Virus record (IMG/VR): IMGVR_UViG_3300023184_000121 | Location: 1-62,817 of that record | Strand: one strand, 5' to 3' | Length of the DNA: 62,817 bases | Origin: a virus | Notes under the pieces: generated by a model | Database searches by the model: none | Seen by the model: only the letters and a program-made list of their open reading frames with translations | What the model was told of the DNA's origin: nothing | In this document: positions 1 through 62,817 of the stretch, in pieces | Position numbering within the stretch: position 1 is the first letter of the stretch | Layout: each line of letters starts with the position of its first letter | Position numbers and translations under genes: made by a program

Positions 1-142
1 CGCCCTCCGGGAGGTGATCGATTGGGCAGAATTCCCGGCGCCCGGTCGTCGGGCAGTCGTACGCGGCCTCAAAACGATAGGAGCCCGGGCGGGAGTATGC
101 AGTGGTCTTCTTGAATGCGCGGAATGCTTTGAGCAGTTTCAT
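1..142 (-). CDS. Partial small protein, diverged copy of the gene at 62528-62797
   Basis: The start codon is at 142 and the frame runs off the left edge, leaving 47 codons. The translation begins MKLLKAFRAFKKTTAY and differs from the complete 89-residue protein at the right end at only 3 of 47 positions (D/N, T/K, R/S), while the DNA has 14 mismatches, so most changes are silent. That pattern means the sequence is, or recently was, under protein-level selection. Function is unknown. It has two cysteines in a Y-x-C-P...F-C-P-I-D arrangement. Upstream lies a structured 100-base spacer. Confidence 0.75.
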   Translation of the reverse strand, partial: MKLLKAFRAFKKTTAYSRPGSYRFEAAYDCPTTGRREFCPIDHLPEG

Positions 143-162
143 AATATAATAATGGATGGATG
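1..162. repeat. Imperfect repeat of the right end of the window
   Basis: Bases 1-162 align without gaps to 62656-62817 with 14 mismatches (about 91 percent identity by hand count). All mismatches lie in the coding part; the 62 or so bases nearest the start codon and the upstream AT-rich leader are identical. The repeat ends in an ATGG microsatellite (about 152-167 here), which is also where the window stops on the right. It may be an assembly overlap of variant genomes or a true gene duplication. Confidence 0.85.
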
Positions 163-244
163 GATGGTTAACTCTGACGGCCTCGTCAGTGCCCGCTTTA
201 CGGGTCAGACCGGGGAGGATTGAACTGCCCCGGTTTCGGCCTAA
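143..244 (-). other. Structured spacer with three consecutive stem-loops
   Basis: Between the stop at 245 and the start at 142 there are three back-to-back inverted repeats in 61 bases: ACCGGGG/CCCCGGT (209-215 with 228-234), CCCG/CGGG (192-195 with 201-204) and CTGACG/CGTCAG (174-179 with 184-189). None is followed by a T-run on either strand, so a simple rho-independent terminator is not supported. A structured mRNA leader or processing site is possible. The ATGG tetranucleotide repeat lies between the last stem and the start codon. Confidence 0.5.
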
Positions 245-511
245 TTAGCGAGAAGCCCGAAACGCTGCTTGAGCTGGCGCCAGAACATTTAACTCCCAGT
301 CCCACTTGAGCTTGAGAGCTGTTGACCGCACGCTGTCGTGGTCGTTGTCTGGCCCAAGGGTTGCGAGGTCACAATAAGCGAGGAACACAGGGTCTTCAGC
401 GAGATCGTTTGGATTAGCGAGCTGCCGGGCTACCCGGGTAACTGCGTTTGGGTTAGCGATGTCTTCACGGACGAGGCCGAAGGCGGGGTGGGTGTAGTTG
501 GATGTTTTCAT
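245..511 (-). CDS. Hypothetical 88-residue protein
   Basis: An ATG start at 511 gives a small acidic-to-neutral protein beginning MKTSNYTHPAFGLVRED. I recognise no domain. It is preceded by a long intergenic leader (512-631) that has close relatives before the genes at 59869 and 61975, so it is probably controlled together with the small right-end genes rather than with the replication module upstream. No signal peptide or membrane segment is visible. Confidence 0.7.
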   Translation of the reverse strand: MKTSNYTHPAFGLVREDIANPNAVTRVARQLANPNDLAEDPVFLAYCDLATLGPDNDHDSVRSTALKLKWDWELNVLAPAQAAFRASR

Positions 512-631
512 AGATAGATAAAGTAATGACCGACGCCACTAATGAAAGCAGGTCGGCCATTACCCGTACAGGATTTTTTTAAAAAATCTGCATCTGTCCT
601 ATAAATGGGTCAAACCCAAGTGCTTACACAA
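512..631 (-). promoter_or_regulatory. Shared leader element 1 (A/T palindrome, stem-loop, TGTCGGT-type box)
   Basis: On the minus strand this spacer reads AGATTTTTTAAAAAAA, then a 12-pair stem (GTAATGGCCGAC with GTCGGTCATTAC, one G-U pair, 17-base loop), then about 15 AT-rich bases to the ATG at 511. The A/T palindrome and the GTCGGTC box recur in the same order before the genes starting at 59869 and 61975. There is no Shine-Dalgarno sequence before the start codon. A phage promoter or a regulated mRNA leader are both possible. Confidence 0.5.
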
Positions 632-1303
632 CTACAGAATTCTGTAATTTCCACAATTCAGCTCCAAAAGACCGCCTCCTTCCTTGCTCCGGGACATTGC
701 AGAATCACCGACGCTTGCCGCTAAAGCTTCAGCTTTTAGGTTCGAGATGATTATGGTGTCCTTCATGTCGGCGTAACGTGCGTCTATCAAGTGGGTTAAC
801 TTGGCATCTTCAAACGGAGTGTCTGATCGCACTTGGATCTCATCAATGATCAGCAAAGACGGCGATATGAACGGCTTAATCGCGTCCCGGTCGCTCGTCT
901 TCTGGGCGCCCCCAAAGGAAGCCCTGAGATCCATGAAAAGGCCCATTGCGGTCGTGTAATAAACGCTCCTGCCGAGGTTTGCCTGCGATCGAGCCAGCGA
1001 CACTGCCATCTGGGTCTTCCCGGTGCCCCTTGGCCCGATAATGCTCAGCACGGCGCCCCGCTTGTTCAGCATGGACTCAAGCCCGCGCTTGTTCTCGAGC
1101 CACTCGTCACCATGCAGCTCTGCTTCCTTCGTTGTCAGGTGCCGCTTCGGCAGGTGAGACGCTTGCAGTATCTTTGCTGCCTTCTCCCGGATCTCCCGGG
1201 CTTGAGCCTCGCGCTCCCTCTCGGCGTACTCCTCCGAAGGTAAGCTGATTGACCGATACTGCTTCATCAAACTCTCTGCTACGCTGCTCGCTTCTGTGAT
1301 CAT
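632..1303 (-). CDS. DnaC/IstB-like helicase loader ATPase
   Basis: AAA+ ATPase of the DnaC/IstB type that would load the host replicative helicase at the phage origin. With the ATG at 1303 the protein has 223 residues: a charged helical N-terminus, Walker A GPRGTGKT at 90-97, Walker B LLIIDE at 150-155 and a sensor-like IIISNL strand further on. Size and order fit phage DnaC-like loaders. The gene follows a DUF1376 protein, a common pairing in phage replication modules, and its start lies about 197 bases inside that gene in another frame. Later in-frame starts are possible but would still overlap. Confidence 0.85.
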   Translation of the reverse strand: MITEASSVAESLMKQYRSISLPSEEYAEREREAQAREIREKAAKILQASHLPKRHLTTKEAELHGDEWLENKRGLESMLNKRGAVLSIIGPRGTGKTQMAVSLARSQANLGRSVYYTTAMGLFMDLRASFGGAQKTSDRDAIKPFISPSLLIIDEIQVRSDTPFEDAKLTHLIDARYADMKDTIIISNLKAEALAASVGDSAMSRSKEGGGLLELNCGNYRIL

Positions 1304-2063
1304 GTTTCTGCTGTTTTGATTTATGGACTGTTTTTTGGTCTGGTTCGTACAAACTGCTCCATCCACCCATGATTGAGTGATGAATGGCAAGAATGGCCTT
1401 TTCCGCTCCAATGGTGGCACATCTCAAGAGCGATAGCCTCTTTGCAGTCGGAGTCATGCCGACTCGATTCTTTTTATCGAGATCGATACGGTGCTGCACC
1501 CATTGATCCCAAGCTTCGCAAAACTCTGGCGTATTCAACTCTTCCGGGATGGCAGGGGCATCCCCCGGAGGGGGGACTGAGGGGGATTTCTTGGTTCTGG
1601 TTCTGGTTCTGGTTATTGGTTCTTGGTTACTGGTTAACGGTTGGCATCCCTCACGCGGGGATTCCTCACGCGGGCATACCGTCGGCAGGTTTTCCTGTGC
1701 CGGGGGCAGGTTTCTTTGTGCCGGGGGCAGTGTTTTTGACTGGTCTGAATATCGCTTCAGCGCACGCTGCCGTTGCACGTCTCCAAACTCCCGAAATCTT
1801 TTCAACTCAGCGTCAGCTCGCTTGTTGGAAAACTTGCCGTCTTCCATTACCGGGAAGAACTCGGAAAGCACCGTAGAAACCGCATGACGCTCGTCTCTAG
1901 ACCGGGCTGATATCTTTCGGCAAAGCGCCTCAACATCCCCGGAAATTGGGCCGCCGTTGAGGTAATAAACGTCGAGGATCCGGCTATAAACGCCGTGCTC
2001 CAGCAGGGACAAATGCCCGCAATCCCTCAAATAGTCGCCAATATGGCGAGGGTAGTGATTCAT
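1107..2063 (-). CDS. DUF1376 replication initiation protein
   Basis: The N-terminus (MNHYPRHIGDYLRDCGHLSL, then an E-H-G-x-Y-x-R-x-L-D-x-Y-Y pattern) matches the DUF1376 family of phage and prophage replication proteins, usually found just before a DnaC-like loader, as here. The frame stays open for 318 residues. The middle is a low-complexity Pro/Thr/Arg linker, followed by a region near residues 180-240 (E-F-x-E-A-W-D-x-W) typical of these proteins. The last 65 residues overlap the loader gene and look less protein-like, so the natural end may involve a long overlap or a frameshift. The start directly abuts the RusA stop (TAAATG). Confidence 0.8.
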   Translation of the reverse strand: MNHYPRHIGDYLRDCGHLSLLEHGVYSRILDVYYLNGGPISGDVEALCRKISARSRDERHAVSTVLSEFFPVMEDGKFSNKRADAELKRFREFGDVQRQRALKRYSDQSKTLPPAQRNLPPAQENLPTVCPREESPREGCQPLTSNQEPITRTRTRTKKSPSVPPPGDAPAIPEELNTPEFCEAWDQWVQHRIDLDKKNRVGMTPTAKRLSLLRCATIGAEKAILAIHHSIMGGWSSLYEPDQKTVHKSKQQKHDHRSEQRSREFDEAVSVNQLTFGGVRREGARGSSPGDPGEGSKDTASVSPAEAAPDNEGSRAAW

Positions 2064-2483
2064 TTAGAATAATGGATAAATTTCGCATTCGATGGATGGC
2101 TCTTCGCCTTTGGCCGCGTACCACTTTTCTGTCTGGCACTGGCAGATTTGAGCATCGTCCAGCCAGAACCCGTCTAGCGAGTCCCGGAGAGGCTTTTGCA
2201 GGTTGTCGTCGTCTGGTCGCCTCCAGCACCTAACTCGACCGTCTGGATCTGATTTCCGCCCAAAGGCCTTCGGGCGTGCGAGCACAAAGACAAAACGAAC
2301 CCCGACCGGGCCTTCCATCGGACTGGTCGGGGCGTGTTGTCTGGCAAAAAGGCGCACGGCGTCCTGCCAGCGTGACACCTTACCTTCCTTGAAAAACATG
2401 ATCCTCCCTCCCCGGGAGCAGATGCGCTTGCCAGCGGTCTGGGACGACATCGGCGCTACGGGAAGGGTGAATCTGTAGGTCAT
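2064..2483 (-). CDS. rusA: RusA-family Holliday junction resolvase
   Basis: The 139-residue protein shows the RusA signature: RPDDDNLQK at 89-97, DSL at 101-103 and a DDAQI acidic pair at 109-110, which supply the metal-binding aspartates of the resolvase. RusA-type enzymes cut four-way junctions and debranch phage DNA before packaging. The ATG at 2483 overlaps the stop of the upstream zinc-ribbon gene as ATGA, which suggests translational coupling. Length is normal for the family (about 120-150). Confidence 0.92.
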   Translation of the reverse strand: MTYRFTLPVAPMSSQTAGKRICSRGGRIMFFKEGKVSRWQDAVRLFARQHAPTSPMEGPVGVRFVFVLARPKAFGRKSDPDGRVRCWRRPDDDNLQKPLRDSLDGFWLDDAQICQCQTEKWYAAKGEEPSIECEIYPLF

Positions 2484-2677
2484 AAGAGGTTGTTGAATTG
2501 GTCGGACTGGCAATTCTCACATCGGTAGAGATTCTTCCGGGGGTTGCCCCTGTCACGATGAGTAATGTACAGAGGCGTCCCGGAGATCACGTCCTTTCCT
2601 CGAATCTGCTCACTGCAATCGTTGCAAATAAACACATCCTTCGGAGAGACTTCCCGAGAAGAAAGCAGTTCGGCCAT
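2480..2677 (-). CDS. Small zinc-ribbon protein
   Basis: A 65-residue protein with two Cys-x-x-Cys knuckles (C18/C21 and C53/C56) separated by about 30 residues, as expected for a zinc ribbon that binds nucleic acid or a protein partner. The ATG at 2677 was preferred because it lies just downstream of the stop at 2682, whereas upstream starts would run into the SSB-like gene. It overlaps RusA as ATGA. Its place in the recombination operon suggests a DNA-related role; the exact function is unknown. Confidence 0.7.
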   Translation of the reverse strand: MAELLSSREVSPKDVFICNDCSEQIRGKDVISGTPLYITHRDRGNPRKNLYRCENCQSDQFNNLL

Positions 2678-2681
2678 AAGC

Positions 2682-3257
2682 TTAGAACGGGATATCGTCG
2701 TCCGCGAGATCTTCAGTAAATGTCGCGGCATTCACGGTCTTCCGGGGCGCTGGGCTGGCAGCCTTCGGAGCGGCAGCCCGGGGAGACGCATCAGCGTTCT
2801 CAAGCGCCTTTGTTCTGCGGGCAAGCATAGCAACTAGCGCGTCGGCTTTTTGCTTTGGCATGACCTCTCGCTCCTGCGATGAATCCGGGTTGTTGACCCA
2901 CTTGATTCGCACAGACGGCTTACCGTTGTAGTACTCGGTTTCACAGACCAACTCAGCCTCAAGCCCGACGAATGTGAATTTCCCGGCGTGCAGGGACGAC
3001 CAGTCGCCATTGAATCCAAAGGCTTTCTTGAGCGTCTTGAGCGTGTTCTCAAAGGCCGCGTCGGTTAGATATCCACGCCAATTAATGTACTGCCCGTCTC
3101 GATCCGGGTTTTCGGCGCACATAATTTGAAAAGGAATTTCAATGAACGGCTTTCCCGGCCCGCCATCTTTTCCGGCAGACTCATCGAACCATCCGGCCAG
3201 TGGTTCGCGCACGATTGCTGTGTATGTTCCCGGAACGTCTAAATATCTTGATGCCAT
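2682..3257 (-). CDS. Single-stranded DNA-binding-like protein with SSB-type acidic tail
   Basis: The 191-residue protein has a beta-rich N-terminal domain (about 1-130), a flexible Ala/Pro/Lys linker (about 150-175) and ends in DDDIPF, the tail by which SSB proteins recruit partners. This layout, and its position between a Sak4-like ATPase and a resolvase, point to the phage's ssDNA-binding protein. The core does not obviously match cellular SSB, so it is called SSB-like by architecture. Confidence 0.75.
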   Translation of the reverse strand: MASRYLDVPGTYTAIVREPLAGWFDESAGKDGGPGKPFIEIPFQIMCAENPDRDGQYINWRGYLTDAAFENTLKTLKKAFGFNGDWSSLHAGKFTFVGLEAELVCETEYYNGKPSVRIKWVNNPDSSQEREVMPKQKADALVAMLARRTKALENADASPRAAAPKAASPAPRKTVNAATFTEDLADDDIPF

Positions 3258-3261
3258 AAAT

Positions 3262-4170
3262 TTACTTTTTGAGTTTTGCTTCCAATTTTGCGACTGCTTC
3301 TTCTAGTTTTTCAAGTGGCATAGTCTCTGGAACCATGCGTGCGACCTTCTCTGCGACCTCGCCCTCAAACTTGCATTGAGGCACGAGCTTTCTAAACAAC
3401 GCGCACAGTTCAGCAATGCGCTTTTGCTGAGCGGCAAGAGCAGCGAGCCCGGCCTTCGCCTCCTCATCAAACGAGTGCCAGTTCAACTCAATCGTCGCAG
3501 GAAGGTTGAATCGGTTTTTCGCATCCCATCCCGGATGCCAAACGGTGTGAATCAGGCGCCCTCCGTCAACAAGGCGCTCACTCTTTCCGTCCTTGGTGAC
3601 AAAGATGTCGTAGGTCGCGAACAGAATCGCATCGACCCATTCTTTAATCTTCCCGGAGAACTTCTTGTGACCCTTCAAGCTAAAGCGGTCATGCGTCGGC
3701 TGCCCGGGCGTTGAGTGCGTCTTAATCTCGACGTGCGAAAGCAAGATGATGTGCATCCCTTTCTTCCACAACGCCTCGAGTAGTGAAAGCATCGTTGCCA
3801 ACTCCAGCTCGGCGACAATGTATCCCTGCCCGAAGTCGTAGGCGCTGATGTTTGCTTTTTTATCCCGGTCGCAGATGTGCTGGTGAATCAAGGCTTCCAG
3901 CCAATCGACGGTGTCGATGACAATCGACTTAAATGGGCTTTTCCCGGCAGTTCCCACAAGCTCTCGCAGGAACTCTATGAGCTTCGGAAAGCTCTCTGGC
4001 TCGAAGCGGTCAACACTGGGAAGACCAACCAATCCATTCTCCGCGCAGACAAAGATAGGCGCCGGAGAGCTGGCAGCGAACGTCGATTTTCCAATGCCTT
4101 CAGGCCCAGCAAGTATTACGCGATACGGGAGGTTCTGCTCTCCCTTTTTGATTTGTGATAATAGACTCAT
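3262..4170 (-). CDS. Sak4-like RecA-fold ATPase (phage recombination)
   Basis: The 302-residue P-loop protein has Walker A GPEGIGKS at 22-29, a Walker B strand (SIVIDT) at about 82-87 and a later strand IILLSH. This resembles phage AAA/Sak4 nucleotide-binding proteins that act with a phage SSB in single-strand annealing. Between a RecB/Cas4-like nuclease and an SSB-like gene, it completes a recombination set. The C-terminus is a Lys/Glu-rich helix. Assignment to Sak4 rather than another RecA-type ATPase rests on size, motif and context. Confidence 0.75.
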   Translation of the reverse strand: MSLLSQIKKGEQNLPYRVILAGPEGIGKSTFAASSPAPIFVCAENGLVGLPSVDRFEPESFPKLIEFLRELVGTAGKSPFKSIVIDTVDWLEALIHQHICDRDKKANISAYDFGQGYIVAELELATMLSLLEALWKKGMHIILLSHVEIKTHSTPGQPTHDRFSLKGHKKFSGKIKEWVDAILFATYDIFVTKDGKSERLVDGGRLIHTVWHPGWDAKNRFNLPATIELNWHSFDEEAKAGLAALAAQQKRIAELCALFRKLVPQCKFEGEVAEKVARMVPETMPLEKLEEAVAKLEAKLKK

Positions 4171-4185
4171 ATTAATGTACTTATG

Positions 4186-5232
4186 TTACTGCTTTACGAA
4201 GTGCTTCAGATACGCTTCTGCTGCATTGTGGAACATGGTTCCCAGCAGTAGCGCCTCGTCTTTTTCTCCAACCCGCTCAACAGGTTCTTCGTAGCGGAGA
4301 AAGTGTAGTCGCGCACAACGGCGCAGGGTCGAAAGCCTCGAGTTTGTCAGGAACTCCTTGTCGCCTTCCTTGGACTCAAGTTCAGCGTGCTTCTGTTTTG
4401 GAGCGTAGTTCACGCCGTCCACAGACGCCCGGGAGGCGCACAACTCGAGGAACTCGCAAGTTCCGAATTGGAGGCAAGCAGACGGGTTTCGAGGCCACAA
4501 CTTTCGCTTCTTAAAGTACAGCAAAGTCTGGGAATGCGCCCATGCGTCGTTCATGTACTCGAGGAGGTCAACGTCCGTTCGTGCGATCTCTCGCTGGGCA
4601 AAAATGGATCCCATGTTCGAGCGGATGTACTCGAGGTTGCGATTGTAGAACTCGACCGGGGTTTCTTCCCGGGACTCAACGGAGTATCCCAACTCGGTGT
4701 CTCCAGTCTGGCGCCACTTCTTGCCATCCTTCGTCATCACTCGGTTGCCAAAGGTGTCACGCACGACTTTGTTCCCCTCGGCGTCCAGTAGCGCGATCTG
4801 AGAAGGTCTCAAGCCCGGCTTCTTCACGACGTCGTAGAGTGAAGAGAAGCACTCTAGACCCTGCGACTTTAGGTACAGGACGTATTTGGATGGCTGGGTG
4901 TCCATCGTCAGGCGCGGCCAGTAGTCGCTGTCGGACTCGATAGAGTCGGATGTCGTCTTATGCTCGAGTACCTTGTACAGGCCGCTCGTGCGGTCACGGA
5001 TGACAGCGTCAATTTTTCCCGCCTCCACAAACGTCCTCGAGGCCGATTCAGTCTCGGGGTTCAACAGCGGCATCTGGAATTCCAGCTCCACATTCAAGAC
5101 ATCATGGCTATCCAAGACAGGCTGAATTGCGTGCGTCCAGCACTCAAACATTGCCCGCGCCTTCGCGGATACAAAGGTCATTTCCTCCGGGAACGTAGAC
5201 GTCCCGGACTTCACTGCATCGATCTGATTCAT
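4186..5232 (-). CDS. PD-(D/E)XK nuclease of RecB/Cas4 type with reordered motifs
   Basis: The 348-residue protein has GKID at 72-75 and E90-x-K92 (in VLEHKTT), the catalytic D and ExK of RecB/AddB/Cas4-type exonucleases. Three cysteines follow at C253, C259 and C265. The segment that normally opens such proteins (L-T-N-S-R-x-S..C..H..RY then G-x-x-x-H) instead sits at the end: LTNSRLS 295-301, C306, GTMFH 331-335. The four cysteines together would make the usual Fe-S cluster. The order therefore looks circularly permuted. Role: 5'-end processing with the Sak4/SSB-like proteins. Confidence 0.75.
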   Translation of the reverse strand: MNQIDAVKSGTSTFPEEMTFVSAKARAMFECWTHAIQPVLDSHDVLNVELEFQMPLLNPETESASRTFVEAGKIDAVIRDRTSGLYKVLEHKTTSDSIESDSDYWPRLTMDTQPSKYVLYLKSQGLECFSSLYDVVKKPGLRPSQIALLDAEGNKVVRDTFGNRVMTKDGKKWRQTGDTELGYSVESREETPVEFYNRNLEYIRSNMGSIFAQREIARTDVDLLEYMNDAWAHSQTLLYFKKRKLWPRNPSACLQFGTCEFLELCASRASVDGVNYAPKQKHAELESKEGDKEFLTNSRLSTLRRCARLHFLRYEEPVERVGEKDEALLLGTMFHNAAEAYLKHFVKQ

Positions 5233-5250
5233 AGAATAATAAACTGACGG

Positions 5251-5421
5251 TTAATAAGTGTAGATGGTTCTGCCGGGGGCGACTTTCACTGACTTTGCCG
5301 TCGATTGCCCCCACTTAATCGACGAGAAATTGCTGCGAAACTTGGTCTTGTCCACTGGCCGGGGTCTGGATCCCTTTCCGAAACCGGGCCTGTTGTACTC
5401 CTTGAAGAGTCCGTCTTTCAT
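5251..5421 (-). CDS. Hypothetical 56-residue basic protein
   Basis: Short ATG-started gene beginning MKDGLFKEYNRPGFGKG and ending in TIYTY. It is rich in Lys, Arg, Ser and Gly. The start overlaps the stop of the preceding 47-residue gene as ATGA, and the stop lies 18 bases before the nuclease gene, so it fits the tight packing of this operon. No function can be assigned; it may bind DNA because of its charge. Confidence 0.6.
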   Translation of the reverse strand: MKDGLFKEYNRPGFGKGSRPRPVDKTKFRSNFSSIKWGQSTAKSVKVAPGRTIYTY

Positions 5422-5561
5422 TTTTTGCCGGGCTTAGATTTAAGCCCCCCAATCTTACTGGAAAGGCTCTTGCGTGTCTCAGGCTTGATGCGCGTGTTCC
5501 TGAGCCGTTCTTGAGCATCAAGAACCTCCTGCTGGCGCTGAATGTCGTTCTTTTTTTTCAC
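5418..5561 (-). CDS. Hypothetical 47-residue basic protein, GTG start
   Basis: Starts with GTG at 5561, just after the stop of the 81-residue gene, and reads V-K-K-K-N-D-I-Q-R-Q-Q-E and onward as a highly charged helix, ending S-K-P-G-K-K. It overlaps the next gene as ATGA. The compact chain of overlaps and the regular amphipathic composition support translation, but there is no family match and the GTG start is inferred. Confidence 0.55.
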   Translation of the reverse strand: MKKKNDIQRQQEVLDAQERLRNTRIKPETRKSLSSKIGGLKSKPGKK

Positions 5562-5563
5562 GG

Positions 5564-5809
5564 CTACTTTTTGAGTTTCATCGCCCGGGTCGTTGGGGCT
5601 CCCGTGTTCTGAATCAACTTGCGAGCTGGCTTTTCAGACGGAGTAGTCACCCGTGCTGATTTTGTTGTGGTGTCCGGGCAGCAGGCTCGTGCAGCAGCAG
5701 GGTTTGTCCCGATCGCTTTAGACGAGCCCTTGTTGGCGCCCATTGGGTTAACCCGGGCTGCCCTCTCGGAGGTCTTGTAGCCGGGAACATTCGTACAGTC
5801 TTTTTTCAT
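5564..5809 (-). CDS. Hypothetical 81-residue basic protein
   Basis: ATG start at 5809, inside an ATGA overlap with the upstream gene. The protein is Lys/Arg/Ala/Thr-rich with two adjacent cysteines (about residues 43-44) and no visible fold signature. Like the small basic proteins next to it, it may associate with nucleic acid; this is inference from charge only. Confidence 0.6.
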   Translation of the reverse strand: MKKDCTNVPGYKTSERAARVNPMGANKGSSKAIGTNPAAARACCPDTTTKSARVTTPSEKPARKLIQNTGAPTTRAMKLKK

Positions 5810-6042
5810 AGTCGGTCGTAGTATTGGTTGATGACTTCTTCCACAACGTCGAACGCAAATTCAACCGTCTCCTCGACGTTGCTGCGCTGGAGCGATGGGT
5901 TCGCCATGATCCCCTGAAGTACCTTGAACAGGCAGAGATCTCTCGCGTTTACCCCAGTATTGAATGCGACCGGGGGATTTACATCGTCTCCCGGATATGG
6001 CGCCACAGGGAAGGCGTTCCAGCTAAGTGCTCCTTTTTTCAT
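5806..6042 (-). CDS. Hypothetical 78-residue protein
   Basis: ATG start at 6042. The N-terminal half is Pro/Val-rich (VAPYPGDDVNPPVAFNTGV) and the C-terminal half is an acidic helix with E-E-T-V-E-F-A-F-D-V-V-E-E, suggesting a small helical protein. It is coupled to the next gene by ATGA. No recognisable domain. Confidence 0.65.
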   Translation of the reverse strand: MKKGALSWNAFPVAPYPGDDVNPPVAFNTGVNARDLCLFKVLQGIMANPSLQRSNVEETVEFAFDVVEEVINQYYDRL

Positions 6043-6088
6043 AAAATGACTAATCTCCTTGTTTTAACTAGCTGACACATACCGTCAA

Positions 6089-6754
6089 CTAGAATTGCTT
6101 GTTTTCCCAAAAAAGCTTCGCAGACGCCGTAGTAAATGTCGGCTTGCCGATCCTTTGATTTACCGAGTTGTGTAACAACACAGTCCACTCGAAGAAGTTG
6201 CCGAAGTCTGGCGGAGTCTGTTCCATGTAATCCTTCAGGTGCTTCTCGCACGGGCATCCCTCAAACGGAATCCCGGAAACCCAGAAATCCAGCCAGTATC
6301 GCAAGTCCCGGGCTGGTAGAACCTGAGAGTCAACCCGGAGAGCGTACAGGTGAAGCTCTGTCCAGTATCTGCTTCCATGCCGTAGCAGTGCGCTCTTGTT
6401 TAACTCGTTACGAGCATCAATCCGCCCCAGCTCTCGCCAGACATTCATAGCCCACTTGTTGTGCTCTTCCCATTTGACTGACAATGCGATTGCCAACTCG
6501 CGCTCGATTGCTATGGCAATCTGCCTCTGCCTAAGAGTCTTGGGAGCCAGTTCGCCTTCTCGATTTGTGATTCCGTCTCGACGGCACAGAAAAGCCTCCA
6601 CAACCTCACGGAGAGCTAATATCAAGGCGTTTGTCTCCTGCCTGCCGTAATCCGGCACTGTCACGAGCAGTTCGTCAGGAGAGATCCACGACCAGTCCCC
6701 GGCAGACGGCTTTCTCATTGCCGCCGGGTCTAACGTCTTTATGGTCAGGTTCAT
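6089..6754 (-). CDS. Erv1/Alr-like protein (putative thiol oxidoreductase-type fold)
   Basis: The 221-residue protein starts at the ATG at 6754; a TTG nine bases earlier is less likely. The C-terminal part has G-C-P-C-E-K-H (C167, C169), P-P-D-F, then F-E-W...L-H-N-S-V-N...G-K-P, with H195, N196 and N199. This is the pattern of Erv1/Alr FAD-linked sulfhydryl oxidases, in which the HNxVN motif packs on FAD. The redox pair here is CxC rather than CxxC, so activity is uncertain. The N-terminal half is a helical region also seen in related phage proteins. It might aid disulfide formation in virion proteins. Confidence 0.55.
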   Translation of the reverse strand: MNLTIKTLDPAAMRKPSAGDWSWISPDELLVTVPDYGRQETNALILALREVVEAFLCRRDGITNREGELAPKTLRQRQIAIAIERELAIALSVKWEEHNKWAMNVWRELGRIDARNELNKSALLRHGSRYWTELHLYALRVDSQVLPARDLRYWLDFWVSGIPFEGCPCEKHLKDYMEQTPPDFGNFFEWTVLLHNSVNQRIGKPTFTTASAKLFWENKQF

Positions 6755-6771
6755 TGATTGCAACCCCTACT

Positions 6772-7041
6772 CTATTTGCAGTTCCAGCGTTTAAGTGATG
6801 CGGCTTTACGGGTTGGGCGTCCTTTCTCGTCTTTCATTGGCCCGGGATTGCCCTTCATACGGGCACAGAACGAAGCCTTTCTGCCAGCGTCGGCCTTGGT
6901 CTTTGGGTGCGGCGCAGGCGCCTTCAGGTTGCTGCCAGTTGCCGCGTTGATTTTGGCTCGGCCTTTTGCAGTGAGTCCGGCGCCCCGGGAAACAGGAAGC
7001 TTATCTCCCTTTGATACAGATAGTTTTGGCGTTTTTGGCAT
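6772..7041 (-). CDS. Small basic protein of the DUF6321-like phage family
   Basis: The 89-residue, strongly basic protein contains GLTAKGRAKINAATGSNL, FCARMKG and GPMKDEKGRPTRKA followed by LKRWNC. This set of motifs recurs in many aquatic phages (DUF6321-like); function is unknown. A histone-like or DNA-compacting role is often guessed from the charge. It follows the giant polyvalent protein by four bases. Confidence 0.8.
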   Translation of the reverse strand: MPKTPKLSVSKGDKLPVSRGAGLTAKGRAKINAATGSNLKAPAPHPKTKADAGRKASFCARMKGNPGPMKDEKGRPTRKAASLKRWNCK

Positions 7042-7045
7042 ACGA

Positions 7046-10000
7046 TTAATCTTCTTCTTCTTCTTCCCCTTCGGCTTCTTTTCTTAGTCTTTCTGCTTCT
7101 TTGACGGCTTTTTCTTTTTCCATCAATTGCTTCATAAGTCCTTTGTTTGGTGACTTTACGCCAGTCAATTGAGCCTCTTCGGCTCCGGGCAAGAGTCGCA
7201 CTGTTTTGCCCTTGCGATCCACTTGAAACAATCCTCCAGCCTGAATGATATCCAAGGCAAACTTGGCGGCGTCAGCGTAATCCGCTGGCTCTGCGCCAGT
7301 TGTGGCCGCTCCATATTTGCCAAACAGCTCTTTTTCATTGAACCACAAAGCGGCCTGCATATCAGCAATCGTCACATTGATGCCAGCGCGAGCAAGCTTA
7401 GCTTGAGCGTCTTCCATAGTTGTCTGCTGAAAGGCTCGTTCGTTAGCGGCCCGGGGAGCTGCAAGCGGCGTCGTGCGATCTTGTACCCAGTTTTTGGCCG
7501 CTCTTCGCAACTCAGTCTTTCCCTTAAAGCCGCCAGTTCTGAATACTTTTTCCAGATGCTCGGCAAACTCAAGCAAGGCGCCGCTGTCTTCGAGTAATTT
7601 GTGAAATTCCTTCTTTGAAAGATTGGGCGCGTCTTCTCCGTAAAGGTACGGGGTCTCCTCACCTTTCTTAATAAGAACCCGTTCGGTGTAGTCTTTGCCT
7701 TTTTTAAGCGTTTGATTCCTGTTGTATTCCTCAATCAACGCATCTTCAAACCGTTCAAATTGGTTTCCTTCTTTCAGCGGATCATACTTGAATGAACGAC
7801 CGAGAATTCGATTCCAAGTACGGGTATACCAAAGGTCAGCAGTAAGGGTTGAGTAGTCGCCGTGCAGGTTGTTGATGAAAGACCCAATCTTGGGGCCAAA
7901 GATCATAAACCCGGTCACCATTTGATTTTTTCCTCCCTTAACCGACAGCGGCTCTCCGTTGTAGTACAAGGATGTGTCTTGTTTCAGTTTCTTGTTCCAA
8001 TTTGCAACAGTGTCTGTTTTGAACAAAATGGCTCGGAGTTGACTTGGCGTATGCCTTGTAAGCAACTCGTGCAATTTCAATATGTTGTTTTCAATTGCGG
8101 CAGTCTTGTCGCCAAACGTGCCGTGCAATGCGGTGACAATTTCTGGAAGAGTTTTTCCCTGCTCTAGCATTAGAGTCACCCGGGTTGCCATTTTGGCATT
8201 CTCAAAGACATCGTTGCCTTGAGATGCAATGCCAAGCACCGCATCAAAGATAAGGCTCTTGTCCGCGTCGTGCTTGGGAGAACCAACCTCAAGCCAAGGG
8301 AAGAGTTGAGAGTACATCCCCTTCATCCGCTTTAGGGCCGCGTCGTACCATCCGATTGCGTTTGGCGCTTTTGGATTTAGTGCGGCTCTTGCCATATGCT
8401 GCTGCACCTCGTCTGTAACAACAGATGAAATGATATCCATAGCCCTCGGACTGTAGTCTCCGGGCAGAATTACGCCATCACTAGCCGCCCGATTCTGCAA
8501 CGCATGAATCATGTCCGGGACGGCTGTTTCCCGCTTGCCTGCAAGCGTGTACGTTGACCTCACAGGCAGGATTTCGGTTCCTGCCAACAACGGACTGGCG
8601 CTTCGAGTCAGCGGATCCGTTGGGTACAGTTTGTCGATTATGTATTTGGCGTCGGAGTCACTGAGTCCGTACCGCTTGGCGTAGAGGGCGGGGTCGAAGA
8701 TGTAGCCTTGCGCTGCTGCTGCTTTGGCGTAGTCGATAAGAAGGCTATCGATACTTCGTTGTAATAAGGACTGTCCGCCGGAAGTGGCGTTGAGCCAATT
8801 CGGGAGAATTCTCTGCGAGTCTCTTCCCTTGAATATTTTTTCAGTTTCATAGAGCTCTGAGTCTACAAGTGTTTCGTGTACTTGATTAATTGATGCTGCT
8901 GTTTGGATTTCCTTGATCTTGTCTGCAAAGTTCTCGGTTCCAAAGTTTAGAGCTTTTATGCCCTTGCCGTCCGTTGTCGTAGAAACGTCTACGCCAACTT
9001 CTCTTGCTTTGTCAAAAACGAGCTTCAACTGGTCGTCAGTGAGCCTTTCAGAATGGATCAGGTATGCTGCCTGAATACCTTCTTTAAGGTCAATTGACGG
9101 CTTGTAGGTAATGCCAGCGTCTTGAGCAAAAGCAAGAGTTAGAAGCTGAGTGATTTGCTTCGCCTTGTCAAACGTAAGGTCGGGATGAACCAAATCAAAC
9201 GATGGCTCAACCTTGCCCTGCCAAGTTCCTGCAATTGGCCTAACATCAAGGCCATCAAGGCCGAAGAAGTCTTTCAGTATGCCGTTAAACCCATCGGATT
9301 TTAGAATGTCATGCACTGCGTCTCCCAGCTCTGCCATACTACGAATTCCAAGCGGATTGGCGGTGAATGGAGCAGGGGTTGCCTTTAATGACATCTCTTC
9401 AAACGACCTGTTTAGCTTTTTCACTTGAGCTTTCCACGCGGCATCTTCCGGGCTCATATTCTGCATCTTTTCCGGGAACTGCGAGCGCATCTCTTCAATC
9501 TGAGTGTCCAGCAAGGCAATTTTTTCCGCATAGGCGGCTTTTTTCGCCTCAAACTCCGCTGCTTTTTCAGGCTTCTTTGCGTTCTTGGCCGACTCGTCCG
9601 CTTTAGCAATTAACTCAAGTTGGCGTTGCTTTTTAAGCTGCAATTCGCCCCACGTTTCAACTGCTGCCTTTTGGCCGGAAATTGTTTTAAGCGTATCCCT
9701 TAGCTCGGATGCTGTTCTAAAGCTGTACCCGTGCTCTCCGGGCTTGGCGCCGATAACAATGCTGAACATCCCACGTTCATCAGTGATGGTTTTCGGCGTG
9801 AACGTAAGGGGACTAAGTTCTAGGTCGCCTACAGCTTTCTCCCCGGGCTCCCCGGCAAACCTTGGTTGGTTTATGGATTGAGTGCTTTGCGCCCCGGGAG
9901 AGCCCTCGTTGGGGAGGCTGAATTTAGGCCCGCCTTCCCAGTATTCTGGAGCCTTTGGATCGGTCAAAAACGGCTTCAGCTCGGCGTACCTCTCTTGGCT

Positions 10001-13000
10001 GATTTTGCCGTTCATCAGCTTGCCTCTCATCAGCTTGTTGAACTGCTCAATCGTCGCAACGTCCGCTTCTGTCGCAAACCGAAACGGAGTGTCGATCAGG
10101 TGTATTTTTTCTACTCCGTTTGCATCGATCCCGGAAACAACATTTCCGGCGTGAGCATCCTGAAGAAACACTTTCGCCTTGGGGTTGTAGTATTCTAAGT
10201 GCTTGTAAGACGGAACTTTGAAAAAGTTTCTTTCTGCCAAGAAGTCGCTGATTTGATCTTGAGACAATGGAGTTTTGCTGATTTTGACGTAGGGCTGTCT
10301 TGTGACCACATATGCCCCGGCGCGGCGCGGATCCGTGTATTCGGCACCGCCTCTGAACATCGCAAGCGCATCAAGCGCACTTGAGCCTAGAACAGACTCA
10401 GCATTGAGATCGTTCAAGAACTCAGGCTCTCCCGAATCTGGCTTTACCTTTTGATCATGTACTCCCTGAATTGAAATTTCCGTTTCCGGGAAATAACGAT
10501 TGTGGATTTTGATTCTGTCAAAGTAGTCGCTCCAGTTGTTGTGGAACAACGGAATGTTCGTTCGCTTTTCAACAAATGGACTCCCCTTATCAAAGGCAAC
10601 AAGGTGCTCTGCTCCCTTCGTTCCTCCCGACTCTCTCCACCGTTTCAAAAAGTCAGAGGGATCCAGCAGCATATCATGCTGCGCTGCCGCCTCAACTAAG
10701 GCCGCGTCCTGTGCGTGTTTTGCGTCCCTAGATGATTGCCTGCTCTCAGATTCGCCTCGAACTCTTTTTGCCTCGCTATCCGTTCCTCGAACGGCGTCTT
10801 CGAGTAGTCTTGCACTGCCGCGAATCTCGCCGGAAGGTCTCCCAGCCTCTTGTGGATCTCGGTCGCGTCCTGCTCCACCAAGGCGAGCCTCTTCTCTAGT
10901 GTCTCGTTGTCCATATTTAATAATATCTGTAAACTCTTTGTCTTCTTTTGGTGCCGCTTCTGTCAAGTTGAATCGGGTGTCGCTTCCGGCTTTCTCCCCG
11001 GGCTCCCCGGCGAACCTTGCCTGCCCGGCCTTAACGGCGCTTTGCATTTCGGGCGTGATGGCTACCTTCCAGATGGGGGCAAGTTCTGGGTTTTCAAATA
11101 CTTCTCCAGCTTTAGTTTCAGATCGATCAATGGCTCTCTGAGCGCCTTCACGGCTAGTGTATCCGTCGTCTGAAGGAATATCTCTGTTCCCGCGAACCGA
11201 CCATGCCATATCAGTTACAACGTCAGACTTTTCAACACTTGCCCCCCACTGCTTGACGTATTTGCCAATCTCCTTTGGAAGCATGACGTCGTAAAAGCCC
11301 TTCATGCCTTCTCCGCCAAGCTTTAAATCAACGCCATCGTATACTTCTCTATCTCCAGCTTCTTTTTGATTTTCGACTATTTTTTTTGCCAGTTCTTTGC
11401 CAATTGTCGCTTCAAGCTCGGACTCGGTTGTGATTCCTTTTTGAAAAACAGCAACTCCTTGATCTCTACCTTCAATGTGCCAGCCATCTTCTTCCCTGCA
11501 AACAAGCAAAGCGTCAATTTTTGAGGCTAATTTATATCGATCAGCCTGCGCCTCCCCGGCAGTCCATCCAATCCACTCTTTGCCGTCGGCAACGGCTTTC
11601 TGTAGCGCGTACTTGAAAAGCTGAATGCTGTAATCATTGCGAAACGGAGCGTCTGAAATGCCTTTTGTATAATGCTTTTCCTTGCCTGACTTGTGCGCCT
11701 CCATTTCGGACTCAACGTCATGTAAGGCAAGGTTTATAACGTCAATTTCGTTTAAAATTTTTGCTGTGGATTCATTGATTTGATCAACTTTTTTAATTTG
11801 CTCTGCGCTCATTTCATCCCGCCTGCCCGGCATTGATCGCAATTCTTTGCGAGCGTCTTTGTAAGCCTTAAAAAGCCTTTCGCTTTCTTCATTTAAAACA
11901 GCAATGTCCGACTCGTATTTTGGGCGCATCGCCTCAAACGAGATTCTTTCCCTGTATCCAATCGGCTTATCGTTTTCGTCTTTTTTGCGAGCATCCTTAT
12001 GCAAATCAGACTGCAACTCTTCGATCAAGCGACCAGTGCCGTGGTCTGCTGTCCTCATGTGCGCGACGTAGTTTTCAACGTCTTGAAAGTGGCGAGATGT
12101 GTAAGATCTAATTTTGTACTGGCCTGAATTTATCCTGTCCGAAAGCATCTTAAAAGCAGCATCTTGCGTCGGCCCGTAGCCATAGTTTGTTAAATTCGGA
12201 ATTCGTGCCTGAATGCCATCTTCGGTCTTTGTGTATGTAACATCAGACGGGTCAAAAACAGGCGGCATACGGAGAATAACTTCTTCGTAGTTCTTACCCC
12301 CGGGAAGCGCGTACTGGGAATATGTGGTCGGGTCTTGGCCCCTAACCTCTCGCATCCCAACCATCGACTCAGCATCCGCCTGAATAGACTCATCAATCGC
12401 GTCTAAAGCTTCTTGCTCAGATTCGTAACTTCTTTCAAATCTATGATACGAGCCGTCATCAAGCCTAGTCCTTTGAATTATGCTATCACTAAGGGCATCA
12501 ACAATGTTCCATTCTCCAGTTTCGCTTATGCTCGCATAAAGGTCAGAGTCGTTTTTCAACTCTGAGTACAGCCTCCTTATGCCGTCATCCATTGCCTTTT
12601 TGGCGGCTTCGTATGTGTCGTAAGTCTCGGTCTCTCCTTGGTACGTTACGTCATATTTTGAAATCTTGTCATTCTGACTGAATGTTTGAACTTCAAATTT
12701 TGCGGCGTAGTTGCTCTTCAAAAAGTTGGCAATGTCCTCTTTGGACACAAAGCCTTTTTCGGCCTGCAACTTCTCAATGTGGGGAATGATTCCACTCCAC
12801 TTTAGCTCGTCTGGCTTAACTCCAGACCCTTTTTGCGGATCCAGAATACCCTTAATTTGCTCGGCAGACGCCTTGCTTGGCATTTTGTCCAGCAACACTC
12901 GCCCGGCCTTAGAGTAGAAGCCGGGAGCAACCATAGTCGGGTCTTCCTCTGCTTCCGGGCGCTCTCCAGCAAACTTAACTCTACTGATGTTTCGCGCAAC

Positions 13001-16000
13001 AATCCCTCCCCTTGGCGCCGGGCGCGGCTCAATTGCTTCGACATCGCTAAGCGGGAACCCCCACTTGGAAGCGCCGGGCTTGATGTCGTATTTGGATCCA
13101 GCAGGCACAAGGTGTCTACGCTCGTCTGCCCGGAAGCTCGCCTCGTCCTTGTACTCGATCGGCTCTCCGATATTTGCAAAGCCAACAATCTTGGCGTCGT
13201 CCGCTGTCTTCTTAGTTGAAATAAGCCCAACGCGCTTGCCAATGTAGGACTTTAGCGAAATTGGGTTATCGCGGGTCTCAATCGTCTTTTCTCCGCTCAG
13301 GATTTGAGCCGTAAACGGCAACTCAGAATCGTTGATGTTGATTCCCATCCGAGGCAAGACGCGCTCGGTTTCTTTGGCTTGCCGTTGAGGAGCCGTCTCC
13401 GGCGTCTGCCCCGCCTCACGAGGCTCCCCGGCAAGGTTGTAGATTGCCTTTCCGTAGTCTACCGGGAGCTTCGGCGCTGTAGGATCCGGGTTCAAAACAA
13501 TCCCGGCGATGTGCCGCAAGTTTCTCGAGCGAACAAGCACGTTCGGGTTGGATGACTTCTCATCAGCCTTTTGTTCAGCCGTCAGCTTAACATTCGGGAG
13601 CACCGTCCTGTCGTCATTTGTGTGGACGGTCTCTTTGTTGTACATATTCAAAAAGTCATTGAATACGTCGCGCTTTTGCTTGGCCTTTGCCTCGTTTGCG
13701 TCAAGCCCCACCCAGCCTTCTCGCCCCTCCATCCAATTGCGAAGGTACACGTTAGCAAACTCGTTAACAAAATTGTTTTTGTTGAAGTTCCAGTCCTTCA
13801 GACGACTGGGCATATGCTGCGCCCAACGGTCGAGCTTCTCTTCCATCGAGGAGACGTCAAACGTCGTGACTAACCAAGTGCCAGCCTTTGAAAGGTGAAG
13901 CCCAATCGGAACCATCTCGACGTGCTTTGGCGAAAACTCGACGTAGGATCCGTTGCGAGCGTATCGGTTGGCGTAGTCAATAATGTAGCGTGATCCGTCG
14001 GCCCGATCAATTGCGTCAGTGAGCGTAAACAACAGCGTCTTTACGGATAGCGGAACGACGTTTTCTGGCAGTGCTGCGATTGCCCTTTTTTGCGCGTCCG
14101 TAAGCTTGCCGCGATACGTTAAGCCGTCTTCGGAAACAGCCCGGAACCTTCCCGGGGTGCCTTCATCTCCAGAGTTGTCGATAGCGTAGCGAATTGCTGC
14201 CTCTCGATTTCGGATGGTCTTCTTTACGTTAGCTCCACCGAGTTCAACGGGAACTCCGTTGTTATCGTAAATAACCTCTCTGCGAATTGTGACCTTCCCG
14301 CCTTCAGGCACGTTAATGAAGTCCGGGAGGGATCCAAATCCCCGCACTCGCTTTGGCTCTGCCTTCCCCGTCTCCGGGTTAACGGAGTGCTCCCAATCAC
14401 CTTCAAAAGTGCCTTCAGGCAGATCAACAATTTGCTTCTCTCCGGCACTGTTTTCGATTGTAGCGCGAACCCGGGTCGCAAACATCCCGTCGTCTTTTGC
14501 GTAGTGATCGACGAGCTTTTTGTTCTTGGTGAATTCGCCCTTGGTGATTTTTGGGGTCACCTTCGAGTTGTTGTACTGCATCTGCCCTTGCAAATCCGAA
14601 ACAGCGCGAAGCACTCGAATATTTGCGTCCACCAACTCTTTTGAAAAACGAACCCCTGTCTCTCCACCAGTATAGTCTCCAGCAGATAAATTTGCCGCCT
14701 CCCTGACAGCGTTCCCGAGATTTGTCTCCGCCATGTACTTGGTCGTGAACCAGTCCAGCAACCCGGCAACCGGGCCAAATCTGTTGGAATTAATGCCATG
14801 CAGGAATCCTGAACCGATCAAATCGGCCAGCACTTCTTCTTTCATGTACTCAACAGCGGCAACATCGTTGACCTTGTTGTTTTCAGCATCCCACAGACCG
14901 TTTGACTCGCACCATTTTTGGAAGTCGTTGTCCTTTAACCCGCCAAGATATTCTTCGCGAAAAAGCTTCAGCAGTTCTTCCGGCTTCAAAGCCCCCTCTT
15001 CTTTCCGAAGCACCTCTCCATTCAAGTCGACGTCTTCATGTCCAAATAGGTACGCGACAATTCCTGCGTACTTTTCATTGAACTCCTGTCGGTCTCGAGC
15101 GGCGTGCCCGGCCTCGTGCGCTATCAGTTGAGCCAACGGCTTATTGTGCGCCGTCTGAGCTTGATTCACGCGATCCATGTTGATGATGAGCGCGTCTTTC
15201 AAGGGATCAAAAACAATTGCCCCTTCGGACGTTTTGATCTGACCATTTGGAAGCATGACGTCTCCAGAGCGGAGCATTCGCATTCCCCGGCGATTCGCCA
15301 TATCCCGTAAGATTGCGTCGTTATGAGCTTCCACTTCGGGCGTAGCGTTTGTGAATAGAAGCGGGTTTGCGGCGCGTAGCTTCTGATAAATCTCCTCCCC
15401 GGTGAGAAGCTCAATACCAAGCGTCTTCCCGGGTGTCAGGGCGCCGGAGTACGTCTGATCAATATCCGCCATCAGGTGACCCATTTCGCGCTTGTACGCG
15501 AGCCTAGTGCCGTTTGTAGCGTTCTCCATCCCGTGATACTGGGCGGCGAGCCGCCTTGCCTTAGCTTCAGACTCAGACAACTTTGCCTGAGCCGCCTCGA
15601 TTCCATCATGGGCAGCCTGAACTTGTTCCGGCGTGCCCCCTCCAAAAACAGCCTGCTGCCTCGCGGCCTCGGCCTGCTGAAGCTCTTGTTCTGCCTCGAG
15701 AACTTTGGAGTGCTCTTTTTCAAAAGCGATTCTGTTTTGTTCAATAACAGCCTCCCAGCTCCCTACTCTTTCAAAGTTTGCACGAGCCTCCGGGGACATC
15801 GCATTAATTGTGATGCGGGCCTGATGGTCGTTACGATTATTTTCGGCGGCTGCCACTTTTGGGTCTTTCCCCATCGCGTGCGAGTATACCCCCGTGATCC
15901 ACGATAGGTATGCGCCCTCTCCCCAAGTGTCCAACATCCCGACGGCGTCTTGGTTATTAAAGATACCAAGCGGGATGGCAAGCTTACCCATCTCTACGCC

Positions 16001-17830
16001 CCGCCCGATGTAGTCTGTCAAGTTTCTGGCGGCCCAAGAAATCGATGAAGGTTTTACGCCAACCTTTTCAGCGGTAGCCGCAAGACCTTTCGTCCATCCC
16101 GAGGACTCTGGCATGATCGACGCCGCCGTAAACGCATCAATACGCCCTCCTCCAGCCGCCCTCCTGCCCCGGATAAGGTCTCTGGCAACCATCGGGGCAG
16201 CCAATAGCCCGGCGCCGCCAAGAGCGCCGTAAATGAACCCTTGTGACGGGTTGTCGCTGTTTATCGCACTTCCCGCAGCCCCAGCTACGCCCGCCGCCCC
16301 GGTCACCTCGAGGGCACGCCTAGCGGCGCCTTGAGCCTCTTTTGGAAGCTTTGATATAGCGTCATCAATGCTGTTCGAGATTCCCTGAATCTTTTGACCT
16401 GCTTTTTCAGCAAGATTTCCGGCGCCAATCACGACATCTCCAGCAACGTTTCCCTTTTGAATAGCCTCTGCCTCGGCTTGCAGTCTCGCATTTCGTAGTG
16501 CATCGGCAGCCTCTGGGCCTTGCTCAATATAAGCAAGCTTCTCTTCCGCTTGAAGCCCAGCGGTCTCAGCATTAAATCTTTCCAGATACCGCGCTTTTGC
16601 TGCGCCGGACATCCCGGACGTCTCGCGATTAATTGCTCTGGATACCGCTTTTTCAATGCGCCTAGCAGTGCTAAATCCATGAAGTATTTTTTCGGCGTAC
16701 CAAAACTCATTTCCGCCGGGAACCGCAAAAGAGGCGAGCAATTCGGCGTCTGGGTTCTGCTTGTATTTTTCGGTTTCCTGCATCAGATCCTGAATGATCT
16801 GATCCCCGGCGCCCTTGGCTTGTTCTACCCTAATTTTTTCGGCATTCTCCCTAGTGCGCTGCCCCGGGGGCAACGAGGCCATAATATCTTCAACAGTTGG
16901 CCCGAGCGTCCGCACTGCTGCTGCTGCTGTTGCCCTTGATGCCGGATTGTCTATGATACGAGATAAGACGTGCGGGTTGTCGTAGTCGTACCATGCATTT
17001 CGAGCCCTCGCCGCTTCCCGGTCATACGCATTTTGAAGCGTTTCTTCTCGAGACTGAACGTGCCCGTCCCAGTCAGACGGGTAGTTTTCATTTATCAGAT
17101 CCACAAAGGCATTTCCGCCTTCAAAGTTTTCTTTTACGCCTCTGGCGATATGTTCGGCAGTGCTTGCAATGACGTTTACTGGGGCAAACAGTGTCCCGGT
17201 ATCATCTCTGCTTTGTTGCGTGTTTCGACGCTTTGCGGCGACGGCAGGGTCTTCAAAATCCTGCTCCAATGAACTGCCATCAACATCCCCGGCGCCAAGG
17301 TCAGCTATTTTTCTAAGGGCAGCCATCCCATAGTCAAAGGCGCCAACTCCAAGGCTTTTAGCCATGTGTGGAGCAGACTTTATGATTTTGCCAACCGCTT
17401 CTCCGACAACATCCGAAGCCGGGCGATTCCTTTGATACTCCTGCTTGATGTCGCTCTGTTCCTTGCTCATCAAGTGCCAAGGAATGTACTCATTAATTTT
17501 CTCAATCCTCTTTGGGTCTCGCTCCAGTCCAAGAAGATCAATTTCTTCTGGGGTCTGCTGGTGAGGCCCGCGAGCGTTCATCTCGGCGAGGCGCTCTGCA
17601 AATGGATCCGGCGCCTCTTCGTTTGCCCTTCCTAGATTAGACAGTAAATTTCCGCCGCCAAAAGTTCCGTAATTCCCCATCGAGGATCCCATCGAGGATC
17701 CCGCTGCTGGCGCCGATTCACCTGCGCTTGCTTGTGTCGCTGGCTTCTGTCCAGAAGGCTCTCCGAGTGCTTGTTTCTTTAAGCGCTCAATGTCTGCCGC
17801 CACTAAAGGGTCAATGGATTCGTCTGGCAT
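7046..17830 (-). CDS. Giant polyvalent phage protein (3594 residues)
   Basis: Polyvalent proteins are multi-domain chains thought to be injected with the genome to take over the host. This one starts at 17830 (TAATATG junction). Visible parts: a hydrophobic Gly/Ala helical region near 517-545, a coiled coil near 700-730, a zinc-metallopeptidase motif HEAGH at 905-909, an ASCH-like region near 1500-1605 (TAQILSGEKTIETRDNP), a polyvalent-type module with EELQSDLH near 1938, a kinase-like DAHAGN near 2555, and a C-terminal region with FGPKIGSF near 3305 ending in an acidic tail. Linkers of the type RFAGEPGEKA recur near 2272 and 2660. It fills about 17 percent of the window. No RNA polymerase motifs were found. 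Confidence 0.85.
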   Translation of the reverse strand: MPDESIDPLVAADIERLKKQALGEPSGQKPATQASAGESAPAAGSSMGSSMGNYGTFGGGNLLSNLGRANEEAPDPFAERLAEMNARGPHQQTPEEIDLLGLERDPKRIEKINEYIPWHLMSKEQSDIKQEYQRNRPASDVVGEAVGKIIKSAPHMAKSLGVGAFDYGMAALRKIADLGAGDVDGSSLEQDFEDPAVAAKRRNTQQSRDDTGTLFAPVNVIASTAEHIARGVKENFEGGNAFVDLINENYPSDWDGHVQSREETLQNAYDREAARARNAWYDYDNPHVLSRIIDNPASRATAAAAVRTLGPTVEDIMASLPPGQRTRENAEKIRVEQAKGAGDQIIQDLMQETEKYKQNPDAELLASFAVPGGNEFWYAEKILHGFSTARRIEKAVSRAINRETSGMSGAAKARYLERFNAETAGLQAEEKLAYIEQGPEAADALRNARLQAEAEAIQKGNVAGDVVIGAGNLAEKAGQKIQGISNSIDDAISKLPKEAQGAARRALEVTGAAGVAGAAGSAINSDNPSQGFIYGALGGAGLLAAPMVARDLIRGRRAAGGGRIDAFTAASIMPESSGWTKGLAATAEKVGVKPSSISWAARNLTDYIGRGVEMGKLAIPLGIFNNQDAVGMLDTWGEGAYLSWITGVYSHAMGKDPKVAAAENNRNDHQARITINAMSPEARANFERVGSWEAVIEQNRIAFEKEHSKVLEAEQELQQAEAARQQAVFGGGTPEQVQAAHDGIEAAQAKLSESEAKARRLAAQYHGMENATNGTRLAYKREMGHLMADIDQTYSGALTPGKTLGIELLTGEEIYQKLRAANPLLFTNATPEVEAHNDAILRDMANRRGMRMLRSGDVMLPNGQIKTSEGAIVFDPLKDALIINMDRVNQAQTAHNKPLAQLIAHEAGHAARDRQEFNEKYAGIVAYLFGHEDVDLNGEVLRKEEGALKPEELLKLFREEYLGGLKDNDFQKWCESNGLWDAENNKVNDVAAVEYMKEEVLADLIGSGFLHGINSNRFGPVAGLLDWFTTKYMAETNLGNAVREAANLSAGDYTGGETGVRFSKELVDANIRVLRAVSDLQGQMQYNNSKVTPKITKGEFTKNKKLVDHYAKDDGMFATRVRATIENSAGEKQIVDLPEGTFEGDWEHSVNPETGKAEPKRVRGFGSLPDFINVPEGGKVTIRREVIYDNNGVPVELGGANVKKTIRNREAAIRYAIDNSGDEGTPGRFRAVSEDGLTYRGKLTDAQKRAIAALPENVVPLSVKTLLFTLTDAIDRADGSRYIIDYANRYARNGSYVEFSPKHVEMVPIGLHLSKAGTWLVTTFDVSSMEEKLDRWAQHMPSRLKDWNFNKNNFVNEFANVYLRNWMEGREGWVGLDANEAKAKQKRDVFNDFLNMYNKETVHTNDDRTVLPNVKLTAEQKADEKSSNPNVLVRSRNLRHIAGIVLNPDPTAPKLPVDYGKAIYNLAGEPREAGQTPETAPQRQAKETERVLPRMGININDSELPFTAQILSGEKTIETRDNPISLKSYIGKRVGLISTKKTADDAKIVGFANIGEPIEYKDEASFRADERRHLVPAGSKYDIKPGASKWGFPLSDVEAIEPRPAPRGGIVARNISRVKFAGERPEAEEDPTMVAPGFYSKAGRVLLDKMPSKASAEQIKGILDPQKGSGVKPDELKWSGIIPHIEKLQAEKGFVSKEDIANFLKSNYAAKFEVQTFSQNDKISKYDVTYQGETETYDTYEAAKKAMDDGIRRLYSELKNDSDLYASISETGEWNIVDALSDSIIQRTRLDDGSYHRFERSYESEQEALDAIDESIQADAESMVGMREVRGQDPTTYSQYALPGGKNYEEVILRMPPVFDPSDVTYTKTEDGIQARIPNLTNYGYGPTQDAAFKMLSDRINSGQYKIRSYTSRHFQDVENYVAHMRTADHGTGRLIEELQSDLHKDARKKDENDKPIGYRERISFEAMRPKYESDIAVLNEESERLFKAYKDARKELRSMPGRRDEMSAEQIKKVDQINESTAKILNEIDVINLALHDVESEMEAHKSGKEKHYTKGISDAPFRNDYSIQLFKYALQKAVADGKEWIGWTAGEAQADRYKLASKIDALLVCREEDGWHIEGRDQGVAVFQKGITTESELEATIGKELAKKIVENQKEAGDREVYDGVDLKLGGEGMKGFYDVMLPKEIGKYVKQWGASVEKSDVVTDMAWSVRGNRDIPSDDGYTSREGAQRAIDRSETKAGEVFENPELAPIWKVAITPEMQSAVKAGQARFAGEPGEKAGSDTRFNLTEAAPKEDKEFTDIIKYGQRDTREEARLGGAGRDRDPQEAGRPSGEIRGSARLLEDAVRGTDSEAKRVRGESESRQSSRDAKHAQDAALVEAAAQHDMLLDPSDFLKRWRESGGTKGAEHLVAFDKGSPFVEKRTNIPLFHNNWSDYFDRIKIHNRYFPETEISIQGVHDQKVKPDSGEPEFLNDLNAESVLGSSALDALAMFRGGAEYTDPRRAGAYVVTRQPYVKISKTPLSQDQISDFLAERNFFKVPSYKHLEYYNPKAKVFLQDAHAGNVVSGIDANGVEKIHLIDTPFRFATEADVATIEQFNKLMRGKLMNGKISQERYAELKPFLTDPKAPEYWEGGPKFSLPNEGSPGAQSTQSINQPRFAGEPGEKAVGDLELSPLTFTPKTITDERGMFSIVIGAKPGEHGYSFRTASELRDTLKTISGQKAAVETWGELQLKKQRQLELIAKADESAKNAKKPEKAAEFEAKKAAYAEKIALLDTQIEEMRSQFPEKMQNMSPEDAAWKAQVKKLNRSFEEMSLKATPAPFTANPLGIRSMAELGDAVHDILKSDGFNGILKDFFGLDGLDVRPIAGTWQGKVEPSFDLVHPDLTFDKAKQITQLLTLAFAQDAGITYKPSIDLKEGIQAAYLIHSERLTDDQLKLVFDKAREVGVDVSTTTDGKGIKALNFGTENFADKIKEIQTAASINQVHETLVDSELYETEKIFKGRDSQRILPNWLNATSGGQSLLQRSIDSLLIDYAKAAAAQGYIFDPALYAKRYGLSDSDAKYIIDKLYPTDPLTRSASPLLAGTEILPVRSTYTLAGKRETAVPDMIHALQNRAASDGVILPGDYSPRAMDIISSVVTDEVQQHMARAALNPKAPNAIGWYDAALKRMKGMYSQLFPWLEVGSPKHDADKSLIFDAVLGIASQGNDVFENAKMATRVTLMLEQGKTLPEIVTALHGTFGDKTAAIENNILKLHELLTRHTPSQLRAILFKTDTVANWNKKLKQDTSLYYNGEPLSVKGGKNQMVTGFMIFGPKIGSFINNLHGDYSTLTADLWYTRTWNRILGRSFKYDPLKEGNQFERFEDALIEEYNRNQTLKKGKDYTERVLIKKGEETPYLYGEDAPNLSKKEFHKLLEDSGALLEFAEHLEKVFRTGGFKGKTELRRAAKNWVQDRTTPLAAPRAANERAFQQTTMEDAQAKLARAGINVTIADMQAALWFNEKELFGKYGAATTGAEPADYADAAKFALDIIQAGGLFQVDRKGKTVRLLPGAEEAQLTGVKSPNKGLMKQLMEKEKAVKEAERLRKEAEGEEEEED

Positions 17831-17831
17831 A

Positions 17832-19790
17832 TTACTCGGCGCTTATTCCCACGCTTGATATTCCAGCTCCATTCCATCCGGGAACTTTTGCAGGATCGTA
17901 GTCCCGGAATTCGCGCAAGTTTGTTGGTTTTCCAGTTTTTTTGGCAATCGCTGCTTCTTTTGAAATCTCCTCTGCTTTTTTCAAAAGCTCAGCATATCCC
18001 GGATCAGTGCGCTTGAGTTTACTTAATTTCTCAGTAACTGTCTCAAGCTCCTCGGTGAGATATGCGGAAGTTCTCAATATCGGCCAAGGGTGTGGCCTTT
18101 CTTCAGGAAGTAAATTTGGATGTTTAGAATCCAAAATTCGATTGATGCCTTCTACCATTGGATTCAACCCTCTAGTCGTAAGGTTGTAAGAGTCATACAT
18201 GATGTCTCTCATCTCTTGAATTTGTTCTCTCCGTAAAAACCCCCTCCCGGCGTACTTCCACCAATTTCTCTGCACTTCTGCAAGAAGACCATCATAGGCA
18301 GTGGCGGCGGCATGATATTGCGCTTCAGTAGGCACTTTCCCAGCCGCAAATCGTACAAATTCATCCAAAACTGCAAGGTCAGCAGTCCCCGGAGATTTCG
18401 AGTGTCCTGAAAGAATTGAGTCAGCAGCAGCGTCAAACTGTTGCAAAATAGGCAACCTCAACTGCTGCATTCTTACAACTGCGTTTTGATTAAAAGCCTG
18501 CGCTCTTCTTGCTAGTGCGTTTTCTTTTTGAAGATCTAATTTAGCAATCTGATTCTGGTTTCTTTCCCAGAACTCTAACATTGAAATCTGCTTGGCGGCA
18601 TTTTGCTGAGTTACGTTGTTCCATTTAACTTCGTATTGCCCATTTTTCAACAATTTAGGAGCGCCATCAGGCTCGTACGCTGGGTTAATATTTCCCATTG
18701 TCCACTTTGCAATATACGTCTGCGCGTCCCTTAAAGAATTAAAATAGTTATCAGGAGGCAGTCCGGGATATTTGCCTCGAAACTGTTGCGCGATAGCGCC
18801 AAGATTTTGAGCGCCCGGGCCAAATTTTGGCTGCCCCATTTGGGCTACTGGACTGTCTGTATTTTCGGTCAACACGGACAATGGAGTATCCTGCTTAACA
18901 GAAGCGCCTCCCCTTGTTGGCGCCTGCTCGAGTGTTGCTCCCATACTACGGCGCTGAGGCATCCCGGCGCCCATCTGCGAAATCATCTGCGAGATTTGCG
19001 CTTGTTGGGTTGGGATTGGCATCCCGGGCAAAAGCTGAGTTGAGGTTGTGACTGGAAGCGCAGCTTGTGCCCACTGATCCATTGCTGGAGCAGTGGCAGG
19101 AGCGCGGCCTCTTAATAAAGTTGGATCAGGCAATTGAAGAGCCGGGCCAGATGCCGCATTTGGAGCCAAAGATACCGCTCCAAGACCCGGGGCAGCCCGC
19201 AGCACGCTATCTGGGATGTTTGGTGCAAGCGAAATCGCAGGCGCATTAGGGTCTAAAATAGACAGATCTTTTTGGGTGCGCCGCATCAAGGGAATTGGCT
19301 TATCTTCTTCGTTTAACCCATTTTCTTCCGCCCACTGTGCAAGACCTTCGTTGACTGCTTTTTTTTCATCGGCGGCGCCACTCGGGGGAGCGTTAAATAT
19401 GGGGCTGTTTGGATCGCCCACGGAAGCCATGTTTGCTGGAAGTGTCGCTTTTTTTCGAGCGTCAATAAGCTTCTTATGGAATTCAGCTTCCTCAAGTGCC
19501 TTATACCAATCCAAATTTGCCTTATCTTGCTTCCAAGCCTCTTCCTTCTTCTCCTGCTTAGATTTGATGTACTGTGCAGAAATGGTCGAGGCTGCCTTCT
19601 CAATTCCGCCAGCCACAAGCTCAGACTTCGAGGATGGCACATCCCAAGGTCGTCCGGCCTGAATGTTAATAGGCGACTGCAACCCGCCCGCGAATGACAA
19701 CGGCTTCAGCCCGGCAAGCGGCGCCAACTCGAGAGGAGTAAGGTTCAGCTCTGTTGGTTGAATGGTTATCCCACGGGGGTCGAAAGCCAT
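17832..19790 (-). CDS. Putative internal virion/ejection protein (652 residues)
   Basis: The ATG at 19790 is used because it follows GGAGG and the preceding stop (GGAGGTTCTTAATATGG). The N-terminus carries RPWDVPSSKSELVAGGIEK near 47-65, a module also present in the 167-residue protein at 21492-21995. The middle is Pro/Gln/Ala-rich. The C-terminal part (about 450-570) has D-L-A-V-L-D-E-F-V-R-F followed by a helical region ending with a tyrosine-rich turn, as in phage internal proteins placed before polyvalent genes. Likely part of the ejected complex; exact role unknown. Confidence 0.65.
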   Translation of the reverse strand: MAFDPRGITIQPTELNLTPLELAPLAGLKPLSFAGGLQSPINIQAGRPWDVPSSKSELVAGGIEKAASTISAQYIKSKQEKKEEAWKQDKANLDWYKALEEAEFHKKLIDARKKATLPANMASVGDPNSPIFNAPPSGAADEKKAVNEGLAQWAEENGLNEEDKPIPLMRRTQKDLSILDPNAPAISLAPNIPDSVLRAAPGLGAVSLAPNAASGPALQLPDPTLLRGRAPATAPAMDQWAQAALPVTTSTQLLPGMPIPTQQAQISQMISQMGAGMPQRRSMGATLEQAPTRGGASVKQDTPLSVLTENTDSPVAQMGQPKFGPGAQNLGAIAQQFRGKYPGLPPDNYFNSLRDAQTYIAKWTMGNINPAYEPDGAPKLLKNGQYEVKWNNVTQQNAAKQISMLEFWERNQNQIAKLDLQKENALARRAQAFNQNAVVRMQQLRLPILQQFDAAADSILSGHSKSPGTADLAVLDEFVRFAAGKVPTEAQYHAAATAYDGLLAEVQRNWWKYAGRGFLRREQIQEMRDIMYDSYNLTTRGLNPMVEGINRILDSKHPNLLPEERPHPWPILRTSAYLTEELETVTEKLSKLKRTDPGYAELLKKAEEISKEAAIAKKTGKPTNLREFRDYDPAKVPGWNGAGISSVGISAE

Positions 19791-19791
19791 A

Positions 19792-20310
19792 TTAAGAACC
19801 TCCAAATGTTGTATTTTGACCAGAGTTGATCACATTTGCGCCCATCGCTCTTGAACCACCAACAGGGGCGCCAGTATTAGGAGTAATAGCCGCCGCGTTT
19901 GTTGCGGCAATTGAGCCGCGCCCTCCGCCTCCAGCAAGCCCCTGCGATGCGTACTGCGCCTGCTGCGCCTGCGCCGGATTATACACGCTTCCGGCAGAGC
20001 CAGCGGCACCAGCCGAGTTTACGGAATTCAGCATCGATGTCTGAGCGTCCTCGGCGGCCTGTTGAGCGTTCATTGCCCCAAGCGAGCTAAGCGCAGCTTG
20101 CTGTCCTGCCTGCTGTTGTTGGTTGGCGGCAAGATCTTGCTGCGTGATCTGCTGCTGGCGAACCCGGGCCTGCTCTGCCCTAGCCGCCTCCTCTTGCTGC
20201 GCTTTCAGGGATGCCGCCGCTGCTTCCGCCGCCTTTTGAGACGCCTCTGCATTAGCCTGCGCTTGTCGCGCTGCTTCGCCAGTATTTCCGCCTCGTCCTC
20301 CTCCTCCCAT
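19792..20310 (-). CDS. Ala/Gln-rich virion-type protein, paralogue 1
   Basis: The 172-residue protein starts MGGGGRGG at 20310, preceded by GGAGG in the end of the upstream gene. It is a long Ala/Gln helical region followed by ITPNTGAPVGG and a C-terminal N-T-T-F-G-G-S. The ITPNTGAPV and terminal FGG motifs are shared with the next gene upstream, so the two are paralogous. Its own FGG codons (GGAGGT) form the ribosome-binding site of the next gene. Probably a small internal or ejected virion protein. Confidence 0.6.
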   Translation of the reverse strand: MGGGGRGGNTGEAARQAQANAEASQKAAEAAAASLKAQQEEAARAEQARVRQQQITQQDLAANQQQQAGQQAALSSLGAMNAQQAAEDAQTSMLNSVNSAGAAGSAGSVYNPAQAQQAQYASQGLAGGGGRGSIAATNAAAITPNTGAPVGGSRAMGANVINSGQNTTFGGS

Positions 20311-20311
20311 A

Positions 20312-20998
20312 TTATTTTGAACCTCCAAATTTTATGCCGGATAAATCAGGCATGGAAAAAGATGCATTTGACTGTGCCGTTGGGGCGCCTTGCACTGGCG
20401 CTCCTGTGTTTGGCGTAATTGAAGCGCCGTTAACAGAATTCATGGCATTCATTCGCCCTCCAGATCCGGGCATGGCGCCAGTCTTGGCGTAGGATGCTGC
20501 CGACGATGCGCCTTGGTCAAAGACTCCACCAGTCCCGCCAGATCCGGGAGAAACAATATTTGTACCAATAAGAGCGGAAGCGTCTTGTAGCTTCTGTTGG
20601 CTGTTTTGAGCAGAAAGCGCTTTCTGGGCCAGTGCGTTTCCTCCCTCAGCAAGAAGCCCAGCGGCCTGATCTTGTCGATTGATTTCTGCCTTTCTGTTTG
20701 CAGCATCTAACGCTTCCTGCGCGGCCTTTGCTTCTGCTTGCTGCCTCGCCAGTTGCTCCGCAAGGGCGTCGGCAACTTGTTTGGCGGAAGCAGCAGCGGC
20801 GTCGGCCTGCGCCTGCGCCTGCGCCTGCGCCTCGTCGGCGCCCTCATTCATCGAATTCTGGATAGCTGTAATTCCAGTTTCGGCTTTTAGTACCTCAAGA
20901 GGAGTTCTCGCGCTTGCAAGCTCATCAATCCCAGCAACTCGACCAATAACTCGAGTTGGGTAAGTTACAATACTTGCTAAACTCTTCCAGAATCCCAT
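20312..20998 (-). CDS. Ala/Gln-rich virion-type protein, paralogue 2
   Basis: The 228-residue protein begins MGFWKSLASIVTYPTRVIG, an amphipathic start, then a long Ala/Gln/Glu coiled region (about 50-125) and a Gly/Ser tail with ITPNTGAPVQG and FSMPDLSGIKFGGSK. The tail motifs are shared with its neighbours at 19792 and 21000. An amphipathic N-terminus plus coiled coil would suit a membrane-active ejection protein. The start follows the upstream stop as TAATATG. Confidence 0.6.
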   Translation of the reverse strand: MGFWKSLASIVTYPTRVIGRVAGIDELASARTPLEVLKAETGITAIQNSMNEGADEAQAQAQAQADAAAASAKQVADALAEQLARQQAEAKAAQEALDAANRKAEINRQDQAAGLLAEGGNALAQKALSAQNSQQKLQDASALIGTNIVSPGSGGTGGVFDQGASSAASYAKTGAMPGSGGRMNAMNSVNGASITPNTGAPVQGAPTAQSNASFSMPDLSGIKFGGSK

Positions 20999-20999
20999 A

Positions 21000-21479
21000 T
21001 TAGGCGCCTCCGAAAGTTAAGCCGGATGTGTTCGGCATAGAGAATTGATTGGCGGACTTTGCCGTGGTCATAGCCGGATTTTTACTCATCCCGGAGATGT
21101 TTGCGTCAGTCTTTGGAAGAGCGCTAGAAGCCATGTTCAGATTGGCTTTCTGGGCAGCCTGCTGCGCGTTGATGTCGTACGCCCCGCCGACTTGAGCGGC
21201 ACCTCCAGCGGCAGCCTGCTGCTGCAACGCCATAGAGGCAGCGGCGTCTTGAGACTTTTGGTATTGGTTCAGCATTCCAAGCGTCTGCTGCGCTTGGTAG
21301 GCGCCTTGGTTTGCTCCGGCAGACGCGGCGTTGTCTTGAGCCGTGGAAATTGCCTCCTTTTGAGCCTTGGCAGCATCTTCTCGGGCCTGAGCCTGAGCGG
21401 TCTCCATATTGGCAATCATTTTCAGCATCGGCCCATTGTCCGGCGCTGGCATCGAAATAACTCTAGTTCCTCCTCCCAT
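21000..21479 (-). CDS. Ala/Gln-rich virion-type protein, paralogue 3
   Basis: The 159-residue protein starts MGGGTRVISM. It consists mostly of Ala/Gln helices (about 30-110) and ends in FSMPNTSGLTFGGA, nearly the same tail as paralogue 2 (FSMPDLSGIKFGGSK). The terminal TTCGGAGGCGCCTAATATG supplies the ribosome-binding site of the next gene. Likely a component of the same internal or ejected complex. Confidence 0.6.
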   Translation of the reverse strand: MGGGTRVISMPAPDNGPMLKMIANMETAQAQAREDAAKAQKEAISTAQDNAASAGANQGAYQAQQTLGMLNQYQKSQDAAASMALQQQAAAGGAAQVGGAYDINAQQAAQKANLNMASSALPKTDANISGMSKNPAMTTAKSANQFSMPNTSGLTFGGA

Positions 21480-21491
21480 AATTTTGTTGTG

Positions 21492-21995
21492 TTAGCTGAC
21501 ATCATCTACCCCGCCTAAAAGGCTAAAGTCGGGTTCTTTGTTTGGGTTTGAATTCTGTTTTTTCTTTTTTGCGGCATCGGCTGCTTGTCCTTGCTTCTTT
21601 GCCCCGTAAACAGAAAGCCCCACACTCACCGCATTGTTTACGCCCTTCTCAACCCCTTGAGCTACCTTTTCCGATCCTGAGCTTTCGATGTTCCAAGGAC
21701 GGTCTGCTTCAAACGTAAGCGCGGTATCGTCCGATGTTTGACCGCTATTTCTTGGGTCGGTATTAAGTTCTTTTGCAGGGGCGCTTGGGGCGCTTGGGGC
21801 GCTTGCGCTCCCGGATCCGGCATTGGCTCTAGAAAATGTTGCTGCTAGGTTTGCCCACTTCTGACCATTGGGATCTGCGGCGCCGCTATTGGCCCCCATC
21901 TCATCGATAACTTTATTCCGCCGAGCTTCTTGCTCAGACTGAAAGTCTGGCGAGCTTGACGCGCCTGATTTGGATGATTCGGTAGATCCTCCCAT
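21492..21995 (-). CDS. Virion-type protein with RPW module, immediately after TfuA
   Basis: The 167-residue protein starts at 21995 (MGGSTESSKSG) after a TAATATG junction with tfuA; an upstream in-frame start would overlap tfuA. Its central segment RPWNIESSGSEKVAQGVEK resembles RPWDVPSSKSELVAGGIEK in the 652-residue protein, showing a shared module. The C-terminus is Lys/Asn-rich and ends DFSLLGGVDDVS. Being last in the YcaO-TfuA transcription unit, it is one candidate substrate or companion. Confidence 0.55.
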   Translation of the reverse strand: MGGSTESSKSGASSSPDFQSEQEARRNKVIDEMGANSGAADPNGQKWANLAATFSRANAGSGSASAPSAPSAPAKELNTDPRNSGQTSDDTALTFEADRPWNIESSGSEKVAQGVEKGVNNAVSVGLSVYGAKKQGQAADAAKKKKQNSNPNKEPDFSLLGGVDDVS

Positions 21996-21996
21996 A

Positions 21997-22998
21997 TTAT
22001 TTTTTGTTGAAGGCTTGAAATTGGATGGCAAGAGGGGCGACCTCGGAACCGCAAGTGGTTGAATTGAACCAGTCGAGCATATTTTGCCTTATTGCCTTCC
22101 TGATTGCAAACTTGTTCCACTCTTGGTCAGAAATTCCATTTATAGCCATCCAGTGCGCGGCAGATTCCGGGTCAAATATACCAAGACTGCTCCACATTTT
22201 AAACGATTGTTCCTGAATGTCTGAATCGGAAGCCACAACGCCCTGATTCATGGCCAACTCAGTCAGCGCGTAAAAATCAAACGCCTCGTCCTTTAAAATC
22301 GCCGTCTCCCATTTCCTTACCCCGTTCACAAGGGTGTCGTTTTTCAAAAGCGCCACAAACAAAGAGTTTAAAGCGTTTTCAGACGGTGCCGCCGGAATAC
22401 GAGGAGTTTCAATCATCGCCTTTAAGATTGCCTCCTCGGCGTCTATTTTCTTTTGATCGACGTACCAATCTCGAATCAATTCATGCTCTTGAACCCGGTG
22501 CTTAATCGCCGACCAATTCCGCTCCGGGTAGTAAATCTCGGCGCACTCTAAAACCGCTTTTTCGGCGCTTGTAATTGCTCCCTTTGCCTCGAGGGCAAGG
22601 CAGGTTGCCAAGATGTTAACGAGCGGCACAGAAGCTGGCTCGTAGTCGCCTTCAACGTCGGCGTGAGCAAGAGCAACATCAGCATCGTCTGTGCAGGTGC
22701 CGTCTTTGTACCATTCGGCAATTTTACCGTAGACCTCCATCCCATATCGCTCGCATTCAACGCCCCGGAGGGCGCCAAGCGAGGCAGCGCCAATAACCCG
22801 GACGCCCGCCTGAATAGCAAAAAGGATCTCCTTGTGCCAAGGGGCCAAGTGATGAGTGAAAAGACCGTCAATCAGCACGATTGTTTTAACGCCGTCCAAA
22901 ACAGCGGTCGCAATGTCGCCCTGTTGCGCCGGGGGATAGACCTCAGCTCCCGGCGGAATTTGAGCCCTTGTTGGGCCGATAAAAATCCTCACTTGCAC
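21997..22998 (-). CDS. tfuA: TfuA-like thioamidation partner of YcaO
   Basis: The 333-residue protein starts with GTG at 22998, six bases after an AAGGA-type site, overlapping ycaO by 10 bases. The N-terminal 200 residues carry TfuA core features: GPT at 8-10, PPAQQGD, LIDGLF at about 42-47 and AASLGALRGVE at 71-81. In methanogen and RiPP systems, TfuA helps its YcaO partner put sulfur into the peptide backbone, forming a thioamide. The C-terminal third is helical and less typical. The ycaO adjacency makes the call firm. Confidence 0.88.
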   Translation of the reverse strand: MQVRIFIGPTRAQIPPGAEVYPPAQQGDIATAVLDGVKTIVLIDGLFTHHLAPWHKEILFAIQAGVRVIGAASLGALRGVECERYGMEVYGKIAEWYKDGTCTDDADVALAHADVEGDYEPASVPLVNILATCLALEAKGAITSAEKAVLECAEIYYPERNWSAIKHRVQEHELIRDWYVDQKKIDAEEAILKAMIETPRIPAAPSENALNSLFVALLKNDTLVNGVRKWETAILKDEAFDFYALTELAMNQGVVASDSDIQEQSFKMWSSLGIFDPESAAHWMAINGISDQEWNKFAIRKAIRQNMLDWFNSTTCGSEVAPLAIQFQAFNKK

Positions 22999-24137
22999 CG
23001 TCCTTTCTTGCCAAACAAATGGCTATACCCGGCCAGTCCCGGGGCAAGAACTCGAACAACAGAGCACGGATACGGATGCTGAAATTCCTTGTAGTAAATT
23101 GATCCGAATCCGGCATCGGAAAGTCGCTGCTTCAAAACTTCAATATCCCCTGAAAATGTGTCTGTCGAACAGTCGCCGTGCATGGCGCTCGATACGACGT
23201 TTTTGCTCGAAAGGATTTTGGCGACGTTGTCAGAAGTGTCATTCTTTTTGTTTTCAACAAACATCTGGTGCGAGATGTCGTCCCTCGATCCAGACATCCA
23301 AACCACCCGCCCTTGGACAGCCTCACACAAGGCCCGGCATTGAGCGACCACAGGATCAAGGTGGGAGGCATAGCCCCGGTAGATCCCAGTCCCGCGCTCG
23401 GAGTCGTACAAATACGCCATGAATGTCGGAACTCCAATATCTCCAGTGCAGTCAAAGATGACTGGGAATATCCCCTTTTGACGCAACGCGCCAACAAGGC
23501 CAAGCAGTGTTGAGTTGGCAATTGTGTCCAGATCAACCCGTGGAGGCGGATCAGGAAGACTCATAGCGGCATCAACTTGATCGCGCTCAATAACCTCGTA
23601 AATCCCCCCGGCAAGCGCTTCGTCTAGCGAATTACCCGAAGATAGACCGTTGCTTGATGAAACGAAACACGAGTGAAAGAGAGGGAACACTGGCTGCCTC
23701 GGAACTAGCTGAACAACCTCAACTGGAACAAATGCGCTTTCCCCAAGAAGGCCGGAAACCGACGTCCACCTACGCTCGACCCTTGGGTCGTAAAAAGCGC
23801 CTCGCATTAACTGAAACCGGGTCTCGTGACCATCAAGGTCGGCGCCGGAAGCGCTGAATGCCGGGAGTTTCGCTGTTTCGCCAACGTGCCGCTCAAATCC
23901 TTCCATCACGGCACTCGCTCTGGCTGCCGATTTGGTTGCCCCCTTCCCGGAGTCTGCTGACAAATAAATAGCATCAGGCCGGATGCACTGGGAAACGTGA
24001 ATTCCAGAGCAATCAAGCCCGGTAATATCTGAAACCCGAGTGATCCCGGCGGCGAAATAAAAAGGACGCATCCGCTCGAGCGTTTCCTCCGGGGTGCAGG
24101 ATCTTTGCGCCCCGTCCAAGCGAAGCTTTATGCCCAT
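22989..24137 (-). CDS. ycaO: YcaO-domain ATP-dependent amide-modifying enzyme (TfuA-associated)
   Basis: YcaO enzymes phosphorylate a backbone amide with ATP so that a nucleophile can replace the oxygen; those paired with TfuA make thioamides. This 382-residue copy looks intact: G64-K65-G66 then S-A-V-M-E79-G-F-E82-R83, the SNGLSSGNSLDEA loop at 162-174 with EVIERD at 181-186, E272/Q275 and SGSRDD at 282-287, which together form the ATP/Mg site. It overlaps the virion-type gene upstream and tfuA downstream by 10 bases each, so the three are one coupled unit. A YcaO-TfuA pair inside a phage structural cluster is unusual. Confidence 0.92.
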   Translation of the reverse strand: MGIKLRLDGAQRSCTPEETLERMRPFYFAAGITRVSDITGLDCSGIHVSQCIRPDAIYLSADSGKGATKSAARASAVMEGFERHVGETAKLPAFSASGADLDGHETRFQLMRGAFYDPRVERRWTSVSGLLGESAFVPVEVVQLVPRQPVFPLFHSCFVSSSNGLSSGNSLDEALAGGIYEVIERDQVDAAMSLPDPPPRVDLDTIANSTLLGLVGALRQKGIFPVIFDCTGDIGVPTFMAYLYDSERGTGIYRGYASHLDPVVAQCRALCEAVQGRVVWMSGSRDDISHQMFVENKKNDTSDNVAKILSSKNVVSSAMHGDCSTDTFSGDIEVLKQRLSDAGFGSIYYKEFQHPYPCSVVRVLAPGLAGYSHLFGKKGRCK

Positions 24138-25141
24138 TTTCTTTCAAGGGAGCAGAGAACAACCTTGGATACCATTTTTGCAAGCGATGAAGACTCAACA
24201 ATCTCGGCGATTTTTTGTCCTTTCCTGCAATACCCAGAGATAAACCAATCTGGAGCAGATCTGAACATTGCCGCCCGAAATCTCTTCCATCTGTCTGTCT
24301 TGGTGCCAAATGTTGCCCGGGCAACCCAGCAAGCGGCAACAGCAGCGCCAACAGCAGATCCTCCCGCGCCAATCAGTGCCCCAGTGGAGGCGTTCTTTGA
24401 CTGGGCATTATTGGTAGCGTTCGTAAGCATTGCCTGCTGGTAGTTTTGCCAGTTCGAGTTGTGGGCGTTTACGGCGCCGCTCCCCGTCGCCATCAGTTGA
24501 TTGATCCAATCAGTCGTCGATTGTGCGTTGCCCTGAGCGGCTCCAAGAACCCCCGCCCGCTGAGCCTGCCTGCCTTGCATTGCCTGAGCCTGCTGTCCCT
24601 GCTGCATCTTTAGCAGCGTTCCGGCGTCAATTCCAACTGGCGCTTGCGGGTTTGCTGCAACGTAATTTTGAGCCTTTTGTTCTTGAGCGTTCCGAAACGC
24701 CTCTCCCTCCTGAGTAGCCGCATCAAAAAACGCAGAATCGCGCACTGTTCCAGATGCGCCTGAGCCTAGATAACGAGTGAGCCCAGTCTTTCGAGTCCAG
24801 TCGTCCATTCGCCTCTGGGCGCCGCCGTTTAAGTCCTCAGATATCATCTGGGGAATCTGACGGCGCATCTGCGCTAGTGCTGGGTTGTTTTGGTTCTCTA
24901 CCTGCGAGTTCCTGAATGCGTTAACAGCCGCCACTTGTCCGGCTTGATTTTGCAACCCTTGCTCGCCCCATATGTCCGGCTGCCATGATTCCGTGGGCAT
25001 CCCGGCGGCATACCCAAGCAACCTGTTTTGGTTTTGCAGATTCCCGATGCCAGCATTGGTCAACAAATTCATCTGAGCGATGCTCAGAGTGTCGTCTGGT
25101 GGGCGAATAGCATTGCCCGGGTCAACTGTTGTTCCTCCCAT
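24128..25141 (-). CDS. Virion-type protein with C-terminal CWVAR module, leader of the YcaO-TfuA unit
   Basis: The 337-residue protein starts MGGTTVDPGN after a TAATATG junction. Residues 1-250 are Gln/Asn/Ala-rich helices of the internal virion type. A Gly/Ala hydrophobic stretch (ALIGAGGSAVGAAVAA, 255-270) leads into CWVARATFGT at 271-280 and a basic, aromatic C-terminus with two more cysteines. I know this CWVAR-type tail from the ends of other phage structural proteins; its function is not known to me. The overlap with ycaO makes this tail the first candidate for modification. Confidence 0.65.
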   Translation of the reverse strand: MGGTTVDPGNAIRPPDDTLSIAQMNLLTNAGIGNLQNQNRLLGYAAGMPTESWQPDIWGEQGLQNQAGQVAAVNAFRNSQVENQNNPALAQMRRQIPQMISEDLNGGAQRRMDDWTRKTGLTRYLGSGASGTVRDSAFFDAATQEGEAFRNAQEQKAQNYVAANPQAPVGIDAGTLLKMQQGQQAQAMQGRQAQRAGVLGAAQGNAQSTTDWINQLMATGSGAVNAHNSNWQNYQQAMLTNATNNAQSKNASTGALIGAGGSAVGAAVAACWVARATFGTKTDRWKRFRAAMFRSAPDWFISGYCRKGQKIAEIVESSSLAKMVSKVVLCSLERKWA

Positions 25142-25142
25142 A

Positions 25143-25529
25143 TTAAGCAGGTTTGTAAAGTTCTCTATGCAGTCTGACTAGACCAAGTTTCGACATGGTC
25201 TCTTCCGGGAAGTTTCCAAGCCCTCCTCGGTTGTCAAATGGTACTCCAAGGTGCCCGGGCTTTCCAGACAATTGCGTTGCCGCCTTCCAGTCTCGCATCA
25301 CGTCAATAACGTCTCGTGGAGTGGTAAATTCCGGGTGAAAGGCCGGGTAAACAACTGGGATGAAAATGTGATCGGAATACCCAAACAGCCTGCCTTCGCG
25401 AAAATGCGCGTACACATTTGTGTAAGCGTTTGGAACAATCTCGTGATCAAACGATTTGGCAAACTCTTGGATTTTGGAAAAATCCTCGGATCCCGGGGCG
25501 ACAAATTTGTAATCAATTGATGGTCTCAT
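25143..25529 (-). CDS. Hypothetical 128-residue protein of the tail/ejection cluster
   Basis: ATG at 25529 within an ATGA overlap. It is a mixed alpha/beta protein with Y-A-H-F-R-E-G-R-L-F-G-Y, a P-V-V-Y-P-A-F-H-P stretch and a conserved-looking P-R-D-V-I-D-V-M segment, suggesting a compact enzyme- or adaptor-like fold. I do not recognise the family. It lies between the nozzle-side small gene and the YcaO-linked virion protein. Confidence 0.6.
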   Translation of the reverse strand: MRPSIDYKFVAPGSEDFSKIQEFAKSFDHEIVPNAYTNVYAHFREGRLFGYSDHIFIPVVYPAFHPEFTTPRDVIDVMRDWKAATQLSGKPGHLGVPFDNRGGLGNFPEETMSKLGLVRLHRELYKPA

Positions 25530-25771
25530 GGAGTAATCGCAATGTCAGTTGAGTCGTATAACGGAGTCTGCAATCGAGTTGACGCATTTGCAATCAATCG
25601 CTGGCGCTCTGTCGCGTTTCCGCACGCGGAGCATGGCATACACTGAGTCCCGTTCCCAAGATTGATTGGAATAGACGAGTACAACGGAGACGCTCCGTCG
25701 TTGCCAAATGGCGAAATAAACAAATTTGGAAAAAATGTTATCTGCTCAGTTAAATCAGTGATGTTTGGCAT
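25526..25771 (-). CDS. Hypothetical 81-residue protein with CxxC motif
   Basis: ATG at 25771, one base after the stop of the nozzle gene (TAAAATG). The sequence has N-G-T-Q-C-M-P-C-S-A-C-G (three cysteines within seven residues), which could bind zinc or take part in redox chemistry, followed by a helical and a Thr-rich part. Similar short Cys-containing proteins follow nozzle genes in other podoviruses, but no function is assigned. Confidence 0.6.
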   Translation of the reverse strand: MPNITDLTEQITFFPNLFISPFGNDGASPLYSSIPINLGNGTQCMPCSACGNATERQRLIANASTRLQTPLYDSTDIAITP

Positions 25772-25772
25772 T

Positions 25773-27899
25773 TTAGCACGGGTTCTTGATTCTGTACTGC
25801 TGCGCCGCAGTCGTTGCCTGCCTAGTGGCTATCGCCGTTGCCTGAATGTCAGCGTCTTCTTGAGAGACATACGAAATAAACTCTGCCGTTGATGTCCCGG
25901 AGACAGAGGGGCTCCCATTTGTGCATGAAAGCTTGATCGTGATTGTTTTTTGAGAAACCCAAACGTCCTTTGTGGTAGCAACGTCTTTTGATGGAGTCTC
26001 CAAGTTCACAATCATTGAGCTACCATCCTCTGCGACAACGCACGGCACGCTTTGATCCAAAGAGAGCCTGCCAACTGAAGGCTCTGGGTACGGATCCAGA
26101 AACATTCGGATCGACTCAACCCCAAATGCCCCACACCACTCCATCAGCAAAGAGAAGGCTTTATCGACTTCTGGAGAGTTAATCGACTCGCAAGTGCTTG
26201 TGTTTGTTCGATGAACGCTTTCTGTTGTGAGGCGCCTATACTGGGTTCTCAGCAGTCCCATCTCCCGAATCTTGTCTGCATCTGCCGAGTTTTCCCATTG
26301 GTACTTGTCGGTGATGGCAATTATTCGCTGCTGCAAAATATCTTTGTACTGCCCTTTTGAGCCCCTGTACGAGACCTTTACGTCAACGCTTCCAGATATT
26401 TGAGAAGCGTCTATTTCGGCGTACACCATTTGCTTTAGATCCATTGCGTCACCTAAAAGCCCGGTCTCCATCGAGGCATAAATTCGCTGATTCTTTTCTG
26501 TCGCAGACCCGTCTTGATTGATCGTCAAATAAGTGTCGAACCTGTTCGGAGTGAACGCTTCCCAAATGTGATTAAAGGAGGCGTCCTCGGTTGCGCCGTA
26601 GTCCACGGAAAATGCAAAAAGACGAGGTTGATTTCCAATAAACCCAGACGTCCATTCAATTGGACGGATTCCAGTCCAGATTCCGGCCCATGCCGGAGAC
26701 CTAGATTGATTCCATTCTGACGCCGGGACGTAGTCCAGAACCATTGTTGCGCTGTTTCCCTTCTCTAGGTAGGGAATTGAAGTCAAAAGGTAGTTTTCAA
26801 AAGAAGCAGCGCAAATTTGAGTGATATCCTGAGCCATCAATCGCTTCACTCGAGCCATTTCCACGTCCTTGTACAAAACCTGCGACGACAAGTACGAAGA
26901 TGCCGCAACGTCGGCGCTTACAAGCCCCCCTTGGCTAAACCACCACATCATGCCTGCCTGAAAGCAGATCGATTTTCCGGCAACGCATCCAATGTTAGGG
27001 TAAAGCGTATTTTGAAAGTTTGGAGTGGATGCCCAAAGCGACCTGTCGAGAACCCCGGAGGCAAATGAAAATGTGCTGCGATCACTGAACACGAAGAGCC
27101 TAGAGTCATTATTCTGCCCAATGTGGTCTGTCATGCCCGTTACGGGCCTTGGAATTGAAAAATCGCCCCTCCCCGCCCCAGACACCCGCTCTGTCCAACC
27201 AAGTGGATTTCCTAGATCTGAAGCTTGGATCACGTTCTCCGAGGCAACCCATAGTCTATTTCCTGAAAACGCCATCCAAAATCCAACAGGAGCATCAGCG
27301 GCCCGTTGACCTGTTAAATCCGATCCATCCCAATAATGCGGTGTGGACACGCCATCCTGAATCACAACAATTCGATGCGATGGAGTCACCGTTACGCCGC
27401 CAGCCGGGTTTGTTTCTGCGCTTTTTGTCGCAATAGCAAAGTTGACCCGATCAATATTTGGATCCAGCTCAATTCCAGAAAGCCTGTAATCATCCCAGTC
27501 TTTAGGCTGGGTTAAAGGAAAGGGCGCGTAGTAAACTCGCCCGTTAACGCAAAAAACGATGTAGGATATCTCGCGCTCAGAGGATTCCTGCCCGGATGGA
27601 GTAAATATTGTCGGCGCCCTGTAGACTATTGACCCGGTATTAGTTGTGATTGTAGTGGCTGCTGATGCTTGCTTGTTTGCGTTGAAAACAACCCCTCCTT
27701 GAAAGTTTCCTTTAGGCACAGAAAGCCTCATTGAAAACCCGGGCCTAGTTTGAACAATGCCGCCGCGCACATTTATGTTCACTCCCCACTTAAACTGGTC
27801 TTCTGGAAGCGCCCAAGGCGAGCGCACCGAGTTTACTCCATGCACCCATCCGGCAGAGGCTTTTTGCTGCCGCCCGGAAGTAATGTTTGGACTCTTCAT
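25773..27899 (-). CDS. Tail nozzle / stabilisation protein
   Basis: The 708-residue, beta-rich protein has an early segment N-V-R-G-G-I-V-Q-T-R-P-G-F and a WDG...P-V-G-F-W-x-A-F-S-G-N-R-L-W-V propeller-like region. These are typical of podovirus nozzle or tail-tube-B type proteins that form the distal channel of the short tail. It follows the adaptor gene, as expected. The TGACATG junction leaves a one-base gap. A late insert near 560-690 is less typical. Confidence 0.8.
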   Translation of the reverse strand: MKSPNITSGRQQKASAGWVHGVNSVRSPWALPEDQFKWGVNINVRGGIVQTRPGFSMRLSVPKGNFQGGVVFNANKQASAATTITTNTGSIVYRAPTIFTPSGQESSEREISYIVFCVNGRVYYAPFPLTQPKDWDDYRLSGIELDPNIDRVNFAIATKSAETNPAGGVTVTPSHRIVVIQDGVSTPHYWDGSDLTGQRAADAPVGFWMAFSGNRLWVASENVIQASDLGNPLGWTERVSGAGRGDFSIPRPVTGMTDHIGQNNDSRLFVFSDRSTFSFASGVLDRSLWASTPNFQNTLYPNIGCVAGKSICFQAGMMWWFSQGGLVSADVAASSYLSSQVLYKDVEMARVKRLMAQDITQICAASFENYLLTSIPYLEKGNSATMVLDYVPASEWNQSRSPAWAGIWTGIRPIEWTSGFIGNQPRLFAFSVDYGATEDASFNHIWEAFTPNRFDTYLTINQDGSATEKNQRIYASMETGLLGDAMDLKQMVYAEIDASQISGSVDVKVSYRGSKGQYKDILQQRIIAITDKYQWENSADADKIREMGLLRTQYRRLTTESVHRTNTSTCESINSPEVDKAFSLLMEWCGAFGVESIRMFLDPYPEPSVGRLSLDQSVPCVVAEDGSSMIVNLETPSKDVATTKDVWVSQKTITIKLSCTNGSPSVSGTSTAEFISYVSQEDADIQATAIATRQATTAAQQYRIKNPC

Positions 27900-27900
27900 G

Positions 27901-30900
27901 TCAGAACATTATTGGATCTTGCCCATCACCGTATGTGATGTTGTTTATTTGAGGCGTAGACATTGCGTGCCCCTCGGCGGCTTCGGTTTGTAATTGTAAA
28001 TATCGAACAGCCGTGGCCCAATATTTTTGAGCCTGCTCAAAGAAATCCTTATTCTCGAGGTCTACGGCGTGAACGGCAGCAATAATTGCCCGCACGTTTT
28101 CAATCGGCAAATAGTCATAAACTGACGTCACGACCGGGGCTTGAACGCGGTAAAGAATTCTTGCCCAAGCACAAGGCCTACCGATTCGGATTCTTCGATA
28201 TTTTGGATTTGTCTCGTCCGGGTGATACTGCCCAATCAACGTCATGTCGTTTGATCTGCCGTAATCAAAAGCGTAGAGAGAAATGTACCCAACGCTTTTT
28301 GGCTTTTCGACGTGCAGGATGACCTTTGCCAAGGTTGGTTGAAGAAGAGAATCTATAAAAAAAGTGCTCTTAACACTGTCTCCGACAGACTGATACTTAA
28401 CAAGCCCGGTAACTGAGGATGTGTTTATTGCGTGAGCGTATGTGTCGTAAAGCTGAAAAGACGAGGCATCAAACCTTCTAATGTAATAATATTGAGGAAC
28501 TAGCGCAGTAGACTCACTGAGCCCGCCGGGAAGAGAATCGTCTATGTTTGGTCGAGCGGTCACCTGCTGCCCGGTTTCAAAAATTGACTTGAGCGCAACT
28601 ATTTCAGTTGATGCCTTTGGCTTAGAATTAAAAACGTAAACCATTCGCAATTGGCCTACAGTCAATGACGTAAGCGTCACCTTGGATCCGCTCAAGTAAA
28701 CGGTGATGCTGTTCCCTGAGATTTTTATTGAGTAAAGCGTAGTCGCAGACAATGGGGCCGGAAGCGTCCCGGACGACGCAAAGTAAACAGGCATTCCATC
28801 TTGCAGATACTCTATACTGAAGGGAATTATTTCACTATTGTAAACTGCTGCGGACGCCGTCGCCCTATACGCAAAATAACTTTGCCCAGTCCCGAGCGCC
28901 GTAATGGATAGCGGAACCCGGTTTGTGACCGACGGCGGATCGACGTATATGTACGCGCCGTTTGTTGTTTTCCCTATGTAATACTGGATCGACCCAACTC
29001 CAACCGAAGGCGACGTAATTGGAAAAATGTAATCGCTACCAAGAAATACTGGCTGAGTAGAAGATATCCCAGAAAAATCACCGTACCAAATTCCAGTAAA
29101 ACCTACTCCAAATGCCCTTGTTAGAGCTAAATACAAGGTTCCGCTACCCGTCGATGTTATGATTATGTCCGAGAAATCTGGATTCTTAATCGTGAACGAA
29201 CCATTTGATGATGGGCCTTCTGCCCGATAGGTTGCCCCCTGCTGTAGCGGAGATGGCAACGTGCCAGTGCTCGAAAACTGAACAAAAATACCAGTAGAAG
29301 GAAGAATTGAAACGGTCGGGGCATAAGAATACCCGGTGCCTTCTGTTACTACCGTGATTCCAGTGACCACTCCTGTGAATTTGGTTGTAAAAGAAGCGCC
29401 TGATCCCTTTGAAAAGCTGTAAACGGGTGAAGAGTACCCGCTTCCGGGAGTCAGTATATTTAAACCAACAAGATTGCCAGCAGCATTAGAAACAACCGTT
29501 GCGGTAGCCCCGCTCCCGCTTCCTCCAAGGACATCTGTTATTACAACGGTTGCTCCGTTATAATTAATCCCGCCTGCTGTAACTAAAATTGAACCAATCC
29601 CACGAGAATCAAGGGTTGCTGTTCCACTTGCCCCTGTTCCACCTCCTCCCGTGATGTAAACAGCCGGAGCAGACGTGTAGTCGTAGCCGCTGTCTATCAT
29701 TTGAAAGGCAGTCACAAACGAAGTTGTAATAGAACACTGGGCATTTGCGTTCCCGGCGCTCAGCGCGACCCGTGGAGGGTATGCATACCCAGACCCGGCA
29801 GACGTAATAACAATTGCGTTAATTGCTTGAGAAACCGTATTTATGGAAGCGTAGGCAGACGCGCCCGATCCATAGCCAGTCAACGTGACGCCAGTCACCG
29901 CTCCTGCGCCATTAACAACGGCAACTCCTTTAGCATGGAACCCTGTCGCAGACAACCCTCCTCCAGAAAACACAACAGCCGGAGGAGAGGCAGCGCTATA
30001 TCCACTATTTCCGGCAGACACAGCAACAGAAGCAACATACTGTTTTCCTGTTGCCGCGTCGGTTGCCATTGTTGCCGTGGCTGTTGCCTGAACTCCAGTT
30101 GTGCCCCCCACAATCAACACTGTCGGCACTGCGGTGTACCCAATTCCGCCAATATCCGAAAATGTAACAGTCGGAGCTGACGTGTACCCTGTATTTGTGC
30201 CTCCAAAGCTTGCGCTAGTCACTGGCCCAGTAATTACCGCTATTGCCGATGCTCCTGATCCAGTGGCATTTGGGAGCGAAAAATTGGCGGCAATTTGGTT
30301 TCTATTCCCGGGAGCGGCAGTTGCCGTAATTAGCTTCACAACGCTATTAATTCCGCTTCCAAGAGTCGTAAAATTAATACTATTCGTCCCAGCAATAGCG
30401 TCCGCGTAGTTTGTGTGCAGAGTGCAAGAAAGAGGCTCGTTTTGCAGCAGTCCGATGTAATACGTCTGCCCGGCAATTAAAGGCGCAGGAAGCGTTCCTC
30501 CGTTGGTGTAAACCTGCACCGAGTCTCCAAGCGCGTATTGAGGAGCGACAGAAAAAATCAGCTTTGTCTGAGGCGATATAGCCTTCCGAATGTCTATCGC
30601 AAAAGAGCCAGAGCTGCCAGTCATGCGAATCTGATTTGACCCAGAGATTGCATCTGAAATGCTTTCATAAATTGCCAGATCCGTTGTGCTTATTGGAATG
30701 GCAAAGTAGGTCGTATCTTGAATTATTGGTGATGGCGCAATGAACGTAGTCGATCCCTGCTTGGACGGGAACACGACTTCGTTCGGGCTATCAATAGAAA
30801 TGGGCATAGCGACACTCGCTCTCACAACAGTGTTGAGATCGCAAAGCCTGTTGTCGTTCAGGACAACAGGGAGAGCGCTGTTAATGTTGTTAAAGAGCAC

Positions 30901-31659
30901 CGGGTTAATGCCCTGAATTGCATCAAGTTGATTTGCGTGTAGTTGAATATTGAGGTCATCAACCACCGAGGCGTAATACGTCGATCCTACGGTTAGCCCC
31001 TCTCCGACTCCTGTTGTAAGAGCGTCAACAGTAAATGGCTCCCCGCTAGTTGCGTAGTGTCCGTTAACTGTGTCGGTTGTGGTCAGTTGAGTCAGCGGAG
31101 AAACAGCAACCTCCCGGGTTTGAATCGTGACTCCGTCGGGAGCTATTGTTCCAAAAGCAAAATCCTGCTGGCTATGCACCGGGACAAGCATCCCGTCTAA
31201 CAGCGTTCCGTCTTCTGCTTGAGTTCTAAGCGCCCGGTTTGAAGAGTCTGTGCCTATAACTCGAATTTTGAGCCCAACGTCGGAGTTGTGCTCGGCAACA
31301 GCAACTAGTTGAGACGGCTGGCGAATGTCCATCAATGTACTCACCATCCCACGGTCATCCCATGCCCACTCAACCGTGTTATACATCCCCCCCTTGTTGA
31401 CGTGGAACTGAAATAGCCTGTTTCGGAAGTAGGTAGGGCTGCCATCCACGTTGACGGCGAGGGGTATCTCTACCCCCCGGGGAAGCGTAACAGTTACGCC
31501 ATCCCATCCAGTGCAGACGTCCACCTCGCGATTTTGATGAAACCAGTGAGCTTGATCCATCAGGCTTTGAACAGCCTGAGTGATCGTCCTAAACGCCTTT
31601 GCCTTATCGGCAGTGGCAAGGATCTCTTGAACTTCCTCAATGATCTCCGAAACAAACAT
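27901..31659 (-). CDS. Tail adaptor (tubular A type) with a very large beta-repeat insertion
   Basis: The 1252-residue protein starts with EIIEEVQEILATADKAKAFR and V-T-L-P-R-G-V-E-I-P-L-A-V-N-V, the hallmark start of podovirus tail-adaptor proteins that ring the portal. The matching end (YRRIRIGRPCAWARILYR, YDYLPIENVRAIIAA) closes the chain. Between them lie about 800 residues of beta-rich repeats including several G-S-G-Y-x-S-A-P-x-V units near 450-760 and T-L-P-x-P-L segments. Ordinary adaptors are much shorter, so this is an adaptor fused to a fibre- or carbohydrate-binding-like insert. Confidence 0.8.
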   Translation of the reverse strand: MFVSEIIEEVQEILATADKAKAFRTITQAVQSLMDQAHWFHQNREVDVCTGWDGVTVTLPRGVEIPLAVNVDGSPTYFRNRLFQFHVNKGGMYNTVEWAWDDRGMVSTLMDIRQPSQLVAVAEHNSDVGLKIRVIGTDSSNRALRTQAEDGTLLDGMLVPVHSQQDFAFGTIAPDGVTIQTREVAVSPLTQLTTTDTVNGHYATSGEPFTVDALTTGVGEGLTVGSTYYASVVDDLNIQLHANQLDAIQGINPVLFNNINSALPVVLNDNRLCDLNTVVRASVAMPISIDSPNEVVFPSKQGSTTFIAPSPIIQDTTYFAIPISTTDLAIYESISDAISGSNQIRMTGSSGSFAIDIRKAISPQTKLIFSVAPQYALGDSVQVYTNGGTLPAPLIAGQTYYIGLLQNEPLSCTLHTNYADAIAGTNSINFTTLGSGINSVVKLITATAAPGNRNQIAANFSLPNATGSGASAIAVITGPVTSASFGGTNTGYTSAPTVTFSDIGGIGYTAVPTVLIVGGTTGVQATATATMATDAATGKQYVASVAVSAGNSGYSAASPPAVVFSGGGLSATGFHAKGVAVVNGAGAVTGVTLTGYGSGASAYASINTVSQAINAIVITSAGSGYAYPPRVALSAGNANAQCSITTSFVTAFQMIDSGYDYTSAPAVYITGGGGTGASGTATLDSRGIGSILVTAGGINYNGATVVITDVLGGSGSGATATVVSNAAGNLVGLNILTPGSGYSSPVYSFSKGSGASFTTKFTGVVTGITVVTEGTGYSYAPTVSILPSTGIFVQFSSTGTLPSPLQQGATYRAEGPSSNGSFTIKNPDFSDIIITSTGSGTLYLALTRAFGVGFTGIWYGDFSGISSTQPVFLGSDYIFPITSPSVGVGSIQYYIGKTTNGAYIYVDPPSVTNRVPLSITALGTGQSYFAYRATASAAVYNSEIIPFSIEYLQDGMPVYFASSGTLPAPLSATTLYSIKISGNSITVYLSGSKVTLTSLTVGQLRMVYVFNSKPKASTEIVALKSIFETGQQVTARPNIDDSLPGGLSESTALVPQYYYIRRFDASSFQLYDTYAHAINTSSVTGLVKYQSVGDSVKSTFFIDSLLQPTLAKVILHVEKPKSVGYISLYAFDYGRSNDMTLIGQYHPDETNPKYRRIRIGRPCAWARILYRVQAPVVTSVYDYLPIENVRAIIAAVHAVDLENKDFFEQAQKYWATAVRYLQLQTEAAEGHAMSTPQINNITYGDGQDPIMF

Positions 31660-31662
31660 GAG

Positions 31663-32025
31663 TTAGTATTTTTTGGATCCCTCTTGGGCAATGGATTTCA
31701 AAAACTTCTCATCTTCCGACAAGGGCTCTTGCGCTTCCTGATCAGCAGACTCCATTGCTTCCTCCTCGGGGGACTCAGTGCCGCCATATGCCATTGTTCC
31801 TCCCTTTTGTCCCTCAACAGCCATTGAGGCGGCTTTCAGTGCCTGCGATAGCTCGCTCACAAGCATATTGACGGTGTCAAAGATCTCCTTTGGCATTGAA
31901 AGCATTACGGATCCGTCTGCCGGGGATCCAGCGGGGGCACCCATAGGAGCGCCTTGCATTGATGCTGCGATATCGCCCTCACCCATTCCGGGATTGGCGC
32001 TCATGTTCATGTCTTTTGGTGGCAT
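31663..32025 (-). CDS. Hypothetical 120-residue Met/Gly-rich acidic protein
   Basis: ATG at 32025. The first 40 residues are Met/Gly/Pro/Ala-rich (MPPKDMNMSANPGMGEGD), followed by a helix (about 42-68) and a Glu-rich tail. It precedes the adaptor gene directly. Low-complexity acidic proteins in this position are often minor structural or chaperone-like proteins; nothing more specific can be said. Confidence 0.6.
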   Translation of the reverse strand: MPPKDMNMSANPGMGEGDIAASMQGAPMGAPAGSPADGSVMLSMPKEIFDTVNMLVSELSQALKAASMAVEGQKGGTMAYGGTESPEEEAMESADQEAQEPLSEDEKFLKSIAQEGSKKY

Positions 32026-32071
32026 AGTGTGTAGGTGTAGGGAAGCAATAATGCTTCAGATTATTTTTTTC
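32026..32071. terminator. Stem-loop between sugar cassette and tail genes
   Basis: GAAGCA/TGCTTC (32042-32047 with 32052-32057, ATAA loop) forms a six-pair hairpin. On the plus strand it is followed after four bases by a T-run; on the minus strand, the coding direction, it has no T-run after it. It could attenuate minus transcription or end rare plus transcripts. Confidence 0.35.
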
Positions 32072-32668
32072 TCAAGACGATAACACTAATTCTAGGTTGT
32101 CGCCTTCTTGAGCACCAACGGAGTACTTCAGTGCTGCATACAACCTTAGCGTAAAATCTAGATGCTCAGGATTTGTCAGCGAATTGCTCTCAAAAACAAT
32201 TTTACTTGGTGCAAGGCTTGGCTTTTTAAGCATCTCAATAAAAAACCACTTCAAAACAGAACAATCGCCGCCCTCAGTGTCAATTTTTAACAAATTTATG
32301 GACTCCACGTTGTTTCCAGAAATCAGCTCGGAAATAGGCATTAACGGAACCTGATCAACGGTTAGCGCGTGCGTGCATTGCAGTTTGTAATGTTGAGGAT
32401 GTGGCCCCCCAATTGAATTACACCCCCTCAACCAGTCAGGAAGTCCAAGATTGGCAATTACGTCAGGATGAACAAAATAGACATCGCAATATCCGCCTGT
32501 GTTGTCAAATGAGATTGCCGCGTGGATCTTTTTGACGTTTTGCCTTTCTGGCAAAGCTGCCAAATAAAACCCAATAGGCTCAACACACAATCCCACTGCG
32601 TCTGGTGCTGATTTTTCAACAACTGACTCAAAGTCAGACGTGCCAATTTCTATAAAGTCGTAATGCAT
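32072..32668 (-). CDS. FkbM-like SAM-dependent methyltransferase
   Basis: The 198-residue protein starts MHYDFIEIGTSDFESVVE, an opening SAM-binding strand with the G-T-S-D loop, and contains NLLKIDTEGGD near residues 130-140, the signature of the FkbM methyltransferase domain (O-methylation, often of sugars). The ATG at 32668 follows TAGT, the end of a glycosyltransferase gene. With three glycosyltransferases and a cupin-like gene upstream, it likely caps or decorates a glycan. Confidence 0.8.
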   Translation of the reverse strand: MHYDFIEIGTSDFESVVEKSAPDAVGLCVEPIGFYLAALPERQNVKKIHAAISFDNTGGYCDVYFVHPDVIANLGLPDWLRGCNSIGGPHPQHYKLQCTHALTVDQVPLMPISELISGNNVESINLLKIDTEGGDCSVLKWFFIEMLKKPSLAPSKIVFESNSLTNPEHLDFTLRLYAALKYSVGAQEGDNLELVLSS

Positions 32669-32669
32669 A

Positions 32670-33563
32670 CTATTCAATTAATTTTACCCAAGCTTCAACG
32701 CGAGTGCGCCAGTCAAAATGGTCTCTTGCATAAGCTTGTGAACGCTCGCAGGCTTGTTTATAAATTGTCGGATCGCGATGCGCTAGAAGCGCGGCCTTGG
32801 CATCTTCGACCCATTCATCTTCTGGAAGGCGCAATGGAATGCCAAAATTTCCGTCAAAATAACCAACCCCGGCGGAGCACAAAACCAATCGACCTGCCGC
32901 TGTTGCTTCCAGCATAGGCAAGCCACAGGCTTCGTAATCCGATGGAAGTAAAAGTGCGTCTATTGACTCATAAAACCCAGCCATGCACAGATGATGCATG
33001 AAGGTGTGATCGCGAAACTCAAGCGGCAACCCGTCCAGCGTCTTTGAGACCAAGTGCTTTCTTTTGAAATCCTTACCAGACGGGCGCTCGTGAAACAGCG
33101 CACCAGCATACCCAACAACGCGCAAAGAGTTGCTGGCTTTTGAATAAAAATGATCAAAATCAATTCCGTTTAAAACGACGTCAGGAATCCGTTGAACCCC
33201 AAATTGTTTACTCGACTCCACGAGTGTTGGATTGATTACTCCGTAAGCTTTTAATTCATCAAATACCTCTGCTCCTGAGGTTTGCACGCACTGGTGAATG
33301 TCTGTGTCATTGTGGGCGACAGTCACAATCCGATTTTTTGGAATTGCAAATGTATGCAATAGATGGGGTAGCGCTTGTGGAATAGTGTACCAGACTTGAA
33401 ATTTTTGCCTCAAATACTCGATCTCTGTTGCGCTGTAAGAGCTTCTCCAGTCGAGAATGTGAGCGTAAATTCCGCGCTCCCAAAACCTTTTGATTAAAGC
33501 GTTGTGAATCTGACCGAAAGCCCATGCGTTCTCGATGAAGAATAAAACGGATCGGCTATACAT
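32670..33563 (-). CDS. Glycosyltransferase (GT-B type), tandem copy 2
   Basis: The 297-residue protein starts MYSRSVLFFIENAWAFGQIH. The C-terminal half has S-D-Y-E-A-C-G-L-P-M-L-E-A-T-A-A-G-R-L-V-L-C, the nucleotide-sugar-binding E-x(7)-E type motif of GT-B enzymes. It is a clear tandem duplicate of the gene at 33565-34458: most residues match and both end V-K-L-I-E. The chain is short for a GT-B enzyme (usually 350-400), so the N-terminal domain is reduced in both copies. Substrate unknown. Confidence 0.82.
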   Translation of the reverse strand: MYSRSVLFFIENAWAFGQIHNALIKRFWERGIYAHILDWRSSYSATEIEYLRQKFQVWYTIPQALPHLLHTFAIPKNRIVTVAHNDTDIHQCVQTSGAEVFDELKAYGVINPTLVESSKQFGVQRIPDVVLNGIDFDHFYSKASNSLRVVGYAGALFHERPSGKDFKRKHLVSKTLDGLPLEFRDHTFMHHLCMAGFYESIDALLLPSDYEACGLPMLEATAAGRLVLCSAGVGYFDGNFGIPLRLPEDEWVEDAKAALLAHRDPTIYKQACERSQAYARDHFDWRTRVEAWVKLIE

Positions 33564-33564
33564 A

Positions 33565-34458
33565 TTATTCAATTAATTTTACCCAAGGCTCGATGCGGTC
33601 ACTCCAATCGAAATGGTCTCGAGCGTACTGCTGGGATCGCTCGCAGGTCTCTCGGTATATTATTGGGTCTTGGTGCGCCAATAGGGCGGCTCTGGCGTCC
33701 TTAACCCACTCGTCTTCCGGGAGACGGCAATTAACTCCAAAATTTCCGTCAAAATAACCAACTCCAGAGGAACATAGCACTAATCTTCCGGCGGCAGCCG
33801 CCTCCATCATGGGCAAGCCGCAGGCTTCATAGCTAGAGGGCAGCAAAAGAGCGTCTATCGTCTGGTAGAACGAAGCCATGCACAAGTGATGCATGAAATT
33901 GTGGTCTTTAAACTCAAGCGGCAACCCATCCAGCACCCTTGGGATAAGTTCCTTTCGTTTACAGTCAACTCCATCGGGACGGTTATGAAACAGCGCCCCG
34001 GCGTACCCGGCAATCTTCACTGCATTGCCTATGGGCGAGTAGAAAAAGTCAAAATCAATGCCGTTGAGTACGACATCTGGAACTCGCGTCAGCCCAAACT
34101 GCTGGCTAGACGATACCAGCGACTCGTGGACGGCTCCATAGGCTTTGAGGCCGTCAAACATCTCAGGGCCAGCAGCCATGACTGCTTTGTGGATGTCGTC
34201 GTCAGCGTGCGCGACCGTAATGATGCGTTCTTTTGGAATTCCAAACGTCTGCATCAAAACAGGAACCTGCGGCGGGTTCGTGTACCAGTACTCAAACTTT
34301 TGCCGCAAGTACTCTATCTCAAGGGCACTGTAGCTCAGATTCCAGTCGAGAATGTGAGAGTAAATACCATGCTGCCACAGTCTCTTCACAAGTGCATTGT
34401 GAATTGTTCCAAACGCCCAAGCGTTACGAGTAAAAAACAGGACAGAATTTTTATACAT
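33565..34458 (-). CDS. Glycosyltransferase (GT-B type), tandem copy 1
   Basis: The 297-residue protein starts MYKNSVLFFTRNAWAFGTIH. It contains S-S-Y-E-A-C-G-L-P-M-M-E-A-A-A-A-G-R-L-V-L-C, as in its tandem copy downstream, and ends in the same V-K-L-I-E before TAATATG. The start overlaps the upstream GT4-like gene by eight bases, which argues for coupled translation. Duplication with divergence suggests that the two copies add sugars to different acceptors or linkages. Confidence 0.82.
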   Translation of the reverse strand: MYKNSVLFFTRNAWAFGTIHNALVKRLWQHGIYSHILDWNLSYSALEIEYLRQKFEYWYTNPPQVPVLMQTFGIPKERIITVAHADDDIHKAVMAAGPEMFDGLKAYGAVHESLVSSSQQFGLTRVPDVVLNGIDFDFFYSPIGNAVKIAGYAGALFHNRPDGVDCKRKELIPRVLDGLPLEFKDHNFMHHLCMASFYQTIDALLLPSSYEACGLPMMEAAAAGRLVLCSSGVGYFDGNFGVNCRLPEDEWVKDARAALLAHQDPIIYRETCERSQQYARDHFDWSDRIEPWVKLIE

Positions 34459-35593
34459 ACAAGCTCTTGTAATTCAACCCGAGCGAAGTCAACGGTCGGT
34501 CATGTAGCTCATACCATCCATTTCCGCGCATCACATCCGAAAAGTCGTCAAATGCTCTCTGGAACTTAGGACGAACTGCGTCCAACGAGAAATTATCCTG
34601 AGCAAAACGAATCATTCGATCCCGGTTAATGGTCGGAACCAATCGAATGGCCCGAAGGATATCTCCCATCGTGGTACATCTGAACCCATTCACTCCATCT
34701 ACGATGTATTCCGTCATTGCTCCTGCATCAGTGCAGACCGGGACACACCCGCTCAACATCGACTCAACAGCGGTTCCCCCAAACGGTTCCCAGTACGTTG
34801 AAAGGAGGAATGAAAAAGATGCTTCTCCAAGAAGCCGTTTCCGGGTTTCGAGATCAGCGTATCCAATGTACTCGACGTGATCGGGCCATTTCTCGTATCC
34901 CACATCCTGCGGGCCTCCCTGCCCGGCTATGACCAATTTGACGCCAGCTCGGAACGAAACCTCAATTGCAATATCAACGCCCTTATTTGGGCCAATCCGA
35001 CCCAATGCAACCGCATAAGGCTGGCGCTCGCTTTTTGCCTCGAAGTCTCGAAGGTCAAAATAATTTGGAACGACTCGCCCGTACCATTCCGGGTTACAAT
35101 ACGCAACTGTCTGCGTCCCGGCAAAAGCCGCTTTAAGCGGATAGGACTCGTAGCAGCGAAATTGAGCAAAGGCGTATCCACACCCAATGCCGGGCTCAAC
35201 GACAATCAAGTCGCCGTCTTTATTTGCCTCATGCGCGGACTGAGCTGTACCTCCCCAGAAGCACAAAACAAAGTCCCCCCGTTGTTTTCGAGCATAAATT
35301 TCCCGCCCAGCGTTTTCGTTGAACGTCTTGTGGGCGTGGTCGTCAATTGAATGCTTGAACAAGCCCTTCTTCCAGTCGTATCCCCCGTAAGCCTGCTCGA
35401 GCGTGTCATTGTCTGTGACCGTCACCTGCTCGTCGGCATCCGTCACGGAGTCCTTGTGGCCGTAATGGATCGTCTTGTAACCATGCCCCCGAAACATGGT
35501 CAGAAACTTACGCACCTTTTGGGTAAAGGCGCACGCTACATAGTCAGCGTTGGAGATGGTGTGAGGGAGTCCAAGGCAGTGTAGTTGAGTCAT
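34451..35593 (-). CDS. GT4-family-like glycosyltransferase
   Basis: The 380-residue protein has the GT4 layout: an N-terminal Rossmann-like half with V-V-E-P-G-I-G, then V-A-L-G-R-I-G-P-N-K-G-V-D near 190-205, V-I-A-G-Q-G-G, and S-T-Y-W-E-P-F-G-G-T-A-V-E-S-M-L-S-G near 263-280, the donor-sugar E-x(7)-E site. Full length for the family. It heads the three-glycosyltransferase run that follows the fibre genes and would start or extend a glycan. Confidence 0.88.
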   Translation of the reverse strand: MTQLHCLGLPHTISNADYVACAFTQKVRKFLTMFRGHGYKTIHYGHKDSVTDADEQVTVTDNDTLEQAYGGYDWKKGLFKHSIDDHAHKTFNENAGREIYARKQRGDFVLCFWGGTAQSAHEANKDGDLIVVEPGIGCGYAFAQFRCYESYPLKAAFAGTQTVAYCNPEWYGRVVPNYFDLRDFEAKSERQPYAVALGRIGPNKGVDIAIEVSFRAGVKLVIAGQGGPQDVGYEKWPDHVEYIGYADLETRKRLLGEASFSFLLSTYWEPFGGTAVESMLSGCVPVCTDAGAMTEYIVDGVNGFRCTTMGDILRAIRLVPTINRDRMIRFAQDNFSLDAVRPKFQRAFDDFSDVMRGNGWYELHDRPLTSLGLNYKSLYV

Positions 35594-35863
35594 TTATTGT
35601 TTTTGTATATTGATGATGCGGCTGTCATCCTGAGTCGCGATAAATTCATGCATTTGGAACGCTGGCAGGTCAATGACCGCCCCGGCCTGAAACACTTGAT
35701 CTAGCACAGGAGTTATAACCCTGATGGATCCCCTTGCCACAATCGTGATGTGCTGCGTTGTCTCGTTGTGTCCGTGCGAAGGGAGAATGTCGTCAACTTG
35801 TGGAAAATCGTAAATTGAACCAACAATAATTCCAAATCTGAACGGCTTTGGTGTCACTACCAT
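35594..35863 (-). CDS. Small cupin-like protein
   Basis: With the ATG at 35863 (TGATATG junction) the protein has 89 residues: a beta-rich chain with H-G-H-N-E-T-T-Q-H-I-T-I-V-A-R-G-S and D-L-P-A-F-Q-M-H-E-F-I-A. The His/Glu spacing resembles the two conserved motifs of cupin barrels, as in small sugar-nucleotide isomerase-like proteins. Placement in the glycan cassette fits sugar modification, but the short length makes an enzymatic role uncertain. Confidence 0.55.
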   Translation of the reverse strand: MVVTPKPFRFGIIVGSIYDFPQVDDILPSHGHNETTQHITIVARGSIRVITPVLDQVFQAGAVIDLPAFQMHEFIATQDDSRIINIQKQ

Positions 35864-35864
35864 A

Positions 35865-36131
35865 TCACAAAACGGTTGGCTGCTCAGTGCTTGTGCATTC
35901 GGCAGGGTCAACGGGCGCTTTACGCGCCTTACTCAGCTCAAATAGCGGATCGATCGGACATTCTACAAACCCTTCACCCGTATACCTGTGTGTCTTCGGC
36001 GCTACCTGTAGGTCGTCTGGTATTTCAACCCAAATCACTCCGGGGAAATCTCCTTCAATTTTTTGATCTAAAACCTCGCAAAACCTGTACGGTTGCTCGG
36101 ATTCAAACGTCGTTATAAGAGCGTATTTCAT
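35865..36131 (-). CDS. Hypothetical 88-residue protein
   Basis: ATG at 36131, starting MKYALITTFESEQPYRFCE. It looks like a small alpha/beta protein with a Pro-rich C-terminus. It sits between the Gly-rich adhesin-like gene and the cupin-like gene. Similar short proteins often accompany phage tail-fibre genes, but no family is recognised. Confidence 0.6.
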   Translation of the reverse strand: MKYALITTFESEQPYRFCEVLDQKIEGDFPGVIWVEIPDDLQVAPKTHRYTGEGFVECPIDPLFELSKARKAPVDPAECTSTEQPTVL

Positions 36132-36134
36132 AAA

Positions 36135-36914
36135 TTAAGTAATTGATGACCCCCATTCAATCCTGACGTAGCCTCGATTAATCAATCCGCCATCAAGACA
36201 ATCTCCAACAGTAATTGCGTTTGTATATGTAGTTGCTCCAGACAAATTCATAGTAAAGTAAGCATACCCTCCTGCCCCGCCTCCTCCTACTGGGTATAAA
36301 TTACCAACTTGGTCTCCCACTACCCCTTTTCCATGACCTGCTAATGGAATGGCGTCTCCAACCCCATAACCTCCACCATTCCCCCCAATAGTTCCGCCTG
36401 TTGGATCGGGTGCGGGGTAGCCATAAAATGGGCCGGGAATGCCTTGATCTGGCCCGGCTCCTCCTCCTCCTCCGTAATGACTATAGCTTCTTCCATAGCA
36501 TCCGCAAAAATCAGTGTTAAACCCGCCGCCGCCGCCGCCTCCCATTGAGACTCCGTATGTCGCAACGCCCCGGGCTCCCGGTTCTCCGTCATATGCATAA
36601 CCTCCCGCTCCTCCACTGACTGATACAGCATACCCAGCCGTTCCAGACACGCCTCCTCCACTCCCTCCAGAAGAACTGAGGCTTGCGGGCCCAGCCCATA
36701 CTCCACCAGTTGCAATTACGGAAACTCCATTTGCAGAAAATGAACTTGAACCTCCATTTTGCTTAAATCCTCCTGCCCCAACAACATGAACTCTGACTCT
36801 AGTCACCCCAGCAGGAATCATCGCAGATGTGATGGACTGGTTTGTGCCTGCCGTTGTGAACTCAACAAAGCTGACGCCACTGCTGGCGCCAATAAATCCT
36901 GCTGAGATAATCAT
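36135..36914 (-). CDS. Gly-rich receptor-binding / adhesin-like protein
   Basis: The 259-residue protein (ATG at 36914, two bases after the upstream stop) has a beta N-terminal domain (F-T-T-A-G-T-N-Q-S...V-R-V-H-V-V-G-A-G-G) followed by many polyglycine stretches (G-G-S-G-G-G, G-G-G-G-G-G-G, Y-G-G-G-G-G-A-G). Interleaved glycine-rich helices of this kind occur in phage adhesins such as those at the tips of T-even fibres. It probably binds a host surface receptor. A Cys-Gly-Cys occurs mid-chain. Confidence 0.65.
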   Translation of the reverse strand: MIISAGFIGASSGVSFVEFTTAGTNQSITSAMIPAGVTRVRVHVVGAGGFKQNGGSSSFSANGVSVIATGGVWAGPASLSSSGGSGGGVSGTAGYAVSVSGGAGGYAYDGEPGARGVATYGVSMGGGGGGGFNTDFCGCYGRSYSHYGGGGGAGPDQGIPGPFYGYPAPDPTGGTIGGNGGGYGVGDAIPLAGHGKGVVGDQVGNLYPVGGGGAGGYAYFTMNLSGATTYTNAITVGDCLDGGLINRGYVRIEWGSSIT

Positions 36915-36916
36915 AA

Positions 36917-37546
36917 TTAAGCGGCGTCTCCAGCTAATGCCCAAGAGTCAGTCGCTGTTTTAATAAGCGTGACAATTGACCACTGAGTGTTTGTTTTTGT
37001 TTTGGATGATTGAAGCGTCACTCCGCCAGTGGCAACGATAGTCACTTGATTAGCGGATGCGCCAACCTGCTGAATAAGAATCTGCGTCCCAATTGGAAAC
37101 GCTTGAGCTGAGTTTAATGGAATGGTTACGTTGGCTGTCGCGGTAAACGGGATAAGTGTATTGGCGTCACTCAAAACCAGCGGATAGCTTGCAGATTTTG
37201 AGGCTTGAACCTGAAGCGTTTTAGGCTCGTATTGAGATGTTCCAGCATTCCATGCGAGCGTCTCGCCGTTGACAGGAGCCGTGCTTGCCACTGTGCGACC
37301 CTGAATCTTTCCAACGGTTGTCGAAACGGTTCCGCCATCTGTTGCGCTTGTTGGCGCAGCGGTAGTCCCAGTCACGTCGCCAGTCAATTGAGTTCGAGCG
37401 GCATCAACTACGAGGCTGTTCTCGTTTTTAAGATACAGACGAGACGTAAATTTGTTTGAAGCAAGCTCGCCAATAACGAGCGCACTGGCTAATGGCGCAG
37501 ATACAGACCCCGATGACGAGTTGGTTTTTGGGATTAAAGCGGCCAT
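36917..37546 (-). CDS. Tail-fibre-like protein (209 residues)
   Basis: The N-terminal part has A-L-V-I-G-E-L-A-S-N-K-F-T-S-R-L-Y-L-K, a short module common at the start of phage fibres, followed by a Thr/Val-rich region and a C-terminal beta domain (YPLVLSDANTLIPFTATAN... F-P-I-G-T-Q-I-L-I-Q-Q) seen in fibre tips. It lies between the collagen-like fibre and the Gly-rich adhesin, so the three probably build one fibre complex. Confidence 0.65.
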   Translation of the reverse strand: MAALIPKTNSSSGSVSAPLASALVIGELASNKFTSRLYLKNENSLVVDAARTQLTGDVTGTTAAPTSATDGGTVSTTVGKIQGRTVASTAPVNGETLAWNAGTSQYEPKTLQVQASKSASYPLVLSDANTLIPFTATANVTIPLNSAQAFPIGTQILIQQVGASANQVTIVATGGVTLQSSKTKTNTQWSIVTLIKTATDSWALAGDAA

Positions 37547-37548
37547 AA

Positions 37549-38853
37549 TTAGTAGGTTCCAAATGATTTTTGCGTGAGTACGTTATCTCTAGAAGAGGAG
37601 GAATTTGTCAACCACATGGTGCTTCCATCCCACTCCACTGCGTGAGCTTGTTCGGCGGACATTAAGCTGCCAGCTTGAAAATAAAATGGAGCTTGGTTAG
37701 CAGAAGTGCCATTTGCCCTAAAAGTCTGCGATCCTGTAAATGTATTTGCACCAAGGTTTTGAACGCCTGTTGCCCCGTTATAACCTGTTCCCCCTTGAAA
37801 CCCGGTTGCCCCAAATCCAGTGCTGCCCTGAAAGCCAGTAGCTCCAACGCCTGTACTGCCCTGAAAGCCAGTAGCTCCAACGCCTGTACTGCCCTGAAAG
37901 CCAGTAGCCCCCAGCCCAGTGGATCCCTGAAATCCAGAGCCAGTGCTACCTTGAAACCCGGTACTTCCTTGAAAGCCCGTCGATCCGATTCCAGTGGCTC
38001 CCTGAAATCCAGATCCAGTACTTCCCTGAAACCCGGTGCTCCCCTGAAGCCCGGTTGATCCAATTCCAGTGGATCCCTGAAATCCAGAGCCAGTACTGCC
38101 TTGATAGCCAGTGCTGCCTTGATAACCCGTTGATCCAATTCCAGTTGCTCCTACTGGGCCGCCAGCCGGGCCAGTGCTCCCAGAAAAACCTGTCGCACCC
38201 TGAAACCCAGCACCTGTACTGCCCTGAAATCCAGTGCTGCCTCGAGGCCCGGTGCTGCCGTCAAATCCAGTCGCGCCGCTTCCCGTGCTGCCGCGAAGCC
38301 CGGTACTGCCCTGATAACCAGTACTGCCGTCAAATCCAGTACTCCCGCGAAGCCCCGTACTGCCGTCAAATCCCGTGCTGCCGCGAAGCCCGGTACTGCC
38401 CTGATAACCAGTTGCTCCGGCTCCAGTTGCTCCAATCCCGGTGCTGCCTTGATACCCGGTGCTGCCCTGATACCCGGTGCTGCCCTGAAACCCGGTTGAT
38501 CCAACCCCAGTCGCGCCGCTTCCCGTACTACCCTGATACCCGGTACTACCCTGATACCCAGTGCTGCCCCGATAACCAGTTGCGCCGATGATAGCTGAAG
38601 CCTGAAGCGCCCTTATGAAATAGCACATCAATCCTTCGCCGACGTTCCTTGGAATGCCAAATACTGTCTGAGCTTGATTTGGGTCGCAGGTCGTCCAAGT
38701 CACCCTTCCGCTGACCACGTTCTTTTGCACATCCCCGTAAAGTGCCTGAATCAAATTTGCAATCAGGCTTGGGACAGACTCCGCCGAAACGCTTGGATAC
38801 GGCACATCCAAAGTGCAGGCTTGCCCATAGGGATTATTACAATCGCAGCTCAT
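37549..38853 (-). CDS. Collagen-like tail fibre (434 residues)
   Basis: The N-terminal 90 residues ([20 protein letters not shown] and on) form an attachment domain with five cysteines. Residues about 90-362 are Gly-X-Y triplets such as [13 protein letters not shown], which would fold as a trimeric collagen-like rod. The end (V-E-W-D-G, then [13 protein letters not shown]) is a cap domain shared with the 689-residue fibre. Such rods often serve as sites for sugar attachment, and glycosyltransferases follow downstream. Confidence 0.85.
37766..38586. repeat. Degenerate tandem repeats coding for Gly-X-Y triplets
   Basis: About 820 bases of 9-, 18- and 27-base units (plus-strand phrases such as ccagtactgccctgaaaccc) encode the collagen-like rod. 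Units vary mainly at third positions, with some near-exact local duplications, so unequal recombination is likely to change rod length. Confidence 0.85.
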
Positions 38854-38857
38854 AAAA

Positions 38858-39103
38858 TCAGTGGTTATCTCGTTGTTTTAGCGCAGAAACCGCATTGAGA
38901 ATATCTTTCTCGCACGCGGCGTACCGAGCGGCGGAATGCCAAACCTCATTTCCCGATGCCGTGTACGTCTGGCCCGGGGACAGGCGCAGGATCCCCCCGG
39001 GATGGGACAATGCCGGAGGAACTGAGGAGACGGTCGCGCAGGACGTCAGCGCGAGCGTCGTCGCCATTTGCGCGAGCAGTGAGAATTTGATTTTGTACGT
39101 CAT
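38858..39103 (-). CDS. Outer-membrane spanin (Rz1-like lipoprotein)
   Basis: The 81-residue protein has a signal peptide with lipobox, [22 protein letters not shown], cleaved before C22, and then a short Pro-containing periplasmic part. That fits an o-spanin which, with the inner-membrane partner, fuses the membranes in the last step of lysis. Its first half lies inside the partner gene in another frame, the usual Rz/Rz1 nesting. Confidence 0.75.
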
Positions 39104-39206
39104 CGCAGTAATTGGCTATGTCTCTCTCAAGCTCCCACCGGGCACGGATGCTCTTAATGCTAAGAAACGCCTCAAGGCACTTTAGGAGCGACAGCAGAAG
39201 CGGCAT
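38946..39206 (-). CDS. Inner-membrane spanin (Rz-like)
   Basis: The 86-residue protein has a short hydrophobic N-terminus (PLLLSLLKCLEAFLSI) and then a charged coiled-coil-like helix (R-A-R-W-E-L-E-R-D-I...R-A-D-V-L-R-D-R-L) ending in a Pro-rich tail. It overlaps the lipoprotein gene by about 158 bases in a different frame and the holin-like gene by 35 bases. The arrangement identifies it as the i-spanin more than its sequence does. Confidence 0.65.
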   Translation of the reverse strand: MPLLLSLLKCLEAFLSIKSIRARWELERDIANYCDDVQNQILTARANGDDARADVLRDRLLSSSGIVPSRGDPAPVPGPDVHGIGK

Positions 39207-39372
39207 TTTTCTCCTTTCGGAACACGTTAATCACGCCCACTGCCGCAAGCCCGGCGCTGATAATGGACTCAGCCATGTCCGGGCGGAGCTTTACGCCAAG
39301 GCCAGTCAGCAAAGAAATAATTCCGCGCCAAGTAGACGTCTCGTTAAGTCGCTCAATGATATACTGGATCAT
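39172..39372 (-). CDS. Holin-like small membrane protein
   Basis: The 66-residue protein starts at the ATG at 39372 (MIQYIIERLNETSTWRG). The pattern ERLxExSTWRGIISLLTGLGV, then E-S-I-I-S-A-G-L-A-A-V-G-V-I-N-V-F-R, gives two hydrophobic helices and a basic C-terminus, as in small phage holins that sit beside M15-type endolysins. It would make the membrane lesion that releases the endolysin. Confidence 0.72.
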   Translation of the reverse strand: MIQYIIERLNETSTWRGIISLLTGLGVKLRPDMAESIISAGLAAVGVINVFRKEKNAASAVAPKVP

Positions 39373-39395
39373 AGGTTTGTTTTTTTGGATTTGAT

Positions 39396-39863
39396 TTATG
39401 CTAAAGACACCCACTCTCCGCTTTTTTTGCGGTCGCGCAGTTGCGACAATCTAAGCGGAGTATCAAGTTCAAAATGGGGCTCGTCAACAATCGTCTTAAA
39501 GTTGCCGCCCCAGCGAATCCCGTGCTCTTTTGCAAGCTCGCTCGCTGCTTTATGCATGGCGCTGGCAGTTTTTGGATCACTCTCATCAAGATACTTGCCG
39601 CCTCGAAACACGCCGCAATCAATTGCGATGCCAAAGTTGTGCATTGAATTCCCGGGAGGTGCGTTCGTAACAACCTTGCCCGGAGCAGTGCGGCCCTGAG
39701 CGTAAATCTTTGCCTGCTCCTCCCATGAACGAGTTCCACATATCACTTTGTACTCAAGCCCCTTAGTTTGGGCTAGTGCCTGCGCCTCGAGCAAAAATGA
39801 CTCAAAACGCTTTTGAACGTCAGGATGCAATGTTGCTAAATTGGCTTTGGATCGTTCGTCCAT
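39396..39863 (-). CDS. Endolysin, M15-family peptidase
   Basis: The 155-residue enzyme has the M15/VanY-type zinc site: S73-M-H75-N-F-G-I-A-I-D82 and D-E-P-H130-F, with H75, D82 and H130 as metal ligands, and R45 in the C-G-T-R-S loop. These enzymes cut the peptide stem of peptidoglycan. No signal peptide is present, so export through a holin is expected. Normal family length. Confidence 0.9.
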   Translation of the reverse strand: MDERSKANLATLHPDVQKRFESFLLEAQALAQTKGLEYKVICGTRSWEEQAKIYAQGRTAPGKVVTNAPPGNSMHNFGIAIDCGVFRGGKYLDESDPKTASAMHKAASELAKEHGIRWGGNFKTIVDEPHFELDTPLRLSQLRDRKKSGEWVSLA

Positions 39864-39864
39864 A

Positions 39865-40092
39865 TTACTTGGTTATTTTTGACCAAAGCTCTTTACGGTC
39901 TCGCTCGCATTCAAGGATTGCCTCTTTCAAATCGTTAATCTGTTGCCCAAGCGCTTTCATGTGCTCGTGCCGCTCTTCGTTTAGCCTTGTAATGAGCCCT
40001 CTGTTCATTTGTTGAATAAAGGCAAGGGCAATACAGGCCATTATAAATGGAATCCCTTGGCTTTTTGAAGCTTCTATAAATAGCTGTTCCAT
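39865..40092 (-). CDS. Small membrane protein with coiled coil (possible second holin)
   Basis: The 75-residue protein has one membrane segment (G-I-P-F-I-M-A-C-I-A-L-A-F-I-Q) at about 13-28 followed by a charged coiled coil to the end, a layout seen in BhlA-like holins and in some i-spanins. It is directly upstream of the endolysin, so a lysis role is likely, but which one cannot be decided from the sequence. Confidence 0.6.
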   Translation of the reverse strand: MEQLFIEASKSQGIPFIMACIALAFIQQMNRGLITRLNEERHEHMKALGQQINDLKEAILECERDRKELWSKITK

Positions 40093-40095
40093 AAA

Positions 40096-42165
40096 TTAGT
40101 AGGTTCCGAATGCCCCAGCCGTTAGCAGGCTGTCTCTATTTGCCACAGTAAACGAGGAAGCGGTTCCTGTGTTTGTTGGGTTAGCGCCAACAGTAAACGT
40201 CGTGAGGCTGTTAATTGCGGTCACATACAACTGTGCTGCGCCAGTGATCCCAGACGCAATTGCCGCACCCACAACCAATCCTGACGTTGTTCCAGTGGTG
40301 AGCGTCACGGTAGTGCTACCTGTGGTCCAAGTTCCTGCCAATGAAATAACTGAGGTTAAGTATTCGGTTTTTCCGTCCCATTCAATGCTGCCGCCAACTG
40401 GAGTTGTTAACAGCGTCTGAGTGGTTCCGCTGTTAAATTGAGCTGGCGCAACTGTTGCGCTGTTGGCTGCAAAAATTTGGCGTCCGGTGTACGTATTTCC
40501 AACTGTTGTTGCGTTCGTAGATCTTGAGTAAATCAAGTTTGCGCTCAACGATTGCAACCCCACACTTATCAAGGATGTTCCAGCAACTGAAGATGTTATG
40601 CCAATTACCACGCCTTGGCTCGATGTCCCGTAGGCGGCCAAAATTGTTATCGGATAAGCGGCTCCAGTCCACCAGCTTGGGCGCGTCAAAATCATGCTCT
40701 GGCTCGCAGTTCCAAGCTGTGTCACCACCCATGGGCCGTTGGTGGGTGTCTGCGTTTGCGAAGTCATGCACAACGTTGTCCCGATTGCTAACGTAATACC
40801 TTCCACCGCAGCTTGTACACCTACTGGATAGGTGAAGGTGGTTGGCGTTGTTGCAAATATGGCGATGGTCGCAGGCGTTGATTGAGTGCCCGCAGGCGCT
40901 TGTGAAACAACAAATTGTGTCGAATTTGTGATACTTACAATAGCGCAGGACGCTAAATTAGTTGTGCTGAACGTATTACCCACAGACAACAAAGAGGTAT
41001 CTCCAGTTGTGAGGGTTATAGTGGTTGATGCGGTTGACCACGTCGCCTGATACGGCCCAGTCAACTGCAATGGATTTTGTTGCGCAAATTGGCGAACATC
41101 GACTATGTGAAACGGAGAACCAAGATTGTTAAGCGCGGTGTGCGCGTCCGTTGCGTTAGTCCCCCCGTTTGAAACAGAAACAGGCGTTGCAATGCTTGGG
41201 CCAGTAGCCCCCGTGGCCCCCTGTGTCCCGGCGCCAGTGGCCCCCTGTGTCCCGGCGCCAGTGGCCCCCTGAAACCCGGTTGCGCCCAAGCCAGTTGCTC
41301 CCTGTGCCCCTTGGGTTCCAAGCCCCGTTGCCCCTTGCAACCCTTGAGCTCCAATGCCCGTGGCGCCCTGATAACCAGTGGCCCCAATGCCCGTGGCCCC
41401 GGTAGCTCCAATGCCCGTGGCCCCGGTTGATCCCTGAGTTCCGCTCCCGGTAGCTCCTTGAAATCCCGTCGCTCCAATCCCGGTCGCCCCCTGATTCCCT
41501 GCACCCGTACTTCCCTGATACCCAGTGCTTCCTTGGAACCCCGTTGAACCGATCCCAGTGCTTCCTTGGAACCCCGTTGCTCCGCTGCCAGTTGCGCCTT
41601 GGTAACCCGTTGCCCCAGAAGAGCCAATGCCTGTACTGCCCTGAAAGCCAGCACCCGTACTACCTTGATAACCCGTACTACCTTGATACCCGGTCGAGCC
41701 AATCCCAGTGCTTCCTTGGTAACCTGTTGCTCCGCTACCAGTTGCTCCCTGATAGCCCGTGCTACCCTGATAACCAGTTGCGCCAACGCCAGTTGCACCT
41801 TGGGTGCCAATGCCAGTAGCGCCCTGCAAGCCTTGAGAGCCAATGCCAGTACTACCTTGATAGCCCGTAGCCCCAAGACCCGTAGCGCCTTGAAATCCCG
41901 TCGCTCCAAGCCCGGTCGAACCCTGCAACCCAATTCCTGTGCTGCCTTGATAGCCTGTGCTGCCGCTATACCCGGTTGCCCCAATGGTTCCGCCTCCTCC
42001 TCCTCCTCCATGAACAGAAATGTACTCCAGCAGCATCAAGACGTACTGCCTGTAGACCGCTGTGGATAAATTGCTATGAATACCCACAACTCCCGATGAT
42101 CCAGCAATTTGCTGAAGCAGGGTAAGCGCGTACTGCTGAAAGGCTGCTGTAGACAAGTTAGACAT
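40096..42165 (-). CDS. Collagen-like tail fibre (689 residues)
   Basis: The N-terminus contains an internal duplication ([20 protein letters not shown] and [20 protein letters not shown]) before a Gly-7 hinge. Gly-X-Y repeats run from about 60 to 322. The long C-terminal part has two related beta modules ([12 protein letters not shown] and [12 protein letters not shown]) and ends with [13 protein letters not shown], the same cap as in the 434-residue fibre. It is the first gene after the capsid gene. Confidence 0.85.
41199..41985. repeat. Degenerate tandem repeats coding for Gly-X-Y triplets
   Basis: About 790 bases of short repeats encode the rod of the 689-residue fibre, with units such as [12 protein letters not shown] and GTQGATG. 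The repeats are similar to, but shorter and more Ala-rich than, those at 37766-38586, so the two rods share ancestry or have exchanged sequence. Confidence 0.85.
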
Positions 42166-42232
42166 AACCTTATGTAAGCTAATCAGAAGGGGCTGACATT
42201 AGCCAACCCCCTCTTCATTAACTTACCTAAGA
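42166..42232 (-). terminator. Imperfect stem-loop after the capsid gene
   Basis: GAAGGGGCT and AGCC-aa-CCCCCTCTTC (about 42186-42216) pair as an imperfect hairpin with a GACATT loop, directly after the major capsid stop and before the fibre start. There is no clear T-run, so it may act as an RNA-stabilising or attenuating structure that lowers fibre expression relative to capsid. Confidence 0.4.
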
Positions 42233-43486
42233 TTAGAAGCCTGTTGCGGCAGTGCTGCAAATCAGCGGCACGCCGTCAAACGGGCAGCGCTTATACAGAA
42301 CCGGGCAAACATTCTGCGGGCGAATCGGTTGCATCGCACGCTGGATCTGGTAGATATGCTGCCCGTAATCGAGGTACAGGTTGTCGCAGTTGTCGCGAAT
42401 CATCGTCCACTCGAGTTCCCCCATCGAGAGCTGAGGCGCGAATTTAAACGTCCCCTCACCCAGATTTTGCTCAGGAACCAAGCGCTTGAAGCTATCGCCT
42501 GCAATCACAAACCCCACCTCGTAGGGGGCATTAACCCACGCCGTGTTGCGGCGCTGCCCAAAGCCATTACTGACAGCAGTGGAGGTGATTGGACTGACAA
42601 GCGCCAAAGATCCATCAGCATTGAACCCGGTTGCGCGTAACGGTTGCTGATCGATGCCAAACGCAAACCCACGATAGCCCTCGAACTGGTAGCCGCTGAT
42701 GGACTCTTCGCCGAGCTTGAACGAACCAGTGGTAAGAGCAATAAGGTCTTCCTTAACGTCGGCGTCGTTTCGCAAGCCTTCGATTGCGTCGGCACCAAGC
42801 ATCACCTGAAAAAATTCGCCGTCTTTTGACTGAAACGGTTCTGCGAGCATTTCCTCACGCATAAACGTCCCGATTCGGTACAGCGTTTTGAAGTTCAGAG
42901 GAGCGTCAGGGCTTGTCCTCGTGGTGCCAGTGTCGATGGCCCAAGGAGTAGACAGCACCTGCATATCGCCGGACATACTAGCATTGAACCCCTTTGTGGA
43001 GTTCACGGTGTACTTGATGCCGGACTTGATCAGCAACTGATATCGAATATCAGCGTTGATGATTTGCATGATAGTCTTCTCGAGCGAAACCTGCGCCTGC
43101 AAGTAACTGCCCTTGAACGCAGTACGCGCCTGTTTAACGCAAACGCGAGGCCCGGCGCCGCGAAGCGTCTCAAGTTGGTAGCTGTACGTCGTAGTCCCGA
43201 CTTGGTCTGCCGTTGCCCCGACGCCGCACATAGAGACATCGTTAACAAACAGAGGCGCAGCAAGGGCGCCGTAAGTGCTGACAGAGGCAGCGTTGGGAAT
43301 GGACATTTCTTCAACAACGCTAACGACGGTGTCGGAAACATTAGGAAGCGTCCCCCCATCGAGGCTGTTAATATAGGGCGATTTCCGGGCTAAAACGCGG
43401 GCTATCTGGCCCACGATCCTGTTAGTGTCCTTGCTTGCAAAGTCTTGCACAGCAGAGAGAGCGATACAATTGGTTGGCGTTGCCAT
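42233..43486 (-). CDS. Major capsid protein
   Basis: The 417-residue protein is placed after portal and scaffold genes and before fibres, and its size and mixed composition fit a HK97-type or P22-type coat. It begins MATPTNCIALSAVQDFASKD, with an N-arm-like helix (R-I-V-G-Q-I-A-R-V-L-A-R-K-S-P), a long helix with T-A-F-K-G-S-Y-L-Q-A-Q-V-S-L-E, and many aromatic beta strands. No fold-specific motif is certain by eye; the call rests on context. The start codon is preceded by ten T residues on the coding strand and no Shine-Dalgarno site. Confidence 0.72.
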   Translation of the reverse strand: MATPTNCIALSAVQDFASKDTNRIVGQIARVLARKSPYINSLDGGTLPNVSDTVVSVVEEMSIPNAASVSTYGALAAPLFVNDVSMCGVGATADQVGTTTYSYQLETLRGAGPRVCVKQARTAFKGSYLQAQVSLEKTIMQIINADIRYQLLIKSGIKYTVNSTKGFNASMSGDMQVLSTPWAIDTGTTRTSPDAPLNFKTLYRIGTFMREEMLAEPFQSKDGEFFQVMLGADAIEGLRNDADVKEDLIALTTGSFKLGEESISGYQFEGYRGFAFGIDQQPLRATGFNADGSLALVSPITSTAVSNGFGQRRNTAWVNAPYEVGFVIAGDSFKRLVPEQNLGEGTFKFAPQLSMGELEWTMIRDNCDNLYLDYGQHIYQIQRAMQPIRPQNVCPVLYKRCPFDGVPLICSTAATGF

Positions 43487-43754
43487 AAAAAAAAAAGAGG
43501 TAACTGAACGTGTTCCTCAAGTGCCTACGGCGCCACACAGCGAACGATGCACCCGAGGTCGATCGCATCTGAAAAGACGGATCTTGGGTTTGTGTCTGCA
43601 TCGCCCCCGACCGGGTAGGGCATTTTAGCGGCCTGTGTGCAAATTAACGTCTCGCGAGACGAGCGCCATGCGGAAGCGCGTAACCGTGCTATAATTTATG
43701 ACATTGATTTTTCTGGACGCAAGCCATTTTCCGAATAAAAAGAACACATCTATT
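43487..43754. promoter_or_regulatory. Divergent control region between capsid and plus-strand gene
   Basis: Sole head-to-head gene pair in the window. It contains a perfect 14-base palindrome CGTCTCGCGAGACG (43648-43661), a possible operator, and a plus-strand TATAAT at 43690-43695 but no good -35 hexamer at the usual distance. The A-run at 43487-43496 abuts the capsid start. The capsid mRNA would have a leader of up to about 200 bases. Confidence 0.5.
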
Positions 43755-44948
43755 ATGTCTATTAAATCACTACCCGCCTCAGACCTCCGTCTTGTTTTTA
43801 TTGCCGTCGCCGAAAATTTCGGAGATCAAGACGAAGCAATCATTGAAGTTGAGCACGTTATCCACGACCCGGTTGCGTACGCCCGGTACGAGGCAACGCC
43901 TCACACCCTTTCCCGGAAATGTTCCTGCTGCGGATCCCGGCTTAAATACGTTTCCGTTGTCGAACACGCCCCAACCGGGGAGTTCTTTCAGGTTGGCAAA
44001 GATTGCGCCCGGGGAATCGCCTGCCTGTCTCGCTCTGTCTCCGCGATCGAGGGCGCCAGCGTTGCCCTTGCCCAGCGCCTCGAGTGCTCTCGCCGGGAGG
44101 CTGCTTTCCGGGCGCAGAACCCGGGCGCCTGCGAGGCGCTGGATTGGGCCGCTACAGGAATCAACAAAAAGGCAGCCGACCTCCGGCAAAAGCTTCGTAA
44201 GTTTGGAGCTTTGAGTGAGAAGCAGACCGAGTTCCTTGTTAAACTGCACGCCTCCGACAAGGCTGCCCGGGAAGCGGCAACTGGATCAGCAGTATCCGGG
44301 CGCCAAGAAATCACCGGGACAGTGGTGAGCGTGAAGCAAGTATGGTCTGACTACACCCGCGAGTACAAAAGCAAAGCGCTTGTCGTCCAAGACAACGGGG
44401 TAAAGCTTTACGGGAATATCCCTGACTCAATCAGCGATGCGGCTTCTCTGGCAGGCCAAAAAGTAACATTTACGGCGAATGTAGAGCCATCAGACAAGGA
44501 TCCGTTGTTTGGGTTTTTCTCCCGGCTCAGCGGCCTGCGCGACGCCTCCGCCCCGGCTCCCGTAAAGCCAAAGAAGGCGCCCCTGTCAAAGGAAGAGAAG
44601 GCGGCACGGGCAAAAGTTGCCATCAAGAAAGGAAATCGTTCCCGGAATGTTTCATTTTTTCTGGCAGACCTTCCGGCGCGTTTCATTCAGAACGGAACCA
44701 ATATCACGCTCGAGAAAGACGCCGAAGTGAAGTGTGACCACTCAGGTGAATTGTGCGTTATCCCGGCTGGCACAATACTTCGCCTGTTTCACGGAACCGC
44801 ACCGGGCGTCGGTCGTCGCGGGCATCGGGTGGAAGTTCTTGGAAGAGCAGACTCCGAAATCTTCCCTGAAAATTTCGGAATCCCTTTCTACTCACAGTTT
44901 TTCAAGAAACAACCTGCTCAGTCTCTGGCACAAGAAGCTCTTGCATAG
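43755..44948 (+). CDS. Zinc-finger plus OB-fold-like protein, only plus-strand gene
   Basis: The 397-residue protein starts at the ATG at 43755 (MSIKSLPASD); an upstream in-frame ATG would overlap the TATAAT box. Cysteines C56, C58, C59, C84 and C90 around F-F-Q-V-G-K-D-C make a zinc-binding module. Residues about 190-240 (ITGTVVSVKQVWSDY... L-V-V-Q-D-N-G-V-K-L-Y-G, then V-T-F-T-A-N-V-E-P-S-D-K-D) match an OB-like domain recurrent in phages and bacteria with predicted ssDNA/RNA binding. It ends inside the convergent glycosyltransferase gene (47-base overlap). Likely an early or regulatory gene under its own promoter. Confidence 0.8.
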   Translation: MSIKSLPASDLRLVFIAVAENFGDQDEAIIEVEHVIHDPVAYARYEATPHTLSRKCSCCGSRLKYVSVVEHAPTGEFFQVGKDCARGIACLSRSVSAIEGASVALAQRLECSRREAAFRAQNPGACEALDWAATGINKKAADLRQKLRKFGALSEKQTEFLVKLHASDKAAREAATGSAVSGRQEITGTVVSVKQVWSDYTREYKSKALVVQDNGVKLYGNIPDSISDAASLAGQKVTFTANVEPSDKDPLFGFFSRLSGLRDASAPAPVKPKKAPLSKEEKAARAKVAIKKGNRSRNVSFFLADLPARFIQNGTNITLEKDAEVKCDHSGELCVIPAGTILRLFHGTAPGVGRRGHRVEVLGRADSEIFPENFGIPFYSQFFKKQPAQSLAQEALA

Positions 44949-45486
44949 CCCTAGAGCGGGGCTCCCCGCGTGCGTGGACGAGGTTGCAGAGGATCTCGTC
45001 CGGCACCGGGGCGGCTGCCACAAGCTCTATTTCTGGAACGCGGACTCCGTCTTTAAAAAGCTCAGAGTCCGTAAGCTTACGGACAGCCGCCGCTGCCATT
45101 TCTCGTGAGGCGTAGAAAATCCACGCCTTCCCCGGCGATACCATCAGGCTGCTTTTCTCTTGCGCCTTTTTTGCCATTTCCGGGGTGAACCCCATGTTTA
45201 CGACATCGTAATCTGCAACCCAGCCGCCACACATTGACAGCGCCAGCCAGCGGTAGTAACGGCTGGAAAACTTTGCAAGGCTTTCGTTGCAGACGTTCCG
45301 CTGAAACGCCTCCATCACCCTCTTGTTTAACCGGGTGAATCCCGGGACAGTCACAACATGGGACGAATTTAGCATGACCGGGTTCCACTCGTGCAACATC
45401 CACGAGCGCTTCCACCAGTTTGCCCGCTCAAACTCCTCGGCTTGCGGCAGGTCTGCGGAGGATTGATAAAAAGAAAATACGTTCAC
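44902..45486 (-). CDS. GT32-like glycosyltransferase (DxD type)
   Basis: The 194-residue protein starts with GTG at 45486, overlapping the previous stop as GTGA. The segment Y-R-W-L-A-L-S-M-C-G-G-W-V-A-D-Y-D-V-V matches the pattern of the sugar-binding DxD region of GT32-type enzymes (GGxYxDxD). The flanking parts are reduced compared with typical members. It sits between scaffold and capsid genes with a second glycosyltransferase-like gene, so it may glycosylate a capsid protein. Confidence 0.65.
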   Translation of the reverse strand: MNVFSFYQSSADLPQAEEFERANWWKRSWMLHEWNPVMLNSSHVVTVPGFTRLNKRVMEAFQRNVCNESLAKFSSRYYRWLALSMCGGWVADYDVVNMGFTPEMAKKAQEKSSLMVSPGKAWIFYASREMAAAAVRKLTDSELFKDGVRVPEIELVAAAPVPDEILCNLVHARGEPRSRAMQELLVPETEQVVS

Positions 45487-46499
45487 AGCGTGCCGCCTCC
45501 GTAAAAGTGCGTGCCCTGATGGTAAACCGGGGATCCAAGGTCACAGTACGGTTGATGCCCCGCCTGCTTTGCTCGCAGGCAAAACGAAACATCTTCGCCG
45601 TACCCGGGAGTCCGTCGGAAATATTCAAACGGCGCCCCGGGCTGCCCTGCAAGTTCCGGGAAACGCGCCCGGATATCGTCGAACACTTGCCGATGAATGA
45701 GCAGCATCCCAGTACCAATCCAATCGCACGGGATGACAGAATTGAGATGCACCTTTGCGTTTGCTGCCTGCTGCTGCGCGGAGCAGTTGAACATACCGTT
45801 TGGACGACGCCCAAAGTAAGCGGCGCCAATGAGCGACTGGCGAGTGTTCATCAATCGTTCGACGACGTTTCGATTTAGCACCTCATCCGGGATGCTGGCT
45901 GGAATTCGCGCAAGCACGCGCAGGAAAGCGGCTTTTCCGATTGCCGGAATCATGTCGTCATCAAGCATGAGAAGGTACTTGGAGTCGGTAGCCAAGAACC
46001 GGGCCACAAGTTCGTTTCGGGCGTCTTCCACGCTTGCGTTGCCTTCAACAATGTCGCCCCGGATTTTATCCCCAAACTGCTTTACGATATTTACAAACGC
46101 GAGACAAGTAAGCGGTGCAACCGTCTTGAATGAAATCATTCCAAGATACAACTCGGCACCATTCCACATTCCGACGTAATCGTGCCATCCATTTGCGTTT
46201 GGAACTGCCTTTACCAAATCGTCTTGAACGTCCTTGATAGGCTCAGATTCGATTGGCTCTGATGGAAGAACCGGGGCGGCGTTTTTAGGAGGTCTGCCTC
46301 TTCGGCGAGGGATTGGATTTGCCTCAGCCTTGCGTGCCGCCTCCTCTGCGACCAGTCGCTCTGCCATCGCTTGCATCCTGCCTGTGCCCGGGCCGTAACG
46401 GCGAGGTTGAACAATTGAATTGAACGGGTTTGGAGAAGCCTCCGCTTCAAGCCGCTTGATCTCTAACTTTGATTTTGCTGTTTCAATAATGGGTTGCAT
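45483..46499 (-). CDS. GT-A glycosyltransferase-like protein with AT-hook-like N-terminus
   Basis: The 338-residue protein has a basic N-terminal extension with RRRGRPPK (residues about 63-70, like an AT-hook) and then a GT-A-like domain: M-L-D-D-D-M-I-P carries the metal-binding acidic triad and G-E-D-V-S-F-C-L-R-A-K the C-terminal catalytic region. In place of the usual GT2 start there is a phage-specific opening. The start codon follows GAGGA of the scaffold gene's last codons. Possible target: the capsid or DNA. Confidence 0.7.
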   Translation of the reverse strand: MQPIIETAKSKLEIKRLEAEASPNPFNSIVQPRRYGPGTGRMQAMAERLVAEEAARKAEANPIPRRRGRPPKNAAPVLPSEPIESEPIKDVQDDLVKAVPNANGWHDYVGMWNGAELYLGMISFKTVAPLTCLAFVNIVKQFGDKIRGDIVEGNASVEDARNELVARFLATDSKYLLMLDDDMIPAIGKAAFLRVLARIPASIPDEVLNRNVVERLMNTRQSLIGAAYFGRRPNGMFNCSAQQQAANAKVHLNSVIPCDWIGTGMLLIHRQVFDDIRARFPELAGQPGAPFEYFRRTPGYGEDVSFCLRAKQAGHQPYCDLGSPVYHQGTHFYGGGTL

Positions 46500-46502
46500 A
46501 AA

Positions 46503-47780
46503 TTATCCTCTAAGTGCTTCATCTAGACCCGCATCAATAGCATCGGAAGAATTCATCTTCAGACGATCTTGGAGCGACGTTGACTGCGCTGCTGAATGGG
46601 TTGATATGTTGCTGCGGGGCATACGGGAAGCCCCCCTAATCTGCGCCAGCTCGTCCTTGGCTTGTTTCAGCTCTTGTTGCAATTGCGTCCGATACTGCTG
46701 CTCGATTCGGAGCTGGGGAACCAAGACGTGGACGTAGGTCGCTGCCCCCGCAACTCGAGCCCGCTCCTGAGCGTCTTTTGGATATCTTGCGGCGTTAAAA
46801 ATGTTTTTGAGTTCATTCAACCCATCGTTGTGCTTTTGGATTGCTTCAACCATAGCTGGCGTTGCGTTTTCCGGCACCTGTTGATAGTGAAGATATGGTT
46901 TATCTTTAACGAGTTCCGCTAATTCGTTGTCGATTACTTTTGTCTCTTCATTGTACCACTCCGAGCGTTTTGTAAGTTGCTGCTGCTCGTATTGCTGAAT
47001 GTTTGCCGTCGATCCCTCGATTTCTTGGGCCTGCTCTTCTTGCAGTCGATAAGCGTCGGTCAGATTTCGGACAAGATCTTGTTTTTGAAATTCCGAAAAC
47101 TTGCCGAGATTGTCCTCCCACCACTTTTTATCAACCATTGCAGGCCCGCCAGCGGCCTTGATTGAGTCAATGATACGCTGGGGCACATTTGCCTGTTCGA
47201 GCGTGCTGTAGACGCCTCGGGACGCTTTCTCAATAGGCTCCTGATATTTTTTAATAAACTCAGGATCGTTCTTGATGTCGTATACTGCCCGAAACCGCTT
47301 CAGATCCTCGTAGTCAGGAGGCGCCTGCGGAGTTGCTTTTTGACGCTCAAGCTCTTCGTAGCGCTGGCGCAACACTTCCGCCTCTTGCGCCTGCCTCTTC
47401 CACATAGTTGAAGACTCTTGAAGCTTTCTCCAGTTTGCGCGGTTGCTCTCCGACATTCCCTTTGGCGCCTCAATCGCGGCTACCTCTGGGTCGATTTCAA
47501 TTTTATTTTCCGGGGGCGCTGGCGCTTGTTTTTGTTGAGCGGCTTCACGAGCCTGAAGCTCTGGCTGAACTGGAGAAATTTCCCTGTTTGGAACAACCGA
47601 CGGATCCGGCGTTCGTAGTTGCTTTTCGATGTGCTCGGAAAGCTCCGGGTTTGCATCAAACTTTGATTCCGACTCGGCAAGAAGGGCGTCCAGTTGGGCG
47701 CTCAAGTCTACGTCTTGCTCCCCGATGTCCGAGGAGCCAGAATTATTAATCAAATCATCCGTCTCTTGGTCGTCATTCAT
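46503..47780 (-). CDS. Capsid scaffolding-like protein
   Basis: The 425-residue, highly charged helical protein has acidic and Gln-rich N-terminal repeats (D-D-L-I-N-N-S...S-A-Q-L-D-A-L-L-A), a central coiled coil around 120-150 and 230-340, and a basic C-terminal tail. Composition, length and place just after the portal gene fit a scaffolding protein. No sequence-specific motif is known for this group, so the call depends on context. Confidence 0.65.
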   Translation of the reverse strand: MNDDQETDDLINNSGSSDIGEQDVDLSAQLDALLAESESKFDANPELSEHIEKQLRTPDPSVVPNREISPVQPELQAREAAQQKQAPAPPENKIEIDPEVAAIEAPKGMSESNRANWRKLQESSTMWKRQAQEAEVLRQRYEELERQKATPQAPPDYEDLKRFRAVYDIKNDPEFIKKYQEPIEKASRGVYSTLEQANVPQRIIDSIKAAGGPAMVDKKWWEDNLGKFSEFQKQDLVRNLTDAYRLQEEQAQEIEGSTANIQQYEQQQLTKRSEWYNEETKVIDNELAELVKDKPYLHYQQVPENATPAMVEAIQKHNDGLNELKNIFNAARYPKDAQERARVAGAATYVHVLVPQLRIEQQYRTQLQQELKQAKDELAQIRGASRMPRSNISTHSAAQSTSLQDRLKMNSSDAIDAGLDEALRG

Positions 47781-47782
47781 AA

Positions 47783-48022
47783 TTACATTTCTTGATACTT
47801 GTCATTTTCGGGCTCATCCCCGGGTGACCTTAATTCCAGCAACTCGTCGTAAACTTGCAGAAGATACTCTGCTCCCGCCCGAAACTTTGCCTCAAGCGCA
47901 ACAGCCTCAATTGTGTGTCCCTCAAGAGGAGGTATCATTTCGGCAAGCTTCTTCCGAAGAGCGCCTTTTGTTTTTTCGTGAAAAGTTCGTAACGCTGCTG
48001 AGTCTCTGGGCTGCCATTGCAT
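47783..48022 (-). CDS. Hypothetical 79-residue helical protein next to portal
   Basis: ATG at 48022, five bases after the portal stop (MQWQPRDSAALRTFHEKTKG). It is an all-helical, Ala/Leu/Glu-rich protein. A longer in-frame start would overlap portal. Small helical proteins at this position can be connector or scaffold accessories, but there is no evidence for a specific role. Confidence 0.65.
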   Translation of the reverse strand: MQWQPRDSAALRTFHEKTKGALRKKLAEMIPPLEGHTIEAVALEAKFRAGAEYLLQVYDELLELRSPGDEPENDKYQEM

Positions 48023-48026
48023 AAAA

Positions 48027-50444
48027 TTATCGAGCTGTCGGAGGACGAGGCGGAGTTGCAATTTGATCTACAATTCCGGCCTGCGAACCCATTTCGTCCT
48101 GAGTTCCCTGCATGATGAAATTCTGCTGCGCTACAGATGGAGAGCGTCCCCCATTTCCGCCTCCGCCTCGGTGCATTGCTGCTGGCTGGATCTCCGGCGG
48201 GGGAGGTGTTCCTTGAGCAGATGTCAAATGCGCCGCCGCCTGCTTGTATGCATTCTTGAGCTTCCCAAGCTCTTTCTTTGGAACGCCCTTTGCCTCGGCA
48301 GCCGACAAGTGATCGGCAAAATGCTTGAGAGCAGATCCGACGGCGTTGACCAACTCGGGCGGCAAAGACCCGGGAGGGGCAGCCTGAATGACTGGCAACA
48401 ATTTAGTCACCATCGTATCCAGATGAACCATGTCATTGTCTAGCGGCGACACATCCACCTGCTGCCCGGTCATTATTGACGTAAGCTCCATCACCTGCTG
48501 CCTTGTTGCTTCAATCTGAATAGCTTCAACATGGTTCTTCGGAAGAATCACTTGATTTGCAACTGTTTCCCCAAGTTTCCGAGACCAATCCAATTTCATC
48601 AGTGCGCCTTGATCGATTGCCGGATTGCCCATGTACCGGGCAATCAAAACATCAAGCAGGGCGTTGTCCTGAGCCGTGGTGTCTGTAGTCAGTTCCGCTG
48701 CCGGAGAAAACGCCATAAGCAGGATGTCGCTTGGTGGAATGTTTTTCTCCAGCATTTCGTAACAGGCATTGATTGCGTCCTCGTCCAAGTGTGGAGGAAC
48801 CTCGAACGGAATCATAAACGGAGGCAATTCAATGTGCGCCTTTTCAAAAGCGTCAACAACCTCGCGCCGAGCCCATTGAGCGTTAGGGCTCTGCATTCTA
48901 CCAATATCAATCCTCGTTTTCAAATCTGCTGCCGCCTTTAAGTTCTCGGGGTGACAAATGCCGCGTTGCATCCGTTCGACGCCGTGAGAAAACTGTTTAG
49001 AAAACCGCATCAGGATTCCTTGGCGCAATTGATTTTCAATGGCGGCAACCCGGTTGACTTCGCTGGCTGTTTTTCTGGTTTGGGTTTCCACTGGAGACCC
49101 GGGAAGAAAAGTTCCGACCTGTATTTCAGCGAGCTGACTTACGAATTGATCGAGGCGCAAAAAGTCCTCTACGTCGGCAGGCATTGCAGTCTGCTGCACC
49201 TCAAATCCCTCCGCGATGTAAGCAATCGGATGATTGACGGTAAGCGGGGCTGCCCCGGGCTTTGCGTTGGGCGTTTTCTTTAGCAGCAACAGCCCTTTAA
49301 TGTAGCTGTTATCAACGACGAGGTTTCTGGCTTTATCAACCGCAACGTGCGTGTTGTAAAGGTCTCGCCCTGCGCCCCTTGAGGACATCAGTCCGCCGGA
49401 TCCGACCTCAACCGCAAACAGCGAAAGGCACTCCGACATTTTGTTGTACCGATCGACCTGCGTGCAAATTTCGTACCCGGCCTTGTCGTCGAACAAATAC
49501 CTCGAGATCTTTCCGTGCGGTTCCCGGACAAGGATTTCTCCAAGCTCAACATACTTAGCATCAGTCTCGTACGAGGCGCCGTAGCTCCCTTCCCGGTTCC
49601 AGTCTTCAACGCGCCGGGCGTCGTCGTTAGAGTCCAAGGTTCTGCCCGCTGGGGTAGCGTTGTTAATTGAGCGCACCAGATTATTGATGTGCCATCCGGC
49701 AAGCATGGAGTGTTCGGGACGCTCCAAAATAGGCAACAACTCCGCAATCTGATATCTCCGTTTACGCGCCCAAATAGGCGTTTCATCAACGACTTGCGGC
49801 GTCTCAATGCTGAAAAAGGTATAGTCCTGTCGCAAAAATTCCGGCTTCCAATCCCGGGTGTCATCCCAAGTCCAAGCGCAGTATCCAAAGACCGTATTTT
49901 CATGCACTGTCTGGCTCAATAGGTCATCAAATCCAGCCCATCCACGGATGCATTTCGTAATCACCTCCCGAAAGACTTTTGTCTTATTCTCGGCGTCCAA
50001 GGAATCAATTGGGTACTTTGCAAACGTAAGCGTCGGCGCCATCTCAATAACCTGCTTGAAAGGAGGCTGGATGCGACTGCACATGGTAGACAAAAACCCA
50101 GTCGGACGATTGCTCCTCCAGTTTTGCCCCATGCTCTCGAGCTTTTTTTGCGCGTATGGCGGCTCATTGTTGAGCTTCCGTTGAATCAACTGGTTCTTCC
50201 TGTTGCGCTCAAGATTCTGTTGCTTTAGGCGCTTGTAAGAAGAGTGGGCCTGCTCCGCATTTTTAAATGTGCGGCGAACCTGTAGCGTCTTTGGATCGAC
50301 CGTTTCAGTCGTGCTTGAGCTTGGATCCCGGACATCGAGATCTAAAATCCGGGGCTTGTCGGCTCCCGTCTGAACTCGCGGCGCCTTGTCGGCGTACGAA
50401 TTTGTAACGACCGGGTTAAGAGGCTTTGAAGAATCGCTTGCCAC
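48027..50444 (-). CDS. Portal protein
   Basis: The 805-residue protein is the dodecameric portal candidate, based on size, position after TerL and the podovirus-portal-like central part (F-R-E-V-I-T-K-C-I-R-G-W, V-H-E-N-T-V-F-G-Y-C-A-W-T-W, then Q-T-R-K-T-A-S-E-V-N-R near residue 480). Residues 690-805 form an Ala/Pro/Gly-rich barrel-like tail. It begins with GTG at 50444 and has no upstream GGAGG. It ends just before the next small gene. Confidence 0.82.
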   Translation of the reverse strand: MASDSSKPLNPVVTNSYADKAPRVQTGADKPRILDLDVRDPSSSTTETVDPKTLQVRRTFKNAEQAHSSYKRLKQQNLERNRKNQLIQRKLNNEPPYAQKKLESMGQNWRSNRPTGFLSTMCSRIQPPFKQVIEMAPTLTFAKYPIDSLDAENKTKVFREVITKCIRGWAGFDDLLSQTVHENTVFGYCAWTWDDTRDWKPEFLRQDYTFFSIETPQVVDETPIWARKRRYQIAELLPILERPEHSMLAGWHINNLVRSINNATPAGRTLDSNDDARRVEDWNREGSYGASYETDAKYVELGEILVREPHGKISRYLFDDKAGYEICTQVDRYNKMSECLSLFAVEVGSGGLMSSRGAGRDLYNTHVAVDKARNLVVDNSYIKGLLLLKKTPNAKPGAAPLTVNHPIAYIAEGFEVQQTAMPADVEDFLRLDQFVSQLAEIQVGTFLPGSPVETQTRKTASEVNRVAAIENQLRQGILMRFSKQFSHGVERMQRGICHPENLKAAADLKTRIDIGRMQSPNAQWARREVVDAFEKAHIELPPFMIPFEVPPHLDEDAINACYEMLEKNIPPSDILLMAFSPAAELTTDTTAQDNALLDVLIARYMGNPAIDQGALMKLDWSRKLGETVANQVILPKNHVEAIQIEATRQQVMELTSIMTGQQVDVSPLDNDMVHLDTMVTKLLPVIQAAPPGSLPPELVNAVGSALKHFADHLSAAEAKGVPKKELGKLKNAYKQAAAHLTSAQGTPPPPEIQPAAMHRGGGGNGGRSPSVAQQNFIMQGTQDEMGSQAGIVDQIATPPRPPTAR

Positions 50445-50456
50445 AGGTTTTTATGG

Positions 50457-51176
50457 TTAAGCGGCAGGTTCGGACTCAGGTTCAATCGCAACCTCTGACG
50501 CCTGTTCTTCTTCAACCGGGACAGGATCAGGTAATGCATCGGGAGTAAATAGAGGCGTTGGCTCTTGTGCTGGAGTGGCCTCTGGGGCCGGAGCAGAAGC
50601 GGGAGCGGAAGGCGCCGACAAAAGCCAGCAGAAGTCAGGAAGCCCAGCAGCGGGAGTCAAATTCTCGGCGTCTAGGAAGACAGCGGTTCGAGCGTCAAAT
50701 CTGTTTACAGAGCACCCGCCAAGATTGGCAGAGTGATAAACGTCCCGGGCCTGCCGGACGGTCGCCAACTGGCGCTCGACAGTAGAAACGCAAGTGCGGC
50801 AGGAGGACTTCCAGTTTGTGTTGTTAGGACACTGCTCACAGATGGCTGCCCTTGCATCTGCAAGCTCATCAGAAACCATGTTGTACCCCTCGCCGCCGAG
50901 AAGGTTCATCGACCAAACCCGGACATCGTCCAGCAAAAGAGCCGGGATCTTCTTTTCCTCGGAAGCAACGTGCGTAAAAATACCACAAAAGTGAGGCCAT
51001 CGGGAGCAAATGTATTCGTCCACGTCGGCTTCAACATCGCCTTGCGGGAGGTTGTTGTTCGCCCGGAAGGTCTCGACCGCAATTAAAAGCTGGTCATACC
51101 CACTGGCATCAATTCGCACGCCGTCCTGCTCATAGTGCCAGCCGCTGGGTGGAAACATTCCGATCGTCGGTTTCAT
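50457..51176 (-). CDS. Zinc-ribbon-like protein adjacent to portal
   Basis: The 239-residue protein starts MKPTIGMFPPSGWHYEQDG. C-E-Q-C-P-N-N-T and S-C-R-T-C form two cysteine pairs at about 112-130. The last 60 residues are a Pro/Ala/Glu low-complexity tail. Proteins with this MKP..GxFPPxGWxYxQ start and paired cysteines occur before portal genes in other podovirus-like genomes, function unknown. The upstream spacer has two tandem dyads. Confidence 0.65.
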   Translation of the reverse strand: MKPTIGMFPPSGWHYEQDGVRIDASGYDQLLIAVETFRANNNLPQGDVEADVDEYICSRWPHFCGIFTHVASEEKKIPALLLDDVRVWSMNLLGGEGYNMVSDELADARAAICEQCPNNTNWKSSCRTCVSTVERQLATVRQARDVYHSANLGGCSVNRFDARTAVFLDAENLTPAAGLPDFCWLLSAPSAPASAPAPEATPAQEPTPLFTPDALPDPVPVEEEQASEVAIEPESEPAA

Positions 51177-51241
51177 GCCGACATTTATCCTACCCAGTGT
51201 TCAATTTCGCAACACTTTTGTGTTCAATTTCTGAACACAAT
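51177..51241 (-). promoter_or_regulatory. Tandem inverted repeats upstream of the portal unit
   Basis: Two copies of GTGTTCAATTTCNNNACAC lie 23 bases apart: 51197-51215 (GTGTTCAATTTCGCAACAC) and 51220-51238 (GTGTTCAATTTCTGAACAC). The second is a dyad with nine-base arms (51218-51226 and 51232-51240) around ATTTC. This is the usual shape of operator pairs for a dimeric repressor; the second dyad could also be a terminator for the gene that ends at 51242. Confidence 0.5.
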
Positions 51242-51439
51242 TTATTTTTCCAGCTCGTGACACCGGGAGTGGGTCTCACACAAAACGAGCAGACCCAGCC
51301 CCTTTACTTTAAATTTTTTTGACGTAAGTGTGTCGCATCGAACGAACTCCCCCGGGGAAAACACTTCGACGTGAGAGCACCGGGACAATTTTGGAACCTT
51401 GGGTGCCTTTTCTGTTTTGGGCGCCTTGTAATCTTTCAT
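51242..51439 (-). CDS. Small Cys/His-rich basic protein
   Basis: ATG at 51439 (MKDYKAPKTEKAPKVPK). The Lys/Pro-rich N-terminus is followed by R-C-S-H...R-C-D...V-L-C-E-T-H-S-R-C-H, a Cys/His set able to bind one zinc ion. Length 65. Longer in-frame starts would overlap the upstream gene. Possibly nucleic-acid-binding; not recognised. Confidence 0.6.
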   Translation of the reverse strand: MKDYKAPKTEKAPKVPKLSRCSHVEVFSPGEFVRCDTLTSKKFKVKGLGLLVLCETHSRCHELEK

Positions 51440-51443
51440 TTCT

Positions 51444-51797
51444 TTAATCCTTTTCCTCAAAATCCCCGTCAATCACCTTGAACAGGTCTTCGTGCATGAT
51501 TGAAATAGAGTTGATTGAGCTATCTCCTTCTTCAGACAACCAAACATCTAATACGTTTGATATGTGAGGTTTAAACTCCTCAAGCGTCTTTCTGATAATT
51601 CCAGAAACTATTTTGTGCTGCTGGTCTTCCGTGCAGCACCTGAATGCGGAATAAAATCCCGGGTTCTCCTGCTGGAACTTAATAACCTCCAGTCGAATGG
51701 TGTCAAATATGGCGTCGTGGATATGAAGTCCAATATCCATAAAGTCAACGGCGCTACTGATTAATGAATTTACCTGCTTTTCTGTTAGCTTGATCAT
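51444..51797 (-). CDS. Hypothetical 117-residue helical protein
   Basis: ATG at 51797 (MIKLTEKQVNSLISSAVDF). It is an amphipathic helical protein with R-C-C-T-E-D-Q-Q-H in the middle and an acidic end (D-G-D-F-E-E-K-D). No domain is recognised. The 37-base gap to the TerL stop contains only AT-rich sequence (ATTAATTTAATT) and a CCGG-containing inverted repeat. Confidence 0.65.
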   Translation of the reverse strand: MIKLTEKQVNSLISSAVDFMDIGLHIHDAIFDTIRLEVIKFQQENPGFYSAFRCCTEDQQHKIVSGIIRKTLEEFKPHISNVLDVWLSEEGDSSINSISIMHEDLFKVIDGDFEEKD

Positions 51798-51834
51798 AAT
51801 TAATTTAATTTTCCCGGCGGAATTACCGGGCGGC

Positions 51835-53694
51835 TTAGAATTCAACAAAAATCGAGGAATCGTCAACGACGCTTTCGTAAGGTTTTTCCCGGGGCTCAGG
51901 CTTGGGAGCGGTCATAGTCGGAACAATTCCAGCCTTTTGGCGCACCAGATAAACCAAAATGGACAGAGAATCGAGTTCGTCGGGGGATTTTGACCGGGTG
52001 CGCTTACAGTACTCCTGTTTGCTCTCCACCCGGACGAGCCCTTTCCCCTTTTGTTTATAGCGCCGGGCAGTGGCTTGCTGCTGCAAAGCTTCATTTCGGA
52101 AGGACGGGACGATCTTGATCCACTCAAACTCCATGTACCGAGCAAGGCCGAAGATCAACTCGGTGACGACGCCCTGATACATCTCGGAAGCTTTCTTGGA
52201 GTCCTCCCCAAGAATATGGGTATCAGACGCCGCCCATGAGTAGTTGATCCCTAGCACTTCGCTGCCAAAGGTAGAGACCAACACGTCGTGGATCCCGGCG
52301 CCGTTGCCCGTGCGGTCAACCGCAAGCCAGCCCGGGGAGATCTTCATGCTCTTGCAGAACTTTGCGATCGCCCCGGCCTGCTCGAGGGTCGGAAGCTTCG
52401 GGAAGTTGATCTGCCCATCCAGTTGGAGCATGGTGCGAACGCCGCCCAAATGTGGGCGAAAGACGCCGTCCTGAGCCGTCCAGCCGTCAGAAGTCCCGAT
52501 TCTCCCGTGAGAGCAGACAACCTGATCGTTCCCCTCGAGCGCCAAGTCGAACGCGGCGCAAGGGATGGTCGGGCCAATGAAACGGACGACGCCTACAGTG
52601 TTGTCCACCATCCCCGGGGTGATAACGCCCATCGCAACCCCCTCGTCCGGGAACCATCCCCGGGCCATAGTCAGAGCCTCGGCAGACTTGCCCTTTGCCA
52701 TGTAGGACATAAACCCGTCGTAGGTTTGAAGCCCGTGATAGACAACCTTCTTCTCGAGGACGTTCTCGCACCGAGCGGCATCTACCCGGAGAATCTTGTA
52801 CCCGTCCCCGGAATCCCACTCGTGGTCGTCCTCTATATCCACAGAGCCCCACCCGGCAACAGGCTTGCATCGGCGCCCAAACTCCGAGGTCTGATCCTTC
52901 GGGTTCGAGGCGCCAAAAATCTTGATGCGCCCCGGGTTTGACCAGTCAGCGCTCGAGAGGATGTTGTTAATGCCCTCCCATACCCCGGCGCCCACTTCCT
53001 CGGCCTCATCCACGACGACGTGCGTGCGCGTCAGGCGCCCCCACCGGGGATGAGAAGGGCCGAAGCGCGGCATGGGATGGAAGCCTCGAAGAACCCCGTG
53101 CCCATGCTCTCCCTTGGGAATTGCGACGAGGTGAATTCCTTGTTTCTTGTCAGAGGTGACGGCGATCGATGCGGATACCTCGTCAGACCCGTCCCCGGGC
53201 CGGACAAGCGCCTGACGGTGAAACGTCTTAATGTTGGCGAAAATGTTCCGGGTAGCGTGCTCCCGGGTCTGAGAGATCACCTTGATGCTGGTATGTGCCG
53301 GATCTCGGAACCAATCGAGGTAGAACCAAGCAGCGGCGCCAAAGGATTTGCCCATCGACCCGGCGCCTTGAATCAAGACCTTGTCGTGCTCGAATAGACA
53401 GCGCCAGACGTCAGCAGAGGCTCGAGGGCGCCAGTTGTACACGTCAGCGCCCCACAAGATGGTAGCAGCGGCCTCGAACTGGTCATTCTCGAGCAGAGCC
53501 TGCACATACTGAAGCATCGTCGCCCGGGCAGTCTCAAGCGTGATCCGAGCCCCATCCGGGGGACGAGAAGACGCCGTCTGTAGAATGTACACGACGGCGT
53601 CTAACAATCCGCGATCCTCATCTGCATCAACGATGCGGCGCACCTCCTCCGCATGGGCAATGCATTCCGCTACCGTCTTGTCCTCGTGCTGCAT
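51835..53694 (-). CDS. terL: Terminase large subunit
   Basis: The 619-residue packaging motor has an ATPase with Walker A GAGSMGKS at 110-117, Walker B VVVDEAE at 226-232 and a coupling segment F-G-A-S-N-P at 260-265, then a nuclease domain with acidic residues in A-F-D-L-A-L-E-G-N-D (D383) and L-A-V-D-R-T (D458) and a late S-P-D-E-L-D motif. The Walker A carries Met before GKS, a small variation. Eight CCCGGG hexamers occur in this gene. It follows a 108-residue gene and a G-rich gap. Confidence 0.93.
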   Translation of the reverse strand: MQHEDKTVAECIAHAEEVRRIVDADEDRGLLDAVVYILQTASSRPPDGARITLETARATMLQYVQALLENDQFEAAATILWGADVYNWRPRASADVWRCLFEHDKVLIQGAGSMGKSFGAAAWFYLDWFRDPAHTSIKVISQTREHATRNIFANIKTFHRQALVRPGDGSDEVSASIAVTSDKKQGIHLVAIPKGEHGHGVLRGFHPMPRFGPSHPRWGRLTRTHVVVDEAEEVGAGVWEGINNILSSADWSNPGRIKIFGASNPKDQTSEFGRRCKPVAGWGSVDIEDDHEWDSGDGYKILRVDAARCENVLEKKVVYHGLQTYDGFMSYMAKGKSAEALTMARGWFPDEGVAMGVITPGMVDNTVGVVRFIGPTIPCAAFDLALEGNDQVVCSHGRIGTSDGWTAQDGVFRPHLGGVRTMLQLDGQINFPKLPTLEQAGAIAKFCKSMKISPGWLAVDRTGNGAGIHDVLVSTFGSEVLGINYSWAASDTHILGEDSKKASEMYQGVVTELIFGLARYMEFEWIKIVPSFRNEALQQQATARRYKQKGKGLVRVESKQEYCKRTRSKSPDELDSLSILVYLVRQKAGIVPTMTAPKPEPREKPYESVVDDSSIFVEF

Positions 53695-53697
53695 GGT

Positions 53698-54024
53698 TTA
53701 AGCACGCAGAATAGGGCAATTTGGATAACGCCTACGGGGCGTCACATAAGCCATAGGAACCCCGACAAGCCTTCCGCCGATAGTCTGCACCTGAGCGTCG
53801 TAACGGACGCGGACGCGGACAATCCTGCCGCTCGTCATGTCCCGAAACGTCGCCCGGGATCTCGTGGTCTTCAAGCAGCGATACGGAGTAATGCCCGTAG
53901 AAGCAGCGGCATTCTGTACCTGAGTCGAGCCAACAGACGTGCCGTAATAGGCGCCGTCAGGTGATGCCACAGATACAGTGGGAGACGCGGTGTAAGTAGT
54001 GCCTCGAACAAATGCGTTTTTCAT
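53698..54024 (-). CDS. Hypothetical 108-residue basic beta-rich protein
   Basis: ATG at 54024 (MKNAFVRGTTYTASPTVSV), three bases between its stop and TerL. It has many Thr/Ser/Val strands and a basic region R-I-V-R-V-R-V-R-Y-D. It might be a decoration or head-tail joining protein given its strands, or a packaging accessory given its place. No family is recognised. Confidence 0.6.
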   Translation of the reverse strand: MKNAFVRGTTYTASPTVSVASPDGAYYGTSVGSTQVQNAAASTGITPYRCLKTTRSRATFRDMTSGRIVRVRVRYDAQVQTIGGRLVGVPMAYVTPRRRYPNCPILRA

Positions 54025-54342
54025 AGCGCACACAAAATACCAGCGTTCAAAAATAATACAATCCCGCGCACCCAAAATCACCTCCCCTAATTAAGCTGCC
54101 TAAAAAGGGGTGGTAAAAAATTTAGGATCCCTATTTCGATAGGGGGGGTCTAATTGGGGTAGGGGGGTCAACTTTTCAAAACATGGACGTAGCGCCTGAG
54201 TGGGTGGGCGGATCCCTTTCGCACCTGCTCGCTGCTGGGGCGCATAGGGGGGCCGGGTGGTGGTGCCCTCCGACGGGAAGCGCAGAGGCGGCAGCCTTGG
54301 CAAGCACGAGCGCACAGAGGCGCATGGTGCATAGAGGCTGAG
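54025..54342. other. G-rich non-coding stretch upstream of TerL (candidate packaging or origin region)
   Basis: About 318 bases without a convincing gene. The plus strand has G-runs: GGGG at 54107, then GGGGGGG-TCTAATT-GGGG-TA-GGGGGG at 54142-54167, which fits the G3+N1-7 quadruplex pattern, and more G-runs to 54260. Just before, CCCTAT-TTCG-ATAGGG (54129-54144) is a six-pair stem with a UUCG-type loop. AGAGGCT/AGCCTCT (54333-54353) overlaps the end of the nuclease gene. Location between TerS and TerL suits a pac/cos site, but this is unproven. Confidence 0.45.
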
Positions 54343-54771
54343 CTATAGCCTCTTAAAGGATGATATCGGAATGTGAACCATCGGTTCGATATCGAGCGAT
54401 TCGCCTCTGTCCCGGCGGCCACCGACACGCACATCATCCAAAGTCGGGATGACCCATCCCGTCGCATCAGCCCACTGCACGACGAGCAGGAATGGAACGC
54501 CGTGCGCCAATGCGAGACGCTGCCCGGCCTTAACCTTGGCAAGGCTCACGATGTAGGTTGGATACTTCTGCCGCTCAACCCGGCGGCACTTAACCTCTGC
54601 CCATGCCTTGATATCCTCTCCTCGGAACAGGGCGTAATCGACCCGGAACTCGACTGGCAATTTGACTGGAATGACCCTCCAAGCCCGGGAAATGGCTATA
54701 GCAACTCCTTGCTCATTAAGGAGATCTGACTCCGACTCATGCCACTGACGCCTGCCAATTCCACATGACAC
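54343..54771 (-). CDS. Predicted PD-(D/E)XK (VRR-NUC-like) nuclease
   Basis: The 142-residue protein reads from a GTG at 54771. Its motif set is E-x(2)-A-x(2)-W then D-Y-A-L-F-R...W-A-E-V-K-C-R (residues about 47-64), P-T-Y-I-V-S-L-A-K and P-F-L-L-V-V-Q-W-A-D, where D47, E59 and K61 would be the catalytic set. The same motif series recurs in phage genes beside terminases. It may cut DNA during packaging or act in restriction evasion. Confidence 0.7.
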   Translation of the reverse strand: MSCGIGRRQWHESESDLLNEQGVAIAISRAWRVIPVKLPVEFRVDYALFRGEDIKAWAEVKCRRVERQKYPTYIVSLAKVKAGQRLALAHGVPFLLVVQWADATGWVIPTLDDVRVGGRRDRGESLDIEPMVHIPISSFKRL

Positions 54772-54810
54772 TGATTGTATTGGGTTATGGGTTAAATGCC
54801 TCGAGTGAGG

Positions 54811-55410
54811 CTACTTACGCTTACCTCGTTTTGGAGGCGGAACGAGGTCGTCCAATCTCGGCTTCGAGAGGTCAACTTCCCGGGCATTCTCAACTTTGAG
54901 AAGAGCCTGCTCTCGAGGCGCCGAGGGACGCTCCACGACCTGAACACTCTCCCCGGGAATGTCTATCGTCTCACCGCTCAGGAAGCCTCTAGGAGCGAAT
55001 TTATCGCCTCTGCGATACAGTTTGAATGTGACTGCCAGCCCGGGATCCTGACGCTCTGTGACAGGCTCCAGCTCCCCGGCAAGCTTGGCATCGATCTGAA
55101 GCGCCAGTAAGCGGTCGAAGTGAATCTCGGTGCCAGCAGGCTTCATCACGGTCTTCGTAGGTATCTCCCCGGCGATCATTTGCCTGAGCAACTCACGCTT
55201 CTCGTCGAGGGCGCACAGAGACCGGGAATGCACCTCGGTCTGAATCTCAGCGATACGCTCCTTGATCCCGGGACGACGGTACAACGAATAGCCCAGCTCC
55301 TTCGGACGGTTAACGTGAGGATGGGTTTGCTTGTACGCCTCTGTCCGGCTTAGCCCTTCAGCGACTAGCCAACAGAAGCGCTCTTGGAGACGGTCGTCGA
55401 GGCGCGGCAT
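54811..55410 (-). CDS. terS: Terminase small subunit
   Basis: The 199-residue protein starts at the ATG at 55410 (MPRLDDRLQERFCWLVAEG); longer frames contain an implausible Cys/Ile-rich leader. The helix-turn-helix-like part (R-F-C-W-L-V-A-E-G-L-S-R-T-E-A-Y-K-Q-T) and R-R-P-G-I-K-E-R-I fit TerS proteins that recognise the packaging site, followed by a helical oligomerisation part and a Pro/Lys-rich end. Two genes separate it from TerL. Confidence 0.78.
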   Translation of the reverse strand: MPRLDDRLQERFCWLVAEGLSRTEAYKQTHPHVNRPKELGYSLYRRPGIKERIAEIQTEVHSRSLCALDEKRELLRQMIAGEIPTKTVMKPAGTEIHFDRLLALQIDAKLAGELEPVTERQDPGLAVTFKLYRRGDKFAPRGFLSGETIDIPGESVQVVERPSAPREQALLKVENAREVDLSKPRLDDLVPPPKRGKRK

Positions 55411-55608
55411 AAAAGAAAAAGAAGGAACCGGGAGCGGGAAACGCGAGAGGGGGCGCCACTCACAGAGGCGTACGTTCCCACGGTGTATTATTTTTGTACA
55501 GTGTATAATTATACTACACACTAGGCAATTATCTGTCGCTGATAGGCATAAATTGCCGATAATTAGTCTGAGCTTGACAGTGTACCTCAAAACCCCCTAT
55601 GTACCCCA
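55411..55608 (-). promoter_or_regulatory. AT-rich control island before the terminase/structural genes
   Basis: About 198 bases with no gene. It holds a 12-base palindrome GTATAATTATAC (55503-55514) containing TATAAT in both directions, and crossed inverted repeats: GGCAATT (55524-55530) with AATTGCC (55551-55557), and AATTATC (55527-55533) with GATAATT (55558-55564). No TTGACA-like hexamer lies at a standard distance. It is a good candidate for the start of the late transcript that runs into terS. Confidence 0.5.
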
Positions 55609-56013
55609 TTAAATATTCCCTTTGATGTCTGTATTGAAGTGTTTATCTACCTCGCTCTTCTTGAGCTTAAAGATCCCGGCGAGCGCTGGGTTCTCCCGCA
55701 TGATAAATCGAGCGTAAGGTGCGGCGAGCGGGTCTGATATCTTGAATGCGCTTTCGGTGCGTACGGTTTCGATATTGGTTCGCCAGCGCAGAACCTCGAA
55801 GAGCATAGCGATACTGATGTTGCGTGCTCCTGCCCGGGAAGCGGTGAATGCCATCTCGGTGAGCTTGACTGCGACGTGCGGGTTCGCCTCGTGATACCGG
55901 GTAAACTTTTCCATGAGAGTGAGCCGCTTGTCTTCCTCGGGCTCTGGCTTATCAAAGTTGAATTCTGGCTGCCCGCCGTTGAGCCAGTGATCTGGATCGT
56001 GAGGGTCATTCAT
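55609..56013 (-). CDS. Phage protein of the 'YARFIM' hypothetical family
   Basis: The 134-residue protein (MNDPHDPDHWL...) has the pattern F-T-R-Y-H-E-A-N-P-H-V, G-A-R-N-I-S-I-A-M-L-F-E-V-L-R-W and P-Y-A-R-F-I-M-R-E-N-P-A-L-A-G-I-F, which recurs in many phage genomes as a small conserved protein of unknown function. The ATG at 56013 was chosen over an earlier start because it gives the typical length. It is preceded by a regulatory-looking gap. Confidence 0.65.
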   Translation of the reverse strand: MNDPHDPDHWLNGGQPEFNFDKPEPEEDKRLTLMEKFTRYHEANPHVAVKLTEMAFTASRAGARNISIAMLFEVLRWRTNIETVRTESAFKISDPLAAPYARFIMRENPALAGIFKLKKSEVDKHFNTDIKGNI

Positions 56014-56222
56014 AGTCTGTTTCTGTACACTCCTGACCACCTTGTTTAGGTGTTTACTCTGTAGAACCGTACTTTCGTACGATTAATAGGGAAGGGAGCG
56101 GGGGTGGGTTAGGTATTCTGATAGCGATCGAACTCAAGCCTCCCCACTGGATACAAGCTCTGTCGCTTTATAGCTATGTGGCTTTGTAGCTATGTATCGA
56201 TTGGGTGAGATGCGGATGCTCC
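56014..56222. promoter_or_regulatory. Control region with tandem repeat and small palindrome
   Basis: About 209 bases without a gene. GCTTTATAGCTATGT (56165-56179) and GCTTTGTAGCTATGT (56181-56195) are 15-base direct repeats with one mismatch and a 16-base period, reminiscent of iterons or operator pairs. CGTAC-TTTC-GTACG (56068-56081) is a five-pair hairpin. A G-run (GGGAGCGGGGGTGGG) lies at about 56095-56109. Confidence 0.45.
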
Positions 56223-56504
56223 TCATCTGAATGTCCTGTAGCTGAGTGTGTGTCCGTTTCGATCGAGCCAAGCCCGGCAGGCTTTAAGAACGCTCGTGGA
56301 ATCGCAATCTGGCCTGTAGGAGGCGACGAGGTCTGGGTGAGCGACGCTGACCCTGTAATGATGCCCCCGGAAGCCGCCTTCCTTATCGATGGCAGGAGGC
56401 GCCGTGTTGACGTGCAAGGCCTCCCGGCGTGCTGATGTGTCAACCTTGCTGTCGTCCTTGTGGGGATCCACCCAGAACCCGGCTCGTTGAGTCAGGGTCA
56501 TCAT
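56223..56504 (-). CDS. Hypothetical 93-residue protein
   Basis: The ATG at 56504 overlaps the upstream stop as ATGATG. The protein reads M-M-T-L-T-Q-R-A-G-F-W-V-D-P-H-K-D-D and ends W-L-D-R-N-G-H-T-L-S-Y-R-T-F-R, a mixed basic/acidic chain. The adjacent start-stop overlap and the sense-like composition support a gene; no domain is seen. Confidence 0.55.
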   Translation of the reverse strand: MMTLTQRAGFWVDPHKDDSKVDTSARREALHVNTAPPAIDKEGGFRGHHYRVSVAHPDLVASYRPDCDSTSVLKACRAWLDRNGHTLSYRTFR

Positions 56505-56788
56505 TTGGTGTCCTCCTTGGGAGCGAAGATCTCCACCAGTGTTTTGCCGTTGCTGAGGGCTTCCCGGGCGATGTCCCGGACGGCGTCCATGCGGTCGGGC
56601 AGCGAGATGACCCAATCGCAGTCCCGGAGGCGCTCGAGGGCTGCCTCGAGCTTCTGGATGCGAGCGGCTGCCTCGAGCAGCAATGCGTCGGTCTGTGCTT
56701 CATCGATTGGAGACATCTCCCCGCAATCCCCAGACCACCTCTTAGGAACGTATACGCACCCGCTCATCAGGCGTGTAGTGAGATTCAT
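56501..56788 (-). CDS. Hypothetical 95-residue helical protein
   Basis: ATG at 56788, overlapping the MazG-like gene by four bases. The central part (A-L-L-L-E-A-A-A-R-I-Q-K-L-E-A-A-L-E-R-L-R) is a coiled coil of the kind found in short phage accessory proteins, and the N-terminus has two cysteines. No function is assigned. Confidence 0.6.
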   Translation of the reverse strand: MNLTTRLMSGCVYVPKRWSGDCGEMSPIDEAQTDALLLEAAARIQKLEAALERLRDCDWVISLPDRMDAVRDIAREALSNGKTLVEIFAPKEDTK

Positions 56789-57249
56789 TTTTCCTCCTTC
56801 ACGAATACTCCCCCGGGAAGCATTTTACCCTTTCGGTCTTTGATTGTTTCGTACGCTACGTTGAGGCAATCCACTAGCGTGGTGCCCTTGATCTCGCATA
56901 GGTTAATAAGGCAAACGACGGTGTCTCCCACCGCATCCACAAGCCCGAGATGATCGTCCTTTGCAATTGCGTCCGCCAGTTCACCCATTTCCGACGCCGC
57001 TTTAAGGTACTGCGACGTTGCGGTGGAGTTTTGGATGATTCCACGGTCGCGTGCCCAGCGCACAACCTTGTCTTCGAGGTCTTCGTATTTTGGCGCCTCG
57101 GGCGACGTCGGCCTATCGGAGAGCGTCACCTTGTTCGAGCGATGCATGACTGCGCGAAAGTCGATGCTACTACTGAGCCCGGCTTGCACGGCGGCATATT
57201 GGAATTCTCGGACGATGGATCTGAGTTCTGTTTCTAGTTCTGTTGGCAT
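56785..57249 (-). CDS. MazG-like nucleotide pyrophosphohydrolase
   Basis: The 154-residue protein carries the MazG-like set S-E-M-G-E-L-A-D-A-I, then D-A-V-G-D-T-V-V-C-L-I-N-L-C-E and, near the end, I-K-D-R-K-G-K-M-L-P-G-G-V-F-V-K-E, where the ExxE and the later D would bind Mg. Such enzymes hydrolyse NTPs or alarmones and can reset host stress signalling. The ATG at 57249 was chosen because the upstream part of the frame is low-complexity. Confidence 0.85.
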   Translation of the reverse strand: MPTELETELRSIVREFQYAAVQAGLSSSIDFRAVMHRSNKVTLSDRPTSPEAPKYEDLEDKVVRWARDRGIIQNSTATSQYLKAASEMGELADAIAKDDHLGLVDAVGDTVVCLINLCEIKGTTLVDCLNVAYETIKDRKGKMLPGGVFVKEEK

Positions 57250-57506
57250 GGTTTGATTTTGATAAATGTTGGAGTTGCCGGGCCTACATAGGCGCCGATG
57301 ATGTTGAAGTCGAAGTACTCGAGCGCCTCGTCGTGGGTCATATCCCGGCAAAGGATTTCGATGACCTTGTCGAGGTCGTAGATGGCCTTGCATTGACTCT
57401 CGAATCCCATTTGCACGCCCACAAAGGCTTCGTCAAAGCCGTCGAGCGTGAGGATGGGTGCTTGTTCTGGGTCGTCGTATTCTTCAAGGAATTCTTGAAT
57501 GGTCAT
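57234..57506 (-). CDS. Small conserved phage protein (EYFDFNIIGAYVG motif)
   Basis: The 90-residue acidic protein contains I-L-T-L-D-G-F-D-E-A-F-V-G-V and A-L-E-Y-F-D-F-N-I-I-G-A-Y-V-G. Both motifs are typical of a small phage protein family found beside nucleotide-metabolism genes; its function is unknown. It overlaps the MazG-like gene by 16 bases. Confidence 0.75.
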   Translation of the reverse strand: MTIQEFLEEYDDPEQAPILTLDGFDEAFVGVQMGFESQCKAIYDLDKVIEILCRDMTHDEALEYFDFNIIGAYVGPATPTFIKIKPCQQN

Positions 57507-57537
57507 TGGGTGATGTTAGTTTGGAATCTCAACCAGT

Positions 57538-57555
57538 AAACGCCGGGCGGCGTTT
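57538..57555 (-). terminator. Seven-pair hairpin AAACGCC/GGCGTTT
   Basis: AAACGCC-GGGC-GGCGTTT forms a perfect tetraloop hairpin about 32 bases upstream of the start at 57506. Together with the stronger hairpin at 57574 it separates two transcription units. Confidence 0.5.
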
Positions 57556-57573
57556 GGTGATGAACGGGAAAAC

Positions 57574-57603
57574 CCCCGGCCCGTCATGTGACGGTGTCCG
57601 GGG
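57574..57603 (-). terminator. Rho-independent terminator
   Basis: On the minus strand CCCCGG-aca-CCGTCA-CA-TGACGG-g-CCGGGG forms a strong stem with a small internal bulge, followed by GTTTTCCC, nine bases after the stop of the 72-residue gene (57612). Position and T-run fit termination of the upstream unit. Confidence 0.7.
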
Positions 57604-57611
57604 CGTTTCAT

Positions 57612-57830
57612 TTACTCGCCGTGCTCGAGTTCATGGGTTATCTCGCGCACCCGCTTCTCGGGAAGTTCCCCGGCAAGGCGTGAGGTTAATTCTGCGAGCG
57701 AGTCGTGTTGGTGCCGAATGAACGCCAACATTTGGCGCATCGACAGCATCACGCTGTCTTGATCTTCGAGGGTATTTTTAAGCTCCCGAATCTTTCTTTG
57801 AAGCGATGCAATGCTTGGAGGTTTCTTCAT
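57612..57830 (-). CDS. Hypothetical 72-residue coiled-coil protein
   Basis: ATG at 57830 in an ATGA overlap. The sequence MKKPPSIASLQRKIRELKN and the following residues form a continuous heptad-like helix with a break near the middle, so it likely forms an oligomer. No catalytic residues or family are seen. Confidence 0.65.
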   Translation of the reverse strand: MKKPPSIASLQRKIRELKNTLEDQDSVMLSMRQMLAFIRHQHDSLAELTSRLAGELPEKRVREITHELEHGE

Positions 57831-57991
57831 GGAATATCTGGCTCAGGAGTGTTGTCCCATTCTTTCCCGCAATCGAGGCAATGCGACTCGTACTGACACT
57901 TTGCCACAACGACGCCCCTACACTCGGGGCACTCCCATTCCGGCTCTTCGTCCCGGGGATCTGAATCTCCGGGGAATCCTGTGCTTAACAC
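57827..57991 (-). CDS. Small zinc-ribbon protein, GTG start
   Basis: A 54-residue protein with four cysteines in two pairs: E-W-E-C-P-E-C-R (C21, C24) and H-C-L-D-C-G-K-E-W (C38, C41), plus C32. The GTG at 57991 has a strong GGAGGTGTCGC site right before it, part of the end of the upstream gene, which decides the start. It is coupled to the next gene by ATGA. Confidence 0.7.
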   Translation of the reverse strand: MLSTGFPGDSDPRDEEPEWECPECRGVVVAKCQYESHCLDCGKEWDNTPEPDIP

Positions 57992-58245
57992 GCGACACCT
58001 CCAAGCAGCGCACGCATCCCGGCGCCGTAATAGGCGTCCTTGATGCGGTTGATGGTATCAGATGATACCCCGGGAAACCGGGATTCCCGGAAGTCCTGAG
58101 AGACGTGCTTCTCACCGACGTACACGAGCCCTTGCGGAACGTCCGGGGTAGGCTGCCTGACAGATCGGTAGATGATCAGGTTGCAGTCCTGATCCATCTT
58201 CCCGATAAAAATCCCGTCGTCGTAAATGGTTTTGGTTGTTCTCAT
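57985..58245 (-). CDS. Hypothetical 86-residue protein
   Basis: ATG at 58245 (MRTTKTIYDDGIFIGKMDQD). Small beta-rich N-terminal half and a C-terminal helix with Y-Y-G-A-G-M-R-A-L-L-G-G-V-A-C. Its terminal codons GGA-GGT form the ribosome-binding site of the zinc-ribbon gene. No known domain. Confidence 0.65.
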   Translation of the reverse strand: MRTTKTIYDDGIFIGKMDQDCNLIIYRSVRQPTPDVPQGLVYVGEKHVSQDFRESRFPGVSSDTINRIKDAYYGAGMRALLGGVAC

Positions 58246-58415
58246 TTTTCTAAACGAATCTCGGTTGCTGATACCAGCATCACCGCTGTCGCGGCCAGTA
58301 TCAACGCAACTGCGACCAAACTTTCGATCGGGTTCATGTATTGCCCGTAGAAGCGGATAGCCAGAGCGTCTGCTAGGCAGAGCGCGAATGCGGAGAAGAA
58401 AACGAAGTATTTCAT
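58242..58415 (-). CDS. Small two-helix membrane protein
   Basis: The 57-residue protein starts at 58415 (MKYFVFFSAFALCLADALAI) in an ATGA overlap with the upstream gene. Two hydrophobic helices (about 3-18 and 30-47) are joined by a short polar loop, with a short charged end. It is probably an inner-membrane protein of the early region, perhaps for superinfection exclusion or host membrane remodelling; this is speculative. Confidence 0.65.
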   Translation of the reverse strand: MKYFVFFSAFALCLADALAIRFYGQYMNPIESLVAVALILAATAVMLVSATEIRLEK

Positions 58416-58750
58416 GCTTTGAATAAGGTGAAGAGGATTGAGGTGAATTCTGTTGAGACGACTATCTTCCGGCCTGCCGGATGACGAATGTAAGCAAAGG
58501 GGGTAATTCCCGCGCACTGGAGCACCGTGACGGCTTGTGTGGACTCGCAGTCGATGTCGTAGTCGTACTGTCGGGTCAACGCCCTCTTGTGCCCCTCAAA
58601 CGTGATTTTGACGCGCTGCTTTAGGGTCTTGGTGGGCTTCAATAACTTGACGCTGATGATGTGCGCCGTTGGAATCTTCCGGGCATCCCCGGCAAATAAC
58701 ACGGCGCCCAATTCTTCGGCGAAGGTTTGTTTTGTTGGTTTGGTCTTCAT
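58412..58750 (-). CDS. Hypothetical 112-residue protein
   Basis: ATG at 58750, coupled by ATGA to both neighbours. Basic N-terminal half (MKTKPTKQTFAEELG...LLKPTKTLKQRVKITFEGHK), then Y-D-Y-D-I-D-C-E and beta-like end segments. Not recognised. Confidence 0.65.
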   Translation of the reverse strand: MKTKPTKQTFAEELGAVLFAGDARKIPTAHIISVKLLKPTKTLKQRVKITFEGHKRALTRQYDYDIDCESTQAVTVLQCAGITPFAYIRHPAGRKIVVSTEFTSILFTLFKA

Positions 58751-59007
58751 TTGAGTCGTGCGAATACGGTTGGCTTTTGGTCGATGGGCAATTCCCGGAG
58801 AAGGGCGTTGCAGGCTGCCTCGTGAGCGAATTTGGCGCTGTCTTGGTTGCCCGTGTAGATGGCTTCATCAATCTGGTTAAAGTTCTCGTCCTTTGTTTGG
58901 GTGACCCATGAGGTCGTGCCCCGGTCGTACCAAGTTTCCACAAAGCGCCCTTCGACGTTACAGTGGATTTTGATGTAGTGATGTTGGGCGGCTGATCCTA
59001 GTGACAT
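58747..59007 (-). CDS. Hypothetical 86-residue protein
   Basis: ATG at 59007 (MSLGSAAQHHYIKIHCNVEG). Alpha/beta protein with Y-D-R-G-T-T-S-W-V-T-Q and a C-terminal helix. It is the first gene of a four-gene overlapping chain that ends with the zinc-ribbon and coiled-coil genes. Confidence 0.65.
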   Translation of the reverse strand: MSLGSAAQHHYIKIHCNVEGRFVETWYDRGTTSWVTQTKDENFNQIDEAIYTGNQDSAKFAHEAACNALLRELPIDQKPTVFARLK

Positions 59008-59046
59008 AATGAATTAATGAGGTGATCGGAGCGGGATTGCTCCCTC

Positions 59047-59076
59047 CTCCCTTCTGATCGGGCGACCAGAAGGGAG
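59047..59076 (-). terminator. Ten-pair stem-loop after the gene at 59090
   Basis: CTCCCTTCTG/CAGAAGGGAG (59047-59056 with 59067-59076, ten-base loop) lies 14 bases after the stop of the exodeoxyribonuclease-X-C-like gene. No T-run follows on the minus strand, so it is a probable, not certain, terminator. Confidence 0.5.
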
Positions 59077-59089
59077 ACGGGAACCATCG

Positions 59090-59869
59090 TTACTCAACGC
59101 CAAACTTGGCAACAAGCTCAGCGTAATACGCTTTGAACGCTTTAGTGTTCTTGGTGCCCACCTGCTTGGCGATGCATTCGAGTAGAATGTAAAGCGCCCG
59201 GCCTTGTGGCGCATGACCCTGAAGTAGCCCGGTTGAGATGGAGCACAGAAAGCCGCCTGCAAAGCCTTTTGTCCATGCGTCGAGGGTAGAGTCGCCAACT
59301 TCGCTTAGAAGCGCCTTGGCGAGGCTCTCAGCCGCTGCTTCGGCAGCTTCGCGCTCGGGGGCGAGCAGCGCCTTTGCGAACACTTGCGTGCGTGCGGAGT
59401 CGGTGTCGGGCTTGAAGCTTTGGTTGGCAAACCATTCTAGGTAGCCTTTATCTTCCGAGTACACCTCGACGACGTACTTCCCGGCGTGCTTACCCCCCTG
59501 AAACTTGGAGAAATCGGTGGAGGCGACACGAGCCGCTTCAGCCGCCCGGCGGGCTTCGGCTTGCTCACGAGAGATGCGTGCGATCTCATCGAGATCAAAG
59601 TTGACCACGCCGCTGAATTTGGCGTTGGGGTAATTCTTGGAGAGGTACTCCCGGGCGGAGTTGAGCGCCTGTGCCTTGTCAGTGCTCAAGTTCTTAATGT
59701 AGACCGAAGCGTCGTCGGATTCGGTGGATACGTTGCCTTCGTCGTCCCTGATATGGCGGGTACGAGTTCCGTAAGCCTTGAGTGTATAAAACCCATTTTT
59801 GTCACCAGTGGAGATGCCAAAGTGATTGATTCTGATGAGGTTGCCGTAGATGTCAGATAGGATGATCAT
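59090..59869 (-). CDS. Protein with exodeoxyribonuclease-X C-terminal-like motif
   Basis: The 259-residue protein (ATG at 59869, MIILSDIYGNLIRIN) contains F-Q-G-G-K-H-A-G-K-Y-V-V-E-V-Y and E-D-K-G-Y-L-E-W-F near 125-150, the small motif also seen at the end of exodeoxyribonuclease X proteins. The rest is a coiled Ala-rich helix and a C-terminal domain. It probably binds DNA; nuclease residues are not visible. Its leader contains shared element 2. Confidence 0.65.
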   Translation of the reverse strand: MIILSDIYGNLIRINHFGISTGDKNGFYTLKAYGTRTRHIRDDEGNVSTESDDASVYIKNLSTDKAQALNSAREYLSKNYPNAKFSGVVNFDLDEIARISREQAEARRAAEAARVASTDFSKFQGGKHAGKYVVEVYSEDKGYLEWFANQSFKPDTDSARTQVFAKALLAPEREAAEAAAESLAKALLSEVGDSTLDAWTKGFAGGFLCSISTGLLQGHAPQGRALYILLECIAKQVGTKNTKAFKAYYAELVAKFGVE

Positions 59870-59978
59870 AATAATTTGATGTAATGAATGGAACCGACAG
59901 GCAGAAGAATGAGCCAGCCGGGAATCGCTGTCGATCTGTTTTTTTAAAAAATCTGACAGCGATTCCCGTAAATACCGC
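59870..59978 (-). promoter_or_regulatory. Shared leader element 2 with 14-base inverted repeat
   Basis: CGGGAATCGCTGTC (59919-59932) and GACAGCGATTCCCG (59955-59968) are perfect inverted copies enclosing AGATTTTTTAAAAAAA (minus strand). Downstream comes CCTGTCGGTTCC and CATTACATCAAATTATT before the ATG at 59869. The order A/T palindrome, TGTCGGT box and CATTAC matches the leaders at 512-631 and 61976-62121. Confidence 0.55.
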
Positions 59979-60239
59979 TCAATGATGGTCTTGTATTTGG
60001 TTGTTTCTTTTGAAAATAGCCGCTTTCCGGCGGATATAATCATTCACTGCACGCCTCCCGGCGCATGGTTGGCAGGGGCAAACCTTTGAAAACGTGGCAA
60101 TTATCGCCGCCCCGTCTTGAGGCCCGTCTACGATATTCATACTCATGTTCAACTCTTCCACGCCGTTATGCACCGTCCACCCTGCCACTAGCGATACGAG
60201 TTCCCGGACGTCTTCCTCGGTGACTGGAGGGATGTTCAT
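59979..60239 (-). CDS. Hypothetical 86-residue protein with CxxC
   Basis: ATG at 60239 in a TAATG overlap with the upstream gene, directly after GGAGG. The sequence is MNIPPVTEEDVRELVSLVAG..., ending with F-S-K-V-C-P-C-Q-P-C-A-G-R-R (three cysteines within six residues) and a basic helix. The Cys cluster suggests a small metal-binding knob. Not recognised. Confidence 0.65.
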   Translation of the reverse strand: MNIPPVTEEDVRELVSLVAGWTVHNGVEELNMSMNIVDGPQDGAAIIATFSKVCPCQPCAGRRAVNDYIRRKAAIFKRNNQIQDHH

Positions 60240-60541
60240 TATTCCTCCCCCTCCCATTGCACGTCGTCTACCCAGTGCTCAGCTATTTCGCTCCAGTTGA
60301 TGCGGTTGACCGCTCCGATCAGGAGGTCTGCGACGAGCCCGGTCGCCTTGTCGTCCGGGTAGAAGATCTCGTCACAGTATTCCTTCAGGGCGTCCGCCAG
60401 CGCTGACACCTTTTCAGACTTATATTCCTCATCGCTTTGATCGTCGCGCTCAGGCGCTTCCAGTTCTTCGATCGGGCACTCCTCAAGCCAAAGAGGCACC
60501 AACCAAGTTTCTCTGTTTTCCCAGCCGTTATAGTCGCTCAT
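60239..60541 (-). CDS. DUF7249-like conserved phage protein
   Basis: The 100-residue acidic protein starts M-S-D-Y-N-G-W-E-N-R-E-T-W-L-V-P-L-W-L, which fits the phage family with M-x-x-Y-N-G-W-x-N-x-E-T-W-x-V (DUF7249-like). Function is unknown. The end of the gene (G-E-E codons GGAGGA) gives the ribosome-binding site of the next gene. Confidence 0.78.
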   Translation of the reverse strand: MSDYNGWENRETWLVPLWLEECPIEELEAPERDDQSDEEYKSEKVSALADALKEYCDEIFYPDDKATGLVADLLIGAVNRINWSEIAEHWVDDVQWEGEE

Positions 60542-60565
60542 TTTGTGTGTTTTCTATGTTTAGTG

Positions 60566-61084
60566 TTATGCCAAAAGTTCTGATGCGTACCCGCTAAAGT
60601 GAGCCCCCCGGGCGTTCCCAAGCAAGTCGGCAAAGTCCCGGAAGTCAAACTGAGAACGATGCTCCCGGATGTACCTGATGCGCTCCGCCGTCGAGTAGCA
60701 GTCCGCCCAAACGCGCTGAGCTTCTTCCTCCTCACGCCTTGACCAGTCTTCCTCATCCAGCACCGGGTAGTCCTCGAGGGAAGTGTGAATCTCAACAGCG
60801 GTGTCGTATTCCGGCGTGCCTTCCCGGACGCCGATGTACTCAATCCAGCCGCAAGCCCAATGCCCGATGCGGACAACCTCTACGTTCTCGCCCTCGCCTC
60901 CGAGTTGCTCGAGCGCCGTCTCGAAGTTTGAGTTTGAGAGCAGATCAGAGTCCCGGTTGCGGGCGACCAGCAAGCCCCAGCCCTCGTCCGGGAGTTCCCC
61001 GGCGAAGTTGGACAGCGAATCGAGGCCAGTGGGGCTGGAAACAGCCTTCCTGAGCGAAGGCAGGGAGAATTCGTTTTTATTCAT
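60566..61084 (-). CDS. Conserved phage protein (DYPVLDEEDWS family)
   Basis: The 172-residue protein has G-L-L-V-A-R-N-R-D-S-D-L-L-S-N-S-N-F, R-I-G-H-W-A-C-G-W-I-E-Y and L-E-D-Y-P-V-L-D-E-E-D-W-S-R-R-E-E. These motifs define a small family spread across many phages; function unknown. ATG at 61084 follows an AT-rich leader and a strong hairpin. Confidence 0.78.
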   Translation of the reverse strand: MNKNEFSLPSLRKAVSSPTGLDSLSNFAGELPDEGWGLLVARNRDSDLLSNSNFETALEQLGGEGENVEVVRIGHWACGWIEYIGVREGTPEYDTAVEIHTSLEDYPVLDEEDWSRREEEEAQRVWADCYSTAERIRYIREHRSQFDFRDFADLLGNARGAHFSGYASELLA

Positions 61085-61113
61085 GGATGTTGGTTTTTAT
61101 AAGAGTGAAAGAA

Positions 61114-61146
61114 GGGGAGGGGAATTTTTGTTTTATTCCCCTCCCC
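61114..61146 (-). terminator. Twelve-pair hairpin terminator after the gene at 61157
   Basis: GGGGAGGGGAAT (61114-61125) pairs perfectly with ATTCCCCTCCCC (61135-61146) around a nine-base AT loop, ten bases after the stop at 61157. On the minus strand TTCTTTC follows. It would separate the zinc-binding gene from the next unit. Confidence 0.65.
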
Positions 61147-61156
61147 GGTGAGTTTG

Positions 61157-61975
61157 TTAGGCTTTAGCGGCCTCGTGAGCGGCTTTAGCGAGGAGGTAGC
61201 CGTTGTTAAGGGCTTCGACCGTTTCGGCGTATTCGGCGAACCCGAATTCCCGGAGCTGGCTGATGAGCTTTGGCACAGAGTTCACGTTGCTGCCGCCAGC
61301 GGTGACAAACTTTTTCAAGATGGCGTTATCCAAAAAGATAACCCCCGGGTTCGCCGCAAAGAAGGCTGCCTTGGCAGCGTAAAACTCGACGTTAGCAACC
61401 TCTTCAACCGTGCTACGGTAGAACTCGATATCCTTGGTCAAGGCACGCTTGGCAGCGACTACCGCTTTGCCGAGCGCCTGAATGCCCTTGCGAGCGCCCT
61501 TTACGGCCTGCTCCTTGGCTTCCACTACTTCGACCGGGATCAGCGCTGCTGGCGCCCATGCCGCGATGCGTGCCTCAGCGAAAGGAACAAACCCAACATT
61601 TGCCCAGTACTGCTCCCCCTTGGCTCTCCAAGCCGCTTCTGCCTGCTCGTCTGCAACCCACTGAGCGGAGCGCTCCACCTTAGCCCGGTTGTAGCCAGAG
61701 GTGAACCTGCCGGGCGTCGTGCGCTTTGGAGCGGGCTCTTCAACGTAGTTGGCGATACTGATCTTGATGCTGGCGAGCACGGAGACCAGCAGGTCGCAGG
61801 ACACTTCGTAAGGAAGCTCATTGCTGCCCCGGCAAACGCCGTTGAAGAAGCCGTACTTGACGTCGTAGCCGTGCTTGGCGAGGTAGCCGCCGGGAGCCTT
61901 TTGAAGGCTGCCACAGAGCTGGCAGGAGCCGTAGTGAGTCGCGGAGCGGGAGGAGGAGGTGGATGTAGTTGTCAT
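61157..61975 (-). CDS. Zinc-binding conserved phage protein (272 residues)
   Basis: ATG at 61975 (MTTTSTSSSRSATHYGSC). The N-terminal part has C-Q-L-C-G-S-L-Q-K, H-G-Y-D-V, F-F-N-G-V-C-R-G-S and P-Y-E-V-S-C, a treble-clef-like zinc module found in many phage and bacterial proteins. The rest is an Ala/Lys-rich helical region. Probably a nucleic-acid-binding early protein; the leader includes shared element 3. Confidence 0.75.
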   Translation of the reverse strand: MTTTSTSSSRSATHYGSCQLCGSLQKAPGGYLAKHGYDVKYGFFNGVCRGSNELPYEVSCDLLVSVLASIKISIANYVEEPAPKRTTPGRFTSGYNRAKVERSAQWVADEQAEAAWRAKGEQYWANVGFVPFAEARIAAWAPAALIPVEVVEAKEQAVKGARKGIQALGKAVVAAKRALTKDIEFYRSTVEEVANVEFYAAKAAFFAANPGVIFLDNAILKKFVTAGGSNVNSVPKLISQLREFGFAEYAETVEALNNGYLLAKAAHEAAKA

Positions 61976-62121
61976 TTTTAATGTATTGATGAGGTTGACC
62001 GACAAGCAGGAGTAAATCAGAGGCCCGGATTTCTGTACACCACTTTTTTTTAAAAATCTTATATGTGCCTACGCAAACTGCTCGCAGCAAGCACTTCAGT
62101 GGTTTTATTTTTTTCACAAAA
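61976..62121 (-). promoter_or_regulatory. Shared leader element 3 (A/T palindrome and TGTCGGT box)
   Basis: Minus strand: AAGATTTTTAAAAAAAA, then about 45 bases, CTGCTTGTCGGTCAACC, CATCAATACATTA and ATG at 61975. Compared with elements at 512-631 and 59870-59978, spacing between the A/T palindrome and the start is within about 20 bases. A common promoter or leader for small right-end genes is the simplest reading. Confidence 0.55.
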
Positions 62122-62151
62122 AAGGCCGACAGAACAATGTCTGTCGGCCTT
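62122..62151 (-). terminator. Rho-independent terminator
   Basis: On the minus strand AAGGCCGACAGA-CATTGT-TCTGTCGGCCTT is a perfect 12-pair stem followed by TTTTTGTG, 14 bases after the stop of the gene at 62166. This is the clearest intrinsic terminator in the window and ends the transcript from the right end. Confidence 0.85.
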
Positions 62152-62165
62152 CCCGGGCGTTGTTT

Positions 62166-62489
62166 TTAGTTCAGAGCCTTCAGGGCTTGGTTCAGGTCGT
62201 GATAGAGCCCCTGCCTTACTCTCCGGGCGTTGCTAAGCTCCGTGTCCAGAAGCTTTTCTGCTTCTGCCTTCACCCGGTTAAAGTGCGCCTCAGCCGTGTT
62301 GCGAGCCTCAGCGGTGATGTACTCAGCCCGCTGCCGGGCCTCAGCTAATGTCAGCACCGGGACAAAGTCAGAGCGGAGATCCCGCTCCAGCTCGTCGATG
62401 ATCGATGCCAGCCAAGACCCAAGGTAAGACGCTGCCCCGAGCGTTTTTGCGGCTTCCCGGAGGATTGCGATTTCGTTGTCTTTAGTCAT
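62166..62489 (-). CDS. Hypothetical 107-residue coiled-coil protein
   Basis: ATG at 62489 (MTKDNEIAILREAAKTLGA). The chain is almost entirely helical and charged (E-R-D-L-R...A-E-A-H-F-N-R-V-K-A-E-A-E-K-L) and likely forms a coiled coil. It lies between the strong terminator at 62122 and the repeated gene at the right end. No family is recognised. Confidence 0.65.
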   Translation of the reverse strand: MTKDNEIAILREAAKTLGAASYLGSWLASIIDELERDLRSDFVPVLTLAEARQRAEYITAEARNTAEAHFNRVKAEAEKLLDTELSNARRVRQGLYHDLNQALKALN

Positions 62490-62527
62490 AAATAAAAAAG
62501 TTGATGGTGATTTCGGACGAAGTCGAA

Positions 62528-62797
62528 TTAGACGCCGATCTGCTTCGCTATAAGATTGGCACCGTCCCACTTAGCGTTGAATGAGTGGATCCAGTTAGAC
62601 TCGCGGTCTCCGATCGGCCCCTGAAGTTCGTAGACGTCGATGATGAACTCAGAGACACCTTCCGGGAGGTGATCAATCGGGCAGAACTCCCGGCTCCCAG
62701 TCTTTGGGCAGTTATACGCGGCCTCGAAGCGATAGGAGCCCGGGCGGGAATATGCAGTGGTCTTCTTGAATGCGCGGAATGCTTTGAGCAGTTTCAT
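62528..62797 (-). CDS. Hypothetical 89-residue protein, complete copy of the left-end gene
   Basis: ATG at 62797 (MKLLKAFRAFKKTTAYSRPG). Basic N-terminus, then Y-N-C-P-K-T-G-S-R-E-F-C-P-I-D-H-L and an acidic end domain (S-E-F-I-I-D-V-Y-E-L). A compact alpha/beta protein with two cysteines; not recognised. It is the full-length relative of the partial gene at 1-142. Confidence 0.75.
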   Translation of the reverse strand: MKLLKAFRAFKKTTAYSRPGSYRFEAAYNCPKTGSREFCPIDHLPEGVSEFIIDVYELQGPIGDRESNWIHSFNAKWDGANLIAKQIGV

Positions 62798-62817
62798 AAT
62801 ATAATAATGGATGGATG
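62656..62817. repeat. Imperfect repeat of the left end of the window
   Basis: The counterpart of 1-162 (14 mismatches). It ends inside the ATGG microsatellite. The AT-rich start-codon context (AATATAATAATGG) is identical in both copies. Confidence 0.85.

Follow-up and report, generated by a model that had tools for sequence, protein, structure and literature searches.

The genes considered here lie in IMG/VR record IMGVR_UViG_3300023184_000121, a viral contig of 62,817 bases that has no repeats at its ends; it is taken over its whole length and called the window below. It carries typical phage genes, including those for terminase, tail fibres, replication and recombination. On its minus strand, a gene of the virion cluster, here called X, is followed by genes encoding YcaO and TfuA homologues. 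The features of the locus are as follows.

21492..22031, minus strand: small virion-cluster open reading frame (ORF) overlapping the end of TfuA, with relatives in the closest phages only
21997..22998, minus strand: TfuA, with its domain at residues ~18-174 and a helical C-terminal extension (PF07812, E 3.1e-33)
22989..24137, minus strand: YcaO, a predicted ATP-dependent backbone-amide activating enzyme of 382 aa (PF02624, E 5.5e-55)
24128..25141, minus strand: gene X, encoding an Ala/Gln-rich virion-cluster protein of 337 aa, the candidate substrate; overlaps the YcaO start
24131..24331, minus strand: CW domain of X (CWVARATFG...ERKWA), C-terminal and all-helical, from alignments and a structural model
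25143..25529, minus strand: protein of 128 aa encoded upstream of X, conserved in phages resembling that of the window and in some others with YcaO
25773..27899, minus strand: virion-cluster protein of 708 aa, called nozzle-like solely for its position and used as a marker of the phage backbone

From X to TfuA, each gene overlaps the next: the X stop and the YcaO start share 10 bp, and the YcaO stop overlaps the TfuA GTG. A TfuA start at 22992 is more likely than one at 22998, judging from the alignment of the family and from an overlap of 4 bp (GTGA) with the YcaO stop. A preliminary description of this DNA had placed virion-type genes on both sides of the pair. The overlaps are real, and gene order and relatives fit such a setting, but strong family matches are lacking: most neighbours have no PHROG or Pfam match, so that their virion-type character is suggested by order and relatives. 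The nozzle-like protein likewise has no match among PDB sequences.

Other parts of the window hold less expected genes. An Erv1/Alr sulfhydryl-oxidase family protein with a CPC motif is encoded at 6089-6763 on the minus strand (PF04777, 35.8 bits against a cut-off of 27.6); such a protein is unexpected for a bacterial virus, and it is also present on contigs L002, L016 and L018. An FkbM-type methyltransferase and three glycosyltransferase-like genes, possibly used for virion decoration, lie inside the virion cluster (32072-35593, minus strand). The cluster is closed by a single ORF of 3594 residues (7046-17830, minus strand), parts of which are common only to close relatives.

The YcaO is intact, matching profile positions 1-324 of 325 in PF02624 with 187.4 bits (cut-off 25.7), and its ATP motifs fall where the preliminary description put them (K65/E79/E82/R83, N163-D186 and E272-D287). 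The same description named loss of key ATP-site residues on careful alignment as something that would refute its reading. In an alignment that took in E. coli YcaO and methanogen and other YcaOs, every ATP/Mg-site residue is conserved: K65, E79, E82, N163, E181, E184, R185, R268, E272 and Q275 in the window correspond, in the same order, to K61, E75, E78, N181, E199, E202, R203, R286, E290 and Q293 in the E. coli protein. The gene is under strong purifying selection (dN/dS 0.03-0.10), and this, together with the complete ATP site, rules out a degenerate pseudogene.

TfuA matches PF07812 with 114.5 bits (cut-off 30), and the SLGALRGVE core and the overlap with YcaO first noticed by eye are both present. 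It resembles Methanosarcina acetivorans TfuA (6xp8) in a phmmer search (E 1.2e-27), and its AlphaFold model superposes on this thioamidation TfuA (Foldseek E 8.8e-12, TM 0.78 by target). It too is under purifying selection (dN/dS 0.06-0.26). By model scores and structures, both proteins are nearest to the methanogen system that thioamidates methyl-coenzyme M reductase (McrA). The best PDB match of the YcaO is MJ1094 (6pe3, E 2.8e-20), and its top-scoring NCBIfam model is the McrA-thioamidation YcaO, but at 174.7 bits against a cut-off of 365; for TfuA the nearest model is the McrA TfuA, with 133.5 bits against 235.2. The phage proteins are not members of the McrA thioamidation equivalogs TIGR03266 and NF033432 but probably work like them.

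The locus is not unique. Scans of viral contigs (given L numbers here) found 94 others with such a YcaO, 77 from the same YcaO clade and 17 divergent, making 95 with the window, and TfuA adjoins YcaO in nearly all that reach far enough, the window included. The domain scores, the 94 further contigs and the purifying selection together exclude a chance resemblance, and host contamination or chimeric assembly is ruled out by the recurrence of the genes on these contigs, from many metagenomes, and by the gene overlaps. Among 50,697 sequenced phages, no match was obtained for any of the queries YcaO, TfuA, L094 YcaO, X C-terminus and nozzle-like protein. A scan of viral contigs with TfuA as query also gave none, an outcome that reflects the limits of its exact-pattern method. 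No relevant literature on YcaO or TfuA in phages was found among open-access papers, and just as the preliminary description knew of no characterised phage system of this kind, the searches turned up no phage relative that had been characterised or annotated. No virus is known to carry out protein backbone thioamidation. In a tree, the viral YcaOs form two main clades and two single branches; the free tree prefers two acquisitions, and the AU test does not reject one (p-AU 0.085). The viral locus L077, unrelated in all other respects, has an N-terminal YcaO fragment at 4121-4321; this is a true remnant that likely reflects loss of the cassette. Shortly downstream of YcaO-TfuA in L102 (13105-14412), a Ro60/TROVE-like protein with a von Willebrand-type motif was recognised by eye from the translation.

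In 14 related contigs, an 88-residue ORF between YcaO and TfuA encodes a ThiS-family sulfur carrier (PF02597, 34 bits, cut-off 22.5) ending in AFAGG, and a scan for this ORF found matches only on contigs with YcaO-TfuA. TfuA reportedly takes its sulfide from a carrier of the ThiS type in thiocarboxylated form (PMC13063428, discussion). The window has no ThiS or ThiF gene, ThiS is missing from most relatives too, and ThiF was found in none of the 14 contigs tested. Charging of the carrier must therefore come from the host, which could also supply a ThiS-type carrier to the window phage. Four contigs (L026, L057, L066 and L068) have an additional small ORF of ~72-80 residues, without family assignment, between YcaO and ThiS. 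The intact ATP site, the pairing with TfuA, the McrA-type nearest models and structures and the ThiS genes of sister phages make phage-encoded protein thioamidation a well-supported prediction. By analogy with known YcaO-TfuA chemistry, an ATP-dependent exchange of oxygen for sulfur in a backbone amide (PMC5589413), the product would be a thioamide.

The candidate substrate is suggested by the gene directly upstream. In 84 of the 95 viral contigs (70 of 78 in the main clade, counting the window, plus 14 of the 17 divergent ones), the protein encoded just before YcaO ends in the CW domain, a helical domain of ~70 residues with the consensus CW[VIL]ARxx[FY]G...W..[FY]R...Y...G...A. No such domain occurs upstream of YcaO at any of 80 cellular loci. 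Beyond this domain, X is poorly conserved. In the AlphaFold2 model of X the CW domain has a pLDDT of 84-90 and the remainder is of low confidence; the CWxAR motif lies in a predicted helix rather than an obvious flexible loop. A fold search with X gave no match (its N-terminal 265 residues are modelled with low confidence), nor did a search of PDB sequences with the CW domain. Comparison with the internal (ejection) proteins of podoviruses gave no profile or fold match, and the resemblance consists of gene order and Ala/Gln-rich composition; gene order suggests that X may be an internal or ejection-type virion protein.

The CW domain is also found in many phages without YcaO. In Puniceispirillum phage HMO-2011, which unlike the window phage has no YcaO or TfuA match, the protein phage1322_25 has a CW domain 57% identical to a sister CW domain and precedes further virion-like genes. 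In favour of a link with the enzymes, the Glu following CWxAR is kept in each of the 29 phages that lack YcaO, whereas 54 of the 63 that have YcaO carry a replacement; these counts amount to only 2-3 independent contrasts. Conversely, X lacks the CW domain in L016-L018, L071, L203, L204 and L207, ending at an Ala-rich stretch where the domain would start; YcaO-TfuA is intact there, with 17 synonymous and 4 nonsynonymous differences between the YcaO genes of L016 and L018, and the domain was not found elsewhere on these contigs, which may be incomplete. In L008, YcaO-TfuA occurs at another place and is reversed, and the CW domain is still on the contig.

The best evidence for joint action of the CW domain and the enzymes is their apparent transfer as a unit, independent of the phage backbone. 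In phmmer comparisons, the X N-terminus, the 128 aa gene and the nozzle-like protein of the window all have counterparts in L002, L016 and L071, and a more distantly related nozzle-like protein occurs in L102, in the divergent YcaO phages and in the YcaO-less L090. What the window has in common with L003-L055 is limited to YcaO (369-489 bits), TfuA (260-328 bits) and the CW domain (58-85 bits); these phages show no detectable counterpart of the X N-terminus, the 128 aa gene or the nozzle-like protein, and similarity to the last of these cannot be detected in the backbones designated B and C. Downstream genes are likewise without detectable similarity between backbones that have the three in common, and queries from L013 and L020 give the same split, seen from their side. 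Since the CW domain, YcaO and TfuA are common to otherwise unlike backbones, a junction must lie inside X, just before the CW domain. YcaO similarity ranks the opposite way: divergent phages with the same type of backbone as the window reach 100-127 bits. The backbone split and this reversed ranking indicate that CW-YcaO-TfuA has a separate history, with the break inside gene X.

On this basis, the reading we prefer, with a probability of roughly one half, is that the locus is a transferable phage cassette for protein thioamidation, whose likeliest target would be the CW domain on an ejection-type virion protein that the phage itself encodes. The preliminary description had proposed thioamidation of an ejected phage protein or a host protein; thioamidation is well supported and the CW domain of X is, by linkage, the leading target, but the phages that keep the enzymes without the domain, and the many that have the domain without the enzymes, count against that choice of substrate. 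It is unlikely, if the most plausible of the other readings, that the pair modifies a host protein at infection, such as a ribosomal or envelope protein, with the neighbourhood of X serving as a tolerated site for late-expressed cargo. The retention of the pair in CW-less phages would suit such a target, as would L008, L009 and L023, where the pair lies elsewhere in the opposite orientation like an independent cargo unit, and E. coli YcaO does thioamidate a folded host protein, uL16 (PMC13063428). However, the CW domain travels with the pair between unrelated backbones, YcaO is in translational overlap with a gene of the virion cluster, a takeover enzyme would be badly placed among late virion genes, and no host protein is implicated. 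Somewhat less probable again is a substrate within the virion other than the CW domain, either a different protein or, within X, the Ala-rich segment or the N-terminal part. Where the domain is lost, X does persist together with its Ala-rich end, and several YcaO phages conserve the genes for the 128 aa and nozzle-like proteins, but besides the CW domain, YcaO and TfuA no gene of the cluster is detectable in all YcaO-bearing backbones.

Two further readings concern the chemistry or the kind of product. It is improbable that YcaO performs a different reaction (formation of an azoline or amidine, or one resembling proteolysis) with TfuA left over: although the superfamily is chemically diverse (PMC13063428) and the CW domain begins with an invariant Cys, TfuA shows purifying selection and accompanies YcaO on every contig of sufficient length, 14 contigs have a ThiS carrier in addition, and the nearest YcaO model and structure are of the McrA thioamidation type. 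Least probable is a small modified peptide, resembling a ribosomally synthesized and post-translationally modified peptide (RiPP), that the phage releases. Bacterial TfuA-linked YcaOs do occur mostly in thioamidated-RiPP clusters (PMC8120280), but no short precursor-type ORF beside the pair is common across these incomplete genomes, an 81 aa ORF being confined to the nearest relatives and a 72 aa ORF to some ThiS phages, and neither a transporter nor a peptidase is seen beside it. A thioamidated RiPP cluster was rejected for want of a common precursor ORF.

The phage pair resembles several known systems. As in the methanogen system, YcaO adjoins TfuA and has the same fold and ATP site; the methanogen pair acts on a whole protein and needs sulfide delivery, as is proposed for the phage pair. 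The phage pair differs in its viral genome, its substrate context, its sub-cut-off scores and its separate tree clades. The thioviridamide and thiovarsolin RiPP clusters also place YcaO beside TfuA, but the phage genes are linked to a virion protein domain and have no precursor peptide or tailoring cluster. E. coli YcaO has identical ATP-site residues and modifies a protein; it is encoded by a single chromosomal gene without TfuA and is ~200 residues longer. Some bacterial loci (L215, L219, L220 and L224) have two tandem YcaO genes before TfuA, and in L220 a ThiS-like ORF follows about 3 kb after TfuA. The CW domain itself recalls CFI-box-CTERM (NF041770), a C-terminal domain that starts C[FW]IA. 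That model weakly matches the CW domains of L007 (E 0.0014, 18.4 bits) and L003 (E 0.0037, 17 bits), below its cut-off of 40, and does not match that of the window. A link between CFI-box proteins and bacterial YcaO found no support, with a CFI-box in only 6 of the 37 genomes whose YcaO loci were examined, and none of the cellular YcaO loci compared here carries a CW-type domain.

In the proposed model, the cassette of CW domain, YcaO, in some phages ThiS, and TfuA would install a protein backbone thioamide during virion production. TfuA would free sulfide from a thiocarboxylated ThiS/MoaD-type carrier, the host's in the case of the window phage and phage-encoded in 14 relatives, while YcaO would use ATP to activate a backbone amide whose oxygen is then replaced by sulfur. 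The likeliest substrate would be the CW domain of the neighbouring protein X, which may, judging from gene order, be internal or ejection-like. The fuller proposal, that a viral cassette modifies the C-terminal domain of its own genome-delivery protein and so makes the first viral backbone thioamide, is tentative and falls a little short of an even chance.

Backbone thioamides in proteins are known only from McrA and uL16 (PMC13063428). The enzymes here are known and the chemistry probably is too; what is new is the biological setting, with a specific candidate substrate in the small, concrete CW domain linked to them. If the model is correct, the phage protein would be, to our knowledge, the third known to carry a backbone thioamide and the first in a virus, the cassette would offer a naturally mobile means of thioamidating whole proteins, and thioamide chemistry would serve to build or arm virions.
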